Below, one piece after another: positions 1-64,000 of a stretch of DNA of 64,000 nt (position 1 is its first letter; each line of letters begins with the position of its first letter). The stretch covers positions 62,001 to 126,000 of the forward strand of contig JABCPU010000044.1 of assembly GCA_016800925.1 (NCBI GenBank). The letters are read 5' to 3'. Both the position numbers and the translations under genes were made by a program. This stretch comes from Suillus spraguei. Lineage: Eukaryota; Basidiomycota; Agaricomycetes; Boletales; Suillaceae. The notes below the pieces were generated by a model. The model saw only the letters and a list, made by a program, of their open reading frames with translations. It had not been told where the DNA came from and searched no databases.

Positions 1-727
1 AGGTAGCGAGATGCTAGCAGTGACCTCCAGTCCATGGGAAACTTGTGGTAAAACTAGCGGTAAGTGTGGGAATGCGGTAGGCAAGCGGTAGTGTGAACAG
101 TAAAACTGTGGTAGTACAAGTGGTAAAACTGCGGTAAGCGTGGGAACTTCTGTGATAAAACAAGCGGTAGTGTAGCGGTGAAGCGTGAGAAAGCGCTAGC
201 GCTAGCGGTGAAGCGTGGGAAAGCGGTAAAGAGCGGTAGTGCATGCAGCAGTAAAGCAATTCTTAGAGACAGTGACTTCAGTAAAAGACTTTATTCCGTA
301 AGAGACAGTAGTGGTGACTATTTCTAAGTACTGTGTGTACTATAGGAGGGAAGTAAGGAAGGAGTATGGGTACCTAGGAATTTTATATGAAAGAATAGCT
401 ATGGAGACAGAAGGGATAGGATAAACACACAGCAGACATGTAATAAGACTGTACTTCAGTTTACAAAACATAACGAACCGGTGAGACTGGATGGACATTG
501 GATGGACGGTAAATCTTGCTTGAGGATACCAAATGGGTTTGCGGAGATTGCCAATGATCACTGCTTTGTGGGAAAGTTGCCACAGTACAGCCGCTAAACT
601 GCAATGTGGCTTCCGGAGTGTGGAACAATACCGTTAGATAGGGGTAACACATGGTAAAACATCACTGCAAGGGACGGTGAAGCCAAGAGGTAAGGATAAT
701 GATAGCAATGTGACACCTATACGAAAA
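1..727 (-). repeat. LTR-B2-like LTR fragment
   Basis: Positions 1-355 match, with drift, the stretch 11949-12260 inside the complete LTR-B2 copy at 11775-12643; both are rich in short words such as gcggtaa and gtgggaaa. Positions 611-727 reappear inverted at 9934-10052. No supported gene lies here. The outer end is beyond the window, so the family limits are uncertain. Confidence 0.6.
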
Positions 728-768
728 TGTGCCGTTTTGAGCTCAGCATGAGTTTTTTCATCACAATG

Positions 769-1544
769 TGCCAACCAAACGCTGGAACAGTACCTCCGGA
801 TCTATTGCAACTATCAGCAGGATAACTGGTCTGAGCTACTGCCCCTTGCAGAGTTTGCATACAATAATGCTCCAAGTGCCACTACCGGAGTATCACCCTT
901 CTTCGCCAATAAGGGATATCATCTGAACCTTTCCATTCATCTGGAATGCAATATATCCTCCATCCATGCCCAGGAATATGCCCTAGATCTTAACAAACTT
1001 CACCAGTTCCTCCAAGAAGAGATGTCCAAAGCCCAGAAACGCTATCAAGGACCTGCAGACGCTAAAAGACAACCTGCTCCGGACTTCCAGATTGGAGAAC
1101 AAGTCGTTAAAGCCAAGTACTTCCATTCCACTCATCCATTGAAGAAACTTTCGGAAAAGAATTTAGGTTCATTTGAAATCATATCTCGTCTGGGCACTCA
1201 ATCCTTTGCCATCTGACTTCTGGATTCTATGTGTTCCATACATCCCATATTCCATGTCTCTCAGTTGGAGCCAGCAGTTCCAACACTATCCCTAATCACA
1301 TTCAACCTCCTCCAACTCCAGTCAAAGTTGATGGAGAACGGAGTATGAGATATACAAAATCCTGGACTCTAAACTGGACCGTTGTAGACACCAATGTCAA
1401 CTTCTATACCTTGTCCAGTGGTCCAGATATGAAGGAACAGACAAAGAAACTTCCTGGTTACTTGCCACGGAACTCAGAAATGCATCAGATCTCGTAGCAG
1501 ATTTCCACTCAGCATATCTGGACAAACCTGGTCCTATTGCTTGA
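769..1544 (+). pseudogene. pol: Gypsy-A copy C: 3' end of integrase and chromodomain
   Basis: This stretch aligns with the integrase end of Gypsy-A copy A (from about 18173) and is truncated at its 5' side at 769. It covers the last part of the integrase core, the GPF-type region near 1165-1200, and the chromodomain up to a TGA at 1542-1544, which matches the end of the protein in copy B. Several CGx codons have become TGx or CAx, and in-frame stops break it (for example after the Phe-Ala-Ile stretch near 1216). It is followed tail-to-tail by the antisense gene of the same element. It is a dead fragment of a chromovirus integrase. Confidence 0.85.
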
Positions 1545-1600
1545 AAAGTACATAACAAATACAAGTACATTGAGGGCAGTAACAGAAATCTGGATCTGGA

Positions 1601-3336
1601 CTAAGCACCCTCCATTTCACCTCTGGCACCCCCAGTCTCTTCTCCAGTCCCATCCACCATCTCCTCTCCTACCCCATCCATCACCTCCTCAACCTCCTCA
1701 CCAGTGCCATCCTTTTTGGATCCGGCAGGAATGGAAAGCCTAAATCCAGTCCAGATCTCCTCAACAAGCAGGGCCTGGAACTCCCTCTGCTGTTGGAGGA
1801 AGGCCTCCATGGTAGTACTCATCTGCTCCATCGCAATCCGACTCCCTTCTGCCACTGCAATGCCATCCTGGAGAAGTCCATTGGTCCAAGCCAGCTCCAC
1901 GACGATGCCATTAGCAGCGGCCACCCAAGCCTGATTATCATACTCGACAACCTCCTCATCCGTACCTTTTATGGTCATCAGATTGGAAAAAACATCCACT
2001 TCCAGCACATCCAGAGTGAGGCTCCTCTGAGAGTGCTTGCACTTGCCCTTTGAAGATGGTGTACCAACAGGATGCTGCCTCTTCTGGCCCTTGGGTCCCT
2101 TGACAGATCCGGGCCTTCCAGGACAAGTGTTAAGACTGTACTCAAGGGTAGAGAGATCCGAAGGGCTTTGGCCTCAGTTCGTACACTGTGCCCCTTTCTC
2201 GAGTAATGCCCCTTATTTCAGGGAGGAGTTATTCGTCCGAAGACCCGGGAGGAATTGCGTGACGGATCCGGGTGTCCGAAGGTGTCGGATATGATACGTC
2301 CGAAGGTTATTCGGAACGTAAGGAGAGGACAGAGATTTAAGGCTAGTTTCGGAACGAGTTCCTAACTAGAAACTAACGGAGATGGACTATCCGAAGATAG
2401 AGTCAGAGGTATAGACTATAGGAATCAATCCTAAGTCTCGGAAGGTGACTTAAAGCGGAGAGTGGCTTAAGTCCAGAGAAGGCAGAATGAGTAGAATCTA
2501 AGATGATATTCGAACTAAGGTTCTACGGAGATCTACAAGTGGTTTATATACTGTAAGTATCTAAGACGGATAATCAGCAAGTCCGGGACCGAGGGCTATG
2601 TACGAAGCGTAGCGGAAGTCTATTAGTTAATGCACAGCGGATCAGTAAGCATGAATCGGAAATGAACACAGGAAACGGATCAGTAACACAGGACAGAAAT
2701 ATAAACAGCCGGAGTACCGGTAGCAGGAGAAATGACGAAAGGAGATAGACGCAGATGTACACAAGGGAGTTAAGGTGCAAGAAGTGAGTACATTCGGATG
2801 GGTGGTCCGGACAAGATCTGTGGACCGGAATGGACGTCGGACGGATATGGTCGGATCTGAGATTAGAAGTATGGTATATGACAACAAGTGGCCTTGTCCT
2901 TCCGGCAGACATCACAAGACTTGATCTACAAATGTCAGATACCATCAGATCCGAAAGTCTTCGGATGACTTACCAGGGGATTCTTCTCAGCATCACCCCA
3001 CTGACACATCTGGTCCTTGGACACTCAATGGGAACAGTACCCATTCTTTGCTTGGACTGCCTTGGCCTTGATGGTCTATTAGAATCTGGATCCAAAACAG
3101 TCCACACCACTCACCTGAGCCTCAATCAGAGCCCTCTGCCTCTTTTCCTCCATCTCCCTACAGATCTCTGCCAATTCTATCTGCTTCAATTCCTCCTGCC
3201 TTTTCCGCTCCTCCACCTCCTTATGCTGCTGTTCCGCCTCAGCTTCTGCTGCAGCCCTAGCAGCAACCAGTTGCTACTCCAGATCTGCTACAATGTCGGC
3301 AGCAGACTTAGGGGCATCAGATTTCTTTCCAGACAT
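1601..3336 (-). pseudogene. Gypsy-A copy C: antisense six-cysteine accessory gene, split by a solo LTR
   Basis: This is the third copy of the antisense gene seen at 19012-20021 and 29399-30413. Read on the - strand it starts with the same Met-Ser-Gly-Lys-Lys-Ser type start near 3336, and the homologous stop lies at 1601-1603. The reading is broken by the complete solo LTR at 2128-2883, which sits in the region encoding the second half of the cysteine cluster and is flanked by a perfect 5-bp duplication. The C-terminal part (1601-2008) is still open for 135 codons. The 3' end of pol (1544) faces it tail-to-tail. It is non-functional as it stands, but it shows that the gene belongs to the element family and is not unique to one copy. 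Confidence 0.8.
2128..2883 (-). mobile_element. solo LTR-A (Gypsy-A LTR)
   Basis: A 756-bp LTR starting TGTTAAGAC and ending TATATGACA. It is flanked by perfect 5-bp duplications ACAAG at 2123-2127 and 2884-2888. Removing LTR plus one duplication restores the sequence found uninterrupted in copy A (near 19560). Confidence 0.95.
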
Positions 3337-3422
3337 GATTTAGAGCAAGTTTTGTTAACAAGGATATGAAGTGGGGGTAGGAATCACTTCAGACGTCTGA
3401 TGTCTGTATATCTGTCGGATTT

Positions 3423-3924
3423 AACTAATAGACTTCCATTATACATTGTACTTAGCCCTCGGTCCTGGACTCAGTGAGTATCTGTGCTAGTTACTTACAG
3501 TATGTATATAAACCACTTGTAAATCTCCATAGAACCTTAGTTCGAATATCATCTTAGATTCTGCTCAATCTGTTTCTCTGGACTTGAGTTACTTCCAGCT
3601 CTAGTCATCTTCCAAGACTTAGGATTGATTCCTATAAGTCTGCATCTCCGACTCTACCTTCGGGTAGTCTACCTCTGTTAGTTTCTAGTTAAGGACTCAT
3701 TCTGAGACTAGTCTTATTCCTCATATCATCTCCACATTCCGGATAACCTTCGGATGCATCATACCCAATACCTTCGGACATCCGGATCCATCATGCGACC
3801 ACTTCCAGATCTTCAGATGTATACCTATCCTCTGAAATAAGGGGCATCACTGGGAAAGGGGTACAGTGTACGAACTGAGGCCAAAGCCCTTCTGATCTCT
3901 TACCCTTTGAGTATGGTCTTAACA
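3423..3924 (+). repeat. LTR-A, 5'-truncated 3' LTR of Gypsy-A copy C
   Basis: Matches the last two-thirds of LTR-A and ends gtcttaaca at 3924. It follows the antisense gene and its leader (3337-3422), so it is the remnant 3' LTR of copy C. The first part of the LTR is missing. Confidence 0.8.
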
Positions 3925-5242
3925 GCCGACAATGACATTAGTGATTCATTAGCTGCAGTACCTGCACCATTGACAACAGGTTCCAAAGTACCTACTTGTC
4001 GGGACCACACTTCAGTGCAGGCTACTCAAGTCATTGCAGCTGACCCAGAAATGCCTAAGGCCAAGTGTGTCAGTGCTCGCAGCAAGAAGGCAACAATGAA
4101 GTATAATACAAAGTGATGCATGCTATTTTTTTTGGTCGTTTAGCACTTTTTTCATGTATCTACACATAACTGCTGGCCTCAGTGTCCACCACATCATAGT
4201 GTTTTTGCAGCTCTTCCCGTTCATGGCCTCATGCTGTGCGATTGCATCATGCATAGCATTTGTTGATTTGGAAGACTGCTCTGGAAATCAACAATGTCTT
4301 GAACTCATAGCAGCCACTGCAAAATTTAAGGACACCAGGGGTTAATGCTGGCATGCACCATACTCGACCTTCAAACAGATTATTCCTTTGCTGACCATCA
4401 ATTGTACACAGATTTGTGTAAGGTTGTCATCATTAGGGAGGACGACCAACACTGATGGCAGTTTGAAGAGTAGTGAAGTAGGAAGAGCATATGTGATTCA
4501 GATGGTACAGTAAATAAGATTGATAAATGTCTGTGTGCATGTCTACCTATATATGTATGTCTGAGGTCCAGAGGCAGTGTCCAATCATCAGAGGGCGCAG
4601 TTCAGAAGGGCACAGTGATATTAACGCCTACCTTGTAAGGACCTTAGAATGTGCATATAGGTAATTGGGTTCCGTTGTATTGGCCTCTTGGCCAAGGGGT
4701 AACTATGCCAGTTAATACTATGGTTCTACCTAATAAGGTAATAGTCTAGAGTTTGAACCTCTGTAGTAGCACAATAAAATAGTAGTGGTAACAATTGTAA
4801 TAGTTGTAGTGAAATAGTAATGATAATAATACTAATGTAATAATAATGATTAGATAGTAATGTAAGTAGAGATCTCAAATAACAAGGGTGGGATGCGGGG
4901 TTAAAAGATCACATGAATCACTCAAATAATATTTTACTTTATTTTAAGATTGTGGTTGACATTATGATACCTTACAATGCCTTTTAAGGTCTGTCCCTCA
5001 TGTGTCACAGCACAGCCATTCTGATGCCTTACAATGGCCAGTGGCAACCATTCTAAAGTCTTAAAATATAATTGTATGTCATTCAAATACATTAAAATGG
5101 CCCATGTGAAAAATAGCCCTTAAAATGTCTACCAAGGACTTGCAATGGTCCCCAGAAAACTCCGATACACTACCCATGGTGCAGTAGTGGCGGCTCTGTA
5201 TGAGCGAGATAGGTGATGAAAGAGATGGTAAAAGGAGTAGTG
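3925..5242. other. No supported gene; AT-rich unique sequence with a short ORF and microsatellite
   Basis: A 69-codon + ORF (3907-4116) overlaps the LTR end and has no recognisable domain. About 4770-4870 is an AT-rich degenerate trinucleotide run (taa/tag words). About 4940-5160 repeats degenerate words of the type ccttacaatgg. Nothing else is recognised. Confidence 0.5.
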
Positions 5243-5668
5243 TGTCATATACCATACTTCTAATCCCAGATCCGACCATATCCGATCAGATCCAATCGAT
5301 TCTATTTCCGTCCAGTCCACAGATCCTGTCCGGATCACCCATCTGAATGTGCCCACTTCTCGCACTCTAACTCCCTTGTGTATATCTGTGTCTATCTCCT
5401 TTCATCATTCCTCCTGTTTCCAGTATTCCAGCTGTGTATACTTCCATCTTGTGCCACTGATCCGTTACCTGTGTGTCATTTCCGATTCATGCTTACTGAT
5501 TCGCTGCGCATTAACTAATAGACTTCCATTACACTTCATACATAGCCCTCAGTCCCGGACTTGTTGATTATCCATATAAGATACTTACAGTATATAAACC
5601 ACTTGTAGATCTCCGTAGAACCTTAGTTCGAATATCATCTTAGATTCTGCTCATTCTGCTTCCTTCCT
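5243..5668 (+). repeat. LTR-A, 5' part
   Basis: Starts TGTCATATACC like the complete LTR-A copies and follows them for about 426 bp, then jumps into Gypsy-G2 LTR sequence at about 5669. Confidence 0.85.
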
Positions 5669-5845
5669 TGGACTTAGTATCTGAATGCTCACTAGTCTGA
5701 ATCTATTTGCCTTTAAACTCTTCTCCATTCAAATCTCGCTCATTGATTTAACTACTGGTAACTTAACCACTCAAAGTACTGCACTACTCTCGACTTTGCT
5801 ACTCGTAACCAGACCATGGCCAGTGATCTTGCTGGGTCACTATCT
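5669..5845 (+). repeat. Fragment of Gypsy-G2 LTR
   Basis: Matches about 24110-24285 within the 5' LTR of Gypsy-G2. It is wedged between two LTR-A pieces in opposite orientation. Confidence 0.75.
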
Positions 5846-6611
5846 TAAGACCGTACTCAAAAGGTGAAGGATCTGAAGGGCTTTGGCCTCAGTTCGTGCA
5901 CTGTGCCCCTTTCCCGAGTAATGCCCCTTATTTCAGGGAGTAGGTATACATCTGAAGATCCAGAAGGAGTTGCATAGCGGATCCGGATGTCCGAAGGTAT
6001 CGGATATGATACGTCCGAAGGTTATCTGGAACGTAAGAATAGAATGAAGATTAAGACTAGCTTTAGAACGAGTTCCTAACTAGAAACTAACAGAGATAGA
6101 CTATCCAAAGATAGAGTCGGAGATGTAGACTATAGGAATCAATCCCAAGTCTCAGAGGATGACTTAGAGCGGAAAGTGGCTTAAGTCCGGAGGAAGCAAA
6201 ATGAGTAGAATCTAAGATGATATTCGAACTAAGGTTCTACGGAGATCTACAAGTGGTTTATATACTGTAAGTATCTAAGACGGATAATCAACAAGTCCGT
6301 GACCGAGGGCTATGTACGAAGTGTAACGGAAGTCTATTAGTTAATGCACAGTGGATCAGTAAGCATGAATCGGAAATGAACACAGGTAACGGATCAGTGA
6401 TGCAGGATGGAAATATACACAGCCGGAATACTGGAAACAGGAGGAAAGACGAAAGGAGATAGACGCAGATATACACAAGGGAGTTAAGGTGCGAGAAGTG
6501 AGCACATTCAGATGGGTGGTCCAGACAGGATCTGTGGACCGGACGGAAATGGAATCGATCGGATCTGATCGGATCTGGTCGGATCTGGGATTAGAAGTAT
6601 GGTATATGACA
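5846..6611 (-). repeat. LTR-A, nearly complete
   Basis: About 766 bp of LTR-A in reverse orientation, ending TATATGACA at 6611. The outermost bases at the left end are altered (cttaagac instead of tgttaagac). No matching target duplication is visible. With 5243-5668 it forms an inverted pair. Confidence 0.85.
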
Positions 6612-6998
6612 GTATGTATGACAAGTCCTTTTAACATATTCATGTGCATATGAGATAATTAGGCGAGTCCAGTAGCAAGATAGAAAATAAACAGGGTGTT
6701 AGTAAAGAGGCACACAGTGTGCAGCAGCCCCTTGAAGGTAAATCCTGCCATAGGTTTAGTAATGGCGGAAGTAAAGTAACTACACACCAATGGATCTAGA
6801 TGGAATTGGATGAGACATGAGGGCATCAGTGTGAGGATCTGGTAAGGGTCCACAGAATAAGAACAGTTCCACCTTAGTGGAGTGAAAAGGTTATATGCTT
6901 GCTCACTATAAGGGAATTGTTTGGTTGCCGCTGCAGACGGCAACAAGATGCTTGTCAAAAAGGGGGGTTTGACAGTCAGCGTGACTTTGCTCACTACA
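6612..6998 (-). repeat. LTR-B2, terminal part
   Basis: Matches the last part of the complete LTR-B2 at 12260-12643, ending ctcactaca at 6998. It is inverted relative to 23392-23713 and 40727-41027, which are the corresponding parts of the Gypsy-G2 LTRs. Confidence 0.75.
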
Positions 6999-8051
6999 CC
7001 GCACCACATGCATTACCCCATTTAGGGTATGTCCTTGTCTCTAGCTCCTGGTTACCTCTGTCTGTGTCTTGATAATCTCTTCTGTACATATCTCATCTCC
7101 AAGTCCATTTAGTTATGTTCCATTGCACTTAGCAATATGTTTCCACATGGTTCATACATAGCATTGGACTATGCTTACTGATCTTCCGTTATGCTACCTA
7201 CAGTATATAAACTTGGACTTGTACTCTAGCCGATCTCAGTCTGAACATTACTTATTCTCCGCCTGATATCTTGTTACCTCCTATACTTCTCATATCAATA
7301 TAACTCTGTTCTGTTCTTGCACTTGGGCTCTGGCCCTTGTAAGCCTCCAATTCAGGCCTATGGGAGTTTTCCCTAGGCCAGACCTTTGACCCTTTGTTAT
7401 ATGATACTTTCCGGACTTCATCCAACTCCTGTCTTTATCCCTGTTCACCTCCAGCTCTACCTTTGGTAGTCTTCCTCTGTTTGTTTCTACTCCGGACTTC
7501 ATCTGTAGTAGCCCATACCCTCATTACATAATCTCTGGACCTACTCCTCTATAGTAGGGCAATACTTCCCCTTAGATCCATAGAGCTCCGCTCCTCCACT
7601 CCTCCACTCCTCATCCTCTGGACCTCCAGTCCTATCCTATCCCATCATCTATCTCCCGTAAATCATTGTTTCCCCTGAAGCTTCACTCCTATCCTGCCCT
7701 GGACTTTGTCCAGCAGTCTGTTCTCCATTCCATTCTACTTGGGACTTGTCCTAGTAGTCTTATCTCTATTCCCTGTCCTCCGGAAATAGTTCTGGCATGT
7801 TTCCCACTCTTCTCTGGTAGTCCATTTGTGCTCTTCTGAGTAGTCTAGCCCTAGAGTTCCTCTGTAGTTCCCCTCCAGACTTCACTGAAACTCCCTCTCA
7901 GACTTCATATGAAATTAGGGGCACATACTTGTATAAGGGGCACAGCGCACAAGCTGAGGCCAAGCCCCCATGATTTAGTTATGACCCTCCAGTACAACCC
8001 CATGCAAAGCTGGAACTTCTGAGTAGCCTCCAGTTTGGCATGGCTGTAACA
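6999..8051 (+). repeat. LTR-C copy
   Basis: About 1 kb shared with 11240-13067, 57190-57774 and, inverted, 61531-62704. It ends ggctgtaaca at 8051. It contains a TATA-like tatataaac near 7204 followed by a promoter-like region, consistent with an LTR. It has no coding content; the short ORFs are not conserved between copies. Confidence 0.8.
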
Positions 8052-9933
8052 CTTATCTAGAGTTGATAAGGTGATTTCTGAGTGCATTCAGAGTTTTGCA
8101 AGGGCATGCCAATGTGCAAACCTATACAGAAGTGGCTGTATAATTGCATTGTGGTCTTCAGGGAAAAGTCCCTTGAAGACTGGCATTGCACACTGAGATA
8201 TATATTAATGACACAAGTAAGCACATAAAGCAACAAGAAGGACCTGCAAAATGTCCTCAAAATCTCATGCTGCAAGCTTCTTCATTTCCAATGTGTTATT
8301 CCTAAATACATGAACAACACCATTACCATATGATGGGATGAGGCAAAATCTAAGTTGAACATAATCAGTTTGATACTTGAAAAACAAGATGGCATATAAT
8401 GGACCTGTTATTGAGTCATGCAACCAGGGCATTACCACCAGGCAGTGCATAAAGTAGACAGATCAGATGCATGAATAGGACCTTCTTAGCAGCTTTCTCT
8501 GAGCAACAGATGGTGGTAGATTGATACTTACAGCAATACTAGTTGTCCGAGTCAGCTGTGAGTTACTGTCACAGTGTGTACTAGTACAAGTTAATTTGTG
8601 TTAGGTTTTAGTTATTGAATCTTTTGCTCGGTCCTGCCGTCTTTCCATAGCTAGGGTTCTTGCTCTCTGGTAGTGCTTGCACAAAGAGTGATGCCTGCTA
8701 AGTCCACAGAAATCTGTATCCTTTGCCCAGGAGCAGCCCATTGCGGTGGAACTACTGTGACCACTGCAGCATAGTAGGACCATAAAAAGGAGAAAGACAA
8801 GACACAGACCAACTTGAACCCAAGGCTGTTGAGAGATAGCACACATTCAATGTTATAACAGTCAACTCAGCAGTCTGACAGGGTATCATATAATATCATC
8901 ATATGACTTGTGAAGCATCAGAAAAACCATCTATGTGTCACATGTAAGCGTCATATAAAAGGAAATTTTTTCTGATAAAAGTTTTGAAATACCACATAGC
9001 TCTGATTGAATGACTGGTAGCTGTCAAATACCAGATGAACTAACTAGTTAGACTTAAACTTCAAGCATGTTTGAGCCAGCCCAAATTTTCAACACATCTG
9101 AGTCGTCATCGCCACCTTTAGGCTTAGAGCCCTTCAATGTGTGTCATAACAGTGACACTGTGCATGGACAATCTACCATTTTCCCTAAGACAAACAGTGC
9201 TGTGCCAATGGCCACGTGAGACCTGCACTCATGTTTGGTATGTAGTCATCTCCTCAGGCTTACATTGTAGTAAGTCATCAAACACAAATACTGATTCAGA
9301 TGTGTAAGATGACATTTGATGAAATTGATATCAAAGGAGATAAAGAGCAAGCCCTGACGTACACTTAGTATACCATTGACACATTTTTTGCAAGTTATAC
9401 TGCAGCACAGAACTGAGTGTGCCAATATGCTCAACTTGTGAAGATATACCAACAAGAGGCAGATGATTGGGCCATCAAACTCCAGAAAGCTGCCCATATC
9501 TTGCCAGATTACAAGCCTGCATTATGGATCCTGCTGTGCTCAGGCTAGTAGGAGTGCTAATTATCAAACCTTCAAAGCTTCAGATTTGAGTCTACTTTCG
9601 CTTATCACTAATTTGAGTTGTGCTTCAGGCCATGCTTTGTCTATCTAGCCAATATTATGGTTGTACAAGCTAGTCATCACCTATAACACTGACGATGTTA
9701 CCATGATGTGTTTACTTATAGTTTAAGTTGTGTATGTGTATTGGCACAATTATATCACTTATATTGGGTCAGCCATCAGAAAAGCTCGGTATGTGGCTAA
9801 TTGCCATTTTAGGTTGAAGTCAGCAGCATTGATGTCGGTAAGTCATGCATATTAACTTGAAGCTCAACTGTCAATTGCAACAGTTTATGATGTCGCTGTG
9901 ACAAGCAAACTCACACTGGGTTTGAAACGACAC
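8052..9933. other. No supported gene; low-copy sequence
   Basis: No repeat from elsewhere in the window was recognised here. Both strands hold only ORFs of about 60-83 codons without recognisable domains. An old gene broken up by introns cannot be excluded. Confidence 0.5.
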
Positions 9934-10289
9934 ATTTTCATATAGGTGTCAACCGGCAACCATTATCCTTACCCCTCAGCTTCACCATCCTATGTCATAC
10001 CACTTTACCATGTGTTACCCCTATCTGCCAGTATTGTTCTGCACTCCAGAAGTGTCATATACCATACATTCAGGTCCAGATCAAATCTGATCCATGGATA
10101 TCTGGACACCCAATCCATATATCCTAGTCCACTCATCCAATCCAGCTCACATATCTAATCCACCCATCCACTCCAATCCATATCCATATCTGATCCATGT
10201 CCATATCTGATCTGTGTCCATATCTGGTCCAAGTTCATATCTGAACTATTCCCGCGCACCTGTGCATTACCCCTTTTAGACTATACTGG
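9934..10289. repeat. Composite of LTR fragments and a short minisatellite
   Basis: 9934-10052 is the inverse of 611-727. 10053-10110 resembles the first bases of LTR-A (tgtcatatacc). About 10160-10245 is a degenerate tandem of roughly 18 bp built on ccatatctgat. 10258-10289 resembles the start region of LTR-C. Confidence 0.55.
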
Positions 10290-11239
10290 TGTAAAGATAC
10301 AACCTAACCTGGGCTGTAGATAAACTACCTCCTAAATTAGTATGTGTGGTCTTGCGCTCCATCTAGTCTGCTTCACTTGTCAAACAAGAGCATTCAATCA
10401 TAAAGGGGGATGCCTGTTAGTATAGTCTAATCTAAGTCAAACCAGTGAGCGAATGTAGTGTCATAGTCAGTGGTAAGCTGCCGCAGCTAGCAATGATACC
10501 GCAGGAACTAGTGTGGTAAGTAGCAGTACTAGCACCGTTGAAACAATGTCAGTAACAGTGTCATTGAGTGAGCGGTGACGAGCAATGATATCAGCAGTAG
10601 TGGTAAGGTTGCGAGTGGTGCAAAGAAACAGTAAAGAAAGCCGCAGTACTTTCAGTGGTAAAGTAGCAGTGAGTGTGAAATTCAGTCAGAATAGGGGTCA
10701 AGAATCTAGCAGTGTGCCAGCAGTAACGGTGAACAAGCGAAATTGATTAATGAGTGGTAAGGAACTTTAAAGACTAAGTCCACTACTGGGTAGATCCAGA
10801 GCTAGACAATAATCCTGACCTATAGTATGGTGAAAATAAGGTACAAATCAGGTACTGTATCATGTGGGGTATGTGGTGCTTATATCCTAAATTGTATGTA
10901 CTTGGAATGCTTTAGGCGAGATCAGTAGCGCTCAAGTGCAGTAACTGCCGTATGTAAATGTAGCACGAGGCAACATGTAATAAGACTTGCTGTGGAATCA
11001 GTGATAATGAACATAAAACAAACTATGCACCAAATGGAGCTATGCGGATGCAGCAAGGACATGGAAGGACATCGGTACATGGAACATGGTGCAGCAGTCA
11101 GTATGGTGTGCAGTAAGCATGGGATGCCACCAGCAATGCTAAAGGGGTAAGACGGCCATGGACAAGTGGTAACTCCTATAGATGTGAGATGAGTGCTAAA
11201 AGGTAGGGTTTTGAGGCCAGCGCCAATATGTTCGTTACA
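10290..11239 (-). mobile_element. solo LTR-B1
   Basis: A complete 950-bp LTR, TGTAAAGAT to GTTACA in + reading. The adjacent 4-mers are CTGG (left) and CCAG (right), both one CpG transition away from CCGG. It appears inserted near the start of an LTR-C copy. Confidence 0.85.
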
Positions 11240-13067
11240 CCAGTGTTTCCTGCTTTTGGGTATCTCTGTGCTTCTCGCTCTCTGTGATCTCTGCCTCCAT
11301 CTTGATAAGTATTTCATACAAGTTTCATCTCTGAGTTCATAGCCTTATGTTCTGCTGTACTTACTAATGTGTTTCTGTATGCTTCAGACATAGCCTTGGA
11401 CTATCTGTACTTACCTTCTGGTATGCTCTTTACAGTATATAAACTTGTAGTACAACTCCAGCAGACCTCAGTCTGATCATTGCTTTCCTACTTCTGTATA
11501 TTCCTTTGACTTCTGTATCTTGTTACCATGTCTATATAGATCCATTTCTGTTCTCACACTTGGGCTCCGGCCCTTGTAATCTTCTGACTCAGACCTATGG
11601 GATCATTTCCTAGGCCGGAGCTGTGATCCTATGTCCTATATCCTTTTTGGACTTCATCCATTTCCTGTCTCTCATCTGTTTCACCTCTGACTCTACCTTT
11701 AGTAGTCTTCTCCTGTCTGTTTCTATCCCGGACCTTGTCCAGAGTAGTCTATACTATCTCTACACCATATCCGGTGTAAAGATACAATCTAGCCGGGGCT
11801 GTAGATGAACCACAGCCTAAACTAGTATGCAAGTCTTGTGCTCTGTCTAGTCTGCTTCACTTGCAAAGCAAGAGCGTTCGACCCTAAAGGGAATGCTAAG
11901 TTAATATAGTCCAATAATGCCCAACCTGTGGTGCGAGAATGCCATCAGAGGTAGCGAGATGCTAGTGGTGACCTCCAGTCTGTGGGAAACTAGTGGTAAG
12001 CGTGGGAAAGTGGTAGACAAGCGGTAGCAAAAGTGGTAAAACTGCAGTAGTGCATGCGGTAAAACTGTGGTATGGCGTGGGAAACTGGCAGTAAAACAAG
12101 CGGTGAAGCGTGGGAAAGCGGTAATGAGTGGTGGTGCGTGCAGCAGTAAAGTGATTCTTAAGAGACAGTAACTTCGGCGAAAGACTTTATTCCATTAGAG
12201 ACAGTGGTAGTGACTATTCCTAAGTACTGTGTGTACCATTTGGGGGAAAGTAAAAGTACTGGATTGTGCGAAGAGTCCTTTTTAACATATACCATGAACT
12301 GCCAGAATACATAGCGAGAACGGTAGCAAGATAGAGATATTTAGCTAAGAGGCATGCAGCAAGCAAGCAGTGTCACGGAAGGTAAGGTAAGTCTTGCCGT
12401 AGCTTTAGGAATGATGGAAATGAATATGCTATGCACCAATGGATCTTAGACGGAAATGGAATGGACAGGAGGACATTGGTAGCAAGATTCAGTAAGGGGC
12501 AAGGATCCATGGAGCAAAACAGTACCAGCAAAGCAAAAAGGCTAATGCTCGCTATAGGGGTTTTCTCAGTAGCTGCTGTAGGCAGTAATGAGACACTTGT
12601 GTAAAATGGCACTTTCATGGTCAGCATAACTTTGTTCACTACACTGGACCTACTCCTCTCTAGTAGTCAACACCTCCCTAAGATCCATAGAGCTACGCTC
12701 GTCCGATCATCTGATCATCCACCCCTCCGCTCTTCTGCTCCTCTGAGCTCCGGACCTTCGGACCTCTGGTCCTCTGACATCTATGGATTATCTTTCCCTC
12801 CAGAGCTCTGCTCCTATCCTGCCCTGGACTTGATCCAGGAGTCCATCTTTCATCCATTCTACTTGAAACTTGTTCCAGTAGTCTTACCATTACTCCCTAC
12901 CATCTGGAAATAGTTCTGGCATGTTCCGGCGCTCATCTGGAAGTCCTTCGGAGCTCTATTGAGCTATCCTGTCCTAAGAGTTCATCCAGACTCTGTCTGG
13001 ACTTCACCATGACTCCCCCTTGGACTTCATCTGAAATTAAGGGCACATACTCAGGTAAGGGGCACAG
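11240..13067 (+). repeat. LTR-C copy interrupted by LTR-B2 and truncated by Gypsy-A copy A
   Basis: 11240-11774 and 12644-13067 together parallel the LTR-C copy at 6999-8051. The gap is exactly the LTR-B2 at 11775-12643. The end after ggggcacag is missing because Gypsy-A copy A starts at 13068. Confidence 0.8.
11775..12643 (-). mobile_element. solo LTR-B2
   Basis: An 869-bp LTR, TGTAAAGATAC to CACTACA in + reading. It is flanked by CCGG (11771-11774) and CTGG (12644-12647), a 4-bp duplication differing by one CpG transition. It shares its first roughly 180 bp with LTR-B1, then diverges. Confidence 0.85.
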
Positions 13068-13831
13068 TGTCATATACCAAACTTCTAATCTCAGATCCGA
13101 TCATATCCGTCCAGATCCGATCGTTTCCATATCCGTCCGTCCACAGATCCTGTCCGGACCACCCATCCGAATGTACTCACTTCTCGCACCTTAACTCCCT
13201 GGTGAACATCTGCGTCTATCTCCTTTCGTCATTTCTCCTACTACCGGTACTCCGGCTGTTTATATTTCCGTCCTGTGTTACTGATCCGTTTCCTATGTTC
13301 ATTTCCGATTCATGCTTACTGATCCGCTGTGCAATAACTAATAGACTTCCGTTACACTTCGTACATAGCCCTCGGTCCCGGACTTGCTGATTATCCGTCT
13401 TAGATACTTACTGTATATAAACCACTTGTAGATCTCGTAGAACCTTAGTTCGAATATCATCTTAGATTCTGCTCATTCTGCCTCCTCCGGACTTAAGCCA
13501 CTCTCCACTCTAAGTCACCTTCCGAGACTTAGGATTGACTCCTATAGTCATACCTCCGACTCTATCTTCGGATAGTCCACTCCGTTAGTTTCTAGTTAGG
13601 AACTCGTTCCGAAACTAGCCTTAACCTCTTTCCTCTCCTTACGTTCCGAATTACCTTCGGACGTATTATATCCGACACCTTCGGACACCCGGATCCGTCA
13701 CGCAACCCCTTCCGGGTCTTCGGACGAATAACTCCTCCCTGAAATAAGGGCATTACTCGAGAAAGGGGCACAGTGTACGAACTGAGGCCAAAGCCCTTCA
13801 GATCTCTCTACCCTTGAGTACAGTCTTAACA
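13068..13831 (+). repeat. 5' LTR of Gypsy-A copy A
   Basis: TGTCATATACC to gtcttaaca, 764 bp, closely matching 20217-20984. A TATA-like tatataaac lies near 13413. The sequence directly after it (from 13832) does not start with TGG, so no standard tRNA 3'-end primer site is visible. Confidence 0.93.
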
Positions 13832-13881
13832 GTATATTCGAACTCAAACCTTTCCGAGTAACTTAGCAACCATCCCATATC

Positions 13882-15169
13882 ATGCCTCCCCGTAAAGCTC
13901 AAAACACACTCCGAGGAGCCGGACTTGGTCCGATCCAACGAGATCCCACACCCATCGTCCAAACATTTACCAGTTTCTCTCAACGCCGCGCAAGCATGAG
14001 CGACATAGGTCAGAGTATCTCCGCCCGTCAAGTCAGACCGGATCCGATAACACCAACTCGGAACCCGGATAACCCAGACCCAATTCCGCCCGACCATTCG
14101 CTTTGATGATGAGCTGCGCAGTAATCTACCAGATGATGAAGTAGATGATCCGGACAACGAGGACCTGGATGACGAAGAAGATAAAATCCACCTAAACCCT
14201 CAGGACCGGGTCCTAGCCCAACTATCCGTAGCCATTAACCACCTCGCTCGCAGTAGCCGTCGCACCCCCACCTCGGATGATAGCAAAGTCAAATCCGTGA
14301 GCCAGATACCTTCGATGGGTCCGAACCTCGCAAGCTCCGGGCATTCTTCGTCCAATGTGAGCTCAACTTCCAGAGCAAACCTAGCGCTTTCCGTTCCGGA
14401 CGCGCTAAAGTAAATTTCGCCCAATCCTACCTTAAGGGTATGGCTCTCGAGTGGTTTGAGCCGGACCTCCTTTCGGACGGATATAGCAACCGTCCGGATG
14501 GATGGATGACTACTCCGAGTTCATGCTCGAGCTCCAAACCAATTTCGGACCACACGATCCCTCCGGAGACGCAGAGATGCAGTTAGAACAACTCCACATG
14601 CGTGACGGACAACGCATCAACAAGTACGTTGTAGAATTCCAGCGACTTGCCTCCCAAGTACGCGAATGGGGAGACGGAGCCCTACGACGCCAATTCTACA
14701 ATGGACTTCCGGCCCGAATCAAAGATGAGATTAGTCGCATGGGTAAGCCCACTACCCTTTCGGAGTTCAAGACTCTCGCCCAGACCATCGATGCCCGTTA
14801 CTGGGAACGGAGGGGCGAAGTCACCCGAGAGAGTAGAACCACCTCTTCCAACCTCCCAGGCAGTCAACATCCGACCGGACGAACTCCAACTCATCCGGAT
14901 CCGATACGCCCAAATTCAATAAACCCACATACTCCACAGCATCCTCTACCCCGAAAGTTTCGGATCTTCCTAGTGTTGTTGGTACAGACGGAAAGCTAAC
15001 CACCCAGGAGCGTCAGAGACGTTTTGACAAAAAGCTCTGTATGTTCTGTGGCGGACCAGGTCACACTGCCCGGGAATGTACCAAATCCACTTCGCGCGCT
15101 GCCAAAGGCCGCGCCGCTGTGCTCACTCCGGAAACGGAACCGGAAGCCTCGGATGAGGCAAAAAATTAG
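13882..15169 (+). pseudogene. gag: Gypsy-A copy A Gag, frameshifted
   Basis: Gag forms the virus-like particle and binds element RNA. The start is the ATG at 13882 (Met-Pro-Pro-Arg-Lys), which also opens the longer gag of copy B. The capsid-like region is readable at 14502-14860 with the retrotransposon Gag pattern of hydrophobic helices. A CCHC zinc knuckle of the form C-x2-C-x4-H-x4-C lies at about 15038-15080. Small indels move the reading through frames 1, 3 and 2, so this copy cannot make intact Gag. The stop TAG is 15167-15169. In copy B the same reading is open for 430 codons once a later solo LTR is discounted, so that is the likely family length. Confidence 0.85.
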
Positions 15170-15208
15170 TCCGCGACCCTCCTGACTCCGTACGGGATGA
15201 GGGTCGCG
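15160..15208 (+). promoter_or_regulatory. Predicted -1 ribosomal frameshift signal at the gag/pol junction
   Basis: The heptamer A-AAA-AAT occupies 15160-15166 in the gag frame, immediately before the gag stop TAG (15167-15169). After 5 nt, 15172-15181 pairs perfectly over 10 bp with 15199-15208 around a 17-nt loop. Shifting by -1 enters a frame that is open, without a stop, into pol (Met at 15226). Copy B keeps the heptamer and has a stem weakened by transitions. Function is inferred from layout only. Confidence 0.8.
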
Positions 15209-15225
15209 TTGGCCCAACCCGTGCA

Positions 15226-17616
15226 ATGGAACTACGACTCAACGCTGTAACTCTTCCTGATCCGAACTCTCTGTGTCCATATGTCTCTCTTCCATCTTTC
15301 TCCAATATATCTGACTTTCCGGCCCTCATAGACTGTGGTTCCTCCCACTGCTTCATAGACACTGATTTCGTCCGAGAACATAAAATTCCTACCTATCAGA
15401 TTCCTCCGCTTCCACTCCGTTTATTTGATGGTACATGCAATAACAATATTGTCGAAGCCATAAACTTATCCGTCCGATTCTCCTCCGGTGTAATCACTTC
15501 CGACACGTTCTACGTCACCCCTTTGGATTCCTCATGTTATATCGTTCTCGGATATAGCTGGCTCACCCGACACAATCCGTTGATTGACTGGGTATTGGGC
15601 AGCATCGAGTTCCGAACTACTGAACAAGGAGTGCCATTAACCCCATCCGCATCATCGCTGCCTCCGGACACACCGACCATGGCAGGAAAATCCAATCCGA
15701 CACCTCTGTTACCTTCGGGTATTCCACCCAAGGAAGATTCCTCCCCTCCAAAATCTCCGTCGCATCAGAGCACCCCATCCGTGGCGGAGACTCCGCCTCT
15801 GACCAAATCCGAACCCTCCGCTGGTACCCCAGTCCCTAACATATCGTTGATAAACGCAGTGGCCTTTTGCCGTGCCTGCAAGTTAGAAGGATCCACTCAG
15901 TTCAGCATCTACCTCCGTCCCTCCGAAGTAAACCTTCGATCCGCATCCGTATCATCCGATCCTCCAGACCTCTCCAGAATCCCTTCCGACTACCACGAAT
16001 TTGCGGATGTCTTCGACAAAGGCAAAGCCGGACAACTTCCCCCACATCGACCCTACGACCTCAAGATTGAGTTGGAAGAAGGGGCTAGTCCGCCTCTCGG
16101 AACCATATACTCTCTTTCTCCGGTAGAGCTTGAGGCCCTTCGGAAGTTCCTTGACGAAAACATCTCGTCCGGACTTCTCCGCTCCTCATCTTCTCCCCAC
16201 GGAGCCCCCGTCCTATTTGTCAAAAAGAAGGATGGATCCCTCCGCCTTTGTGTGGATTTCCGCGGCCTTAACCACATCACCAAGAAAGACCGATATCCGT
16301 TACCCCTCATTGCCGACCTTCTTGACTCCCCGAGCCGCGCTAAGGTATATACCAAAATTGATCTCCGATCTGCATATCACCTCGTCCGGATAACAGAAGG
16401 AGACGAGTGGAAGACTTCCTTCCGTACGCGCTATGGCTCCTATGAATGGTTGGTGATGCCGGAAGGCCTCACGAATGCTCCGGCAGCTTTCCAGCGCTTT
16501 GTCAATAGCGTGTTTGCCGATATGCTGGACGTATGTGTTGTTGTATATCTGGATGACATCCTTATCTATTCCCAAGACCTTGCAAGTCATAAGGAACATG
16601 TCCGAGAAGTTTTACGACGTCTCCGTAAACACCGACTATATGCCAAACCCGAGAAATGCGAATTCCACTCCTCCTCCGTCGAGTATCTTGGTTACCTCCT
16701 ATCTCCGGATGGCTTGACGATGTCGTCCGAGAAAATCCAGTCCATCATAGACTGGCCAGAGCCTCGGAAAGTCAAGGACATCCAATCTTTCCTCGGATTC
16801 GCTAATTTCTATCGTCGCTTCATCTTCAACTACTCGGATATCGTGGTTCCCCTTACTCGACTCACTCGCAAGGGCGTCACTTGGGACTTTTCCGAGGAAT
16901 GCCGGAAATCATTTAACGCACTCAAGAAAGCCTTCACGTCCGCTCCGGTGCTTACGCATTGGATTCCGAATGTTCCTATAGTTGTGGAAACTGATGCCTC
17001 GGATTATGCTATCGCTGGAATACTATCCATTGTGTGCCCAGACTCGGAACTTCGTCCGGTGGCATTTTACTCCCGGACACTGTCCGGTGCAGAACTCAAC
17101 TATGATGTCCATGATAAGGAACTACTAGCCATCTATGCTGCGTTCCGAACCTGGCGCCATTACCTAGAAGGCTCGTCCGAGCCTATAGATGTTGTCACGG
17201 ACCACAAGAACCTTGAGTATTTCTCTACCACCAAACTGCTATCCCGTCGTCAGGCCCGCTGGTCCGAGTTCCTCCATCAGTTCAACCTCGTTATCCGTTA
17301 CCGTCCTGGAAGACTCGGAGTCAAGCCAGATTCCCTCACTAGACGATGGGACGTCTACCCTAAAGAGGGGGATAAGGACTACGCTCAGATTAACCCTCAC
17401 AACCTCCGTCCAATATTTGCTTCGGAACAATTAGCTTCGTCCCTACGAGCTTCCATTTTAGCAACTCCGGTCCTTAGAGCAGCTGTTCTTATGGACACCG
17501 AACACCTCCGGAAAGACATTCTGATAGCACTCCTAATGACCCCGTTGCACAAACACATTTTCCGGTTCCTTCGATCCGAGATGGACAATAGACGATGGTG
17601 GATTCCTTTGTTGTGA
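15226..17616 (+). CDS. pol: Gypsy-A copy A Pol: protease, reverse transcriptase, RNase H
   Basis: A 796-codon open stretch; the Met at 15226 is internal, since the frame is open from the frameshift site upstream. Protease: Asp-Cys-Gly at residues 36-38, in place of the usual Asp-Ser/Thr-Gly, followed by the Ile-Val-Leu-Gly stretch near 105. Reverse transcriptase: Val-Asp-Phe-Arg-Gly near 342, Lys-Ile-Asp-Leu near 380, Met-Pro-Glu-Gly-Leu-Thr-Asn-Ala near 408, catalytic Tyr-Leu-Asp-Asp at 441-444. RNase H: acidic residues at about 590 (Glu-Thr-Asp-Ala-Ser), 632 (Lys-Glu-Leu-Leu-Ala) and 659 (Thr-Asp-His-Lys). The frame is lost near 17533, where one C present in copy B is missing, so the last roughly 28 residues are out of frame. 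It copies element RNA into DNA in the particle. Confidence 0.93.
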   Translation: MELRLNAVTLPDPNSLCPYVSLPSFSNISDFPALIDCGSSHCFIDTDFVREHKIPTYQIPPLPLRLFDGTCNNNIVEAINLSVRFSSGVITSDTFYVTPLDSSCYIVLGYSWLTRHNPLIDWVLGSIEFRTTEQGVPLTPSASSLPPDTPTMAGKSNPTPLLPSGIPPKEDSSPPKSPSHQSTPSVAETPPLTKSEPSAGTPVPNISLINAVAFCRACKLEGSTQFSIYLRPSEVNLRSASVSSDPPDLSRIPSDYHEFADVFDKGKAGQLPPHRPYDLKIELEEGASPPLGTIYSLSPVELEALRKFLDENISSGLLRSSSSPHGAPVLFVKKKDGSLRLCVDFRGLNHITKKDRYPLPLIADLLDSPSRAKVYTKIDLRSAYHLVRITEGDEWKTSFRTRYGSYEWLVMPEGLTNAPAAFQRFVNSVFADMLDVCVVVYLDDILIYSQDLASHKEHVREVLRRLRKHRLYAKPEKCEFHSSSVEYLGYLLSPDGLTMSSEKIQSIIDWPEPRKVKDIQSFLGFANFYRRFIFNYSDIVVPLTRLTRKGVTWDFSEECRKSFNALKKAFTSAPVLTHWIPNVPIVVETDASDYAIAGILSIVCPDSELRPVAFYSRTLSGAELNYDVHDKELLAIYAAFRTWRHYLEGSSEPIDVVTDHKNLEYFSTTKLLSRRQARWSEFLHQFNLVIRYRPGRLGVKPDSLTRRWDVYPKEGDKDYAQINPHNLRPIFASEQLASSLRASILATPVLRAAVLMDTEHLRKDILIALLMTPLHKHIFRFLRSEMDNRRWWIPLL

Positions 17617-18427
17617 CAACCGCATCTACGTTCCGGATACCAATGATCTACGACTTCGCATCCTCCGGAATTGCCATGACCACCCCCTATCCGGACATTT
17701 CGGACAGAATCGTACTCTCGAGCTCATCCGACGCAACTATACCTGGCCCGGAGTACGAGCCTTTGTCAAAGAGTATGTCAGATCCTGCACATCCTGCGCC
17801 CGAGCCAAAGTTCCGAGACATAAGCCCTACGGTCTACTCAAGCAACTTCCGTCCCAGAAAAACCATGGAATTCCATCTCTATGGATTTCATTGAACAACT
17901 TCCGGACTCATCCGGCTTTACAGCCATCCTCGTCATCATAGATCGTTTATCCAAGCAAGCCATATTCGTCCCGACCCACGATACCATTACTTCCCTGATC
18001 TCGCCCGCCTATTTCTCCTCCATGTCTTCTCTAAGCATGGAGTCCCGTCCCATGTAACCTCGGATCGAGGAACAGAGTTCGTATCCCACTTCTTCCGTTC
18101 CCTAGGAAAGGCATTGGACATGGTCCTACACTTCACATCCGGATATCATCCCGAAGGGACGGACAAACCGAACGTGCCAACCAAACGCTGGAACAGTACC
18201 TCCGGATCTACTGCAACTATCAGCAGGACAACTGGTCCGAGCTGCTGCCCCTCGCAGAGTTTGCATACAATAACGCTCCGAGTGCCACTACCGGAGTTTC
18301 ACCTTTCTTCGCCAATAAAGGTTATCATCCGAACATTTCCATCCATCCGGAACGCGACCTATCCTCCATCCGTGCCCAGGAATATGCCCTAGACCTTAAC
18401 AAACTTCACCAGTTCCTCCGAGATGAG
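17617..18427 (+). pseudogene. pol: Gypsy-A copy A integrase core, frameshifted
   Basis: This is the integrase zinc-binding (HHCC) region at about 17660-17810 and the catalytic core. The Met-Asp-Phe catalytic Asp lies near 17880, the Thr-Ser-Asp-Arg-Gly Asp near 18060, and the glutamate region (Thr-Glu-Arg-Ala-Asn in copy B) near 18165. Single-base losses relative to copy B near 17995 and 18155 throw it out of frame several times, so copy A cannot make integrase. Confidence 0.85.
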
Positions 18428-19015
18428 ATGTCCGAAGCTCAGAAACGCTATCAAGGACCCGCGGACGCTAAAAGACAGCCTGCTCCAGACTTCCGGATTG
18501 GAGAACAAGTCTTCGTCAAAGCCAAGTACTTCCGCTCCACCCGTCCGTCGAAGAAACTTTCGGAAAAGAATTTGGGACCATTCGAAATTATATCCCGCCC
18601 GGGTACTCATTCTTTCGCCATCCGACTTCCGGATTCTATGCGTTCCGTACATCCTGTTTTCCATGTCTCGCAGTTAGAGCCAGCAGTTCCGAACACCATT
18701 CCCAATCGCATCCAACCTCCTCCGCCACCAGTCGAAGTCGACGGAGAACCAGAGTACGAGATATCCGAAATCCTGGACTCTAAACTGGACCGTCGTAGGC
18801 ACCACTGCCAACTTCTATACCTCGTCCGTTGGTCCGGATACGAAGGAACGGACGAAGAAACTTCCTGGTTACTGGCCACAGAACTCGGAAATGCATCAGA
18901 TCTCGTAGCGGATTTCCATCTGCATATCCGGACAAGCCTGGTCCCATTGCTTGAAAAGTACATAACGAAATATAAGTACATTGAGGGCAGTAGCGGAAAT
19001 CCGGATCTGGACTAA
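18428..19015 (+). CDS. pol: Gypsy-A copy A integrase C-terminus with chromodomain
   Basis: A 195-codon open stretch whose Met is internal to integrase. Gly-Pro-Phe at residues 50-52 is the GPY/F-type integrase module. Residues about 109-165 form a chromodomain, with Tyr-Leu-Val-Arg-Trp-Ser-Gly-Tyr in the middle and Glu-Glu-Thr-Ser-Trp after it. Chromodomains of this class target integration to marked chromatin. Copies B and C end at a TGA just after an Asp-Lys-Pro-Gly-Pro stretch. Here a one-base loss near 18918 reads past that point to a TAA at 19013-19015, so the last roughly 30 residues are probably not native. Confidence 0.9.
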   Translation: MSEAQKRYQGPADAKRQPAPDFRIGEQVFVKAKYFRSTRPSKKLSEKNLGPFEIISRPGTHSFAIRLPDSMRSVHPVFHVSQLEPAVPNTIPNRIQPPPPPVEVDGEPEYEISEILDSKLDRRRHHCQLLYLVRWSGYEGTDEETSWLLATELGNASDLVADFHLHIRTSLVPLLEKYITKYKYIEGSSGNPDLD

Positions 19016-20021
19016 GCACCAGTCTCCATTTCACCTCCGGCACCCCCAGTCTCCTCCCCAGTCCCATCCGCCATCTCTTCCCCAGTTCCATCCGCCATCT
19101 CCCCTCCATTCTCATCCGCCACCTCTTCCCCAATCTCCTCACCAGCGCCATCCTTGTCGGATCCGGCAGAAACGGAAAGCCTAAATCCGGTCCGGATTTC
19201 CTCGATGAGCAGGGCCTGGAATTCCCTCTGTTGCTGGAGGAAGGCCTCCATGGTGGAGCTCATCCGCTCCATGGCAATCCGACTCCCTTCCGCCGCCGCA
19301 ATACCATCTTGGAGAAGTCCGTTGGTCCGCGCCAACTCAGCAATGATGCCATTAGCAGCGGCCACCCAAGCCTGATCATCGTACTCCACAAAATCCTCAT
19401 CCGTACCTTCGATAGTGACTGGATTAGAGAAGACATCCGCGTCCGCCACATCCGGAGTAGGACTCCTCTGACGGCGCTTGCCTTTGCCCTTCGGAGACGG
19501 AGTACCAGCAGGACGCTGCCTCTTCCGGCCCTTAGGCCCCTTAACGAATCCGGGCCTTCCAGGACAAGTGGCCTTGTCCTTCCGGCAGACGTCACAGGAC
19601 TTAATCTACGAAACGTCGAAATCAGCGGATCCGAAGTTTTTCGGACGACTCACCATGGCATTCTTCTCAGCATCACCCACTGGCACATCCGGCCCTTAGT
19701 GACGCAACGAGAGCAGTACCCATCCTTTGCCCAGACGCAGGAGCAGCCTTGGCCTTTGCCAACCCATTAATATCCGGATCTGGAGAGTCCACAGCACTCA
19801 CCCGAGCCTCAATCAGTGCCTCCGCCTCTTTCCTCCATTTCCCTCCGGATCTCCGCCAACTCAATCTGCTTCAACTCCTCCTGCCTTTTCCGCTCCTCCG
19901 CCTCTTTCCGTTTCCGTTCCGCCTCGGCTTCCGCTGCAGCCTTAGCAGCCGCCAGTTGCTGCTCCAGATCCGCCACAAGGTCAGCAGCAGACTTAGGGGC
20001 ATCGGATTTCTTTCCAGACAT
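19012..20021 (-). pseudogene. Gypsy-A copy A antisense accessory gene (coiled coil plus six-cysteine cluster)
   Basis: Antisense to gag-pol, between integrase and 3' LTR. Exon 1 starts at the ATG at 20021 (Met-Ser-Gly-Lys-Lys) and encodes a strongly helical Ala/Glu/Lys/Arg-rich segment. A 48-nt intron (19653-19606, GTGAGT to TAG, branch-like CTGAT) joins exon 2, which ends at the TAG 19014-19012. Joined, the cysteines are spaced C-x2-C-x6-C-x13-C-x2-C-x6-C, like a fungal Zn2Cys6 cluster with a long linker. The segment after it is Lys/Arg/Pro-rich and nuclear-signal-like, and the C-terminal 145 codons are acidic with a helical region. Small deletions in exon 1 (near 19700-19850) shift its frame relative to copy B. 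A DNA- or chromatin-binding regulator is the simplest guess, but the function is unknown. Confidence 0.8.
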
Positions 20022-20200
20022 GTTAGGAGACAAGTTTTGTTAACAAGGATATGAAGTGGGGGTAGGAATCATTTCGGACGTCTGACGTCCGTATATCTGT
20101 TGGATTACAGACTCAGCACTACAACCATCAAACTTCCCCATCGTCTCGCATTAATCTTGTCCGATCCGGATCGACGCTTCTTGTGCCTCAGGGGTTCGGC

Positions 20201-20216
20201 CCTAAGGGGGGGATAC
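20201..20216 (+). promoter_or_regulatory. Polypurine tract of Gypsy-A
   Basis: A purine run (aaggggggga) immediately before the 3' LTR at 20217. The same run precedes the 3' LTR of copy B (complement at about 29204-29218). Such tracts prime plus-strand DNA synthesis. Confidence 0.7.
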
Positions 20217-20984
20217 TGTCATATACCATACTTCTAATCTCAGATCCGATCATATCCGTCCAGATCCGATCGTTTCCATATCCGTCCGGTCCACAGATCC
20301 TGTCCGGACCACCCTCCGAATGTACTCACTTCTCGCACCTTAACTCCCTGGTGAACATCTGCGTCTATCTCCTTTCGTCATTTCTCCTACTACCGGTACT
20401 CCGGCTGTTTATATTTCCGTCCTGTGTTACTGATCCGTTTCCTGTGTTCATTTCCGATTCATGCTTACTGATCCGCTGTGCAATAACTAATAGACTTCCG
20501 TTACACTTCGTACATAGCCCTCGGTCCCGGACTTGCTAATTATCCGTCTTAGATACTTACTGTATATAAACCACTTGTAGATCTCCGTAGAACCTTAGTT
20601 CGAATATCATCTTAGATTCTACTCATTCTGCCTCCTCCGGACTTAAGCCACTCTCCGCTTTAAGTCACCTTCCGAGACTTAGGATTGACTCCTATAGTCC
20701 ATACCTCCGACTCTATCTTCGGATAGTCCATCTCCGTTAGTTTCTAGTTAGGAACTCGTTCCGAAACTAGCCTTAATCTCTGTCCTCTCCTTACGTTCCG
20801 AGTTACCTTCGGACGTGTTATATCCGACACCTTCGGACACCCGGATCCGTCACGCAACCCCTTCCGGGTCTTCGGACGAATAACTCCTCCCTAAAATAAG
20901 GGGCATTACTCGAGAAAGGGGCACAGTGTACGAACTGAGGCCAAAGCCCTTCGGATCTCTCTACCCTTGAGTACAGTCTTAACA
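20217..20984 (+). repeat. 3' LTR of Gypsy-A copy A
   Basis: 768 bp, TGTCATATACC to gtcttaaca; the partner of 13068-13831 with only scattered differences by eye. Confidence 0.93.
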
Positions 20985-21378
20985 CCTTCTCATGCTCCCA
21001 CAGATAGTCAATTAGATCTTGCTGATGAACAGCTGTGTGAACCGATGTCTTACTTTAACCATCACGCCTCAAATCAGCCGTTGTTATTCAATCCTCATGG
21101 TGTTCAGCTTCTGCTTTATCAGCAAGGCTCTGTGCCCCATCAAGACTTTGCTCACCCCCAGCAAGACTTTGCTCACCCCCAGCAAGACTTAGCTTACCCC
21201 AGCAGGACTTTGCTCACCCCCAGCAAGACTTTGCGCATCCTCAACAGGACTTTTCATCATTTGGCGCTGGATCTTTGAGTGGGTATATTGCTCCAGGTAC
21301 GTCTACTTCTTACTTGCCTTAATGTATCTAACAGTTTGTAGTGCCCTACTTCCCGCCACCAGAGTTAGCACTGACTGG
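20985..21378 (+). pseudogene. Exon remnant with 21-bp coding minisatellite and a short intron
   Basis: An open + stretch from the LTR edge to 21278 encodes several repeats of about 7 residues built on Gln-Gln-Asp-Phe-Ala-His-Pro (DNA unit about 21 bp, about 21137-21250). One repeat is a base short and shifts the frame. A likely intron of about 50 nt starts GTACGT near 21297 and ends TTGTAG near 21343, with an ATCTAAC branch-like site. The sequence 21255-21360 is repeated after the next LTR at 22390-22500. Product unknown. Confidence 0.5.
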
Positions 21379-22388
21379 TGTAAAGATACAACCTAACTTG
21401 GGCTGTAGATAAACTACCTCCTAAGTTAGTATGTGAGTCTTGCGCTCCGTCTAGTCTGCTTCACTTGTGAGAACAAGAGTGTTCGACCCTAAAGGGGGAT
21501 GCCTATTAGTATGGTCAAGTTCGAGTCTAATTTATGTGCGAAGGAAGCGTCGTGGTTAGCGGCAAGTTGCTGCGGTCAGCAATGATGCCACCAGAACTAG
21601 CGTCGTGTGTAGCAGTGCTACCGTGGTCAAGATATGGTCAGTAACAGTTGCATCGAGCGAGCAATGTCGAGCGATGATATCAGCGGTAGTAGTAAGGTTG
21701 CAAGCAGTGCAAGGAAACAGTAAAGAAAGCCGCAGTACTTTCAGTGGTGAAGCAGCGGTGTGTGAGAAGTTCAGTCAACATAGCAGTCAAAAGTCCAGTG
21801 GTAACGGAGAACAAGCGTGATAGATTAACGAGCGATAAGGAACTTTAAAGACTATGTCCACTACTGGGTAGATCCAGAGCTAGACAATAATCCTGACCTA
21901 TAGTACGTGCAATGGTGTAAAATCAGGTACTTGTATCATGCGGGGTACGTGGTGCTTATATCCTAAATCATATGTACTCGGAATACTCTAGGCGAGATCA
22001 GTAGCACTGGAGTGTAGTAACTGCTGTAAGTAAACATAGCGCAAGGCACTGCGGCATGAGGCAACATGTAATAAGGCTTGCCGTGGAATCAGTGATAATG
22101 AACATAAAACAAACGACGCACCAAATGGAGCTATGCAGACGTGGCAAGGACATGGGAGGACATCGGTACATGGAATGTGGTGTGGTAGTCGGTATGGTGT
22201 GCAGTAAGCATGGGAGGACATTGGTACATGGAATGTGGTGTGTTAGTCGGTATGGTGTGCAGTAAGCATGGGATGCTGCCGGTAATGCTAAAGGGGTAAG
22301 ATGGCCATGGACAAGTGGTAACTCCTGTAGACGTGAGACGAGTGTCAAAAGGTGGGGTTTTAAGCCCAGTGCCAATATGTTCGTTACA
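21379..22388 (-). mobile_element. LTR-B1 inserted in a broken gene
   Basis: A 1010-bp LTR, TGTAAAGATAC to GTTACA in + reading. Flanking 4-mers are CTGG (21375-21378) and CCGG (22389-22392). It is slightly longer than other copies because of a repeated 60-70-bp segment (around 22155-22275). Confidence 0.85.
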
Positions 22389-23391
22389 CCGGCACTGGAT
22401 CCTCGAGTGGATATATTGCTCCAGGTACGTCTACTTTTTACTTGCATTAATGTATCTAATAGTTTGTAGTGCCTGACTTCCCATCACCCATACCACCCTT
22501 GACACCCTACTTCCCACCACCAGAGTGAGCACCCACCAGCGCTTGACCCCTGAGCGGGCCTGTATTGCCCAAGCTCTTACCACCAGAGTCAGCACCTAGC
22601 TGGGTTGGTGATGATGACAATTTTTGGGCTCTTTTGGTCCCCCTGGCAGATCTTCAACACTTGCAATGCACCACCAGTAGTATGTCAATGGGCAAAATAC
22701 TGGACTCCCATGTAATTCATGTAAGTACGAGATCTTTTTCTCATTGAATGCTAGCCTGACAATACCAGACTACAGGGCCCATGAGGGCATCAAAATTACA
22801 CCATGCAACTTGATGCATGCCTCTGACACCACATCTTGTCGTTCCCCCACCGACAATGATGATGGGGACAACTATGACATTGGTAACATCCACAGAGTCT
22901 TCCAGAGGTTCTGTCAACTCAGCACCTGTAAGGGCATCCAAAATGCGCCGTGTAGCTCGACAGATGCTGACAGTGGCAGCAGAGTCTGCTGACCCTCCCA
23001 CTCCTATCAGTTCAGAGACTCGCGAACTGGCACACTCACTCTCAAAAGAGCTTGTGGTATCCATTTTCATCTCCAAAGACACGTTGGTGCCACTTACTGC
23101 TGACAAAAAATGCATCATCAAAAGAATCATTTGTGAAGTGAGGCCTAAGATACCAGCTCTTCATGGTAAGTATTAACACACATGCATTCACTTGTGTTAA
23201 TTTGATCTTAGTTGCCACTCGATGGATGGCTGATGATGACAATATAGGAATTATTTGGCTATCAGTGGCGGGGTTTCATACTGCATTTACGACCATCATC
23301 TGTCAAGCTATTGTGATGAAATACTCCCTGTTCCCTCCACAAGGCAGTGGTATTATGCTGGATACCTTTCACATTGATTGGTGTAGCAAGC
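22389..23391 (+). pseudogene. Remnant of a spliced gene of unknown function
   Basis: It begins with a second copy of 21255-21360, including the intron-like part. Further on are open stretches of 60-119 codons in different frames, and plausible introns such as GTAAGT near 23166 to CTTAG near 23211. The best protein-like stretch (about 22960-23166) has a Lys-Glu-Leu-Val-Val and Lys-Lys-Cys-Ile-Ile-Lys-Arg pattern suggesting a folded domain. I do not recognise the family. It could be a DNA-transposon or a lineage-specific fungal gene. Confidence 0.4.
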
Positions 23392-24647
23392 AAAATCACA
23401 CTGACTGTCAAAACCCCGTTTTCGACAAGCATCTCGTTAGCGTCTGTGGCGGCAACCGAAGAATTCCCTTATAGCAGGTAAATAGCCTTTTCACTCTGCT
23501 AAGGCAGAACCGTTCTTCTTCCATGAACCCTTACCGGATCCTCATGCCGATGCCCTCATGTCCTGTCCAATTCCATCTAGATCCATTGGTGCATAGTTAC
23601 TTTGCTTCCGTCATTACTAAATCTATGGCAGGATTTACCTTACGTCTCAAGGGGCCACTGCACGCTGTGCGCCTCTTTACTAATACCCTGTTTATTTTCT
23701 TTCTCGCTACCAGTGTAAAGATACAACCTAACCTGGGCTGTAGATAAACTACCTCCTAAGTTAGTATGTGTGGTCTTGTGCTCCATCTAGTCTGCTTCAC
23801 TTGCGAAACAAGAGCATTCGACCCTAAAGGGGGATGCCTGTTAGTATGGTCAAGTTTGAGTCAAACCAATGTGTGAATGTAGCGTTGTAGTCAGTGGTAA
23901 GTTGCCGTGGTCAGCAATGATGCCACCGGAACTAGTGTCATATGTAGCGGTCCTAGCATCATTGAAACAGAGTCAGTATCAGGAACGTTGAGCGAGCAGT
24001 GGCAAGCGATAATATCAGCAGTAGCAGTAAGGTTGCGAGCGATGTGCTCGCATATGTTAAAAGGACTCATCATACATACTGTTACGGTTACTTCCTGTCA
24101 CATCCCTTCACTTGGACTTAGTATCTGAATGCTCGCTAGTCACAATCTATTTGCCTTTGAACTTTTCTCTATTCAAATCTCGCTCATCAATTTAAATGCC
24201 GGTAACTTTACCGCTCGAAGTACCGCGCAACTTTCGACTTTGCTACTTGTAACCAGACCGCGGCCAGTAATCTTGCTGGGTCGCTACCTTTCTCACTAAC
24301 TTTCTTGCTCATATGGAGTTGCCGCTACTGCTACTGCACTGCGAGTAGTGATACTATATTTGTCTCGCTCAAGTGACTTTGTTCTTGCCCTCACTTGCTA
24401 ACTGTTACAGCTATCCTGAACGCATGAGTACCGCTGACACTGCGCTAGTACTGCCGATATACCATTACTGCCGCTAACCTTGGAAGACAGAACTTTCGTT
24501 GCCTTATTAGTACTTCCTTGTTTCCTTCGCACTAACTTAGAAGGAATTGCTTCTATTGCAGTCCTCTTGGGTCAAACATCTCACTTGCACCTTCAGTAGG
24601 ATTATCATTGCGCTTATACTTAGGCCAGTGGTAGTTTCTTTGTTTCA
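23392..24647 (+). repeat. 5' LTR of Gypsy-G2, interrupted
   Basis: Starts TGTAGCAAGC and ends gtttca, two bases before the primer site. 23392-23713 matches the partial 3' LTR at 40727-41027. 23714-24043 is a foreign LTR-B1 piece, after which the LTR resumes at ctcgcatatg. Confidence 0.75.
23714..24043 (-). repeat. LTR-B1 fragment inside the Gypsy-G2 LTR
   Basis: Begins TGTAAAGATAC like other LTR-B1 copies, preceded by CCAG, and stops after about 330 bp. The far end is lost. Confidence 0.75.
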
Positions 24648-24649
24648 AT

Positions 24650-24668
24650 TGGAGCCCACTCTGAGGGG
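24650..24668 (+). promoter_or_regulatory. tRNA primer binding site of Gypsy-G2
   Basis: TGGAGCCCACTCTGAGGGG begins two bases after the LTR end. TGG pairs with a tRNA CCA end. The same TGGAGCYCAC core follows the LTRs of the two pol-less relatives. I cannot name the tRNA. Confidence 0.75.
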
Positions 24669-24671
24669 ACC

Positions 24672-25142
24672 ATAGAAGCACTAAATCTGGAATGCACTAC
24701 CTGCAAACTTCGAGACAATGAGACTCGTAGTCTCAGGTCTATTCGCCTAGCTGAAGAAGATTTCTTCGTGCCAAAGATTAACAACGACACAGAAATCTTA
24801 GCATCTAGCCGCTGATCTAGCGCAGATGAAGCCACCATCCTCCAAGAACTTATCACTGATGAATTGTCCAGCGAGCAAGGGAAAACGCCAAAAGGCAAAC
24901 AACTACTGGGAGCTTTCGAACCAGAAGAATTGCAGATACCCTTTGTTACTATTGACTCTCCCCCCAAGAGATCACCCTTGACATCAGTCCGCGACCTCTA
25001 CCCTTCGCCAAACAAGGAAACTCTTGCTCCTCCTTCACCTCGACAGCGCATCGCTACTGTACTGCCAATGCCACCTGCTATTCACCATCACACCATTATC
25101 CATGCTCACGCTACCATTCTGCTCACGCTTACACCACAATAA
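24672..25142 (+). pseudogene. Gypsy-G2 short upstream ORF
   Basis: An open reading from about 24672 through 25142, interrupted once by a TGA near 24813. It begins with a Cys-x2-Cys pair, is acidic, then Pro/Ser-rich, and has no recognised domain. It precedes gag in the same frame but ends before the gag ATG at 25185. It may be an N-terminal Gag extension or a separate leader protein. Confidence 0.45.
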
Positions 25143-25184
25143 TTAGTCCTGCCACAACTGCAAGCTAGATATTGACCACCAATC

Positions 25185-26830
25185 ATGACAACTCCATTCC
25201 ATATGCTGCTAAGGGGTACAGATGCCACACCTAAATTTGACAGCACCCCAGCATGCCTTTTACCATTTTTCGAGGATGTAGAACTCTTAGGCGCTCATGC
25301 CAACTTGACCAGCGAGCACCTTATTAAGGCAGCACTGAGATACGCGCCTATTGATGACTCTGAGACGTGGGAGATACTCAACAAAGCCAGTCTGCTGGAT
25401 TGGGCTAAGTTTACCACTGCGGTAAAGCTTTGTACCCTGGATGTAAAGGCGACCGCCACTTCACCTGTACTGATCTTGAAAACCTTTGTACAGAACAAGC
25501 CCATATGCCGATGACCTCACAAGAGGATCTTGGGCCGTACTATAGGAAGTTCCTCAAGATCTCTCAGCACTTGATCACTAAGAAGAAGCTCATTGAACTT
25601 GAGCAGGACCGTCTGTTTCTTGACAGATTCCACACTACTGCCAAGACCGCTATTATGCGGCGGCTCGAGATCACGCTTACCACGCATCACCCAGAGGATC
25701 CTTACGACATCAAAAAGATATACAAAGTAGCAATATTTCTTTTGCCAAGTACCTCCACTGCTGTAACGGCGCCGGCTTCCTCACCAGCATATGCTAAATC
25801 TTCTATCCCTCAACAGGTGTCACTGCAACTGCAGACACAACCAGCCAATCCTGGCATTGTGATCAAGCGAGAGTACGCACAGTATGCCCCCATCATGTGC
25901 CACTTCTGCAGCGGTCCGCACAAGATGCTGGATTGCACAATCAAGGAAGCGTACATACGCAATGGTAAGATCATTAATAGGAATGGACGCATAGTCCTGC
26001 CTAACAGCAATGCAATCCCTCATCTTGGTCCTGATTTCCAGCGAAGCCTTGACTGCTTGGCGAGCGAAAGCCCTGCTATGGGAGCTAACACTACGGTATT
26101 GGGAAACCTGTACTGCCGAGTAGAGCATGGGCATGACACCATGCTCGACATCAATCCCTCTGCATTCTTGCACACTAACACCATTCACAGGACAGACACT
26201 GAAGTGGAGCGCACTAATGGCTTACATCTGGCGCAGGAATTGTATGACGCTTACGCTACTAGGAAATCTGACAAGGGAAAGACTGTGTGGTTTGATGGCA
26301 TCAAGATGCCGCTGAGACCTAAAGTGGGACTGTCCTCTAAGGCTGCCGATGCGGTTGAGGAGGTGGTTTCACCCCAAGTCAAAGCAAGTGCGACGCCCAA
26401 CCCTGGTACTAAGATCCTTAAGCTGGTGGCATCTACCGCCAAAAGCACCCCACACTCAGCACCAGCACCTGCGACTTCTTCTTCATCTACCAATACCGAC
26501 AAGAGTACACCATCTCCAGCACCTGCAACTTCTTTGTCATCTACCGATGCCGCCAACCAACCTGCGCCCCAATACAGGTACCAACATCCACTAGAAGACA
26601 AGGACGCTGATAGACGCGTCATTGACCATATTCTGGATTCTGACGTCACCATACCAGTACATGAACTAATCGTGGTAGCACCAGAGATCTGCAAGAACCT
26701 CAAGGAAGCCACTACCAACAAGCAAGTTAGCGTTAATGCTGCGCTAGTCAATGAGTTAGACATCATGCCTAGCGCCAGGGAACAGATGAAGTATTGGGAG
26801 CATTACCGCTCACGGGGTGCTGACAGATGA
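25185..26830 (+). pseudogene. gag: Gypsy-G2 Gag
   Basis: Starts at the ATG at 25185 (Met-Thr-Thr-Pro-Phe). Residues about 20-110 resemble the Gag of the relative at 54723-55772: a Phe-Phe-Glu-Asp / Leu-x-Ala-Ala-x-Arg-Tyr-Ala pattern, then Trp near the Asp-Asp-Ser-Glu-Thr turn. A frameshift near 25440 moves to the frame that is open until the TGA 26828-26830 (466 codons). A zinc knuckle Cys-x2-Cys-x3-His-x4-Cys, one residue shorter than the classic form, lies at about 25898-25937. The C-terminal third is Ala/Thr/Ser/Pro-rich and low-complexity. Protease follows in the same frame after the single stop. Confidence 0.8.
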
Positions 26831-27151
26831 GTGGTCGCAGAACATTTTGTGCCGCTGTGGGCTATCATGGCCATTACCAAGGGCCAGGTCTTGATGTGCA
26901 CATTGGACCAGGGCGCTGAATGTCTTGTCATGCCAGCGAGAGTTTGGCGTGCACTGGGTTCCACACCGTTGAGACTGGACCACAAGATCAACATGGAGTC
27001 AGCTAACATGTCTACCAACAAGACGCTAGGAGTCATTGAGAACTTACCACTAGACTTTGGAACCGGCGAGATGCTGTTCCAGGTACAAGTTGTTGAGACC
27101 GCTAACTTTGATCTCTTGCTAGGAAGACCATTCTACGATGACGGCATGTAA
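26831..27151 (+). CDS. pol: Gypsy-G2 aspartic protease region
   Basis: 107 codons in frame with the end of gag. Leu-Asp-Gln-Gly-Ala at about residues 26-30 sits where retropepsins have Asp-Ser/Thr-Gly-Ala. Leu-Leu-Leu-Gly-Arg-Pro-Phe at about 94-100 matches the second conserved segment. The middle residue of the active triplet is therefore unusual. It ends at a TAA, after which remnants of the linker to RT continue to about 27300. Confidence 0.7.
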   Translation: MVAEHFVPLWAIMAITKGQVLMCTLDQGAECLVMPARVWRALGSTPLRLDHKINMESANMSTNKTLGVIENLPLDFGTGEMLFQVQVVETANFDLLLGRPFYDDGM

Positions 27152-27542
27152 CACTGAGGACACACCAAGCGGCGAGCAGGACCTTATGCTCACTGACCCT
27201 AATAATGGCAAGGTCATACGCATACCCATGCAGCCATGGGTAAAAAATGTCACGGTTGCGCTAAGTGCCTGGCAATGTCTACTGAGCAGGATTTTTAAAG
27301 ATTGATGAGCCGCATGTGGCGCGGGGAGACTCCCAAATGTTTCATTCTTCTTCTTCTTTCGTTTCTCAAGACCAATTACCGCTAAAGTTACCACTGAAGT
27401 TACTGCTACCGTACCAAGTCCCACAGACCACATACCAGCGCCCACTGCACAACCACTGCTCTTATGGAGCACTACCGCTGATGCATGATCGTCCCCCTTT
27501 AACTGCCCTCAGTTATCCGCTCATTATCATTACCTAACCTCT

Positions 27543-28433
27543 ATGCATTCCTCCATTAACACCGAGTCTACTGAAGCCTTCCACAGTGTTTATACCTACG
27601 ACAAGACCACACATTCCTACATCTACAAACCTGTAGGCAAGAAAGTTAACACTGTCCAGACTACCATGCTGCCAGAGTACTGCATACAACGGGAATTACT
27701 GCCAGACCCTTTGGCTGGTTTACCTGAGTTACTGCTGCACCCACCAGACTTTGTACCTGGCAAGCAGTTTACCCAAGAGAGAGCTGACGGGCTCGATCTG
27801 GATCCCGCGAAGTGGCTATGGCCAGAGGAGGACAAGCTAGTATGTTGACTTGTTCATGAACACGAGACCGCCTTCACTTGGGACACGTCAGAACGTGTCC
27901 ATCTCGACAAGAAGTACTTTCCGCCATACAAAATACCGACGGTACCACACACACCATGGGCAGAGCGCAGCATCCCAATCCCTTCTGCCATGCTGGAGAA
28001 AGTTGTTGGCATTATCAAGGAAAAGATTGTGTCTGGCGTAACGAACCGTCAACGGCGTCTTACTGCTCGCGATGGTTCTGCATTGTCAAGAAAGATGGTA
28101 CATCACTGCATATAGTTCACAATCTACAACTGCTGAACAGGGTAACTATCAAAGACGCTTCTGTTCCTCCATTCATTGAACACCTCACTGAATCATTTGC
28201 CGGCTACGCTGTGTACAGCATGATGGACTTATTTTCAGGATATGATCAGCGGTCACTACATGTTGACTCATGTGATATGACCACCTTTGGGACACCATTG
28301 GGGCCTTACCACCTAACCACGCATCCAATGGGTCACGCTAACGGCATACAGCTTTTTCAAGGGAATATTTGCTTCGTCCTACAAGACGAGATCCCGATGT
28401 ATACATTCCCATTCATTGATGACATTACCGTGA
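27543..28433 (+). pseudogene. pol: Gypsy-G2 reverse transcriptase, first half
   Basis: 27543-27848 encodes the pre-RT segment. A stop and frame changes near 27846-28060 break the stretch with the Ile-Pro-Ile-Pro and Gly-Ile-Ile-Lys-Glu-Lys-Ile pattern. From about 28065 the frame reads Ser-Arg-Trp-Phe-Cys, then Lys-Lys-Asp-Gly-Thr-Ser-Leu, Met-Asp-Leu-Phe-Ser-Gly-Tyr-Asp, and at the end Phe-Ile-Asp-Asp, the catalytic pair. The sequence is cut three codons later at 28433 by Gypsy-A copy B and resumes at 36859. Confidence 0.88.
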
Positions 28434-29203
28434 TGTTAAGACTGTACTCAAGGGGAGAGAGATCTGAAGGGCTTTGGCCTCAGTTCGTGCACTGTGCCCC
28501 TTTCTTGAGTAATGCCCCTTATTTCAGGGAGGAGTTTATTCGTCCGAAGACCCGGAAGGAGTTGCGTGACGGATCTGGGTGTCCGAAGGTATCGGATGTG
28601 ATACGTCCGAAGGTTGTTCGGAACGTAAGAAGAGGACAGAGATTAAGGCTAGCTTTGGAACGAGTTCCTAACTAGAAACTAACAGAGGTAGACTATCCGA
28701 AGATAGAGTCGGAGATATAGACTATAGGAATCAATCCTAAGTCTCGGAAGGTGACTTAAAGCAGAAAGTGGCTTAAGTCCGGAGGGAACAGAATGAGTAG
28801 AATCTAAGATGATATTCGAACTAAGGTTCTACGGAGATTTACAAGTGGTTTATATACTGTAAGTATCTAAGACAGATAATCAGCAAGTCCAGGACCAAGG
28901 GCTATGTACGAAGTGTAACAGAAGTCTATTAGTTAATGCACAGCGGATCAGTAAGCATGAATCGGAAATGAACACAGGAAACAGATCAGTAACACAGGAC
29001 GGAAATATAAACAGCCGGAATACCGGAATCAGGAGGAATGACGAAAGGAGATAGACGCAGATATACACAAGGGAGTTAAGGTGCGAGAAGTGAGTACATT
29101 CGGATGGGTGGTCCGGACAGGATCTGTGGACTGGACGGATATGGAATAGATCGGATCTGATCGGATATGGTCGGATCTGAGATTAGAAGTATGGTTTATG
29201 ACA
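28434..29203 (-). repeat. 3' LTR of Gypsy-A copy B
   Basis: 770 bp, TGTTAAGACTG to TTATGACA in + reading. The adjoining purine tract of the element is the complement of about 29204-29218. Confidence 0.93.
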
Positions 29204-29398
29204 GTATCCCCCCCTTAGGGCCGAACCCCTGAGGCACAGGAAGCGTCGATCCGGATCGGACAAGATTAATGCGAGACGATGGGGAAGTTTGATGGTTGTA
29301 GTGCTGAGTCTGTAATCCGACAGATATACAGATGTCAGACATCCGAAATGATTCCTACCCCCACTTCATATCCTTGTTAACAAAACTTGTCTCCAAAC

Positions 29399-30413
29399 AT
29401 GTCTGGAAAGAAATCCGATGCCCCTAAGTCTGCTGCTGATCTTGTGGCGGATCTGGAACAGCAACTGGCTGCTGCTAAGGCTGCAGCGGAAGCCGAGGCG
29501 GAACGGAAGCGGAAATAGGCGGAGGAGCGGAAAAGGCAGGAGGAGTTGAAGCAGATTGAGTTGGCGGAGATCTGGAGGGAAATGGAGGAAAAGAGGCGGA
29601 GAGCACTGATTGAGGCTTGGGTGAGTGCTGTGGATTCTTCCAGATCCGGATATTAATGGATTGGCAAAGGCCAAGGCTGCTCCTGCGTCTGGAGCAAAGG
29701 ATGGGTACTGCTCCCGTTGCGTCACTAAGGGCCGGATGTGCCAGTGGGGTGATGCTGAGAAGAATGCCATGGTGAGTCGTCCGAAAAACTTCGGATCCGC
29801 TGATTTCGATGTTTCATAGATTAAGTCCTGCGACGTCTGCCGGAAGGACAAGGCCACTTGTCCTGGAAGGCCCGGATTCGTTAAGGGACCCAAGGGCCGG
29901 AAGAGGCAGCGTCCTGCTGGTACTCCGTCTCCGAAGGGCAAAGGCAAGTGCCGTCAGAGGAGTCCTACTCCGGATGTGGCGGACGCGGATGTCTTCTCTA
30001 ATCCAGTCACTATCGAAGGTACGGATGAGGATGTTGTGGAGTATGATGATCAGGCTTGGGTGGCCGCTGCTAATGGCATCATTGCTGAGTTGGCGCGGAC
30101 CAATGGACTTCTCCAAGATGGTATTGCAGCGGTGGAAGGGAGTTGGATTGCCATGGAGCGGATGAGCTCTACCATGGAGGCCTTCCTCCAGCAACAGAGG
30201 GAATACCAGGCCCTGCTCATCGAGGAAATCCGGACCGGATTTAGGCTTTCCGTTTCTGCCAGATCCGACAAGGATGGCGCTGGTGAGGAGATTGGGGAAG
30301 AGGTGGCGGATGAAAATGGAGGAGAGATGGCGGATGGGACTGGGGGAGAGATGGCGGATGGGACTGGGGAGGAGACTGGGGGTGCCGGAGGTGAAATGGA
30401 GACTGGTGCTTAG
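29399..30413 (+). pseudogene. Gypsy-A copy B antisense accessory gene (coiled coil plus six-cysteine cluster)
   Basis: The best-preserved copy. Exon 1 is 29399-29771, intron 29772-29819 (48 nt), exon 2 29820-30413 (stop TAG). Residues about 1-75 are an Ala/Glu/Lys/Arg-rich helix, likely a coiled coil. Cysteines are encoded at 29709, 29718 and 29739 (exon 1) and 29829, 29838 and 29859 (exon 2). Joined they read C-x2-C-x6-C-x13-C-x2-C-x6-C. A basic Lys/Arg/Pro/Gly stretch follows, then a helical region with Gln-Gln-Gln-Arg-Glu, then an acidic Gly/Glu-rich tail. About 320 residues are expected. Defects: an in-frame TAG at 29516-29518 (GAG in copy A) and one extra base near 29640. It lies tail-to-tail with pol, 57 bp apart, and runs opposite to it. 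The role is unknown; the zinc-cluster form suggests nucleic-acid or chromatin binding. Confidence 0.82.
29772..29819 (+). other. Intron of the antisense gene
   Basis: 48 nt, GTGAGT donor, CATAG acceptor, branch-like CTGAT about 15 nt before the end. The same intron has the same length in copy A (19606-19653). It falls between codons, inside the linker of the six-cysteine motif. Confidence 0.8.
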
Positions 30414-30470
30414 TCCAGATCCGGGTTTCCGCTACTGCCCTCAATGTACTTATATTTCGTTATGTACTTT

Positions 30471-31775
30471 TCAAGCAATGGGACCAGGCTTGTCCGGATA
30501 TGCTGAGTGGAAATCCGCTACAAGATCCGATGCATTTCCGAGTTCTGTGGCCAGTAACCAGGAAGTTTCTTCGTCCGTTCCTTCGTATCCGGACCAATGG
30601 ACGAGGTATAGAAGTTGGCAGTGGTGCCTACAACGGTCCAGTTTAGAGTCCAGGATTTCGGACATCTCGTACTCTGGTTCTCCGTCGACTTCGACTGGTG
30701 GCGGAGGAGGTTAGATGCGATTAGGAATGGTGTTCGGAACTGCTGGCTCTAACTGCGAGACATGGAAAACAGGATGTACGGAATGCATAGAATCCGGAAG
30801 TCGGATGGCAAAGGAATGAGTACCTGGGCAGGATATAATTTCGAATGGTCCCAAATTCTTTTCCGAAAGTTTCTTAGATGGACGAGTGGAGCGGAAGTAC
30901 TTGGCTTTGACGAAGACTTGTTCTCCAATCCGGAAGTCTGGAGCGGGCTGTCTTTTAGCGTCCGCAGGTCCTTGATAGTGTTTCTGAGCTTCGGACATCT
31001 CATCTCGGAGGAACTGGTGAAGTTTGTTAAGGTCTAGGGCATATTCCTGGGCACGGATGGAGGACAGGTCGCGTTCCGGATGGATGGAAATGTTCGGATG
31101 ATAACCTTTATTGGTGAAGAAAGGTGAAACTCCGGTAGTGGCACTCGGAGCATTATTGTATGTGAACTCTGCGAGGGGCAGTAGCTCGGACCAGTTGTCC
31201 TGCTGATAGTTGCAGTAGATCCGGAGGTACTGTCCCAGCATTTGGTTGGCACGTTCTGTTTGTCCGTCCCCTTTGGGATGGTATCCGGATGTGAAGTGTA
31301 GGACCATGTCCAATGCCTTTCCTAGGGAACTGAAGAAGTGGGATACGAACTCTGTTCCTCGATCCGAGGTTACATGGGATGGGACTCCATGCTTAGAGAA
31401 GACATGGAGGAGAAATAGGCGGGCGAGATCAGGAGAAGTAATGGTGTCGTGGGTCGGGACGAATATGGCTTGCTTGGATAAACGATCTATGATGACGAGG
31501 ATGGCTGTAAAGCCGGATGAGTCCGGAAGTTGTTCAATGAAATCCATAGAGATGGAATTCCATGGTTTTTCTGGGACGGGTAGTTGCTTGAGTAGCCCGT
31601 AGGGCTTATGCCTCAGAACTTTGGCTCGGGCGCAGGATGTGCAGGATCTGACATACTCTTTGACAAAGGCTCGTACTCCGGGCCAGGTATAGTTGCATCG
31701 GATGAGCTCAAGAGTACGATTCTGTCCAAAATGTCCGGATAGGGGGTGGTCATGGCAATTCTGGAGGATGCGAAG
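30471..31775 (-). pseudogene. pol: Gypsy-A copy B integrase and chromodomain
   Basis: Reading downward from 31775: HHCC zinc-binding region (about 31745-31610), catalytic core with Met-Asp-Phe Asp near 31545, Ser-Asp-Arg-Gly Asp near 31370, and Glu in Gly-Gln-Thr-Glu-Arg-Ala near 31255. These are followed by the Gly-Pro-Phe module near 30855 and the chromodomain at about 30665-30500, ending Asp-Lys-Pro-Gly-Pro and TGA at 30471-30473. 30711-31547 is open for 278 codons. An in-frame TAA at about 30711 and the TGA ending the RT ORF at 31776 separate the parts. Confidence 0.88.
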
Positions 31776-32981
31776 TCATAGATCATTGGTATCCAGAACG
31801 TAGATGCGGTTGTCACAACAAAGGAATCCACCATCGTCTATTGCCCATCTCGGATCTGAGGGAACCGGAAAATGTGTTTGTGCAATGGGGTCATTAGGGA
31901 GCGCTATCAGAATGTCTTTCCGGAGGTGTTCGGTGTCCATAAGAACAGCTGCTCTAAGGACCGGAGTTGCTAAAATGGAAGCTCGTAGGGACGAAGCTAA
32001 CTGTTCCGAAGCAAATATTGGACGGAGGTTGTGAGGGTTAATCTGAGCGTAGTCCTTATCCCCCTCTTTAGGGTAGACGTCCCATCGTCTAGTGAGGGAA
32101 TCTGGCTTGACTCCGAGTCTTCCAGGACGGTAACGGATAACGAGGTTGAACTGATGAAGGAACTCGGACCAGCGGGCCTGACGACGGGATAGCAGTTTGG
32201 TGGTAGAGAAATACTCAAGGTTCTTGTGGTCCGTGACAACATCTATAGGCTCGGACGAGCCTTCTAGGTAATGGCGCCAGGTTCGGAACGCAGCATAGAT
32301 GGCTAGTAGTTCCTTATCATGGACATCATAGTTGAGTTCTGCACCGGACAGTGTCCGGGAGTAAAATGCCACCGGACGAAGTTCCGAGTCTGGGCACACA
32401 ATGGATAGTATTCCAGCAATAGCATAATCCGAGGCATCAGTTTCCACAACTATAGGAACATTCGGAATCCAATGCGTTAGCACCGGAGCGGACGTGAAGG
32501 CTTTCTTGAGTGCGTTAAATGATTTCCAGCATTCCTCGGAAAAGTCCCAAGTGACGCCCTTGCGAGTGAGTCGAGTAAGGGGAACCACGATATTCGAGTA
32601 GTTGAAGATGAAACAACGATAGAAATTGGCGCATCCGAGGAAGGATTGGATGTCCTTGACTTTCTGAGGTCCTGGCCAGTCTATGATAGACTGGATTTTC
32701 TCGGACGACATTGTCAAGCCATCCAGAGATAGGAGGTAACCAAGATATTTGACGGAGGATGAATGGAATTCACATTTCTCGGGTTTGGCATATAGTTGGT
32801 GTTTATGGAGACATCGTAAAACTTCTCGTACATGTTCCTTATGACTTGCAAGGTCTTGGGAATAGATAAGGATGTCATCCAGATATACAACAACACATAC
32901 GTCCAGCATATCGGCAAACACGCTATTGACAAAGCGCTGGAAAGCTGCTGGAGCATTCGTGAGGCCTTCCGGCATCACCAA
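31776..32981 (-). CDS. pol: Gypsy-A copy B Pol: reverse transcriptase C-part and RNase H
   Basis: 401 open codons. It starts within RT (Met-Pro-Glu-Gly-Leu-Thr-Asn-Ala near residue 3), with Tyr-Leu-Asp-Asp near residue 37 (complement of about 32870-32881). RNase H follows, with Glu-Thr-Asp-Ala-Ser near 185, Lys-Glu-Leu-Leu-Ala near 228 and Thr-Asp-His-Lys near 254, and then the start of integrase. It ends at a TGA where copy A has CGA, a CpG transition. The apparent start is not a true initiation site; translation would come from the gag frameshift. Confidence 0.88.
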   Translation of the reverse strand: MVMPEGLTNAPAAFQRFVNSVFADMLDVCVVVYLDDILIYSQDLASHKEHVREVLRCLHKHQLYAKPEKCEFHSSSVKYLGYLLSLDGLTMSSEKIQSIIDWPGPQKVKDIQSFLGCANFYRCFIFNYSNIVVPLTRLTRKGVTWDFSEECWKSFNALKKAFTSAPVLTHWIPNVPIVVETDASDYAIAGILSIVCPDSELRPVAFYSRTLSGAELNYDVHDKELLAIYAAFRTWRHYLEGSSEPIDVVTDHKNLEYFSTTKLLSRRQARWSEFLHQFNLVIRYRPGRLGVKPDSLTRRWDVYPKEGDKDYAQINPHNLRPIFASEQLASSLRASILATPVLRAAVLMDTEHLRKDILIALPNDPIAQTHFPVPSDPRWAIDDGGFLCCDNRIYVLDTNDL

Positions 32982-34264
32982 CCATTCATAGGAGCCATAG
33001 CACGTATGGAAGGAAGTCTTCCACTCATCTCCTTCTGTTATCCGGACGAGGTGATATGCAGATCGGAGATCAATTTTGGTATAAACTTTAGCACAGCTCG
33101 GGGAGTCTAGGAGGTCGGCAATGAGGGGTAACGGATATCAGTCTTTCTTGGTGATGTGGTTAAGGCCGTGGAAATCCACACAAAGGCGGAGGGATCCATC
33201 CTTCTTTTTGACAAATAGGACGGGGGCTCCATGGGGAGAAGATGAGGAACAGAGAAGTCCGGACAAGATGTTTTCATCAAGGAACTTTCGGAGAGCCTCA
33301 AGCTCTACCGGAGAAAGAGAGTATATGGTTCCAAGAGGTGGACTAGCCCCTTCTTCCAACTCAATCTTGAGATCGTAGGGTCGATGAGGGGGAAGTTGTC
33401 CGGCTTTGCCTTTGTCGAAGACATCCACAAATTTGTGGTAATCGGAAGGGATTCTGGAGAGGTCTGGAGGATCGGATGATACGGATGCGGATCAAAGATT
33501 TACTTCAGAGGGATGGAGGTAGATGCTGAACTGAGTAGATCCTTCTAACTTGCAGGCATGGCAAAAGGCCACTGCATTTATCAACGATATGTTAGGGACT
33601 GAAGTACCAGCGGAGGGTTCGGATTTGGTCAGAGGCAGAGTCTCTGCCACAGATGGGGTGCTCTGAGGCAATGGAGATATTGGAGGGGAGGAATCTTCCT
33701 TGGGTGGAATACCTGAAGGTAACGGAGGCGTTGGATTGGATTTTCCTGCCATGGACGGTGTGTCCGGAGGCAGCGGTGATGTGGATGGGGTTAATGGTGT
33801 TCCCTGTTCAGTAGTTCAGAACTCGATGCTGCCCAATACCCAGTCAATCAACGGATTGTGTCGGGTGAGCCAGCTATATCCGAGAACGATATAACATGAG
33901 GAATCCAAAGGGGTGACGTAGAACGTGTTGGAAGTGATTACACCGGAGGAGAATTGGACGGATAAGTTTATGGCTTCGACAATATTGTTATTGCATGTAC
34001 CATCAAATAAACGGAGTGGAAGCGGAGGAATCTGATAGGTAGGAATTTTATGTTTTCGGACGAAATCAGTGTCTATGAAGCAGTGGGAGGAACCACAGTC
34101 TATGAGGGCCGGAAAGTCAGATATATTGGAGAAAGACAGAAGAGAGACATATGGACACAGAGAGTTCGGATCAGGAAGAGTTACAGCGTTGAGTCATAGT
34201 TCCGTTGCACGGGTTGGGCCAATGCGACCCTCATCCCGTACAGAGTCAGGAGGGTTGCGGACTA
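32982..34264 (-). pseudogene. pol: Gypsy-A copy B protease and RT N-part
   Basis: Contains the gag stop/frameshift site (TAG 34264-34262, A-AAA-AAT just upstream), the protease with Asp-Cys-Gly (complement of about 34094-34110) and RT up to the Lys-Ile-Asp-Leu region. A TGA near 33140 replaces the CGA (Arg) of copy A; another TGA lies near 33495. The frameshift stem (copy A 15172-15208) is present but has two mismatches caused by transitions. Confidence 0.82.
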
Positions 34265-36039
34265 ATTTTTTGCCTCATCCGAGGCTTCTGGTTCCGTTTC
34301 CGGAGTGAGCATGGTGTTACGAACTGGGGTGGCGTCACCAGCGACAGTGAAATGACACAGACGGTCTGCTGGGAAGTTCTTACAATGTCCAAAAGAGGAC
34401 AAGGTGAAAGTACAAGGAACACGTTCCGAGTACAATCAAGGGTTCAGCCTCAAAGACAGGTCTAAGAGGTATCCACAAGAATGGAGACTAAGACTAAGGA
34501 GTGCTTAGACTTAGAGACAATTCAAGACGACTTAGGTTGGGGACCTAAGCGAAGGAGATTCCAGGTAAAACCCAGTAAGATTAAAGTAGGGAATCTACTA
34601 CAAGTACACTGTGCTTAAATAGGCCAATATGTGCGCACAGACCAAGTAACTGTGAGAATGTAACTGCGTATCCTAATAAGGAAGGCATGTATTGTACAAA
34701 TGCATTGAGCATATGAGTCGGTCACAGTCATGTGATATGATATACAAGTAAAGGGACAAATGGAAAATGAATAGGGGCACGTACAATTGTAACACACGGT
34801 AGCGCGGCCTTTGGCAGTGCGCGAAGTGGATTTGGTGTATTCCTGGGCAGTGTGACCAGGTCCGCCGCAGAACATACAGAGCCTTTTGTCAATACGCCTC
34901 TGATGCTCCTGGGTGGTTAGCTTTCTGTCTGCACCAACAATGCTAGGAAGATCCGAAACTTTCGGGGCAGAGGATGTTGTGGAGGATGTGGGTTTATTGA
35001 ATTTGGGCGTATCGGATCCGGATGAGTTGGAGTTCGTCCGGTTGGATGTTGACTGCCTGGGAGGATTGGAAGAGGTGGTTCTACTCTCTCGGGTGACTTC
35101 GCCCCTCCGTTCCCAGTAACAGGCGTCGATGGTCTGGGCGAGAGTCTTGAACTCCGAAAGGGTAGTGGGCTTACCCATGCGACTAATCTCATCTTTGATT
35201 CGGGCCGGAAGTCCATTGTAGAATTGGCGTTGTAGGGCTCTGTCTCCCCATTCGCGTACTTGGGAGGCAAGTCGCTGGAATTCTACAACGTACTTGTTGA
35301 TGCATTGTCTGTCACGCATGTGGAGTTGTTCTAACTGCATCTCTGCGTCTCCGGAGGGATTGTGTGGTCCAAAATTGGTTTGGAGCTCGAGCATGAACTT
35401 GGAGTAGTCATCCATCCAGTCCGGACGGTTGCTATATCCATCCAAAAGGAGATCCGGTTCAAACCACTCGAGAGCCATACCCTTAAGGTAGGATTGGGCG
35501 AAATTGACTTTAGTGCGTCCGGAACAGAAAGCGCTAGGTTTGCTCTGGAAGTTGAGCTCACATTGGACGAAGAATGCCCGAAGCTTGCGAGGTTCGGACC
35601 CATCGAAGGTATCTGGCTCATGGATTTTGACTTTGCTATCATCCAAGGTGGGGGTGTGACGGCTACTGCGAGCGAGGTGATTAATGGCTACGGATAGTTG
35701 GGCTAGGACCCAGTCCTGAGGGCTCAGGTGGATTTTATCTTCTTCGTCATCCAGGTCCTCATTGTCCGGATCATCACCTTCATCATCTGGTGGGTTACTG
35801 CGCAGCTCATCATCAAAGCGAATGGTCGGGCGCGAATTGGATTCTGGGTTATCCGAGTTCCGAGTTGGTGTTATCGGATCCGGTCTGGCTTGACGAGCGG
35901 AAATACTTTGACCTATGTCACTCATGCTTGCGCGGCGTTGAGAGAAACTGGTGAATGTTTGGACGATGGGTGTGGGATCTCGTTGGATCGGACCAAGTCC
36001 GGCTCCTCGGAGAGTGTTTTGAGTTTTACGGGGAGGCAT
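34262..36039 (-). pseudogene. gag: Gypsy-A copy B Gag, interrupted by solo LTR-F
   Basis: The ATG at 36039 opens a 474-codon reading that runs into the solo LTR near 34794. Without the LTR and one 5-bp duplication, the frame stays open from the ATG to the native TAG at 34264-34262, a length of 430 codons. Features in order: a Pro/Arg/Ser-rich N-terminus, an acidic Asp/Glu stretch near residues 75-105, the Gag capsid-like helices near 140-290, a Ser/Thr-rich linker, and a zinc knuckle Cys-x2-Cys-x4-His whose last Cys has changed to Tyr by transition. It is the best template for Gypsy-A Gag in the window. Confidence 0.88.
34315..34794. mobile_element. solo LTR-F in gag of Gypsy-A copy B
   Basis: A 480-bp LTR, TGTTACGAAC to TTGTAACA, flanked by CATGG (34310-34314) and CACGG (34795-34799), a 5-bp duplication with one CpG transition. 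The same family, inverted, lies at 56502-56975. The coding strand of the parent element is unknown. Confidence 0.93.
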
Positions 36040-36090
36040 GATATGGAATGGTTTTAAAAGTTACTCGGAAAGGTTTGAGTTCAAATATAC

Positions 36091-36858
36091 TGTTAAGACC
36101 ATACTCAAGGGGAGAGAGATCCGAAGGGCTTTGGCCTCAGTTCGTGCACTGTGCCCCTTTCTCGAGTAATGCCCCTTATTTCAGGGAGGAGTTTATTCGT
36201 CTGAAGACCCGGAAGGAGTTGCATGACGGATCCGGGTGTCCGAAGGTATCGGATGTGATATGTCCGAAGGTTGTTCGGAACGTAAGAGAGGACAGAGATT
36301 AAGGCTAGCTTCGGAATGAGTTCCTAACTAGAAACTAACGGAGGTAGACTATCCGAAGATAGAGTCGGAGATATAGACTATAGGAATCAATCCTAAGTCT
36401 CAGAAGGTGACTTAAAGCAGAAAGTGGCTTAAGTCCAGAGGAACAGAATGAGTAGAATCTAAGATGATATTCGAACTAAGGTTCTACGGAGATCTACAAG
36501 TGGTTTATATACTGTAAGTATCTAAGACAGATAATCAGCAAGTCCAGGACTGAGGGCTATGTACGAAGTGTAACAGAAGTCTATTAGTTAATGCACAGCG
36601 GATCAGTAAGCATGAATCGGAAATGAACACAGGAAACAAATCAGTAACACAGGACAGAAATATAAACAGCCAAAATACCGGAATCAGGAGGAATGACGAA
36701 AGGAGATAGATGCAGATATACACAAGGGAGTTAATGTGCGAGAAGTGAGTACATTCGGATGGGTGGTCCGGACAGGATCTGTGGACTGGACGGATATGGA
36801 ATAGATCGGATCTGATCGGATATGGTCGGATCTGAGATTAGAAGTATGGTTTATGACA
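36091..36858 (-). repeat. 5' LTR of Gypsy-A copy B
   Basis: 768 bp, TGTTAAGACC to TTATGACA in + reading; pairs with 28434-29203. Confidence 0.93.
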
Positions 36859-37342
36859 CATGAAGTCGGTAAAGACACGGTATCAGAGAGCTGACGGCTC
36901 ATACAAGACCATACTGGAGAATGCTGGCATTCACCGCTTCATCTGGGAACACCTAATTGTGGTTAACCGCGTCTTGCACCACTTGCATATGGTTGGGCTA
37001 ACTGTTTCCGCCAAAAAGTTTGTTTTGTCCACACCTACCGCCAATATCGTAGGGCACATGTGTACCTTCGAAGGGTGCGTACCAGATTCCAGGAAGATAC
37101 AAAATATCCATGATTGGCCTGAGTGTAGCACTGTTACGCATGTGCGAGGCTTCCTAGGTACCTGCGGTGTCTTGCATATTTTCATCAAGGACTTCACCAA
37201 GATAGCGAGACCGCTAGTAGCGCTAACATGCAAGAATGTCATATTCGAGTGGAGTCATGAACAGAAGGTAGCTATGCAGACGCTCAAAGATGCTATTATG
37301 CAGTCACCGGCACTAAAACCCCTTGATTATGTTTCTGGGTGA
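36859..37342 (+). pseudogene. pol: Gypsy-G2 reverse transcriptase, second half
   Basis: Continues RT directly after the Phe-Ile-Asp-Asp motif left at 28433: Lys-Thr-Arg-Tyr, Phe-Ile-Trp-Glu-His, then Phe-Leu-Gly-Thr-Cys-Gly and the thumb/connection pattern up to a TGA at 37340-37342. The frame then continues directly into RNase H, so this stop is a single nonsense change. Confidence 0.9.
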
Positions 37343-37345
37343 GAA

Positions 37346-38464
37346 GTTGTTCTAGCTGTTGACACTTCTTCTATTGCTGTAGGATTTATACTCTCGCAAA
37401 TCGGCGAGGACATGAAGCGCTACCCTAGCCACTTTGGTTCGCTAACACTTACCAAAGTCGAGAGCTGCTACTCACAAGTGAAGCTCAAGCTATACAGGTT
37501 GTTCAGAGCATTGCACACTATGCGGGTGTATATCTTTGGCATCGTCAACCTTATGGTTGAGGTGGACGCGAAGTATATCAAGGGGATGATCAATAACCCA
37601 GATCTCCAGCCTAACACTACGATCAATTGCTGGATCGCAGGTATACTTTTGTTTCAATTCAATCTTGTACATGTACCCGCAACCAAGCATACCGGTGCTG
37701 ACAGTCTCTCAAGGAGACCTGCCGCAGACGAAGATCCCGCTGAGGAGGATGATCATGAGGATTGGTTAGACCACTCGTACTCCTTCAGTATGGAGATCTT
37801 GAATGACAGGGCTTGCATAGTCGCAGGTCCTTGCGGCAACATCCTGCGGCACCCTCATTCTTCACCCATGCCGCGCTCACTAACTCGACCACCCACATTG
37901 CTCGCATGTTTAGATACCATAACCCATGATAGCGATAGCATCATAATCCTGTGTTCTGAGGCCGCTCAAGCCCAAGATGAACATATGCTAGTAATTCAGC
38001 AATTCCTGACTGACCGCAAGCAGCCAGTGAGCTTGACTGACAAGGAATTTACGTCCTTCGTCAGGACACTTGTTCAGTACATTGTGTCAGGGGATAGCCT
38101 CTTCTGGCAGCAATCACTCAGCAAACATCAGCTAGTCATACTGGCGGCTAAGCGCTTGTGTATTCTGAAGGAAGCACACGACGACTTAGGTCATAAGGGA
38201 GTATTCGCAACTCGCGCTAGACTCCTTTTGTGTTTTTGGTGGCCATATATTATTGACGATATCAAATGGTACAACAGGACTTGTCATGAGTGCCAGATCA
38301 GGCAGACTCGCTGCTTGCACATACCACCAACCGTCCCTGTACCTGGTGGTATCTTTAGGCGCGCACACCTTGACACTATGATGATGCCGAAAGCTGGCAG
38401 ATTCAATCGCTTAGTTCAAGCATGCTGCGCTCTTACCAGCTACCCAGAATGGCGTATGCTATGA
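37346..38464 (+). pseudogene. pol: Gypsy-G2 RNase H and integrase N-part
   Basis: Begins Glu-Val-Val-Leu-Ala-Val-Asp-Thr-Ser, the first RNase H acidic site, and continues through Val-Glu-Ser (near 37460) and Val-Asp-Ala-Lys (near 37563). The open stretch 37412-38464 (350 codons) then holds an acidic linker. The integrase HHCC zinc site follows, with His residues near 255 and 260 and Cys-x2-Cys near 290-293, and the first catalytic Asp (His-Leu-Asp) lies near 320. It ends at a TGA at 38462-38464. Confidence 0.85.
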
Positions 38465-39337
38465 AAGGAAAACACCAGGACCCTTAGTGCCTTCATCTTC
38501 GAGGAGCTTCTGTGTCAGTGGGGACCTATCACTGAGATTGTTACTGACAATGGGCCAGCTTTTATTGCAGCAGTAAGTTAGCTAACTGTTATGGAATTCA
38601 CCCAATCCTCATCTCTCCTTACAACTCAGAAGCCAACAGCATTGTCGAGCAGTGTCATTACAATGTCCGGGAGGCCATCATGAAAAGTTGCGAGGGGGAC
38701 GAGTCCCACTGGTACCAGACCGTTCATACTGTGTTCTGGGCCAAGCGTGTTACCGTTCATCATGACACCGGGCTATCACCATATGGTTCATGGCGTCGAG
38801 CCAATCTTTCCATTTGATCTCGCTGAAAGTACCTTTCTAGTAGACCTACCCAGTCAAGAGACATTCTCCACTACCGATCTCATTGCTTACCATGCGCGGC
38901 AGTTACAGAAGCAGCAAGAAGATCTCCATGGCATCAGAGACAAAGTCACCAAGGCTAGGCTCAATTCGGTACGGCAATTCGAGTGCCAGTACGGTGCTAC
39001 TATCAGAGACTATAACTTTGCTCCAGGCACGTTAGTCTTAGTGCATAATTCCAAGATCGAGTACGAGCTGAGTTGAAAGATGAAGCTGCGGTACCTTGGT
39101 CCAATGGTAGTAGTGTGTCATACCAACGGCGGCTCATACTGGCTAGCTGAGCTAGATGGCAGCATATTCAAACTGCGTTATGCAGTGTTCTGCTTGATCC
39201 CTTATCACCTGCATACCAATACTAAACTTTCAGTTACTAGCGTCACCAGTCTAGATGAAGAAGCATTGGACTCATTGGCAGGAGAAGACGACGAAGAGCC
39301 AGCAGATGAAGACATTGGCTTCAGCACCGACGCTTAA
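38465..39337 (+). pseudogene. pol: Gypsy-G2 integrase core end and C-terminus
   Basis: The second catalytic site, Thr-Asp-Asn-Gly-Pro-Ala-Phe, is near 38547. A stop and frameshift follow near 38580. The Glu region (Ser-Ile-Val-Glu-Gln) is near 38640. 38747-39076 encodes a long helical stretch and a Pro-Gly-Thr-Leu-Val-Leu-Val segment. 39080-39337 gives a small beta-rich C-terminal domain with an acidic tail, stop at 39335-39337. No chromodomain is present. Confidence 0.8.
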
Positions 39338-39564
39338 CCCCACCTATCCCATACTGCTACTACTGACACTCGTTATCATACCACCGCTCTCTAATACCAC
39401 ACACTCCCAGAAAAAACACAAAAACATAAAAACAAATACCGCTCAGTATGATAGCCTCAGTTTTACCCTGGGTTTTGACCGGTGTCTCAGTTTCTCTTAT
39501 CAAAGTTTCTGCTCTCTAGACCTCACTTACCTATGCTACGCACTAACAGCGAACAGACTCTTAT
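39338..39564. other. Gypsy-G2 3' spacer between integrase and antisense gene
   Basis: No gene. About 39420-39500 is the inverse of 54400-54480 in the pol-less relative, which places both at the same position of the element, just beyond the 3' end of the antisense gene. Confidence 0.6.
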
Positions 39565-40039
39565 TGTCATGAATTCCAAATACAAATCATTACTCTTTTC
39601 TCAATTTCCCTAAAGCGTCTAAACCCAGCGCTAAGACAAACTCAAATCCTATCGAAATTCCCACATCCGCTTCTATAACCGAACTTCCTGATGAAGATGA
39701 AGAGATCTTTTATGATGCTATCGGATAAGATAAGATAAGATAGTATCACGTGATCTTAGAACCTTCTAGAATATGATGTCATAACAATGTCACAACTATC
39801 ACATTGTATGATTCTCATTTCTATTTTATGATTGGCTAGTAGTTTCAAACTCAGTTTATATCTCAGTTTCAATATGTGTATATAGTTAGCTAGTTTCGCT
39901 GTAGTAGTTCTTTAGTTCAAACCTCTTGTATCTACAACTGTAACAATCCAAGACGTCCTTGCTCCTCTCTCTTTTTGTGATAACCTTAGTTTGAGTCCTA
40001 GTCTCTGCCCTTGCGTTAATTCATTTGTGGGTTGTGACA
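39565..40039. mobile_element. LTR-E
   Basis: A 475-bp LTR, TGTCATGAATTCC to GTTGTGACA, the inverse of the solo LTR at 50231-50704. It interrupts the antisense gene of Gypsy-G2. The flanking 5-mers (cttat, ctacc) differ, and the gene's 3' exons are missing on the far side, so a deletion accompanied or followed the insertion. Confidence 0.88.
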
Positions 40040-40473
40040 CTACCACAGCGACTTTCTTCTCCTTGCCCTTCTCGTCAGCAGCGGCTGCAGCTAACTTCTC
40101 TTGCTCACACTTACTCTTTGCAGCAAGTAAAGCTGCTTGAACCTGCTCAGTCCAATGACCGTACACCTTGCTGGCTTCTAGTCCCATGGCATTCTCTGCC
40201 GGCGGCAAGACCAATGCCAGGCTATATATCTTTCCATCCAAACGACACTTCGCCATCATGCTCTATACCGTAAAAATGAGTACACCACCAATAGTCGCTT
40301 ACCATAGCAAGAGTCCACTCATTCATCCACTGCTTCTTCTCAGCAGCTAAGTCCTCATGGTCCTCAGGGACACACTTGGTCAGTGCTTCGACCTTAGCGT
40401 GGATCACGGCAAACTTCTCAACCAAGGCAATGGCCTCAGGGCAAAGGTCGGAACCAAGGTCGAAGAGAGACAT
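40040..40473 (-). pseudogene. Gypsy-G2 antisense accessory gene, 5' part
   Basis: Exon 1 is 40473-40303 (57 codons, start Met-Ser-Leu-Phe-Asp), a 40-nt intron is 40302-40263 (GTAAGC to TATAG), and exon 2 runs from 40262 to the LTR-E edge. The protein aligns by eye with exons 1-2 of the gene at 41303: an acidic helical N-terminus ending in a Trp-x-Glu-Trp stretch, then a Cys-Arg-x2-Gly segment and an Ala/Glu/Lys-rich helix. The exons that would carry the six cysteines are lost behind LTR-E. It is antisense to Gypsy-G2 pol, between integrase and 3' LTR. Confidence 0.75.
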
Positions 40474-40726
40474 GCTGTAGCAAAGGCAAGCAAGGCATCA
40501 TGGGTACGCCAGTCATTTATAGCAGCTCCCCACTCGTAACTGCCGCATAACACACCTCATGTTCATTATTATCCCATTCCCACGATACCACGAGTTCACC
40601 GCCAATCACGCTTTGCAAGCTCTGCATACCATGCATCACACCACACACTTGCAAGTCACAGGAACGCTAAGTCTTACATACAGTACGTTTGACCGGGGAC
40701 GGTCAACATTCAAAGTGCCCAGCGGA
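40474..40726. other. Gypsy-G2 region upstream of the antisense gene
   Basis: No ORF of note. It lies between the antisense gene start and the 3' LTR and would hold that gene's promoter and the element's plus-strand primer tract; neither is evident. Confidence 0.5.
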
Positions 40727-41027
40727 TGTAGCGAGAAAAGTCACGCTGACCGTCAAAACCCTGTTTTCAACAAGCATCTCGTTAACGTCTGCAGCAGCAA
40801 CCAAAGAATTTCCTTATAGCAAGGAAATAGCCCTTTTGCTCCGCTAAGGCAGAACCATTCTTCTTCCATGAACCCTTACCAGATCCTCGCGCCGATGCCC
40901 TCATGTCCCATCCAATTCCATCTAGAATCCATTGGTGCATAGTTACTTTGCTTCCGCCATTACTAAACCTACAGCAGGATTTACCTTACATCTCAAGGGG
41001 CTGCTGCATGCTGTGCGCCTCTTTATA
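40727..41027 (+). repeat. 3' LTR of Gypsy-G2, truncated
   Basis: TGTAGCGAG onward matches 23392-23700 of the 5' LTR for about 300 bp, then switches at about 41028 to the end of an LTR-B1 (ttcattaca). Confidence 0.8.
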
Positions 41028-41302
41028 TGTTCATTACATCCCCTAGGAACTTTAGAAACTGACCATCCCTGGTCAACTATAATGTCAGTAAGGGACTTAG
41101 CAAGAATTCGAGCGATATCAAGATCACGTGATGAGACACATAAGCAGAATTTGCCATGTGGACGTGGAATTGTGGATGCGCCGTGCTGTGACTGTGGACA
41201 ATGCAGCGGAGTGTGATGCAGTGTGGTCACGAAATTACTGTTCCCTACAAAAGTGCCATCATTGGACTTCTCCACTTTCTCCCATCTTTACTCTGAACCA
41301 AC

Positions 41303-42298
41303 ATGTCTTCGTCGACCTTTGCCTTTGATGTCTCTACTCTCACTGCTCCCGCCACTGCACTATCAGCGGCGCAAACAAAACTCACTGCCCTCCAAGAGAA
41401 ATTGGATGGTCTCATCCTCTCCACACCAGATGATAAGGAGGAGCTGCTGGAAGAGAAGGATCTGTGGGTGAAGTCTTGGGAGCAATTCTTCGTGCGTTGT
41501 TTCTCTTTCTTCTTTGGCGGTACCAGTAATAACTTATCTTTTCTCTAGCGTGATGTAGAAGAGTGCCGCCGCAAAGGCGCGGCATGCAGCCTTAGCTTGG
41601 GCTTGACGCCTGAGGAGGTACTCGCGGCAAATGCGGTAATGCAAACTGTAAGCGCTTATCGCTTGGAAGTCACTGCTGCTGAGAAAGCGGCTGAGGAGGA
41701 GAAGAAGAAGGCTGCCGTGGCTCCATCTGAGCCCATGGTACTTGACAAGGGGAAAGGAAAGAAACAGTCCCTGGAGGAGGACCCTGAGGTGGAAGATGTC
41801 GCTGGCAGTGACAGTGAGGAGGAGGAGGAGGAAGCACCTGCGCCCAAGAGGGTAGTGCAGTCCTCCTCCAAGAAATTTTTAGAGGTAGTTATAGAACAAC
41901 TGCTGGTGAGTTTTTCTTTCTTTGACTTAGCATTTACTGATCTCGTTTAGCCTAAGACTGCCCATATGCGCGCTGGCAATCTGCAGCACACCACAAAATG
42001 TGAAAATTGCGCCAAGTGGGACATAATCTGCACTGGCCAGCCAGACAAGGTCTGTAATAACTGCTGCAAGCACAAACATAGGTGCTTGCATAATGCCAGT
42101 AAGTTCCTTCTTTCTTTACTTGACTTAACTCTTTGCTAACTCATTTTGACTTTAGTTCATCAAAAGAGGACACATCGCGCGGCAAAGACGCCGCCAGTGG
42201 TCACTGCTGCCAGCACATCTAAGAGTGCTTCAGGGACAAACTTTTGTCGAGCACTTGGACTGGCAGAGATGCTGTATCCTCACGCAGTAGTGCCATAG
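41303..42298 (+). CDS. Spliced six-cysteine accessory gene (antisense to gag of the element)
   Basis: Exons: 41303-41491, 41549-41905, 41951-42098, 42156-42298. The three introns are 57, 45 and 57 nt, with CTAAC-like branch sites. Exon 1 (Met-Ser-Ser-Ser-Thr) encodes an acidic helix. Exon 2 is helical, then carries a lysine patch and a long Glu/Asp run. Exon 3 holds six cysteines spaced C-x2-C-x6-C-x7-C-x2-C-x6-C, the spacing of fungal Zn2Cys6 clusters, with basic residues between. Exon 4 ends early at a TAG because the deletion joins it to reversed gag sequence; the relative at 52838 has a longer, helical C-terminus there. All splice junctions keep the frame. It is probably transcribed opposite to gag. 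The function is unknown; nucleic-acid binding is an inference from the cysteine pattern. Confidence 0.78.
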
Positions 42299-42797
42299 GT
42301 AGCGTAGTGCTGTCTGTACTTGGTGCCGTTAGTGATGGCTGAACCGCCGGTGGTGCGGTATCTTCGAGCGGTAGCAATACTTGCTCAGCGGTAGTGATTT
42401 CCAATGCCATAACTTGTTGTGGTACATCTGCGTCAGAGTGTTCAATAGCATTTCCCTGATAGGGGTCTGCCAGTGGAGCGACTGCTTCAGCAGTAACTGT
42501 GCGGTTGAACGTAATGGGACCACATTCTGGATACAGGTGCAAAATAGTGTTAGCGAAGTCTATGAAGCTGTTACCGTTGTATTTGTCAAGACATTCCCAT
42601 ACTTCTGCTTAGTCAGGATCTGCATAGCGTATAGCCACCTTGATGCGTGCTTTATCAGCGATGCCGGCCAAGTCTGCCAGCTCATCTACAGTAGCAAGGA
42701 ATGTTAGCAATTCTCTTGGGTTGCCATCAAAGTACGGTGCCGCTGCCATGCAGTGCAGTGGCATGCAAAATCTGTCAGACATACTTATCAGTAGCAT
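42219..42797 (-). pseudogene. gag: Gag N-terminal fragment of derivative 1
   Basis: Two open pieces (42797-42609 and 42542-42219) match the first 185 or so residues of the Gag at 55772-54723: Ser-Asp-Arg-Phe-Cys-Met-Pro near the start, then Phe-Leu-Ala-Thr-Val-Asp-Glu-Leu. A TAG near 42609 (TCG-type codon in the relative) and a frame change break it. It ends at the fusion with the antisense gene. Confidence 0.75.
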
Positions 42798-42871
42798 AGT
42801 GGTGTGGTAATAACTGCTGTGACGAGTGTGTGGTAAGTGATTTAGACAAGAACCAAACTATACCAAAGGAC

Positions 42872-42890
42872 CCCCTCGTGGTGAGCTCCA
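42872..42890 (-). promoter_or_regulatory. tRNA primer binding site of derivative 1
   Basis: TGGAGCTCACC on the - strand, two bases from the LTR-B1 end. It shares the TGGAGCYCAC core with 24650 and 55865. Confidence 0.7.
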
Positions 42891-42892
42891 AT

Positions 42893-43844
42893 TGTAAAGA
42901 TACAATCTAGCCTGGGCTGTAGATGAACCATGGCCTAAACTAGTATGCGAGTCTTGCGCTCCATCTAGTCTGCTTCACTTGTGAGAACAAGAGTGTTTGA
43001 CCCTAAAGGAGGATGCCTATTAGTATGGTCAATTTCGAGTCAAACTTATGTGCGAAGGAAGCGTCATGGTTAGCGGTAAGTTGCTGTGGTCAGCGATGAT
43101 GCTGCCAGAACTAGCATTGTGTGTAGCGGTGCTACCATGGTCAAGATATGGTCAGTCACAGTTGTGTCGAGTGAGCAATGTCGAGCAATAATATCAGCAG
43201 TAACGGTAAGGTTGCGAGCAGTGCAAGGAAACAGTAAAGAAAGCTGCGGTACTTTCAGTGGTAAAGTAGCGGTGCATGAGAAGTTCAGTCAAAATAACAG
43301 TCAAAAGTCCAGCAGTAACGGAGAATGAGCGTGATAGATTAACGAGCGATAAAGAACTTTAAAGACTAAGTCCACTACTGGGTAGATCCAGAGCTAGACA
43401 ATAATCCTGACCTATAGTACGTGCAATGGTGTAAAATCAGGTGTTTTTATTGTGCGGGGTATGTGGTGCTTATATCCTAAATTGTATGTACTCGGAATAC
43501 TCTAGGCGAGATCAGTAGCCCTGGAGTGTAGTAACCGCCGTAAGTAAACATAGCGCGAGGCACTGCGGCACGAGGCAACATGTAATAAGGCTTGCCGTGG
43601 AATCAGTGATATCGAACATAAAACAAACGACGCACCAAATGGAGCTATGCAGACGCGGCAAGGACATGGGAGGACATCGGTACGTGGAACATGGTGCGGC
43701 AGTCGGTATGGTGTGTGGTAAGCGTGGGATGCCACTGGTAATGCTAAAGGGGTAAGACGACCATGGACAAGTGGTAACTCCTATAGATGTGAGACAAGTG
43801 TCAAAAGGTGGGGTTTTAAGCCCAGCACCAATATGTTCATTACA
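42893..43844 (-). repeat. LTR-B1, 5' LTR of derivative 1
   Basis: 952 bp, TGTAAAGATACAATC to TTCATTACA in + reading, directly followed by an inverted partial copy. Confidence 0.88.
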
Positions 43845-43846
43845 CT

Positions 43847-44588
43847 GCATCCGCATAGCTCCATTTGATGCATCATTTGTTTGATGTTCGTTATCACTGA
43901 TTCCACGGCAAGCTTTATTACATGTTGCCTTGTGCCACAGCGCCTCACACTATGTTTACTTATGGCAGTTCCTACACTTCAGCGCTACTGATCTCGCCTA
44001 GAGTACTCCGAGTACATACAATTTAGGATATAAGCACTGTGTACCCCGCACAATACAGTACCTGATTTTACACCATTGCATGTACTATAGGTCAGGATTA
44101 TTGTCTAGCTCTGGATCTACCCAGTAGTGGACTTAGTCTTTAAAGTTCTTTATCACTCGTTAATCTATCATGCTCGTTCTCTGTTACCGCTGGACTTTTG
44201 ACTGTTATTTTAACTGAACTTCTCATGCACCGCTATTTTACCGCTGAAAGTACTGCAGCTTTCTTTACTGTTTCCTTGCACCGCTCGTAAACTTACCGCT
44301 ACCACTGATATCATCGCTTGACATCACTCGCTCAACGCAACTGCTACTGACTATATCTCAACCACGGTAGCACTGCTACACATGATGCTAGTTCCGGTGG
44401 CATCATCGCTGACCACGATGCTTCATTCGCACATAAATTAGACTTGAACTTGACCATACTAATAGGCATCCCCTTTAGGGTCGAACGCTCTTGTTCTCAC
44501 AAGTGAAGCAGACTAGACGGAGCACAAGACTCACATACTAGTTTAGGCCGTGGTTCATCTACAGCCCAGGCTAGGTTGTATCTTTACA
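43847..44588 (+). repeat. LTR-B1, truncated, head-to-head with the preceding LTR
   Basis: About 742 bp in the opposite orientation to 42893-43844, lacking the first roughly 200 bp, ending ATCTTTACA at 44588. The pair forms a large inverted repeat with a spacer of about 200 bp. Confidence 0.85.
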
Positions 44589-44944
44589 GCGTGTATAGGC
44601 ATGGAGGAGGTAGAAGGCACACGAAGAGGGCGTGTTCAGCGACGATGGAGGAGATGAGCATAGGCGAGGTAGGGAGTGACAATGGCAAGCCAGCTGAGGT
44701 AGTGGAGGACGAGGATGGGAGCCTCGTCAGGATGAGAGTAGACGGCAACACATAGGAGGAAAAATGATAGTAGGGGCGCAAGAAGGTGTTCTTGTAACAA
44801 TGGGTAAAGATATTGACATAATAATTGTTGATAATTAATGAGGAGTGCCGTGGGGAAGAACGAGTGAACCTGAGGAGATAAGAAATTTACAAGCCAATTT
44901 ATAGAGGAACAAGATGGTGGAACATACCTTTTGAGACTGGAGAA
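44589..44944. other. No supported gene
   Basis: A 65-codon - ORF only. It leads into the 3' side of the helicase remnant; it may include that element's end, but no terminal hairpin was recognised. Confidence 0.45.
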
Positions 44945-45838
44945 TCAGTCATTGACAAATGGAGCAGGATTAAACTCTTGAAAGGAGTAGACGTAAACAT
45001 GAGCAGCACAGCCTCCAAGGTGAGAAAAACATCTCAGGCTACAATTGCCATTGCCAAACACAGAATCAGTTGCATTCTCCGATTGTGGGTATCCTGCATT
45101 CATTTGGCCATCATAATTCCAGATATGATCATCAGTAATTAGATGCACAGAAAAGTGTTGGCTGCCAACATACACAATCCCCTTTAGCCGATAAATTACT
45201 CTGCCATCTTGACATGGGAGTACCAGTGTTTGACTGGGAAATATGGCAACTGATTGTGTCCATTGCACCTTGAAATATAGGACAGGCAGTGCATTCCTGA
45301 GAGTCATCTTCCAAGTTGCACTATCATTGTTTGCAGAATGGTCATGTTGACAATGGGGTGAGTTCAGCTTATCTGTTTGTCTCCAAAGCCAAAGCTGAAA
45401 CCAATGCTGTAAGGACATTAATATATCATTCATATTATGCCAGTGAAAAGGAGTACACAAACATGGAAGAACGAAATTGAGGATCTCAATGGTTTGCATT
45501 GAACCAGGTGCAGATATCTTAGCCTTAAGCAGTTGTCTTTCTACCTCTTGGAACAAGTGATTGAACACTGCACAAACAGATGTAACACAGGGTCCGGATT
45601 GAGGAAATATCTGAGAATCACTCAATGAGAGAAGGTCACGCAGCTTGTTGCAGAAGTAATCAAATAAATCTTGGGACAGTAGATTAGCTTCTGATTCCAT
45701 CAGAGACTCAAATGATTCTGCCAACTCACGTCTCAAATCATTGTTATTGTTGTTGTTGCACCATAAATTTCGCCAAGGGAGAGAACCCTTGTGATAGATA
45801 TAGAAGCATATCATAAATATGTACACTGTCATATGCAC
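44945..45838 (-). pseudogene. Helitron-type helicase, C-terminal extension (possible ubiquitin-hydrolase-like domain)
   Basis: 297 open codons. Residues 28-33 are an Asn run from a short microsatellite. Residues about 35-160 are helical. Around 220-245, Gly-x-Gln-His-Phe-Ser followed by Trp-Asn-Tyr-Asp-Gly resembles the histidine box of ubiquitin-specific proteases, where a His is followed some 12-15 residues later by Trp and Asp. It lies immediately downstream of the PIF1-like helicase in the same direction, so it is probably part of the same protein, separated by a frame break near 45840-45980. The domain call is tentative and the start Met is unlikely to be native. Confidence 0.5.
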
Positions 45839-45980
45839 AGGACCAGTTCGAAGATGACCATCTGCAGCCAGCTGAAGGAGCTTGGATTGTTGCAGGAGTG
45901 TGCTGCAGACCTGGCACTAGTGACACGTGGGGATCATGACAAACAGCTTCTTGTGAAGTGCGCACTCGTTTCCGACTTGG

Positions 45981-46838
45981 TCAGGTCTTTGAAGCAACAG
46001 ACATTTTTGCTGGTGAATCCTCGTCATCGTGGTCATTGGAATATACTTCAACAATACAATGTTTCTTTGTCAAGCTTGATATTATGTTTGTATTGAATTG
46101 CACTGAAATCAAAGCTTGTGTGAGTGTTTTTTCACCTTCTGCATCTGGCACCAGAACAAAAGGACCTTGATATAACCTGCACTTCACAAGAGTATTGTGC
46201 TCAATGGCTTCAAAACACCATACTTCCACCAAAAGATCACTAGGGATTTGTTTGTTTAGAAAATCAACTGTAACAGGCTGTGTTATGCACAGACCTTTGC
46301 AAGTTTGAGCATGAGAAGCAGCAACATATGCAGCAAAGCCACCCTCATGAAGGTTGATGAGAACTTGAGGAAGTGTTTTTCCTCCAGCAGAGTGTCCCAT
46401 AACTGCAAATGCAGGCTGAATGGGGATTTGATAGCGAGTGACACAAATATTCTCTTGTTTCTCCTCTGCACAGTCTATTGAAGTGGTAAATGTCCATGTA
46501 GAGGGTAGAATAGGGTAATAACCCTTTGGGAGGTCACTGAGACAAACCTTGCTGTATGGGAACTCAACCAAGACACAAGAAGCATAAGTAAACCCAGCAG
46601 GACACACGGCTGTAAAAATTTTGCACACAACACCCTGTGAACCATTAGTGATTCCAAGATCTGTTGATAGGTTATGTACTCGTAAAATGACAGGCATGCC
46701 TTCGAATAACATAACATAACCAGGAAGAATGCAAGCTGCCTTCAGTGTTGCAACATTTGACCATAACAGAGTCTCGTGTTCTGCATATGAAAGCTCACAG
46801 CTTGAAAGTTTGTCAAGTGCCGCACAAACAATAAGCAT
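45981..46838 (-). pseudogene. Helitron/PIF1-type helicase, C-terminal half
   Basis: 285 open codons. Residues 47-69 hold Gly-Met-Pro-Val-Ile-Leu-Arg and later Asn-Gly-Ser-Gln-Gly, the PIF1/RecD pattern where the protein describes a stable name and non-ambiguous NG.xG loop. Residues 143-177 hold Phe-Ala-Val-x-Gly-His-Ser and Gly-Lys-Thr-Leu followed by Ala-Tyr-Val-Ala-Ala-Ser, the last helicase motif. Helitrons use such a helicase for rolling-circle transposition. The Walker A part and the Rep endonuclease are absent from the window, so only the 3' part survives. Confidence 0.8.
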
Positions 46839-46865
46839 ATTCTTGTCACAGGCTGTTTGAGCCTT

Positions 46866-47200
46866 TCAAGCATTGAGTACCTCCCATAGCTCATTTGTTC
46901 CAACAATGGCAGCTGCATAAAAATTATCAGGATCTCCCATATCTATTCCATCTGGGTTAGTCACTGATTTTATCAGTCTGGAATTGAACAGTTCAACATC
47001 TTCTTCAGTACACTTTTTTACCTGAAGACGGTTAACTGCATCACCATACTCTGGATCTTCTTTCATTTGCTGTTGATCTGTCAAGTTGATAACAGTATTA
47101 ACTGTCTTCCAAGCATCCTTAACCTCTCCACTATTATGTGTGCACCCGAGTGCCTCCGAGGCACACTTAAGCATGTACGTGATTAAGCGTGATGAAGTGC
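46866..47200 (-). pseudogene. Helitron/PIF1-type helicase, middle segment
   Basis: Open reading continuous in sense with the next piece; a TGA-type break near 46864 separates them. It contains Thr-Asp-Gln-Gln-Gln-Met and a helical region typical of the segment between motifs II and III of these helicases. It is cut at 47203 by an LTR-B1, so the N-terminal part is lost. Confidence 0.7.
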
Positions 47201-47202
47201 AG

Positions 47203-48167
47203 TGTAACAAACATATTGGTGCTGGGCTTAAGACCCCATATTTCGACACTCGTCTCACATCTACAGGAGTTACCACTAGTCCATGGCCTTCTTACCCCTT
47301 TAGCAGTACCGGCGGTATCCCACGCTTACCGCACACCATACCGACTGCCGCACCTCATTCCACAAACCGATGTCCTTCCATGTCCTTGCTGCGTCCGCAT
47401 AGCTCCATCTGGTGCGTAGTTTGTTTCCTGTTCATTATCACTGATTCCACGGCAAGCCTTATTACATGTTGCCTCATGCCGCAGCGCCTCATGCTATGTT
47501 TACTTATGGCGGTTACTACACTCCAGTGCTACTGATCTCGCCTAGAGTATTCTGAGTACATACAAATTAGGATATAAGCACCGCGTACCCCACACGATAG
47601 AACACCTGATTTTACACCATTGCATGTACTATAGGTCAGGATTATTGTCTAGCTCTGGATCAACCCAGTAGTGGACATAGTCTTTAAAGTTCCCTTATCG
47701 TTCGTTAATACATCATGCTCGTTCGCTGTTACCGCCGGCATACCGCTGGACTTTTGATTGTTACTTTTGACTGAACTTCTCACGCTCTGCTACTTTACTG
47801 CTGAAAGTACCACAGACTTCTTTACTGTTTCTTTGCACCGCTCGCAACCTCACCACTACCGCTGAGACCACTGCTCGACTTCGCTCGCTAGACGCAACTG
47901 TTACTGACTTTATCTCAATGGTGGTAGCACCACAACGCACGACGCTAGTTCCGGCGGTATCATCGCTGACCGCGGCAACTTACTGCTGACTCGAACGCTT
48001 GTTTCGCAAATAAGTTAGACTCAAACTTGACCATACTAATTAGGCATCCCCCTTTAGGGTCAAATGCTCTTGTTCTTACAAGTGAAGCAGACTAGACAGA
48101 GCGCAAGACTAACATACTAGTTTAGGCAGTGGTTTATCTACAGCCCAAGCTAGGTTGAATCTTTACA
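47203..48167 (+). repeat. LTR-B1 between helicase and Copia remnants
   Basis: 965 bp, TGTAACAAAC to ATCTTTACA. The flanking 4-mers GCAG and GCGG differ by one CpG transition, but the outer flanks belong to different elements, so the match may be fortuitous. Confidence 0.85.
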
Positions 48168-48264
48168 GCGGTCAAAAGTGAAAGGCGTGGGAAAGGAGCA
48201 GTGAGGTGCACACTTCGCCAAAGGTGCGAACTCATCTGGTTTTGTTACTCCCACTTGAGTGAAG

Positions 48265-48897
48265 TCACAAACCCATGGCCTTGGTGAATTTCCAATGCTT
48301 GTCATGAATTAGTGGTTTTGTGAGGATGTCTGCCACCATGTCATCTGTTGAGATGTAATGTATGACTGCTTTGCCTTTTGCCACTAGATCATCGTGCACA
48401 AAATGGTACTTGCACTGGATGTGCTTTGTGTGCGCATGGAATTGTGCATCTTTGGTAAGAATGATGGCTGCCTGATTATCGCAGTGGAGTATGGTGGGTG
48501 CGCCTTGCTTTTCACCAACTTCAGCAAAGAATGTGCGAAGCCAGGCAAGATGCTGTCCTGCATTACTGAGTCCAATGTATTCAGATTCAGTGGTGGAAAG
48601 CATGACCATGCTTTGTCGTTTGCTTGCCCAAGATATGGCGCCACGGTTTGTGATGAAGGTGTAACCTGATGTGGAGCGCAAAGTAACTAACTCGCCAGAC
48701 CAGTCTGCATCTGAATAGCCATGGAAGTCCATGTCCATTTGCACATCAGTTCCATCATAGGTTAGTTCCATGTTGCGTGTGGCTTTGAGGTAGCGAAGTA
48801 TGTGCTTTGCAGCCTCCCAATGTGAGGATTTGGGTGCAGCACTGAAGCGGCTAAGTACTTCCACTGCATATGCGATGTTGGGGCACATGCTGAGCAT
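48265..48897 (-). CDS. pol: Copia Pol: RNase H domain
   Basis: 210 open codons with the Copia RNase H layout: Gly-Tyr-Ser-Asp-Ala-Asp-Trp near residue 60, Thr-Glu-Ser-Glu-Tyr near 103, Cys-Asp-Asn-Gln-Ala-Ala near 138, Asp-Met-Val-Ala-Asp-Ile-Leu-Thr-Lys near 190. It ends with the expected stop after Ala-Met-Gly-Leu. The previous piece ends at a TAG two bases upstream, so RT and RNase H were one reading. Confidence 0.92.
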   Translation of the reverse strand: MLSMCPNIAYAVEVLSRFSAAPKSSHWEAAKHILRYLKATRNMELTYDGTDVQMDMDFHGYSDADWSGELVTLRSTSGYTFITNRGAISWASKRQSMVMLSTTESEYIGLSNAGQHLAWLRTFFAEVGEKQGAPTILHCDNQAAIILTKDAQFHAHTKHIQCKYHFVHDDLVAKGKAVIHYISTDDMVADILTKPLIHDKHWKFTKAMGL

Positions 48898-48899
48898 GG

Positions 48900-49400
48900 C
48901 TACATGAGTGAGCCAATGACAGATAAGTATGACACTTTATGACCTTCAATCACGATCTCATGGTGTGTGGAGTTGTCTCCTTCCTGGTCCATGGTGAGTT
49001 TGAGCCCATGCGCCATGGGAGTCCAGATAGGTTTGCATTTGGCCATGCCAGTGCGCTGCAAGACGGTGTCTATATATTGGTGCTGCCTAAGTGCGATTTT
49101 GCGCACCTTGCAATTGCACTGAATCTCGATGCCGAGGATAAACTTTGCCTCTCCTAGATCATGCATTTTGAATTGTGCTGAGAGCTTTCGCTTAACAGAG
49201 TCCATGAAGGCACACGTAGATGCAGCGAGCAGCAGGTCATCAACATAGACAACTAGGAAACAGACTTGCCCTTTTTTGCGAAGAACGTACAGGCACGTTT
49301 CTGCATCTAAGCGCATGAAGCCTATCTCGCCAAGTTTGCAATCAAGCATCTTGTTCCAGGTGCACGCTGATTGCTTCAGACCATACAGTGAGTGCTTCAA
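48900..49400 (-). CDS. pol: Copia Pol: reverse transcriptase, catalytic part
   Basis: 166 open codons. Ser-Leu-Tyr-Gly-Leu-Lys-Gln at 4-10 and catalytic Tyr-Val-Asp-Asp at 52-55 are the Copia RT hallmarks. Leu-Gly-Glu-Ala and Leu-Gly-Ile-Glu near 87-95 follow. A TGA at about 49401-49403 separates it from the upstream part. Confidence 0.92.
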   Translation of the reverse strand: MKHSLYGLKQSACTWNKMLDCKLGEIGFMRLDAETCLYVLRKKGQVCFLVVYVDDLLLAASTCAFMDSVKRKLSAQFKMHDLGEAKFILGIEIQCNCKVRKIALRQHQYIDTVLQRTGMAKCKPIWTPMAHGLKLTMDQEGDNSTHHEIVIEGHKVSYLSVIGSLM

Positions 49401-49403
49401 TTT

Positions 49404-49823
49404 TCAGCAGTATCCTGGTTGAATTGGGACGCCTTCAGGTGGAAGTAGGTAGAGCTGTTCTTCCAATTTGCCATTTAAGTATGCTGTGGAAACGTCCATC
49501 TGATCAAGTTCAAGGTCGTATTTTGCAGCTAGCGACATTATTATGTGAATGGATTCCAGGTTTGCAACGGGTGCAAAAACTTCCTGGTAGTCCACACCTT
49601 CGTGTTGCATGAAACCGTGCACAACTATGTGGAGTTTGTAATGATCAATATTTCCATTTTGATCAAGTTTGATGCAAAAAACAGGCTTGGAGGTGATAGG
49701 CTTGATGCCTTCAGGAATTGGCACTGTTTCATAAACTTGATTTGAGTTCAGACTTAATAATTCCTCCTCTAGGGCAGAGCGCCATAGATGTCCATCTCCA
49801 TGGGCAAAAGCTTCCGGCAGCAA
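49404..49823 (-). CDS. pol: Copia Pol: reverse transcriptase, N-part
   Basis: 139 open codons. The fingers pattern (Trp-x5-Glu-Glu-Leu near residue 14), the Val-Phe-Ala-Pro-Val-Ala stretch near 81-86, and Gln-Met-Asp-Val-Ser-Thr-Ala-Tyr-Leu near 107-115 containing the first catalytic Asp. It connects in frame to the next part apart from the stop. Confidence 0.9.
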   Translation of the reverse strand: MLPEAFAHGDGHLWRSALEEELLSLNSNQVYETVPIPEGIKPITSKPVFCIKLDQNGNIDHYKLHIVVHGFMQHEGVDYQEVFAPVANLESIHIIMSLAAKYDLELDQMDVSTAYLNGKLEEQLYLLPPEGVPIQPGYC

Positions 49824-49858
49824 CTGTGGGAGGTCGTGTTCAGCAGGACCTGTTGCGC

Positions 49859-50938
49859 CTATGCCTGCAAAATGTATGTGGTCATTGTCTTGATTTTCAA
49901 CAGATTGTCAGAGAGATTCAGTACACTCAGGAGGTGATACTGGGTCTGCTGCAGGTTGTGCCTCATGGCGCCGTTGCTCCTCATCAAGTGCATGTTGGTA
50001 ATCCTGGTTCTTGTCAGCTGGGCAACAGTCGCGCACACTGCGCCCAACTCCTCCAATGATTTGGGCAGGTGTGCACATGCAAACTGGTGAGCATGAGCAC
50101 ACTGACGAATGCACCTGCGCTTGGGGCATCTCTGGTGGCACAGACATAGGCAAATTGTCGCAGAGCGACAGGTTTTCCAGTTTCTCAGTTAGTTCTTCTA
50201 GCTTGTCTGGGTGTGCATTTGGCAGGTGTGTGTCACAACCCACAAACAAATTAACGCAAGGGCAGAGACTAGGACTCAAACTAAGGTTGTCACAAAGAGA
50301 AGAGGAGCAAGGACGTCTTGGATTGATACAGTTGTAGATACAAGAGGTTTGAACTAAAGAACTACTACAGTGAAACTAGCTAACTATATACACATATTGA
50401 AACTGAGATATAAACTGAGTTTGAAACTACTAGCCAATCATAAAATAGAAATGAGAATTGTACAATGTGATGGTTGTGACATTGTTATGACATCATATTC
50501 TAGAAGGTTCTAAGATCACGTGACACTATCTTATCTTATCTTATCCGATAGCATCATAAAAGATCTCTTCATCTTCATCAGGAAGTTCGGTTATAGAAGC
50601 AGTTATAGGGATTTCGATGGAGTTTGTGTTTGTCTTAGCGCTGGGTTTAGACGCTTTAGGGAAATTGAGAAAAGAGTAATGATTTGTATTTGGAATTCAT
50701 GACAGTGTGGCAGTGTGCCAGGTTCCAGTGGAGTTTGCGCACTTTCTGAGGGATTTGCATCCTCCTCCTCATCAGATACAGATGCATCAGGGCAATGGTG
50801 CTGGAGTGGGAGCAAACGCTCCCACTGTTGTTTAGCAGGGTGTGCATGCCAAGGTGCCAGGTCAACATCAGAAACCTGATCAGTTTCATTGAAGGTGACA
50901 TGTCTGCTTGAGAATACCATGCACTGTGCTAGGTCCAT
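49859..50938 (-). pseudogene. pol: Copia Pol: linker between integrase and RT, cut by solo LTR-E
   Basis: 50938-50710 reads Thr-Phe-Asn-Glu-Thr-Asp-Gln-Val and an acidic Pro/Ser linker typical of Copia between integrase and RT. It is interrupted by 50231-50704 and resumes at 50225 with Leu-Pro-Asn-Ala-His-Pro. Without the LTR and one GTGTG copy the two sides are in frame. Further frame changes lie at about 50056 and 49908. Confidence 0.8.
50231..50704. mobile_element. solo LTR-E inserted in Copia
   Basis: A 474-bp LTR, TGTCACAACC to ATTCATGACA, with perfect 5-bp duplications GTGTG at 50226-50230 and 50705-50709. It matches 39565-40039 inverted. Confidence 0.95.
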
Positions 50939-50973
50939 GAGTTTTTATGCCTTTTGACCGTGTATGTAGCCAA

Positions 50974-51525
50974 TCATGACCGCCTTGCGCCCTTTGGGGT
51001 GAAACTTTCTTTCGCGCTTGTTTTTGGTATGAGCGCATATGCAGGGCATCCAAATGGGTGGAAGAAAGAAGGGTCTGCATTCCAATTGAACTGTGTTTCA
51101 TATGGTGTCTTCCCTTTTATGCCTGCAGCTGGACTACGACCTATGACATAGGTGGTGGTTGACATTGCATCCACCCAGAAAGATTTTGGCAACTTGGATT
51201 CTTCCAGCATGGCTGTGGCGAGTGTCAAAAGTGTTTGATTCATGTGCTCTGTGATGCAATTTTGCTCTGGGGTGTCAGCTGCAGTGGTTTTGAGTATGGC
51301 GCCATCAGTGTGGAGTTCCTTGCACATATTGTTACCAGTGTATTCCCCTCCACCATCGCTGCACATAAATTCAGTGTGAAGCATGGAAAAGCACTCTTTG
51401 TGGACTTCAAAGCAGAAGAATATTTGAATGTCTTTCTTCCATTGCTTGTACTGCTCAAGTACGTTGCTCTTGTGCTTCAGGAAATAGATCCAAGGGAATC
51501 TGGAATAATCATTGACAATAACCAT
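50974..51525 (-). CDS. pol: Copia Pol: integrase core
   Basis: 183 open codons. Asn-Asp-Tyr-Ser-Arg-Phe near 4-9 carries the first catalytic Asp, Ser-Asp-Gly-Gly-Gly-Glu near 56-61 the second, and Asn-x-Ile-Thr-Glu-His near 88-93 the Glu of the DDE triad. Pro-Phe-Gly-Cys-Pro-Ala near 157 follows. The HHCC zinc domain upstream is missing. Confidence 0.9.
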   Translation of the reverse strand: MVIVNDYSRFPWIYFLKHKSNVLEQYKQWKKDIQIFFCFEVHKECFSMLHTEFMCSDGGGEYTGNNMCKELHTDGAILKTTAADTPEQNCITEHMNQTLLTLATAMLEESKLPKSFWVDAMSTTTYVIGRSPAAGIKGKTPYETQFNWNADPSFFHPFGCPAYALIPKTSAKESFTPKGARRS

Positions 51526-51774
51526 TCAATAGCAGAATCGTGAATGCGATGAGGCACCTGAGTCAATGATGACGTCCAGGCGAGCCTTAGTGACAGACAC
51601 GGAGTAAGCCTGAACATGCTTTGCCAAAGCCTTAGAGATATGTACATGTTCTCTAACTGCAGCACTCTTAATGTCTACTTTGGAGTCTGAATCTGCAGGT
51701 GATTCCGCTTTCTTTGCCTTGTCCTTCTTTTTCTTCTTTCCCTCCTTGAGTGCGCAGCTTTGCTCCTTGATCAC
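51526..51774 (-). pseudogene. pol: Copia protease fragment fused to integrase by a deletion
   Basis: A Lys-rich stretch, then Ile-Ile-Asp-Ser-Gly-Ala-Ser-Ser-His, the Copia protease active site. Directly after it the reading jumps to sequence next to the integrase core, so about 250-300 residues (rest of protease and integrase zinc domain) are deleted. Gag upstream is absent, and an LTR-B1 begins at 51844. Confidence 0.8.
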
Positions 51775-51843
51775 ATTGCAGTCTCATGTGTCATGCATAG
51801 CTGTTTGATGTAGTGTGCTCGAGGCGGCAACAGGTTGGCACGC

Positions 51844-52809
51844 TGTAAAGATACAACCTAACTTGGGCTTTAGATAAACCACTGCCTAAACTAGTATGTT
51901 AGTCTTGCGCTCCGTCTAGTCTGCTTCACTTGTAAGAACAAGAGCGTTCGACCCTAAAGGGAGATGCCTATTTAGTACAGTCAAGTTCGAGTCTAACTTA
52001 TTTGCGAAACAAGCTTTGAAGTCAGCGGTAAGTTGCCGCGGTCAGCGATGATGCCGCTGGAACTAGCGCCGTGCATAGCAGTGCTACCGTCATCGAGATA
52101 AAGTCAGTAACAGTTGTGTCTAGCGAGCGATGTCGAGCGGTGGTCTCAGCGGTAGCAGTAAGGTTGCAAGTGGTGCAAAGAAACAGTAAGGAAGTCCGCG
52201 GTACTTTCAGTGGTAAAGTAGTGGAGTGTGAGAAGTTCAGTCAAAAGTCACAGTCAAAAGTCCAGCGGTATGCTGGCAGTAACGGAGAACAAGTGTGATG
52301 TATTAACGAGAGATAAGGGAACTTTAAAGACTATGTCCACTACTGGGTTAATCCAGAGCTAGACAATAATCCTGATTTATAGTACATGCAATGGTGTGAA
52401 ATCAGGTACTGTATCGTGTGAGGTATGCAGTGCTTATATCCTAATTTGTATGTACTCGGAATACTCTAGGCAAGATCAGTAGCGCTGGAGTGTAGTAACC
52501 ACCGTAAATATACATAGCGCGATGTACTGCGGCACAAGGCAACATGTAATAACGCTTGCCATGGAATCAGTGATAATGAACATAAAACAAAAAATGCACC
52601 AAATGGAGCTATGCAGATGCAGCAAGGACATGGAAGGACATCGGTTCATGGAACATGGTGCGGCAGTCGGTACGGTGTGCAGTAAGCGTGGGATGCTGCC
52701 GGTTACTGCTAAAGGGGTAAGAAGGCCATGGACTAGTGGTAACTCCTGTAGACGTGAGACGAGTGTCAAAATATGGGGTTTTAAGCCCAGCGCCAATATG
52801 TTTGTTACA
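51844..52809 (-). repeat. LTR-B1, 3' LTR of derivative 2
   Basis: 966 bp, TGTAAAGATACAACC to TTTGTTACA in + reading. It abuts the last bases of intron 1 of the antisense gene, whose first exon is therefore missing. Confidence 0.9.
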
Positions 52810-52837
52810 GCGGTATCGGTACTAACTTTTCTCTTAG

Positions 52838-53837
52838 CGTGATGTAGAAGAGTGCCGCCACGAAGGCGCGGTACACAGCCTCAACCTGGGCTTGATGCCT
52901 GAGGAAGTCATGGAGGCAACCGCTGTCATGCCAATGGTCAATGCCTACCGTCTGGAGATCGCTGCGGCTGAAAAGGCCGCAGAGGAGAAGATGAAGGCTG
53001 CCATGGCTCCAGTTGAGCCTGCAGTAGCTGACAAGGGGAAGGGGAAGAAGCGGGCCTTGGAGGAAGAGGAGGAGGAGGAAGAGGAGGAGGAGGAGGAGGA
53101 AGCGCCTGCGCCTAAGAAGGTAGCGTGGCCTTCTTCACTGAAGTCAATGGAGGTGCTGATAGCGCAGCTGCCTGTAAGTTTATCTTTCTTCTTTTTGACT
53201 TAGCCTTTACTGATTTCGTTTTAGCCTAAGACCGCCCGCATGCGCGCTGGGAACCCGCGGCATGCCACCAAGTGTGACACATGCGCCAAGGGGGACCACA
53301 TTTGTACCAGTGAGGAGGGCAAGGTCTGCGACCATTGCCGCAAGTTCAAGCATAGGTGTTTGCACAACACCGGTGAGTCTTTTCTCTTCTTTTCTTGACT
53401 TGACTTTGTGCTAACTCATTCTGCTTTTAGTTCATTGCAAGAGGGTGCATCCTGCGGCAAAGACGCCGCCAGTGGTTGCTGCCACCGGCAGTTCCAAAGG
53501 TGCCGCCGCGGCTAAATCCAAAAAACCAGATGAAGTCATTGAGGTGACTGATGGTGAGCCAGTGGTGGTCGCCTCTCCCTCCTGCCCAGCAAAAATTGCT
53601 GGCAAGGTGCAGTCCGTTGCAGCGGTGGAGGAAGAGTCTGAGGAAGAAGGTGTCAATGTGGCGCAGCGGCTTCAAGACTTGGAGGGGGAGAACTTGGACT
53701 TCCTCATGGCAGCAAGGCTAGAAGAGGCCCAGGCGCGCTTCATGCAGATGGAGGGGATGATGAGGGAGTTGGTGGGGAATATGAACTTTCTCCGTGGCTG
53801 TATGAACCGCCGCCAAAAGAGGCGCCGCTTACAGTAG
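52838..53837 (+). CDS. Spliced six-cysteine accessory gene, exons 2-4 (antisense to gag)
   Basis: Exons 52838-53173, 53225-53372 and 53431-53837, introns of 51 and 58 nt (GTAAGT/TTTTAG; GTGAGT with CTAAC and TTTTAG). Intron phases match the gene at 41303. The acceptor of intron 1 is at 52837, but exon 1 is gone because the LTR begins at 52809. Exon 2 encodes a helix and a Glu run of more than a dozen residues. Exon 3 holds the C-x2-C-x6-C-x7-C-x2-C-x6-C cluster with Arg/Lys/His between. Exon 4 is long, with an Ala/Lys/Pro linker, then a predicted coiled coil over the last 60 or so residues and a basic Arg-rich end. It gives the complete C-terminus of the family. Confidence 0.8.
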
Positions 53838-54722
53838 ATACTTCTTTCTTCTCTTCTGTACTTGTACCTTTGCTTCTGTACCATAGACTTTGTACTATAT
53901 AATAGTTGCCGCAATGATAGGGGTCCTGGCGGCTCCAGAACAAAAAACACAGTGTGAATGCCTAAGTCCTTGGGAGGTCCAATAAGTCCAAATGCCTCCA
54001 TGTCCAAGTCCTAATGCCAGTCATAGTCCATTTGACGCCTAAGGTAAACGGTAATGTATAGTAAGTGCACACTCACGGTAAACAAAAACTGAACTAATAC
54101 TGCAAGTCTGCTGCAAGGTTCCGCTCGTCTTGTCTTCTTCATTGCACTGTCTTCATCTATGCCTGTGGTATTGCCGCCGTGGTAAGCTTCGGCATGATAT
54201 CTCCTGTCTTTATCAATCAATGGGCGCGGTGTGCTGCCTACGTGTTAGAAGAAAAAGGTGTATAGTACTTTAGCGGTGCACGGTATCCCTTGTCCAATCA
54301 ATATAGTCCTTCATACCATAATAAAAGTCTGTGTGCTCATTAGCACTAAACATATGTAAGTGATGCCGTGTGGGCATGCATTTGAAAGTGTGAAACTGAT
54401 CGCCGGACAAAACCCGGGGTAAAACAGAGACTATCGTATGTGTGCAGTATTCTTTTCTTTGTTTTTATGATCAAGTAACGAGGGTGGTATTAGCAAATGT
54501 CAGTGGCGGTAGGGTAAATGAATGATGCCGTTGGGGTTTCCGCTGGTGGGTATATGTGCTTGGGTCTTTTGACGGTTGACTTCTGGGGTTAGCTTCATCT
54601 TCTGCAATGAAAACCGCGTGATCTGTGTTCGTACTGCCATAGCGCTATGCAAGTATGTGATGGCCTGCGGTACTGTGGGACAATAGTTGGCGGACAACTA
54701 GTGGGCAGTAGGCCGCACTTCG
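53838..54722. other. Non-coding remnant between antisense gene and gag in derivative 2
   Basis: Short, unconvincing ORFs only. About 54400-54480 is the inverse of 39420-39500 of Gypsy-G2, so this is the element's spacer after integrase. The deletion that removed pol lies between about 54500 and 54720. Confidence 0.55.
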
Positions 54723-55772
54723 TCATCTGCCACAAGAACGTATGCCGGTAGTCAATAATACACCTTCTAGCTGTGGTAAGGCTAGGAACACAGTATGCCT
54801 GGTAAGACCATCGTCTTGGTGTACTAACGCAGCAGTCAACACACGGCAGTAGGCACATGCGGTCTGCGAGTTCAGCTGAATAGCTCCTGTGGTGAACGTT
54901 GCTTTACGTGTCAGCGGTAAACGTGCAGTAACAGTCTGAGCGGTAAACGTTGCTTCTGCGGTATGCATTGGCACTTCTACTATACTATACCTTTCCAGCG
55001 ATACTTCTATAGCTTCTTCGCTATCAGCGCTAGCGGTCTGCAGTACTTCATCTTGAGAGCATATATGCTCCGTGACCGTCAAGAGTTCTGTCAGTAAAAT
55101 GTCAGTGCCAACCAAGTCAATTGCCATTTCGTCTGTTTCTTCTAGTGAGCGGTGTGCGTCGCTGTCAGTGCAAAACATAGTGTTGTCAGTGTAGCATGCT
55201 TCATTCAGGGACAAACTTTCATCGAATGCTTGGACTGGCGGGGATGCTGTATCCTTGTGCGGTAGTGCCGTAGGTAGTGTAGTGCTGTCTGTACTTGGTG
55301 CCGTTAACGATTGCTGATTCGCCGGTGGTGCAGTATCTTCGAGCGGTAGTGATACTTGCTCAGCGGTAGTGATTTCCAATGCCATAACTTGTTGTGATAC
55401 ATCAGCATCAGAGTGCTCAATAGCGTTTCCCTGATAGGGGTCTGCCAGCGGAGCAACTGCTTTAGCGGTAACTGTGCGGTTGAACGTAATGGGACCACAT
55501 TCTGGGTACAAGTGCAAAATAGTGTTAGCAAAGTCTATGAAGCTGTTACCATTGTGTTCGTCAAGACATTCCCATACTTCTGCTTCGTCAGGATCTGCGT
55601 AGCATATAGCCGCCTTGATGCGTGCTTTATCAGTGATGCCGGCCAAGTCTGCCAGCTCATCTACAGTAGCAAGGAACATTAGCAATTCTCTTGGGTTGCT
55701 GTCAAAGTATGGTGCCGCTGCCGTGCAGCGCAGTGGCATGCAAAATCTGTCAGACATTCTTATCAGTAGCAT
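54723..55772 (-). CDS. gag: Gag-like protein of derivative 2
   Basis: 349 open codons; the Met-Ser-Asp at codon 6-7 (about 55757) is an alternative start. Residues about 1-110 share with the Gypsy-G2 Gag the Pro-Tyr-Phe-Asp and Leu-x-Phe-Leu-Ala-Thr-Val-Asp-Glu-Leu-Ala pattern and the Ile-Lys-Ala-Ala-x-x-Tyr-Ala-Asp segment followed by Trp-Glu. This is the retrotransposon Gag capsid fold by resemblance. The rest is acidic and Thr/Ala-rich. No zinc knuckle is seen before the end, so the nucleocapsid part may be deleted. It lies 75-95 bp from the primer site, a normal leader length. Confidence 0.78.
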   Translation of the reverse strand: MLLIRMSDRFCMPLRCTAAAPYFDSNPRELLMFLATVDELADLAGITDKARIKAAICYADPDEAEVWECLDEHNGNSFIDFANTILHLYPECGPITFNRTVTAKAVAPLADPYQGNAIEHSDADVSQQVMALEITTAEQVSLPLEDTAPPANQQSLTAPSTDSTTLPTALPHKDTASPPVQAFDESLSLNEACYTDNTMFCTDSDAHRSLEETDEMAIDLVGTDILLTELLTVTEHICSQDEVLQTASADSEEAIEVSLERYSIVEVPMHTAEATFTAQTVTARLPLTRKATFTTGAIQLNSQTACAYCRVLTAALVHQDDGLTRHTVFLALPQLEGVLLTTGIRSCGR

Positions 55773-55846
55773 AGCGGTGCAGTAATAACTGCGGTGACAA
55801 TTGTGCGGTAAGCGATTGAGACAAGAACAAAACTATACCAAAGGAC

Positions 55847-55865
55847 CCCCTCGCGGTGGGCTCCA
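55847..55865 (-). promoter_or_regulatory. tRNA primer binding site of derivative 2
   Basis: TGGAGCCCACCGCGAGG on the - strand, two bases inside the LTR-B1 end. It matches the site at 24650 over the first ten bases. Confidence 0.75.
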
Positions 55866-55867
55866 GT

Positions 55868-56083
55868 TGTAAAGATACAACCTAGCTTGGGCTTTAGATA
55901 AACCACTGCCTAAACTAGTATGTTAGTCTTGCGCTCTGTCTAGTCTGCTTCACTGTAAGAACAAGAGTGTTCGACCCTAAAGGGGGATGCCTATTTAGTA
56001 CAGTCAAGTTCGAGTCTAACTTATTTGCAAAACAAGCTTCGAAGTCAGCGGTAAGTTGCCGCGGTCAGCGATGATGCCACATA
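55868..56083 (-). repeat. LTR-B1, truncated 5' LTR of derivative 2
   Basis: About 216 bp from TGTAAAGATAC in + reading, then an abrupt change into unrelated minisatellite-like sequence. Confidence 0.85.
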
Positions 56084-57080
56084 TTACAGTGAACTATCTC
56101 TGTATTATACAAGTGAGTGGACGTGCATAATATCCCATATGATATGGGCTAGCGGACCATGGGCCCATGGTAGAAATATCCTTGTTCATGACGGATGGGC
56201 CAGGAGGAATATTATTCCCGATGACGGCGGGTGGGCCCATGCAAGGAATATGTAGAGTAGATGAGTGGGCCGATGTACATGAATATTTGCTAGATGGATG
56301 GGCCAAGGTAGTTAGATATTATGTAGATGGGTGTACCAAGGTAGATGTGTATCAGGTAGACAGGTATGTGAAGGGTACTTGTTATCACATACACAGGTGG
56401 GCCCAGACACATATTAGACGGTTGGGCCGAGAGTGTTATATAAAATATTGTATTAGACGGGTGGGCTGAGGGTGTTGTACAGTATATTATATCAGACAGG
56501 TTGTTACAATCATACGTGCCCCTACTCATTCTCTTTCCCCTTTACGCTGTATATTACGTAACATGACTCTGATTCATATGCTCAACGTATCTGTACTATA
56601 GTTGCCTTCCTTCTTTGGATACGCACTTACGTTCCCACATCTCTCTTGTTCCGTGCGCACATATTGGCCTATTTAAGCACATTGTATTACGCTTGTATAC
56701 CTTACTTTAATCTTACTGGGTTTTACCTGGAATGTCCCTCGCTTAGGTCTCCAACCTAAGTCGTCTTGAATCGTCTCTAAGTCTAAGCACTCCTTAGTCT
56801 TAGTCTCTATTCTTGTAGAACCTCTTAGACTTGTCTTTGAGGCCGAACCCTTGATCGTACTTGGAACGCGTTCCTCATACTTTCACCTTGTCCTCTTCTG
56901 GACATTGTAGGAACCTCCCAGCAGACCGTCTGTGTCTTCTCACAGTCGCTGGTGATGCCACCCCAGTTCGTAACACAGGTGGGCCGAGGGTGGTATAAAA
57001 TCTAGACAGGTGGGCCCATGTGTATGATAATTGTAGACATGACAGAGCTGAGGTAGTTGCATATCATCCAACTGGACCTT
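56084..57080. repeat. Degenerate minisatellite, interrupted by solo LTR-F
   Basis: 56160-56500 and 56981-57030 repeat a GC/AT alternating unit of roughly 32-36 bp built on gacgggtgggccgagg followed by an AT-rich part. The long + ORF 56167-56469 arises from the repeat and is not considered a gene. Confidence 0.7.
56502..56975. mobile_element. solo LTR-F
   Basis: 474 bp, TGTTACAATC to GTTCGTAACA, with perfect 5-bp duplications CAGGT at 56497-56501 and 56976-56980. It is the inverse of 34315-34794. Confidence 0.95.
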
Positions 57081-57189
57081 CAGACCTCTGCAGCTAGCTT
57101 GCTAACCCTATGCATATCCTAGCCCACCCTGAGCACAGCTCACCCACCACCATGTCCGGACTTTCCCTCCTCTGATATCTGAGAGTTCT

Positions 57190-57774
57190 GATCCTCATCA
57201 ATGTCCTAAATACTTCCCCTTGGATCTACGGAGCTTCACTTCTCTGGTCCTCCACTCCTACACTCCTACACTCCTCCCCTCCAGACCTCCTATCTCCAGA
57301 CCTCCTATCTCCAGACCTCCTATCTCTGGACCTCCTATCTCCGGACCTCCAGTCCTGTCCTACCCCACCCTTGACATCCTGTGGATCATCTTTCCCCCTG
57401 GAGCTTCCCTCCTATCTTGCCCTGGACTTCGTCTGGCAGTCCATCCTCCATTCCATTCTACTTGGGACTCGACCCAGTAGTCTTACCTGTATTTCCTGTC
57501 CTCCGGAAATAGTTCCTGCATGGTTCCCACAATCCTCCAGTAGTCCATCGGCGCACTGTTGAGCAGTCTAGCCCTAGAGTTCCTCCGGAGTTCCCCTCTG
57601 GACTTCACTGGAACTCCCCCTCGGACTTCATGCAAAATTAGGGGCACATACTTGTATAAGGGGCACAGCGCATGAGCGGAGGCCAAGCCCTTATGATTTA
57701 GTTATGACACTCCAGTAAGACCCCATGCAAAGCTGGAATGTCTGAGTAGCCTCCGGTTTTGCATGGCCGTAACA
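57190..57774 (+). repeat. LTR-C, 3' part
   Basis: Matches 7575-8051 and ends ggccgtaaca at 57774. It contains a local tandem of about 16 bp (agacctcctatctcc, five degenerate copies, 57282-57355). Confidence 0.8.
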
Positions 57775-57957
57775 GATTCGAGACAAAAAAGATATCTATC
57801 AAAAATGTGTGAATCAAATCTTTTGATTGCCTGACATTTGCCTGAGTCCTGAGTGCTGAATCCCAAGTGCCGAACCCCGAAATTGTGGAATACTGGGGTT
57901 CGGCACTCAGGATTTGGCACTTGGGACTCAGAAAAATGTGAGGCAATAAAAAGCTGA
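57775..57957. repeat. Satellite border segment
   Basis: Words such as gagtgctgaatccc and gtgccgaaccccg related to the adjoining satellite. A local inverted repeat surrounds about 57885. A similar segment closes the array at 63570-63760. Confidence 0.6.
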
Positions 57958-60172
57958 AACTCAAAACTCAAAACTTGAAACTTGCAAAAATGTATATCAT
58001 GTAAAATGCCTATTTCCTCACACAGTTCACCGAGTGTCAAGTACCAAGACCCAGGACCCGAATCTTGAATCCTTGGCAATGTAACAAGTGCCGAGTGCCG
58101 GAACCTGAACCCTGAAACTCGAAACTTAAAACTTGGAACTTGGAACTCACAAAAATGTGTATCATGTAAAATGTCTATTTCCTTACACAGTTCACTGAGT
58201 GTCAAGTACCACAACCCGGGACCCGAATCCTGAATTCCTGGCAATGTAACAAGTGCCGAGTGCCGGCACCCGAACCCCAAAACTTCAAACTTCAAAATTG
58301 AAACTTGCAAAGATCTGTATCATTGAAATTTTATATTTCCTTGCACAGTTCACTGAGTGTCAAGTACCAAGACCCGGGACCCGGACCCCAAATTCCTGGC
58401 AATGTAACAAGTGCTGAGTGCCAGAACCCGAACCCCAAACCTCGAAACTTGAAACTTGAAACTTGAAACTTGAAACTTGAAGCTTGAAACTTGAAACTCC
58501 CAAAAATGTGTATCATGTAAAATTTTGATATGCTTGCACAGTTCACCGAGTGTCAAGTACCAAGACCCGGGACCCGAATCCCGAATTCCTGGCAATGTAA
58601 CAAGTGCCAAGTGCCAGAACCCGACCCCCGAACTCCGAAACTTCAAACTTCAAACTTGAACCATCCAAAAATCTGTATCATGTAAAATTTCTATTTCCTT
58701 GCACAGTTCACCGAGTGTCAAGTACTAAGACCCAGGACCCAAAACCCCCGAATGTCTAGCAATGTAACAAGTGCCGAGTGCCAGCACCCAAGCCCCGAAA
58801 CTTCAAACTTCAAACTTCAAAATTGAAACTTGCAAAAATCTGTATCATGTACAATTTCTATTTCCTTGCAAAGTTCACCGAGTGTCAAGTACCAAGACCC
58901 GGGACCCGAATCCTGAATTCCTGGCTATGTAACAAGTGCCGAGTGCCGGCACCCAAGCCCCGAACCCCAAAACTTCAAACTTCAAACTTCAAACTTGCAA
59001 AAATCTGTATCATGTAAAATTTCTATTTCCTTGCACAGTTCACTGAGTGTCAAGTACCAAGACCTGGGACTCAAATCCCGAATTCCTGGCAATGTAACAA
59101 GTGCCGAGTGCCGGAACCTGACCCCTGAACTCCGAAACTTCACACTTCAAACTTGCAAAAATCTGTATCATTTAAATTTTCTATTTCCTTGCACAGTTCA
59201 CCAAGTGTCAAATACCAAAACCCGGGACCCGAATCCGAAATTCCTGGCAATGTAACAAGTGCCAAGTGCCGGAACCCGACCCCTGAAGCCCGAAACTTCA
59301 AACTTCACACTTCAAAATTGAAACTTGCAAAAATCTGTATCATGTAAATTTTCTATTTCCTTACACAGTTCACTGAGTGTCAAGTAACAAGACCTGGGAC
59401 CTGAATTGCAAATTCCTGGCAATGTAACAAGTGCCGAGTGCCAGCAGCCAAACCCCAAACCCTGAAACTTCAAACTTCAAACTTCAAAATTGAAACTTGC
59501 AAAAATCTGTATCATTCAAATTTTCTATTTCCTTGCACAGTTCACCCGAGTGTCAAGTACTAAGACCTGGGACACGAATCCCGAATTCCTGGCAGTGTAA
59601 CGAGTGCCGAGTGCCGGAACCTGACCCCCAAACCCTGAAACTTCACACTTCAAACTTCAAAATTGAAACTTGCAAAAATCTGTATCATGTAAAATTTCTA
59701 TTTCCTTACACAGTTCACCGAGTGTCAAGTACCAAGACCCGGGACCCGAATCCCGAATTCCTGGCAGTGTAACAAGTGCTGAGTGCTGGAACACAACCCC
59801 CGAACTCCGAAACTTACAACTTGAAACTTGAAACTCACAAAGATGTGTAAGATGTAAATTTTCTATTTCCTTATACAGTTCACCGAGTGTCAAGTACCAA
59901 GAACTGAGACCCGAATCCTGAATTCCTGGCAATGTAACAAGTGCCAAGTGCCAGACCTCGAACCCCAAAACTTGAAACTTGAAACTCGCACAAATCTGTA
60001 TCATGTAAAATTTATATTTCCTTATACAGTTCACCAAGTGTCAAGTACCAAAACCCAGAACCCAAATCCTGAATTCCTGGCAATGTAACAAGTGCCTCGT
60101 GCCGGAACCGGAACCCTAAACCCTGAACCCCAAAATTTGAAACTTGAAACTTGAAACTTGAAACTGTATGCC
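57958..60172 (+). repeat. Satellite array, about 165-bp unit, about 13 units
   Basis: Landmark cacagttcac recurs at 58021, 58186, 58344, 58537, 58702, 58869, 59034, 59192, 59364, 59536, 59709, 59874 and 60024, giving spacings of 150-193 bp. Each unit has a fixed part (cagttcaccgagtgtcaag), a C-rich part, and a variable heptamer run (gaaactt) of 2-8 copies. ORFs here read through the repeat and are not genes. Confidence 0.93.
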
Positions 60173-60263
60173 AGAGTTTTGGGTCTCGGGTCTCAGTACT
60201 TCACACTTTGTGAGTTTCAAGTTTTGGGTTTCGAGTTTTGGCACTCAGCACTCAGGACTCGGC

Positions 60264-61508
60264 ACTCAGTGATTCAATAATTTGCTTCTGGCAGAGGTTA
60301 CATTCATTGAAAAAAATTGTATATACATCTATCACTATGCAATTATGTCCACCCCCTCACAAGACCCTTTAACCTTCACCTCAACATCCAGTTCAATCTC
60401 GACCATCTTATCATGGATGCCCTCCTGTTGCTCCTCAATCATTTTTAAAGTTTTTGAATGTCTTATCATTGCATAAATGGCCAGCCCTGCTTAGACATCA
60501 ACAGTAGTACACTCCCACATGTGTCATATGCAAAGGATCAGTTGTATATAGGCCACAAATCTGATATGTCATGTACAGGGGATATTTCTACTGATAAGAA
60601 GCCTACATAATAATCAAGCTTGTGATAAGTGATCTGATGCGTGATTTACCTCTCATATATGTCCCTAATGATGTATTTGAAGTTTTAGAAAGATCCATGA
60701 AGGACTGACTGAATGATAAGTAAAATGACATATGTGTGAAAAGTGACAATTGACATCTTTTTACACAAAGTCACAATTATATATGGTACAGTTTAAATAT
60801 TATATTTCATTCAAAATATGTAAGATACATGTTAGGCTACTAAAGGAACCTATACTGCATATTGCCCTGAGGTTGGAGGGTGGTGGAAGGGATGTGGTGT
60901 ATATCTCAGTTGACCCAGCGTTAAAGTCCTACAACTGCCCAACTGACCATTTTCGATATTTTGGGACTTTGAACTTTCCCACAGTCAATTTCTTATCTAT
61001 TTCACTTCCTCAGCACTCAATTCTTGTTGGATGGTTTTATAAATTTAGATATATCATAGTGAATGTATTTTAAATCTACTCCAGGTGTCTGATTAATAAA
61101 CTTTGATGTTTTGAAAGTATGGGCTTCTTATCAGTAGAAATTTTTTTTTTTTTTTTTTTTGAATCCTTGTTTATTGTCCGTTGGGGCTAAGCCCTAATCA
61201 GTAGAAATAGTAAGCATTCACACTAGTTCAAAACTCCGGCTCATTTGAAGCTGATCCTTGTCATACAAAGCAAGTATATATGGTATTATAATGATATATG
61301 AAGAGGCTGTATTATTTATGCAAGAGTAAGATACTGAAAACATCAAAAGTGTGAGAAATCAACTTTCTATGTTTTTGTTCTTGGATGTTGAGGTGAAGGT
61401 TAAAGGGTCTTGTGAGGAGGTTGGCATGATTGCATAGTAATTGATGTATATACAATTTTTTTCAACGAATGTTACCTCTGCCAGAAGCAAATTATTGAAT
61501 CACTGAGT
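60264..61508. mobile_element. Non-coding foldback element with about 125-bp terminal inverted repeats
   Basis: 60264-60390 is the inverse of 61382-61508 with few differences. The interior is AT-rich without a convincing gene; a 107-codon ORF at 60750-61073 has no recognised domain. A 20-bp inner pair (60584-60603 and 61122-61141) is also inverted. Target duplication is not evident because the flanks are satellite. It is likely a MITE-like or foldback DNA element. Confidence 0.75.
61142..61196 (-). mobile_element. Short poly(A) retroposon insertion
   Basis: Nineteen T followed by 36 nt, flanked by perfect 12-bp duplications ATCAGTAGAAAT (61130-61141 and 61197-61208). A poly(A) end plus a duplication of this length is the mark of LINE-type priming, so this is a severely 5'-truncated LINE or SINE, read on the - strand. 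Confidence 0.8.
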
Positions 61509-61530
61509 GCTGAGTGCCGAAACTCAAAAC

Positions 61531-62704
61531 TGTTATGGCCATGCAAAACCAGAGGCTATTCAGAAGTTCCAGCTTTGCATGGGGTCGTACTGGAGGGTCA
61601 TACTGATTCATGGGGGCTTGGCCTCAGCTTGTGCGCTGTGCCCCTTGCCTGAGCACATGCCCCTAATTTCATATGAAGTCTGAGGGAGAACCTTGGAGGA
61701 ACTCTTGGGCTGGATTGCTCCATAGAGCACCAATAAACTTCTGGAGAAGTGTAGAAAACTATGCCGGAGGTAGGCGGAGATAGAGGTAAGACTACTGGGA
61801 CAAGTCCCAAGTAGAATGGGTGAAGGGAAGACCGCTGGATGAAGTCTAGGGCAGGATTGGAGCAAGGTTCCAGGGGGAAATATGATCCACAGGAGGTCAA
61901 GGATAGGATAGGACAGGACAAGAGGTCCGGAGATAGGAGGTCCGGAGGATGAGGAGTGGAGAAATGGAGAAATGGAGGAGTGGAGGAGTGGAGGAGTGGA
62001 GGAGTGGAGGAGTGGAGGAGTGGAGGAGTGGAGAAACAGAGGAGCGGAGCTCTGTGGATTTGGGGGGAAGTATTGCCCTACTATGGAGGAGTAGGTCCGG
62101 AGATTATGTAAGGAAGGTACAGGCTACTACGGATGAAGTCCGGAGTAGAAACAAACAGAGGAAGACTACCAAAGGTAGAGCTGGAGGTGAACAGAGATAA
62201 AGACTGGAGTTCAGACAAAGTTCGGAAAGTATAATATAACAAAGGGTCAAAGGTCCGGCCTAGGGAATACTCCCATAGGCCTGAACTGGAGGCTTACAAG
62301 GGCCAGAGCCCAAGTGCGAGAATGGAATGGAGTTATATTGACACGAGAAGGTAGCAAGATATAAAGCGGAGAATAAGTAGAAAGAAGAAAGTAAGTAATC
62401 AGACAGTAATGACCAAACTGAAGTCCAGAGTACTTCAGTGCAAGTTCATATACTGTAGGTATCATAGGTAAGGATCAGTAAGCATAATCCAAGGCTATGT
62501 ATGAACCATGCAGAAACATACTACTAAGTACAACGGAACATAACAAAATGAACTCAGAGATGAGATATGTACGAAAGAGATTGTCATGACAGAAACAGAG
62601 GTAACCGAGAGCTGGAGACAAGGACATACCTCAAATGGTGTAATGCATGTGGCATGGGAATATGTCCGGAGAGGAATGCAAGGAGATCCGGAGGAATGGA
62701 ATCA
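61531..62704 (-). mobile_element. LTR-C, complete, inside the satellite region
   Basis: 1174 bp, TGTTATGGCC to GGAATCA, the inverse of 6999-8051. A TATA-like gttcatatactg region lies near 62445. Satellite borders both sides but matching duplications are not seen. Confidence 0.85.
61950..62045. repeat. 9-bp minisatellite in LTR-C
   Basis: About eight copies of gaggagtgg with minor variants; the corresponding part of other LTR-C copies is much shorter. Confidence 0.85.
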
Positions 62705-63575
62705 CTCGGTGAACTGTGTAAGGAAATAGAAATTTTACATGATACAGATGTTTGTGAGTTTTGAGTTTCAAGTTTCAAGTTTCGGGCTTTGGCACTCAGC
62801 ACTTGCTACATTGCCAGGAATTCGGGTCTCGGGGCTTGGTACTCAACACTCAGTGAACTGTGTAAGGAAATAGAAATTTTACATGATATAGATTTTTGCA
62901 AGTTTTGAGTTTCAAGTTTCAAGTTTTGGGTTTTGGGCTTTGGCATGAGGTACTTGCTACATCGCCAGGAATTTGGGTCTCGGGTCTTGCTACTCAACAC
63001 TCGATGAACTGTGTAAGGAAATAGAAAATTTACATGATATACATTTTTGCGAGTTTCTGTCACATACTGTATTTCACACCCCATCTCCACTATGATCTCT
63101 GACCCTGATCTCCATATTTCCGGACCTCCGCAGCTAGCCTGCCAACCCTAAATTCGGGATCTGGGTCTTGGGTCTTGGTACTCAACACTCGGTGAACTGT
63201 GTAAGGAAATAGAAATTGTACATGATACAGATGTTTGCGAGTTTTGAAATTTTATGTTTTGGGTCTCGTTTCAAGTTTCGGGCTTTGGCACTCAGCACTT
63301 GCTACATTGCCAGGAATTCGGGTCTCGGGTCTTGGTACTCAACACTCGGTGAATTGTGTAAGGAAATAGAAATTTTACATGATACAGATTTTTGCGAGTT
63401 TCAAGTGTTGTGTTTCAAGTTTCAAGTTTTGGGTTTTGGCACTCAGCACTCAGCACTTAGTACATTGCCAGGAATTCAGGATTCGGGTCTCAGGTCTTGG
63501 TACTTGACACTTGGTGAACTGTGTAAGGAAATAGAAAATTTACATAATATACATTTTGTGAGTTTCAAGTTTTAA
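62705..63575 (-). repeat. Satellite array, inverted orientation, about 6 units
   Basis: The same unit as 57958-60172 but inverted: gaactgtgtaaggaaata recurs near 62711, 62855, 63006, 63194, 63352 and 63515. 63057-63150 is a foreign insert of about 90 bp containing the word ccggacctccgcagctagc, also seen near 57090. Confidence 0.9.
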
Positions 63576-64000
63576 ATGTGTGGATCAAATTCCTTTTATT
63601 GTCTCACATTTTTCTGAGTTCCGAGTGCAGAATCACGAGTGCCAAACCCCGAAATTGTGGACTACCAGATGTCAGAGTTCGGGGTTCAGCACTAAAAATG
63701 TGTGGGTCAAAGTCTTTTTATTGCCTCACATTGATTCACACATTTTGAGTGCCGAACCCTGAACCCCAGCACCTGGCACTCAGGACTCGACACAAAATGT
63801 AAAGAATTTGAAACCTATCTGTTGAGTCACCTTGTGCCGGGTGCCGGGTAACAATGTGAAACATATCAATCCATACATCTTAAGTGCCGAACCCCGAACC
63901 CCAGCACCCGGGACTCAGGACTCATCACCATGTGAAAAATATCGATCTACATATTTTAAGTGCCGAACCCCAACCCCTGGCACCCGGGACTCAGTACCCG
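63576..64000. repeat. Satellite-related terminal segment
   Basis: Repeats of gagtgccgaaccccgaaccc words and paired segments ending in tgtgaaa-atatcgat at about 63855 and 63935, a second degenerate period of about 75-80 bp. It continues beyond the window. Confidence 0.7.

Follow-up and report, generated by a model that had tools for sequence, protein, structure and literature searches.

Antisense genes with a predicted zinc cluster and family-specific CGG motifs in two gypsy retrotransposon lineages of Suillus spraguei

Two gypsy lineages of Suillus spraguei, whose pols are distant (28% identity), both bear a gene of several exons that runs antisense and is placed between pol and the 3´ LTR, as the original prediction made from this DNA had proposed. 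This antisense gene is real, functional and under purifying selection. Moreover, motif enrichment in the elements is family-specific, GCGGTR prevailing in the lineage termed Gypsy-G2 and CGGA in Gypsy-A. The explanation we favour, at a probability slightly short of even, is that the antisense gene encodes a Zn2Cys6-type coiled-coil DNA binder, which would read its own CGG-core motif and keep copies of its own element alone transcribed or unsilenced.

Within the window, i.e. the whole 64-kb stretch of DNA analysed, the part studied consists of nested retrotransposons: Gypsy-A elements, a Gypsy-G2 element split by Gypsy-A, and pol-less relatives of Gypsy-G2. The pol-bearing elements are the following.

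13067-20984 and 28434-36858: Gypsy-A elements, LTR pairs 97.7% and 96.9% identical
25342-28433, plus strand: Gypsy-G2 gag and first part of pol, 88% match to locus L067, in which the gag ORF matches DUF4100
36861-39340, plus strand: rest of Gypsy-G2 pol (RT, RNase H, integrase); no chromodomain was detected in its counterpart in L067

The Gypsy-A insertion at 28434-36858 separates the two parts of the Gypsy-G2 pol. Locus L067 represents the autonomous Gypsy-G2: part of an LTR and the four-exon antisense gene are followed, on the opposite strand, by integrase, RNase H, RT and gag. The frame of exon 4 of its antisense gene is broken, a TATAAA box lies 48 bases upstream of the ATG, and a Gypsy-A LTR is inserted at 3610-4382. 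The lack of a chromodomain, previously ascribed to Gypsy-G2, was borne out by the L067 integrase ORF (none at E <= 0.01), and Gypsy-A does possess one (PF00385, 25.2 bits at a cut-off of 25.1). A chromovirus with 482-bp LTRs shares 25% pol identity with Gypsy-G2 and 47% with Gypsy-A.

This chromovirus (39567-40039 in the window; L065:3046-9591; L066:1-6341) has an LTR pair 99.6% identical in L065. Its chromodomain ORF in L066 extends into its own 3´ LTR, and in both loci it adjoins genes of the G2 type. L065 and L066 had been chosen for an RT match near a gene of the diverged G2 subfamily found at 40040 of the window (40040 type). As the autonomous partner of G2 they were rejected; their pol is that of the nested chromovirus with its own 482-bp LTRs.

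The copies at 41303 and 52838 had been regarded as pol-less relatives of Gypsy-G2. They do lack pol, but they belong to a distinct family of the order LTR, gag, gene, LTR. Five of six fetched 9-kb loci (L059-L063) contain LTR, gag, a spacer, the antisense gene and LTR, with 0.9-1.7 kb between gene and gag, and the G2 pol piece of the window found no match in these five; the sixth (L064) comprises the gene plus a single LTR and shows neither gag nor pol. Judging from the anatomy of L059-L063, the pol-less relatives form a gag-only family reminiscent of TR-GAG, non-autonomous plant LTR elements in which LTRs surround gag and pol is missing. As in TR-GAG, LTRs flank gag without pol; unlike TR-GAG, the pol-less G2 family adds an antisense gene under selection. 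The first 80 residues of the L060 gag are 36% identical to window positions ~25185-25424, beside the Gypsy-G2 gag (E 1.6e-8).

Copies of the antisense gene in the window, together with the sequences that adjoin them, are listed below.

19012-20021, minus strand: Gypsy-A antisense gene, second window copy, frame of exon 1 broken; an intact copy is in L048
29399-30413, plus strand: Gypsy-A antisense gene, exons 29399-29620, 29670-29771 and 29820-30413, in-frame stop in exon 1
39567-40039, no strand assigned: 476-bp TG...CA LTR of the separate chromovirus family (LTR pair in L065), cutting the 40040 copy at 40040
40040-40262, minus strand: Gypsy-G2 antisense gene (40040 type), exon 2, cut by the LTR; exons 3-4 missing
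40303-40473, minus strand: Gypsy-G2 antisense gene (40040 type), exon 1
41303-41491, plus strand: antisense gene of pol-less G2 type, exon 1 (N-terminal helix region), based on paralogue alignment, splice sites and dN/dS
41549-41905, plus strand: same gene, exon 2 (Glu-rich stretch), based on paralogue alignment and dN/dS
41951-42098, plus strand: same gene, exon 3, six-Cys cluster at 41999-42085 (counted from exon start)
42156-42298, plus strand: same gene, exon 4, native to ~42212, the remainder being antisense gag
42229-42892, minus strand: gag remnant of pol-less element, from the match to 55204-56077
42893-43845, minus strand: LTR of the G2 superfamily
51844-52809, minus strand: LTR directly next to intron 1 in the second copy of the pol-less type
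52838-53173, plus strand: second copy, exon 2
53225-53372, plus strand: second copy, exon 3, six-Cys cluster at 53273-53359 (counted from exon start)
53431-53837, plus strand: second copy, exon 4, encoding the predicted coiled coil at the C-terminus and a basic tail
54723-55832, minus strand: gag ORF of pol-less element, without Pfam family
55868-56080, minus strand: 5´ LTR fragment of the same pol-less element, putative primer site TGG two bases inside

The predicted structure, orientation and position of the window gene, as well as its C-x2-C-x6-C-x7-C-x2-C-x6-C cluster, are indeed present, but each of the three copies is partial. The composite description of the protein (helix, Glu-rich stretch, cluster, coil) is right overall, yet these parts are never found all in one window copy. 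In the 41303 copy, exon 4 joins minus-strand gag near 42213-42229, and 42229-43102 matches 55204-56077 at 89%. Since minus-strand gag sets in at 42229, this copy has no coiled coil and the last ~23 residues of its frame are foreign to the gene; 41303-42298 is an internal-deletion derivative of the pol-less element. The copy at 52838-53837 (plus strand) has exons 2-4 open and is devoid of exon 1 because the LTR at 51844-52809 lies directly at intron 1. The copy at 40040-40473 (minus strand) comprises exons 1-2 of the diverged subfamily (MSLFDLGSDL...).

Prevalence of the gene was followed in the 86-Mb genome of S. spraguei by protein search. The pol-less type gave at least 183 exon-level matches (113 of 231 candidates scored), the Gypsy-A type at least 155 (150 of 304 scored) and the 40040 type 122 (all 121 candidates scored). 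Absence of the gene from other copies of these families, which would have spoken against the original prediction, was thus not what we found; many of them carry it. Fuller genomic copies have four exons and lie antisense, with pol or gag on one side and the 3´ LTR on the other, and splice sites of introns 2 and 3 are kept among the paralogue alignment rows listed.

Comparison of copies of the pol-less type gave dN/dS of 0.12-0.30 for exons 1-4 in the true frame versus 0.92-3.28 in wrong frames, exon 1 alone showing 0.12-0.17 in 17 copies. For exons 1, 2, 3 and 4, the samples were 17, 22, 21 and 26 distinct copies (distinct sequences with at least 80% exon coverage, gap and stop codons skipped, transition weight 1 or 3), with in-frame stops in 3, 1, 0 and 3 of them. 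All six Cys are retained in 19 of the 21 exon-3 copies; one has a Cys replaced by Tyr and one sequence is incomplete. For exon 3 of the Gypsy-A gene, three divergent copies gave 0.23-0.31 in frame versus at least 1.0 out of frame. The gag of the pol-less element showed 0.41-0.53 (five copies).

Protein databases contained 1, 11 and 23 relatives of the pol-less, Gypsy-A and 40040 types, in that order. Among the 23, 21 are S. spraguei hypothetical proteins in NCBI, five of them 335 aa long, and relatives of the Gypsy-A type, 42-55% identical, are among the annotated proteins of S. luteus, S. brevipes and S. bovinus. A set of annotated Suillus 'hypothetical proteins' thus gains an identity as retrotransposon genes. 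Searches with the three types found no relative with a named host other than Suillus, the hosts being S. spraguei and the three species just mentioned. Ten pattern matches came from viral contigs, and none was confirmed as a relative.

The genes of the two lineages had been described as being of the same design. What they share is antisense orientation, several exons, six Cys in a cluster and, by prediction, a long helix at the C-terminus; exon layout and linker differ. The Gypsy-A gene has three exons (from predicted splice sites), an intron within the cluster linker and a linker of 13 residues, whereas the G2 gene has four exons, the entire cluster in exon 3 and a 7-residue linker. Profile-profile comparison of G2 with Gypsy-A aligned the cluster, weakly (probability 38%, P 3e-4; 1.7% in a second comparison), and nothing beyond it; homology between the two G2 subfamilies extends over 304 columns (99.4%). 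From such an alignment, common ancestry of the G2 and Gypsy-A clusters is possible.

The autonomous G2 protein has predicted N-terminal helices, a CERCARLKLLCSGERGYSCWPCRKLKTGC-like cluster, an acidic stretch and C-terminal helices. In the Gypsy-A protein, a long charged N-terminal stretch precedes CSRCVTKGRMC-13-CDVCRKDKATC, a basic stretch and an 80-residue helix. Zn2Cys6 clusters are spaced C-x2-C-x6-C-x5-12-C-x2-C-x6-8-C; the G2 cluster fits this spacing (linker 7) and the Gypsy-A linker of 13 is just outside the range. No match to PF00172 exceeded the gathering cut-off of 21 bits. The best, of 18.2 bits, came from an excised 48-residue cluster piece of a protein which over its whole length reaches only 8.2 bits (E 3.6). 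Below the cut-off, PF00172 matched six of 15 autonomous-type members, more than any other Pfam family, and two of five A-type proteins, but neither of the two pol-less-type proteins tested. E values were 0.029-3.6 for whole proteins where listed (0.035 for the best of the autonomous G2 type), 0.0027 for one isolated cluster, and 0.016 and 0.027 for the two of ten half-cluster pieces that matched. As the unrelated family Toxin_21 reaches E 0.047 among the same 15 autonomous-type members, it is spacing and recurrence, not score, that speak for PF00172. The single NCBIfam match (E 0.094) was far below cut-off.

Searched against solved structures, the Gypsy-A type had LAC9 as its top chain (E 0.11), the pol-less type matched a multicystatin in its N-terminal helix region, and the autonomous type gave no match. 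In the Gypsy-A model the C-terminal helix spans 80 residues, with pLDDT per block mostly above 94, and is compatible with a coiled coil; the cluster is of low confidence. The G2 model is poor (mean pLDDT 47), and short helices follow each CxxC in the models at low confidence. Half-cluster matches had raised the idea of a back-to-front Zn2Cys6, with the canonical first half in second place; it was dropped for G2 because the autonomous proteins match PF00172 with the whole cluster in canonical order. For Gypsy-A, in which the long linker splits the PF00172 match, a back-to-front order may still hold.

Like fungal Zn2Cys6 factors (PF00172; GAL4, LAC9), these proteins have six Cys in C-x2-C-x6-C halves, basic residues, a predicted coiled coil and a candidate site with a CGG core, CGG triplets being the usual core of fungal Zn2Cys6 sites. 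Unlike those factors, they fall below the Pfam cut-off, are encoded by retrotransposons and have their long helix far C-terminal; in GAL4 it lies next to the cluster. We infer binding of two zinc ions, DNA binding, dimerisation through the coil and reading of the element's own motif. The gene might originally have been captured from a host as a Zn2Cys6 factor.

Next, motif content of the elements was compared. Each of five G2 elements contains 13-23 GCGGTA versus 1.2-2.4 expected, first-order Markov samples reaching maxima of 4-6; counts come from five of the six fetched loci, L064 being excluded as it has neither gag nor 5´ LTR. In the two Gypsy-A elements, TCCGAA occurs 32-37 times each (5-7 expected), TCCGGA 26-32 and CGGATC 31-34 times (3-8 expected). 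GCGGTA is entirely missing from both Gypsy-A elements counted, and TCCGGA and TCCGAA from four of the five G2 elements. Neither set is raised in two copies of the gene-less, young chromovirus or in one copia element. The comparison covers two gene-bearing lineages and one good gene-less control. Since counts of the Gypsy-A words (TCCGAA, TCCGGA, CGGATC) were raised in L063, the fifth G2 element, and in several flanks, these words were mapped by position. All 14 in L063 lie inside an inserted Gypsy-A LTR, and all 15 GCGGTR in G2 sequence. Of the 58 Gypsy-A words in six flanks, 41 can be assigned to recognisable pieces of Gypsy-A; G2 pieces contain none of them, and hold 10 of the 12 GCGGTR.

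The G2 word sits on the strand of the antisense gene (23:4, 29:1, 20:4, 32:1 and 14:1 in the five elements); the Gypsy-A words, among them the palindrome TCCGGA, are spread over both strands. In L067 the G2 word is densest in the LTR part, at 19.7 per kb; other non-coding sequence has 4.9-7.6 per kb, the antisense gene 3.5 and gag-pol 1.0-2.5. In L060 the motif is dense in gag and its leader. Two GCGGTG sites lie at most ~80 bases upstream of the TATAAA box of the antisense gene (L067:684-770), and the same is found in L065, a position from which autoregulation appears possible. Old LTRs of the window hold few GCGGTR (4, 5, 8, 2 and 2; the 42893 copy has 4 versus 2.1 expected). A related LTR, L069, has GCGGTR at 12:1 plus five CpG-decayed GCAGTA. 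LTR subfamilies (e.g. L069:140-420) vary in the number of GCGGTA, by eye apparently via local tandem duplication. Genome-wide, three GCGGTA within 84 bases were found 1569 times versus 33 for the reversed pattern, counts inflated by copy number because family copies are not independent.

Decayed forms GCAGTA, GTGGTA and CAGATC occur in older loci. In L068, an old divergent Gypsy-A family, ATCTGA, CAGATC, TCCAGA and TCTGAA are among the top words by frequency rank alone; such CpG-decayed words are as expected if the array predates CpG decay. The gene-less minisatellite stretch at 57803-63700 contains 7 TCCGGA versus 0.8 expected, and 13 Gypsy-A words outside Gypsy-A pieces. Two other genome-wide patterns were also counted. 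The GCGGAT triple pattern (124 versus 2) was rejected as array evidence, the matches listed being mostly the coding repeat of the Gypsy-A gene and minisatellites; the TCCGAA triple pattern (413 versus 45) is, among the matches listed with letters, mostly one LTR place multiplied.

Coding sequences were controlled by permuting synonymous codons within each ORF, protein and codon usage being fixed. In Gypsy-A pol, CGGA then ranks first of 136 4-mers (122 versus 62.9, z 10.6), and in Gypsy-A gag it is again the top 4-mer (46 versus 27.1, z 4.8); in ORF 31776-33137 of Gypsy-A it is raised (30 versus 19.4), the three 6-mers not being so (5 versus 3.9). In the pol-less G2 gag (L060 and L061, copies of one gene), GCGGTA ranks first of 1024 6-mers (22 versus 4.4, z 9.5), the L063 gag has 8 G2 motifs versus 3.1 (2 of 500 shuffles), and CGGA is depleted in G2 gag (4 versus 14.4). 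Enrichment is weak in the autonomous G2 pol (5 versus 1.8; 5 of 500 shuffles) and not significant in the autonomous G2 integrase and gag ORFs and antisense exon 2, nor is GCGGTA among the top 6-mers of the autonomous G2 coding region. The best words of the chromovirus reach z 3.7 (4-mer) and 4.6 (6-mer), neither of them a motif word, and those of copia z 4.1 and 5.0. Motif sites occupy all three reading frames.

Enrichment also persists against strand-aware second-order Markov samples. A maximum-order Markov test of 6-mers ranked neither motif, because the embedded 5-mers are enriched too. By the same test of 4-mers the top word is CGGA in Gypsy-A (296 versus 191, z 7.6), whereas in two G2 elements it is GCGG (z 4.4); the best z in the chromovirus is 2.4.

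Known systems resemble this one in part. Like HBZ, a bZIP factor, the protein would be an antisense regulatory protein of a retroelement, its regulatory role being predicted here. In the portion of PMC11963269 drawn on here, HBZ-type antisense genes of deltaretroviruses appear as such proteins, and plant gypsy elements of the Retand type are described with antisense TRP28 genes between pol and the 3´ LTR, for which the author proposes a regulatory role. The Suillus gene is likewise antisense between pol and the 3´ LTR (L067; Gypsy-A in the window), a predicted DNA binder, and present also in elements without some coding domains; unlike it, the Retand genes belong to plants and have a TRP28 domain, the comparison being one of description only (PMC11963269). 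Arrays of an own motif go unmentioned in that portion of the paper, and tandem repeats are common in the region concerned (PMC11963269). Open-licence PMC literature, judged by titles and the opening lines of abstracts, yielded no fungal precedent for an antisense gene of LTR elements, and a survey of transposons in Boletales does not use the word antisense in its main text (PMC5689174).

A closer parallel to the motifs is provided by VANDAL transposons. According to the parts of PMC5735166 and PMC10398659 considered, VANC21 binds a nine-base motif that forms dense same-orientation arrays in its own VANDAL family, and the VANC6 motif differs. These motifs are short, often tandem and mainly in non-coding parts of their own family, and site number varies through local tandem duplication (PMC5735166, PMC10398659), as it appears to do in the GCGGTA LTRs here. 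As with VANC and VANDAL, family-specific arrays lie in the element's own DNA, in G2 in one orientation, protein binding being predicted in our case. VANDALs are DNA transposons, whereas the elements here are LTR retrotransposons whose antisense gene is spliced and encodes a Zn2Cys6-like cluster, and the motif is raised in coding sequence too. The finding thus joins two known designs in a new host group, element class and protein family, and in two lineages.

According to the mechanism that we prefer, the product of the antisense gene, a predicted Zn2Cys6-type, coiled-coil DNA-binding protein, would dimerise through its C-terminal coil and recognise the CGG-core motif repeated across its own element (GCGGTR for G2, CGGA for Gypsy-A). 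Once bound, it would keep copies of its own family, and no others, transcribed or unsilenced. A pol-less element would retain the gene since the factor is needed at its own LTR, pol being borrowed. We lean to activation or anti-silencing because the protein, together with family-specific, same-orientation, LTR-centred arrays, matches the pairing of VANC and VANDAL; drawn from this analogy, the direction of effect, activation or anti-silencing and not repression, is the least certain part. Anatomy and motifs are equally compatible with a protein that binds its own arrays as a repressor, either an autoregulator or a copy-number brake on LTR sense transcription, and the two GCGGTG sites upstream of the antisense TATAAA box in L067 and L065 would suit feedback. 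It is hard to see, however, what a pol-less copy would gain from a brake, and the pol-less gene is nonetheless under strong purifying selection (absence of pol verified at five loci), and we regard repression as unlikely, if still a serious contender.

A host factor could read the same motifs as well. The arrays might then be enhancers for host Zn2Cys6 transcription factors and the antisense protein have another role, as the usual CGG core of fungal sites and the weak homology between G2 and Gypsy-A genes would allow. But the motif goes with presence of the gene, not with relatedness of pol, since the chromovirus without the gene is nearer to Gypsy-A and has neither motif raised, and among the three families compared two gene families go with two mutually exclusive motifs; we find host enhancers decidedly unlikely. 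The strand bias of the G2 word could be a sign of an RNA target. An RNA-binding packaging or chaperone factor for UACCGC in gag RNA would agree with a motif that in five elements sits almost wholly on the same strand (14-32 versus 1-4) and is dense in the L060 gag and leader, but hardly with Gypsy-A words on both strands, palindrome TCCGGA included, and we give it the least credence. Only a little more credible, and on the whole highly improbable, is that base composition, CpG decay or codon usage accounts for the enrichment, the gene being an ordinary host transcription factor that was captured and has no self-target. Old copies do lose CpG, decayed forms are found in older loci, and the maximum-order 6-mer test ranks neither motif. 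On the other hand, enrichment survives second-order Markov samples and shuffles with protein and codons fixed, extends to all three frames and leads the maximum-order 4-mer test for CGGA and GCGG well above the best chromovirus word, and homologues with a named host come from Suillus only in database searches.

Taken further, our preferred reading would amount to private recognition: an antisense zinc-cluster protein and a CGG 'dialect' in LTRs, non-coding sequence and synonymous sites, arisen in or exchanged between two gypsy lineages, would provide family-restricted anti-silencing or activation. This broader claim we put forward with more doubt than conviction. If true, it would be the first VANC-like self-recognition system known from retrotransposons and from fungi. 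Zinc-cluster proteins and their sites would also become available as natural pairs. Detailed knowledge of how transposable elements overcome silencing by the host is limited to very few of them. The role of antisense genes in LTR elements, a long-standing question, becomes testable here with two proteins and two probes.

Several further features were noted in the window. A large minisatellite-like tandem array rich in AAACTT (57 copies in 57803-63700) lies at 57803-60165 with an inverted counterpart at 62703-63665. A degenerate copia at 48265-51525 is strongly CpG-depleted (13 CGG/CCG versus 77 expected from base composition). By reading alone, two minus-strand ORFs at 44945-46865 resemble helicase or Helitron-type fragments. 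Solo and partial Gypsy-A LTRs occupy 2128-3925 and 5243-6615, several of them apparently nested in each other.
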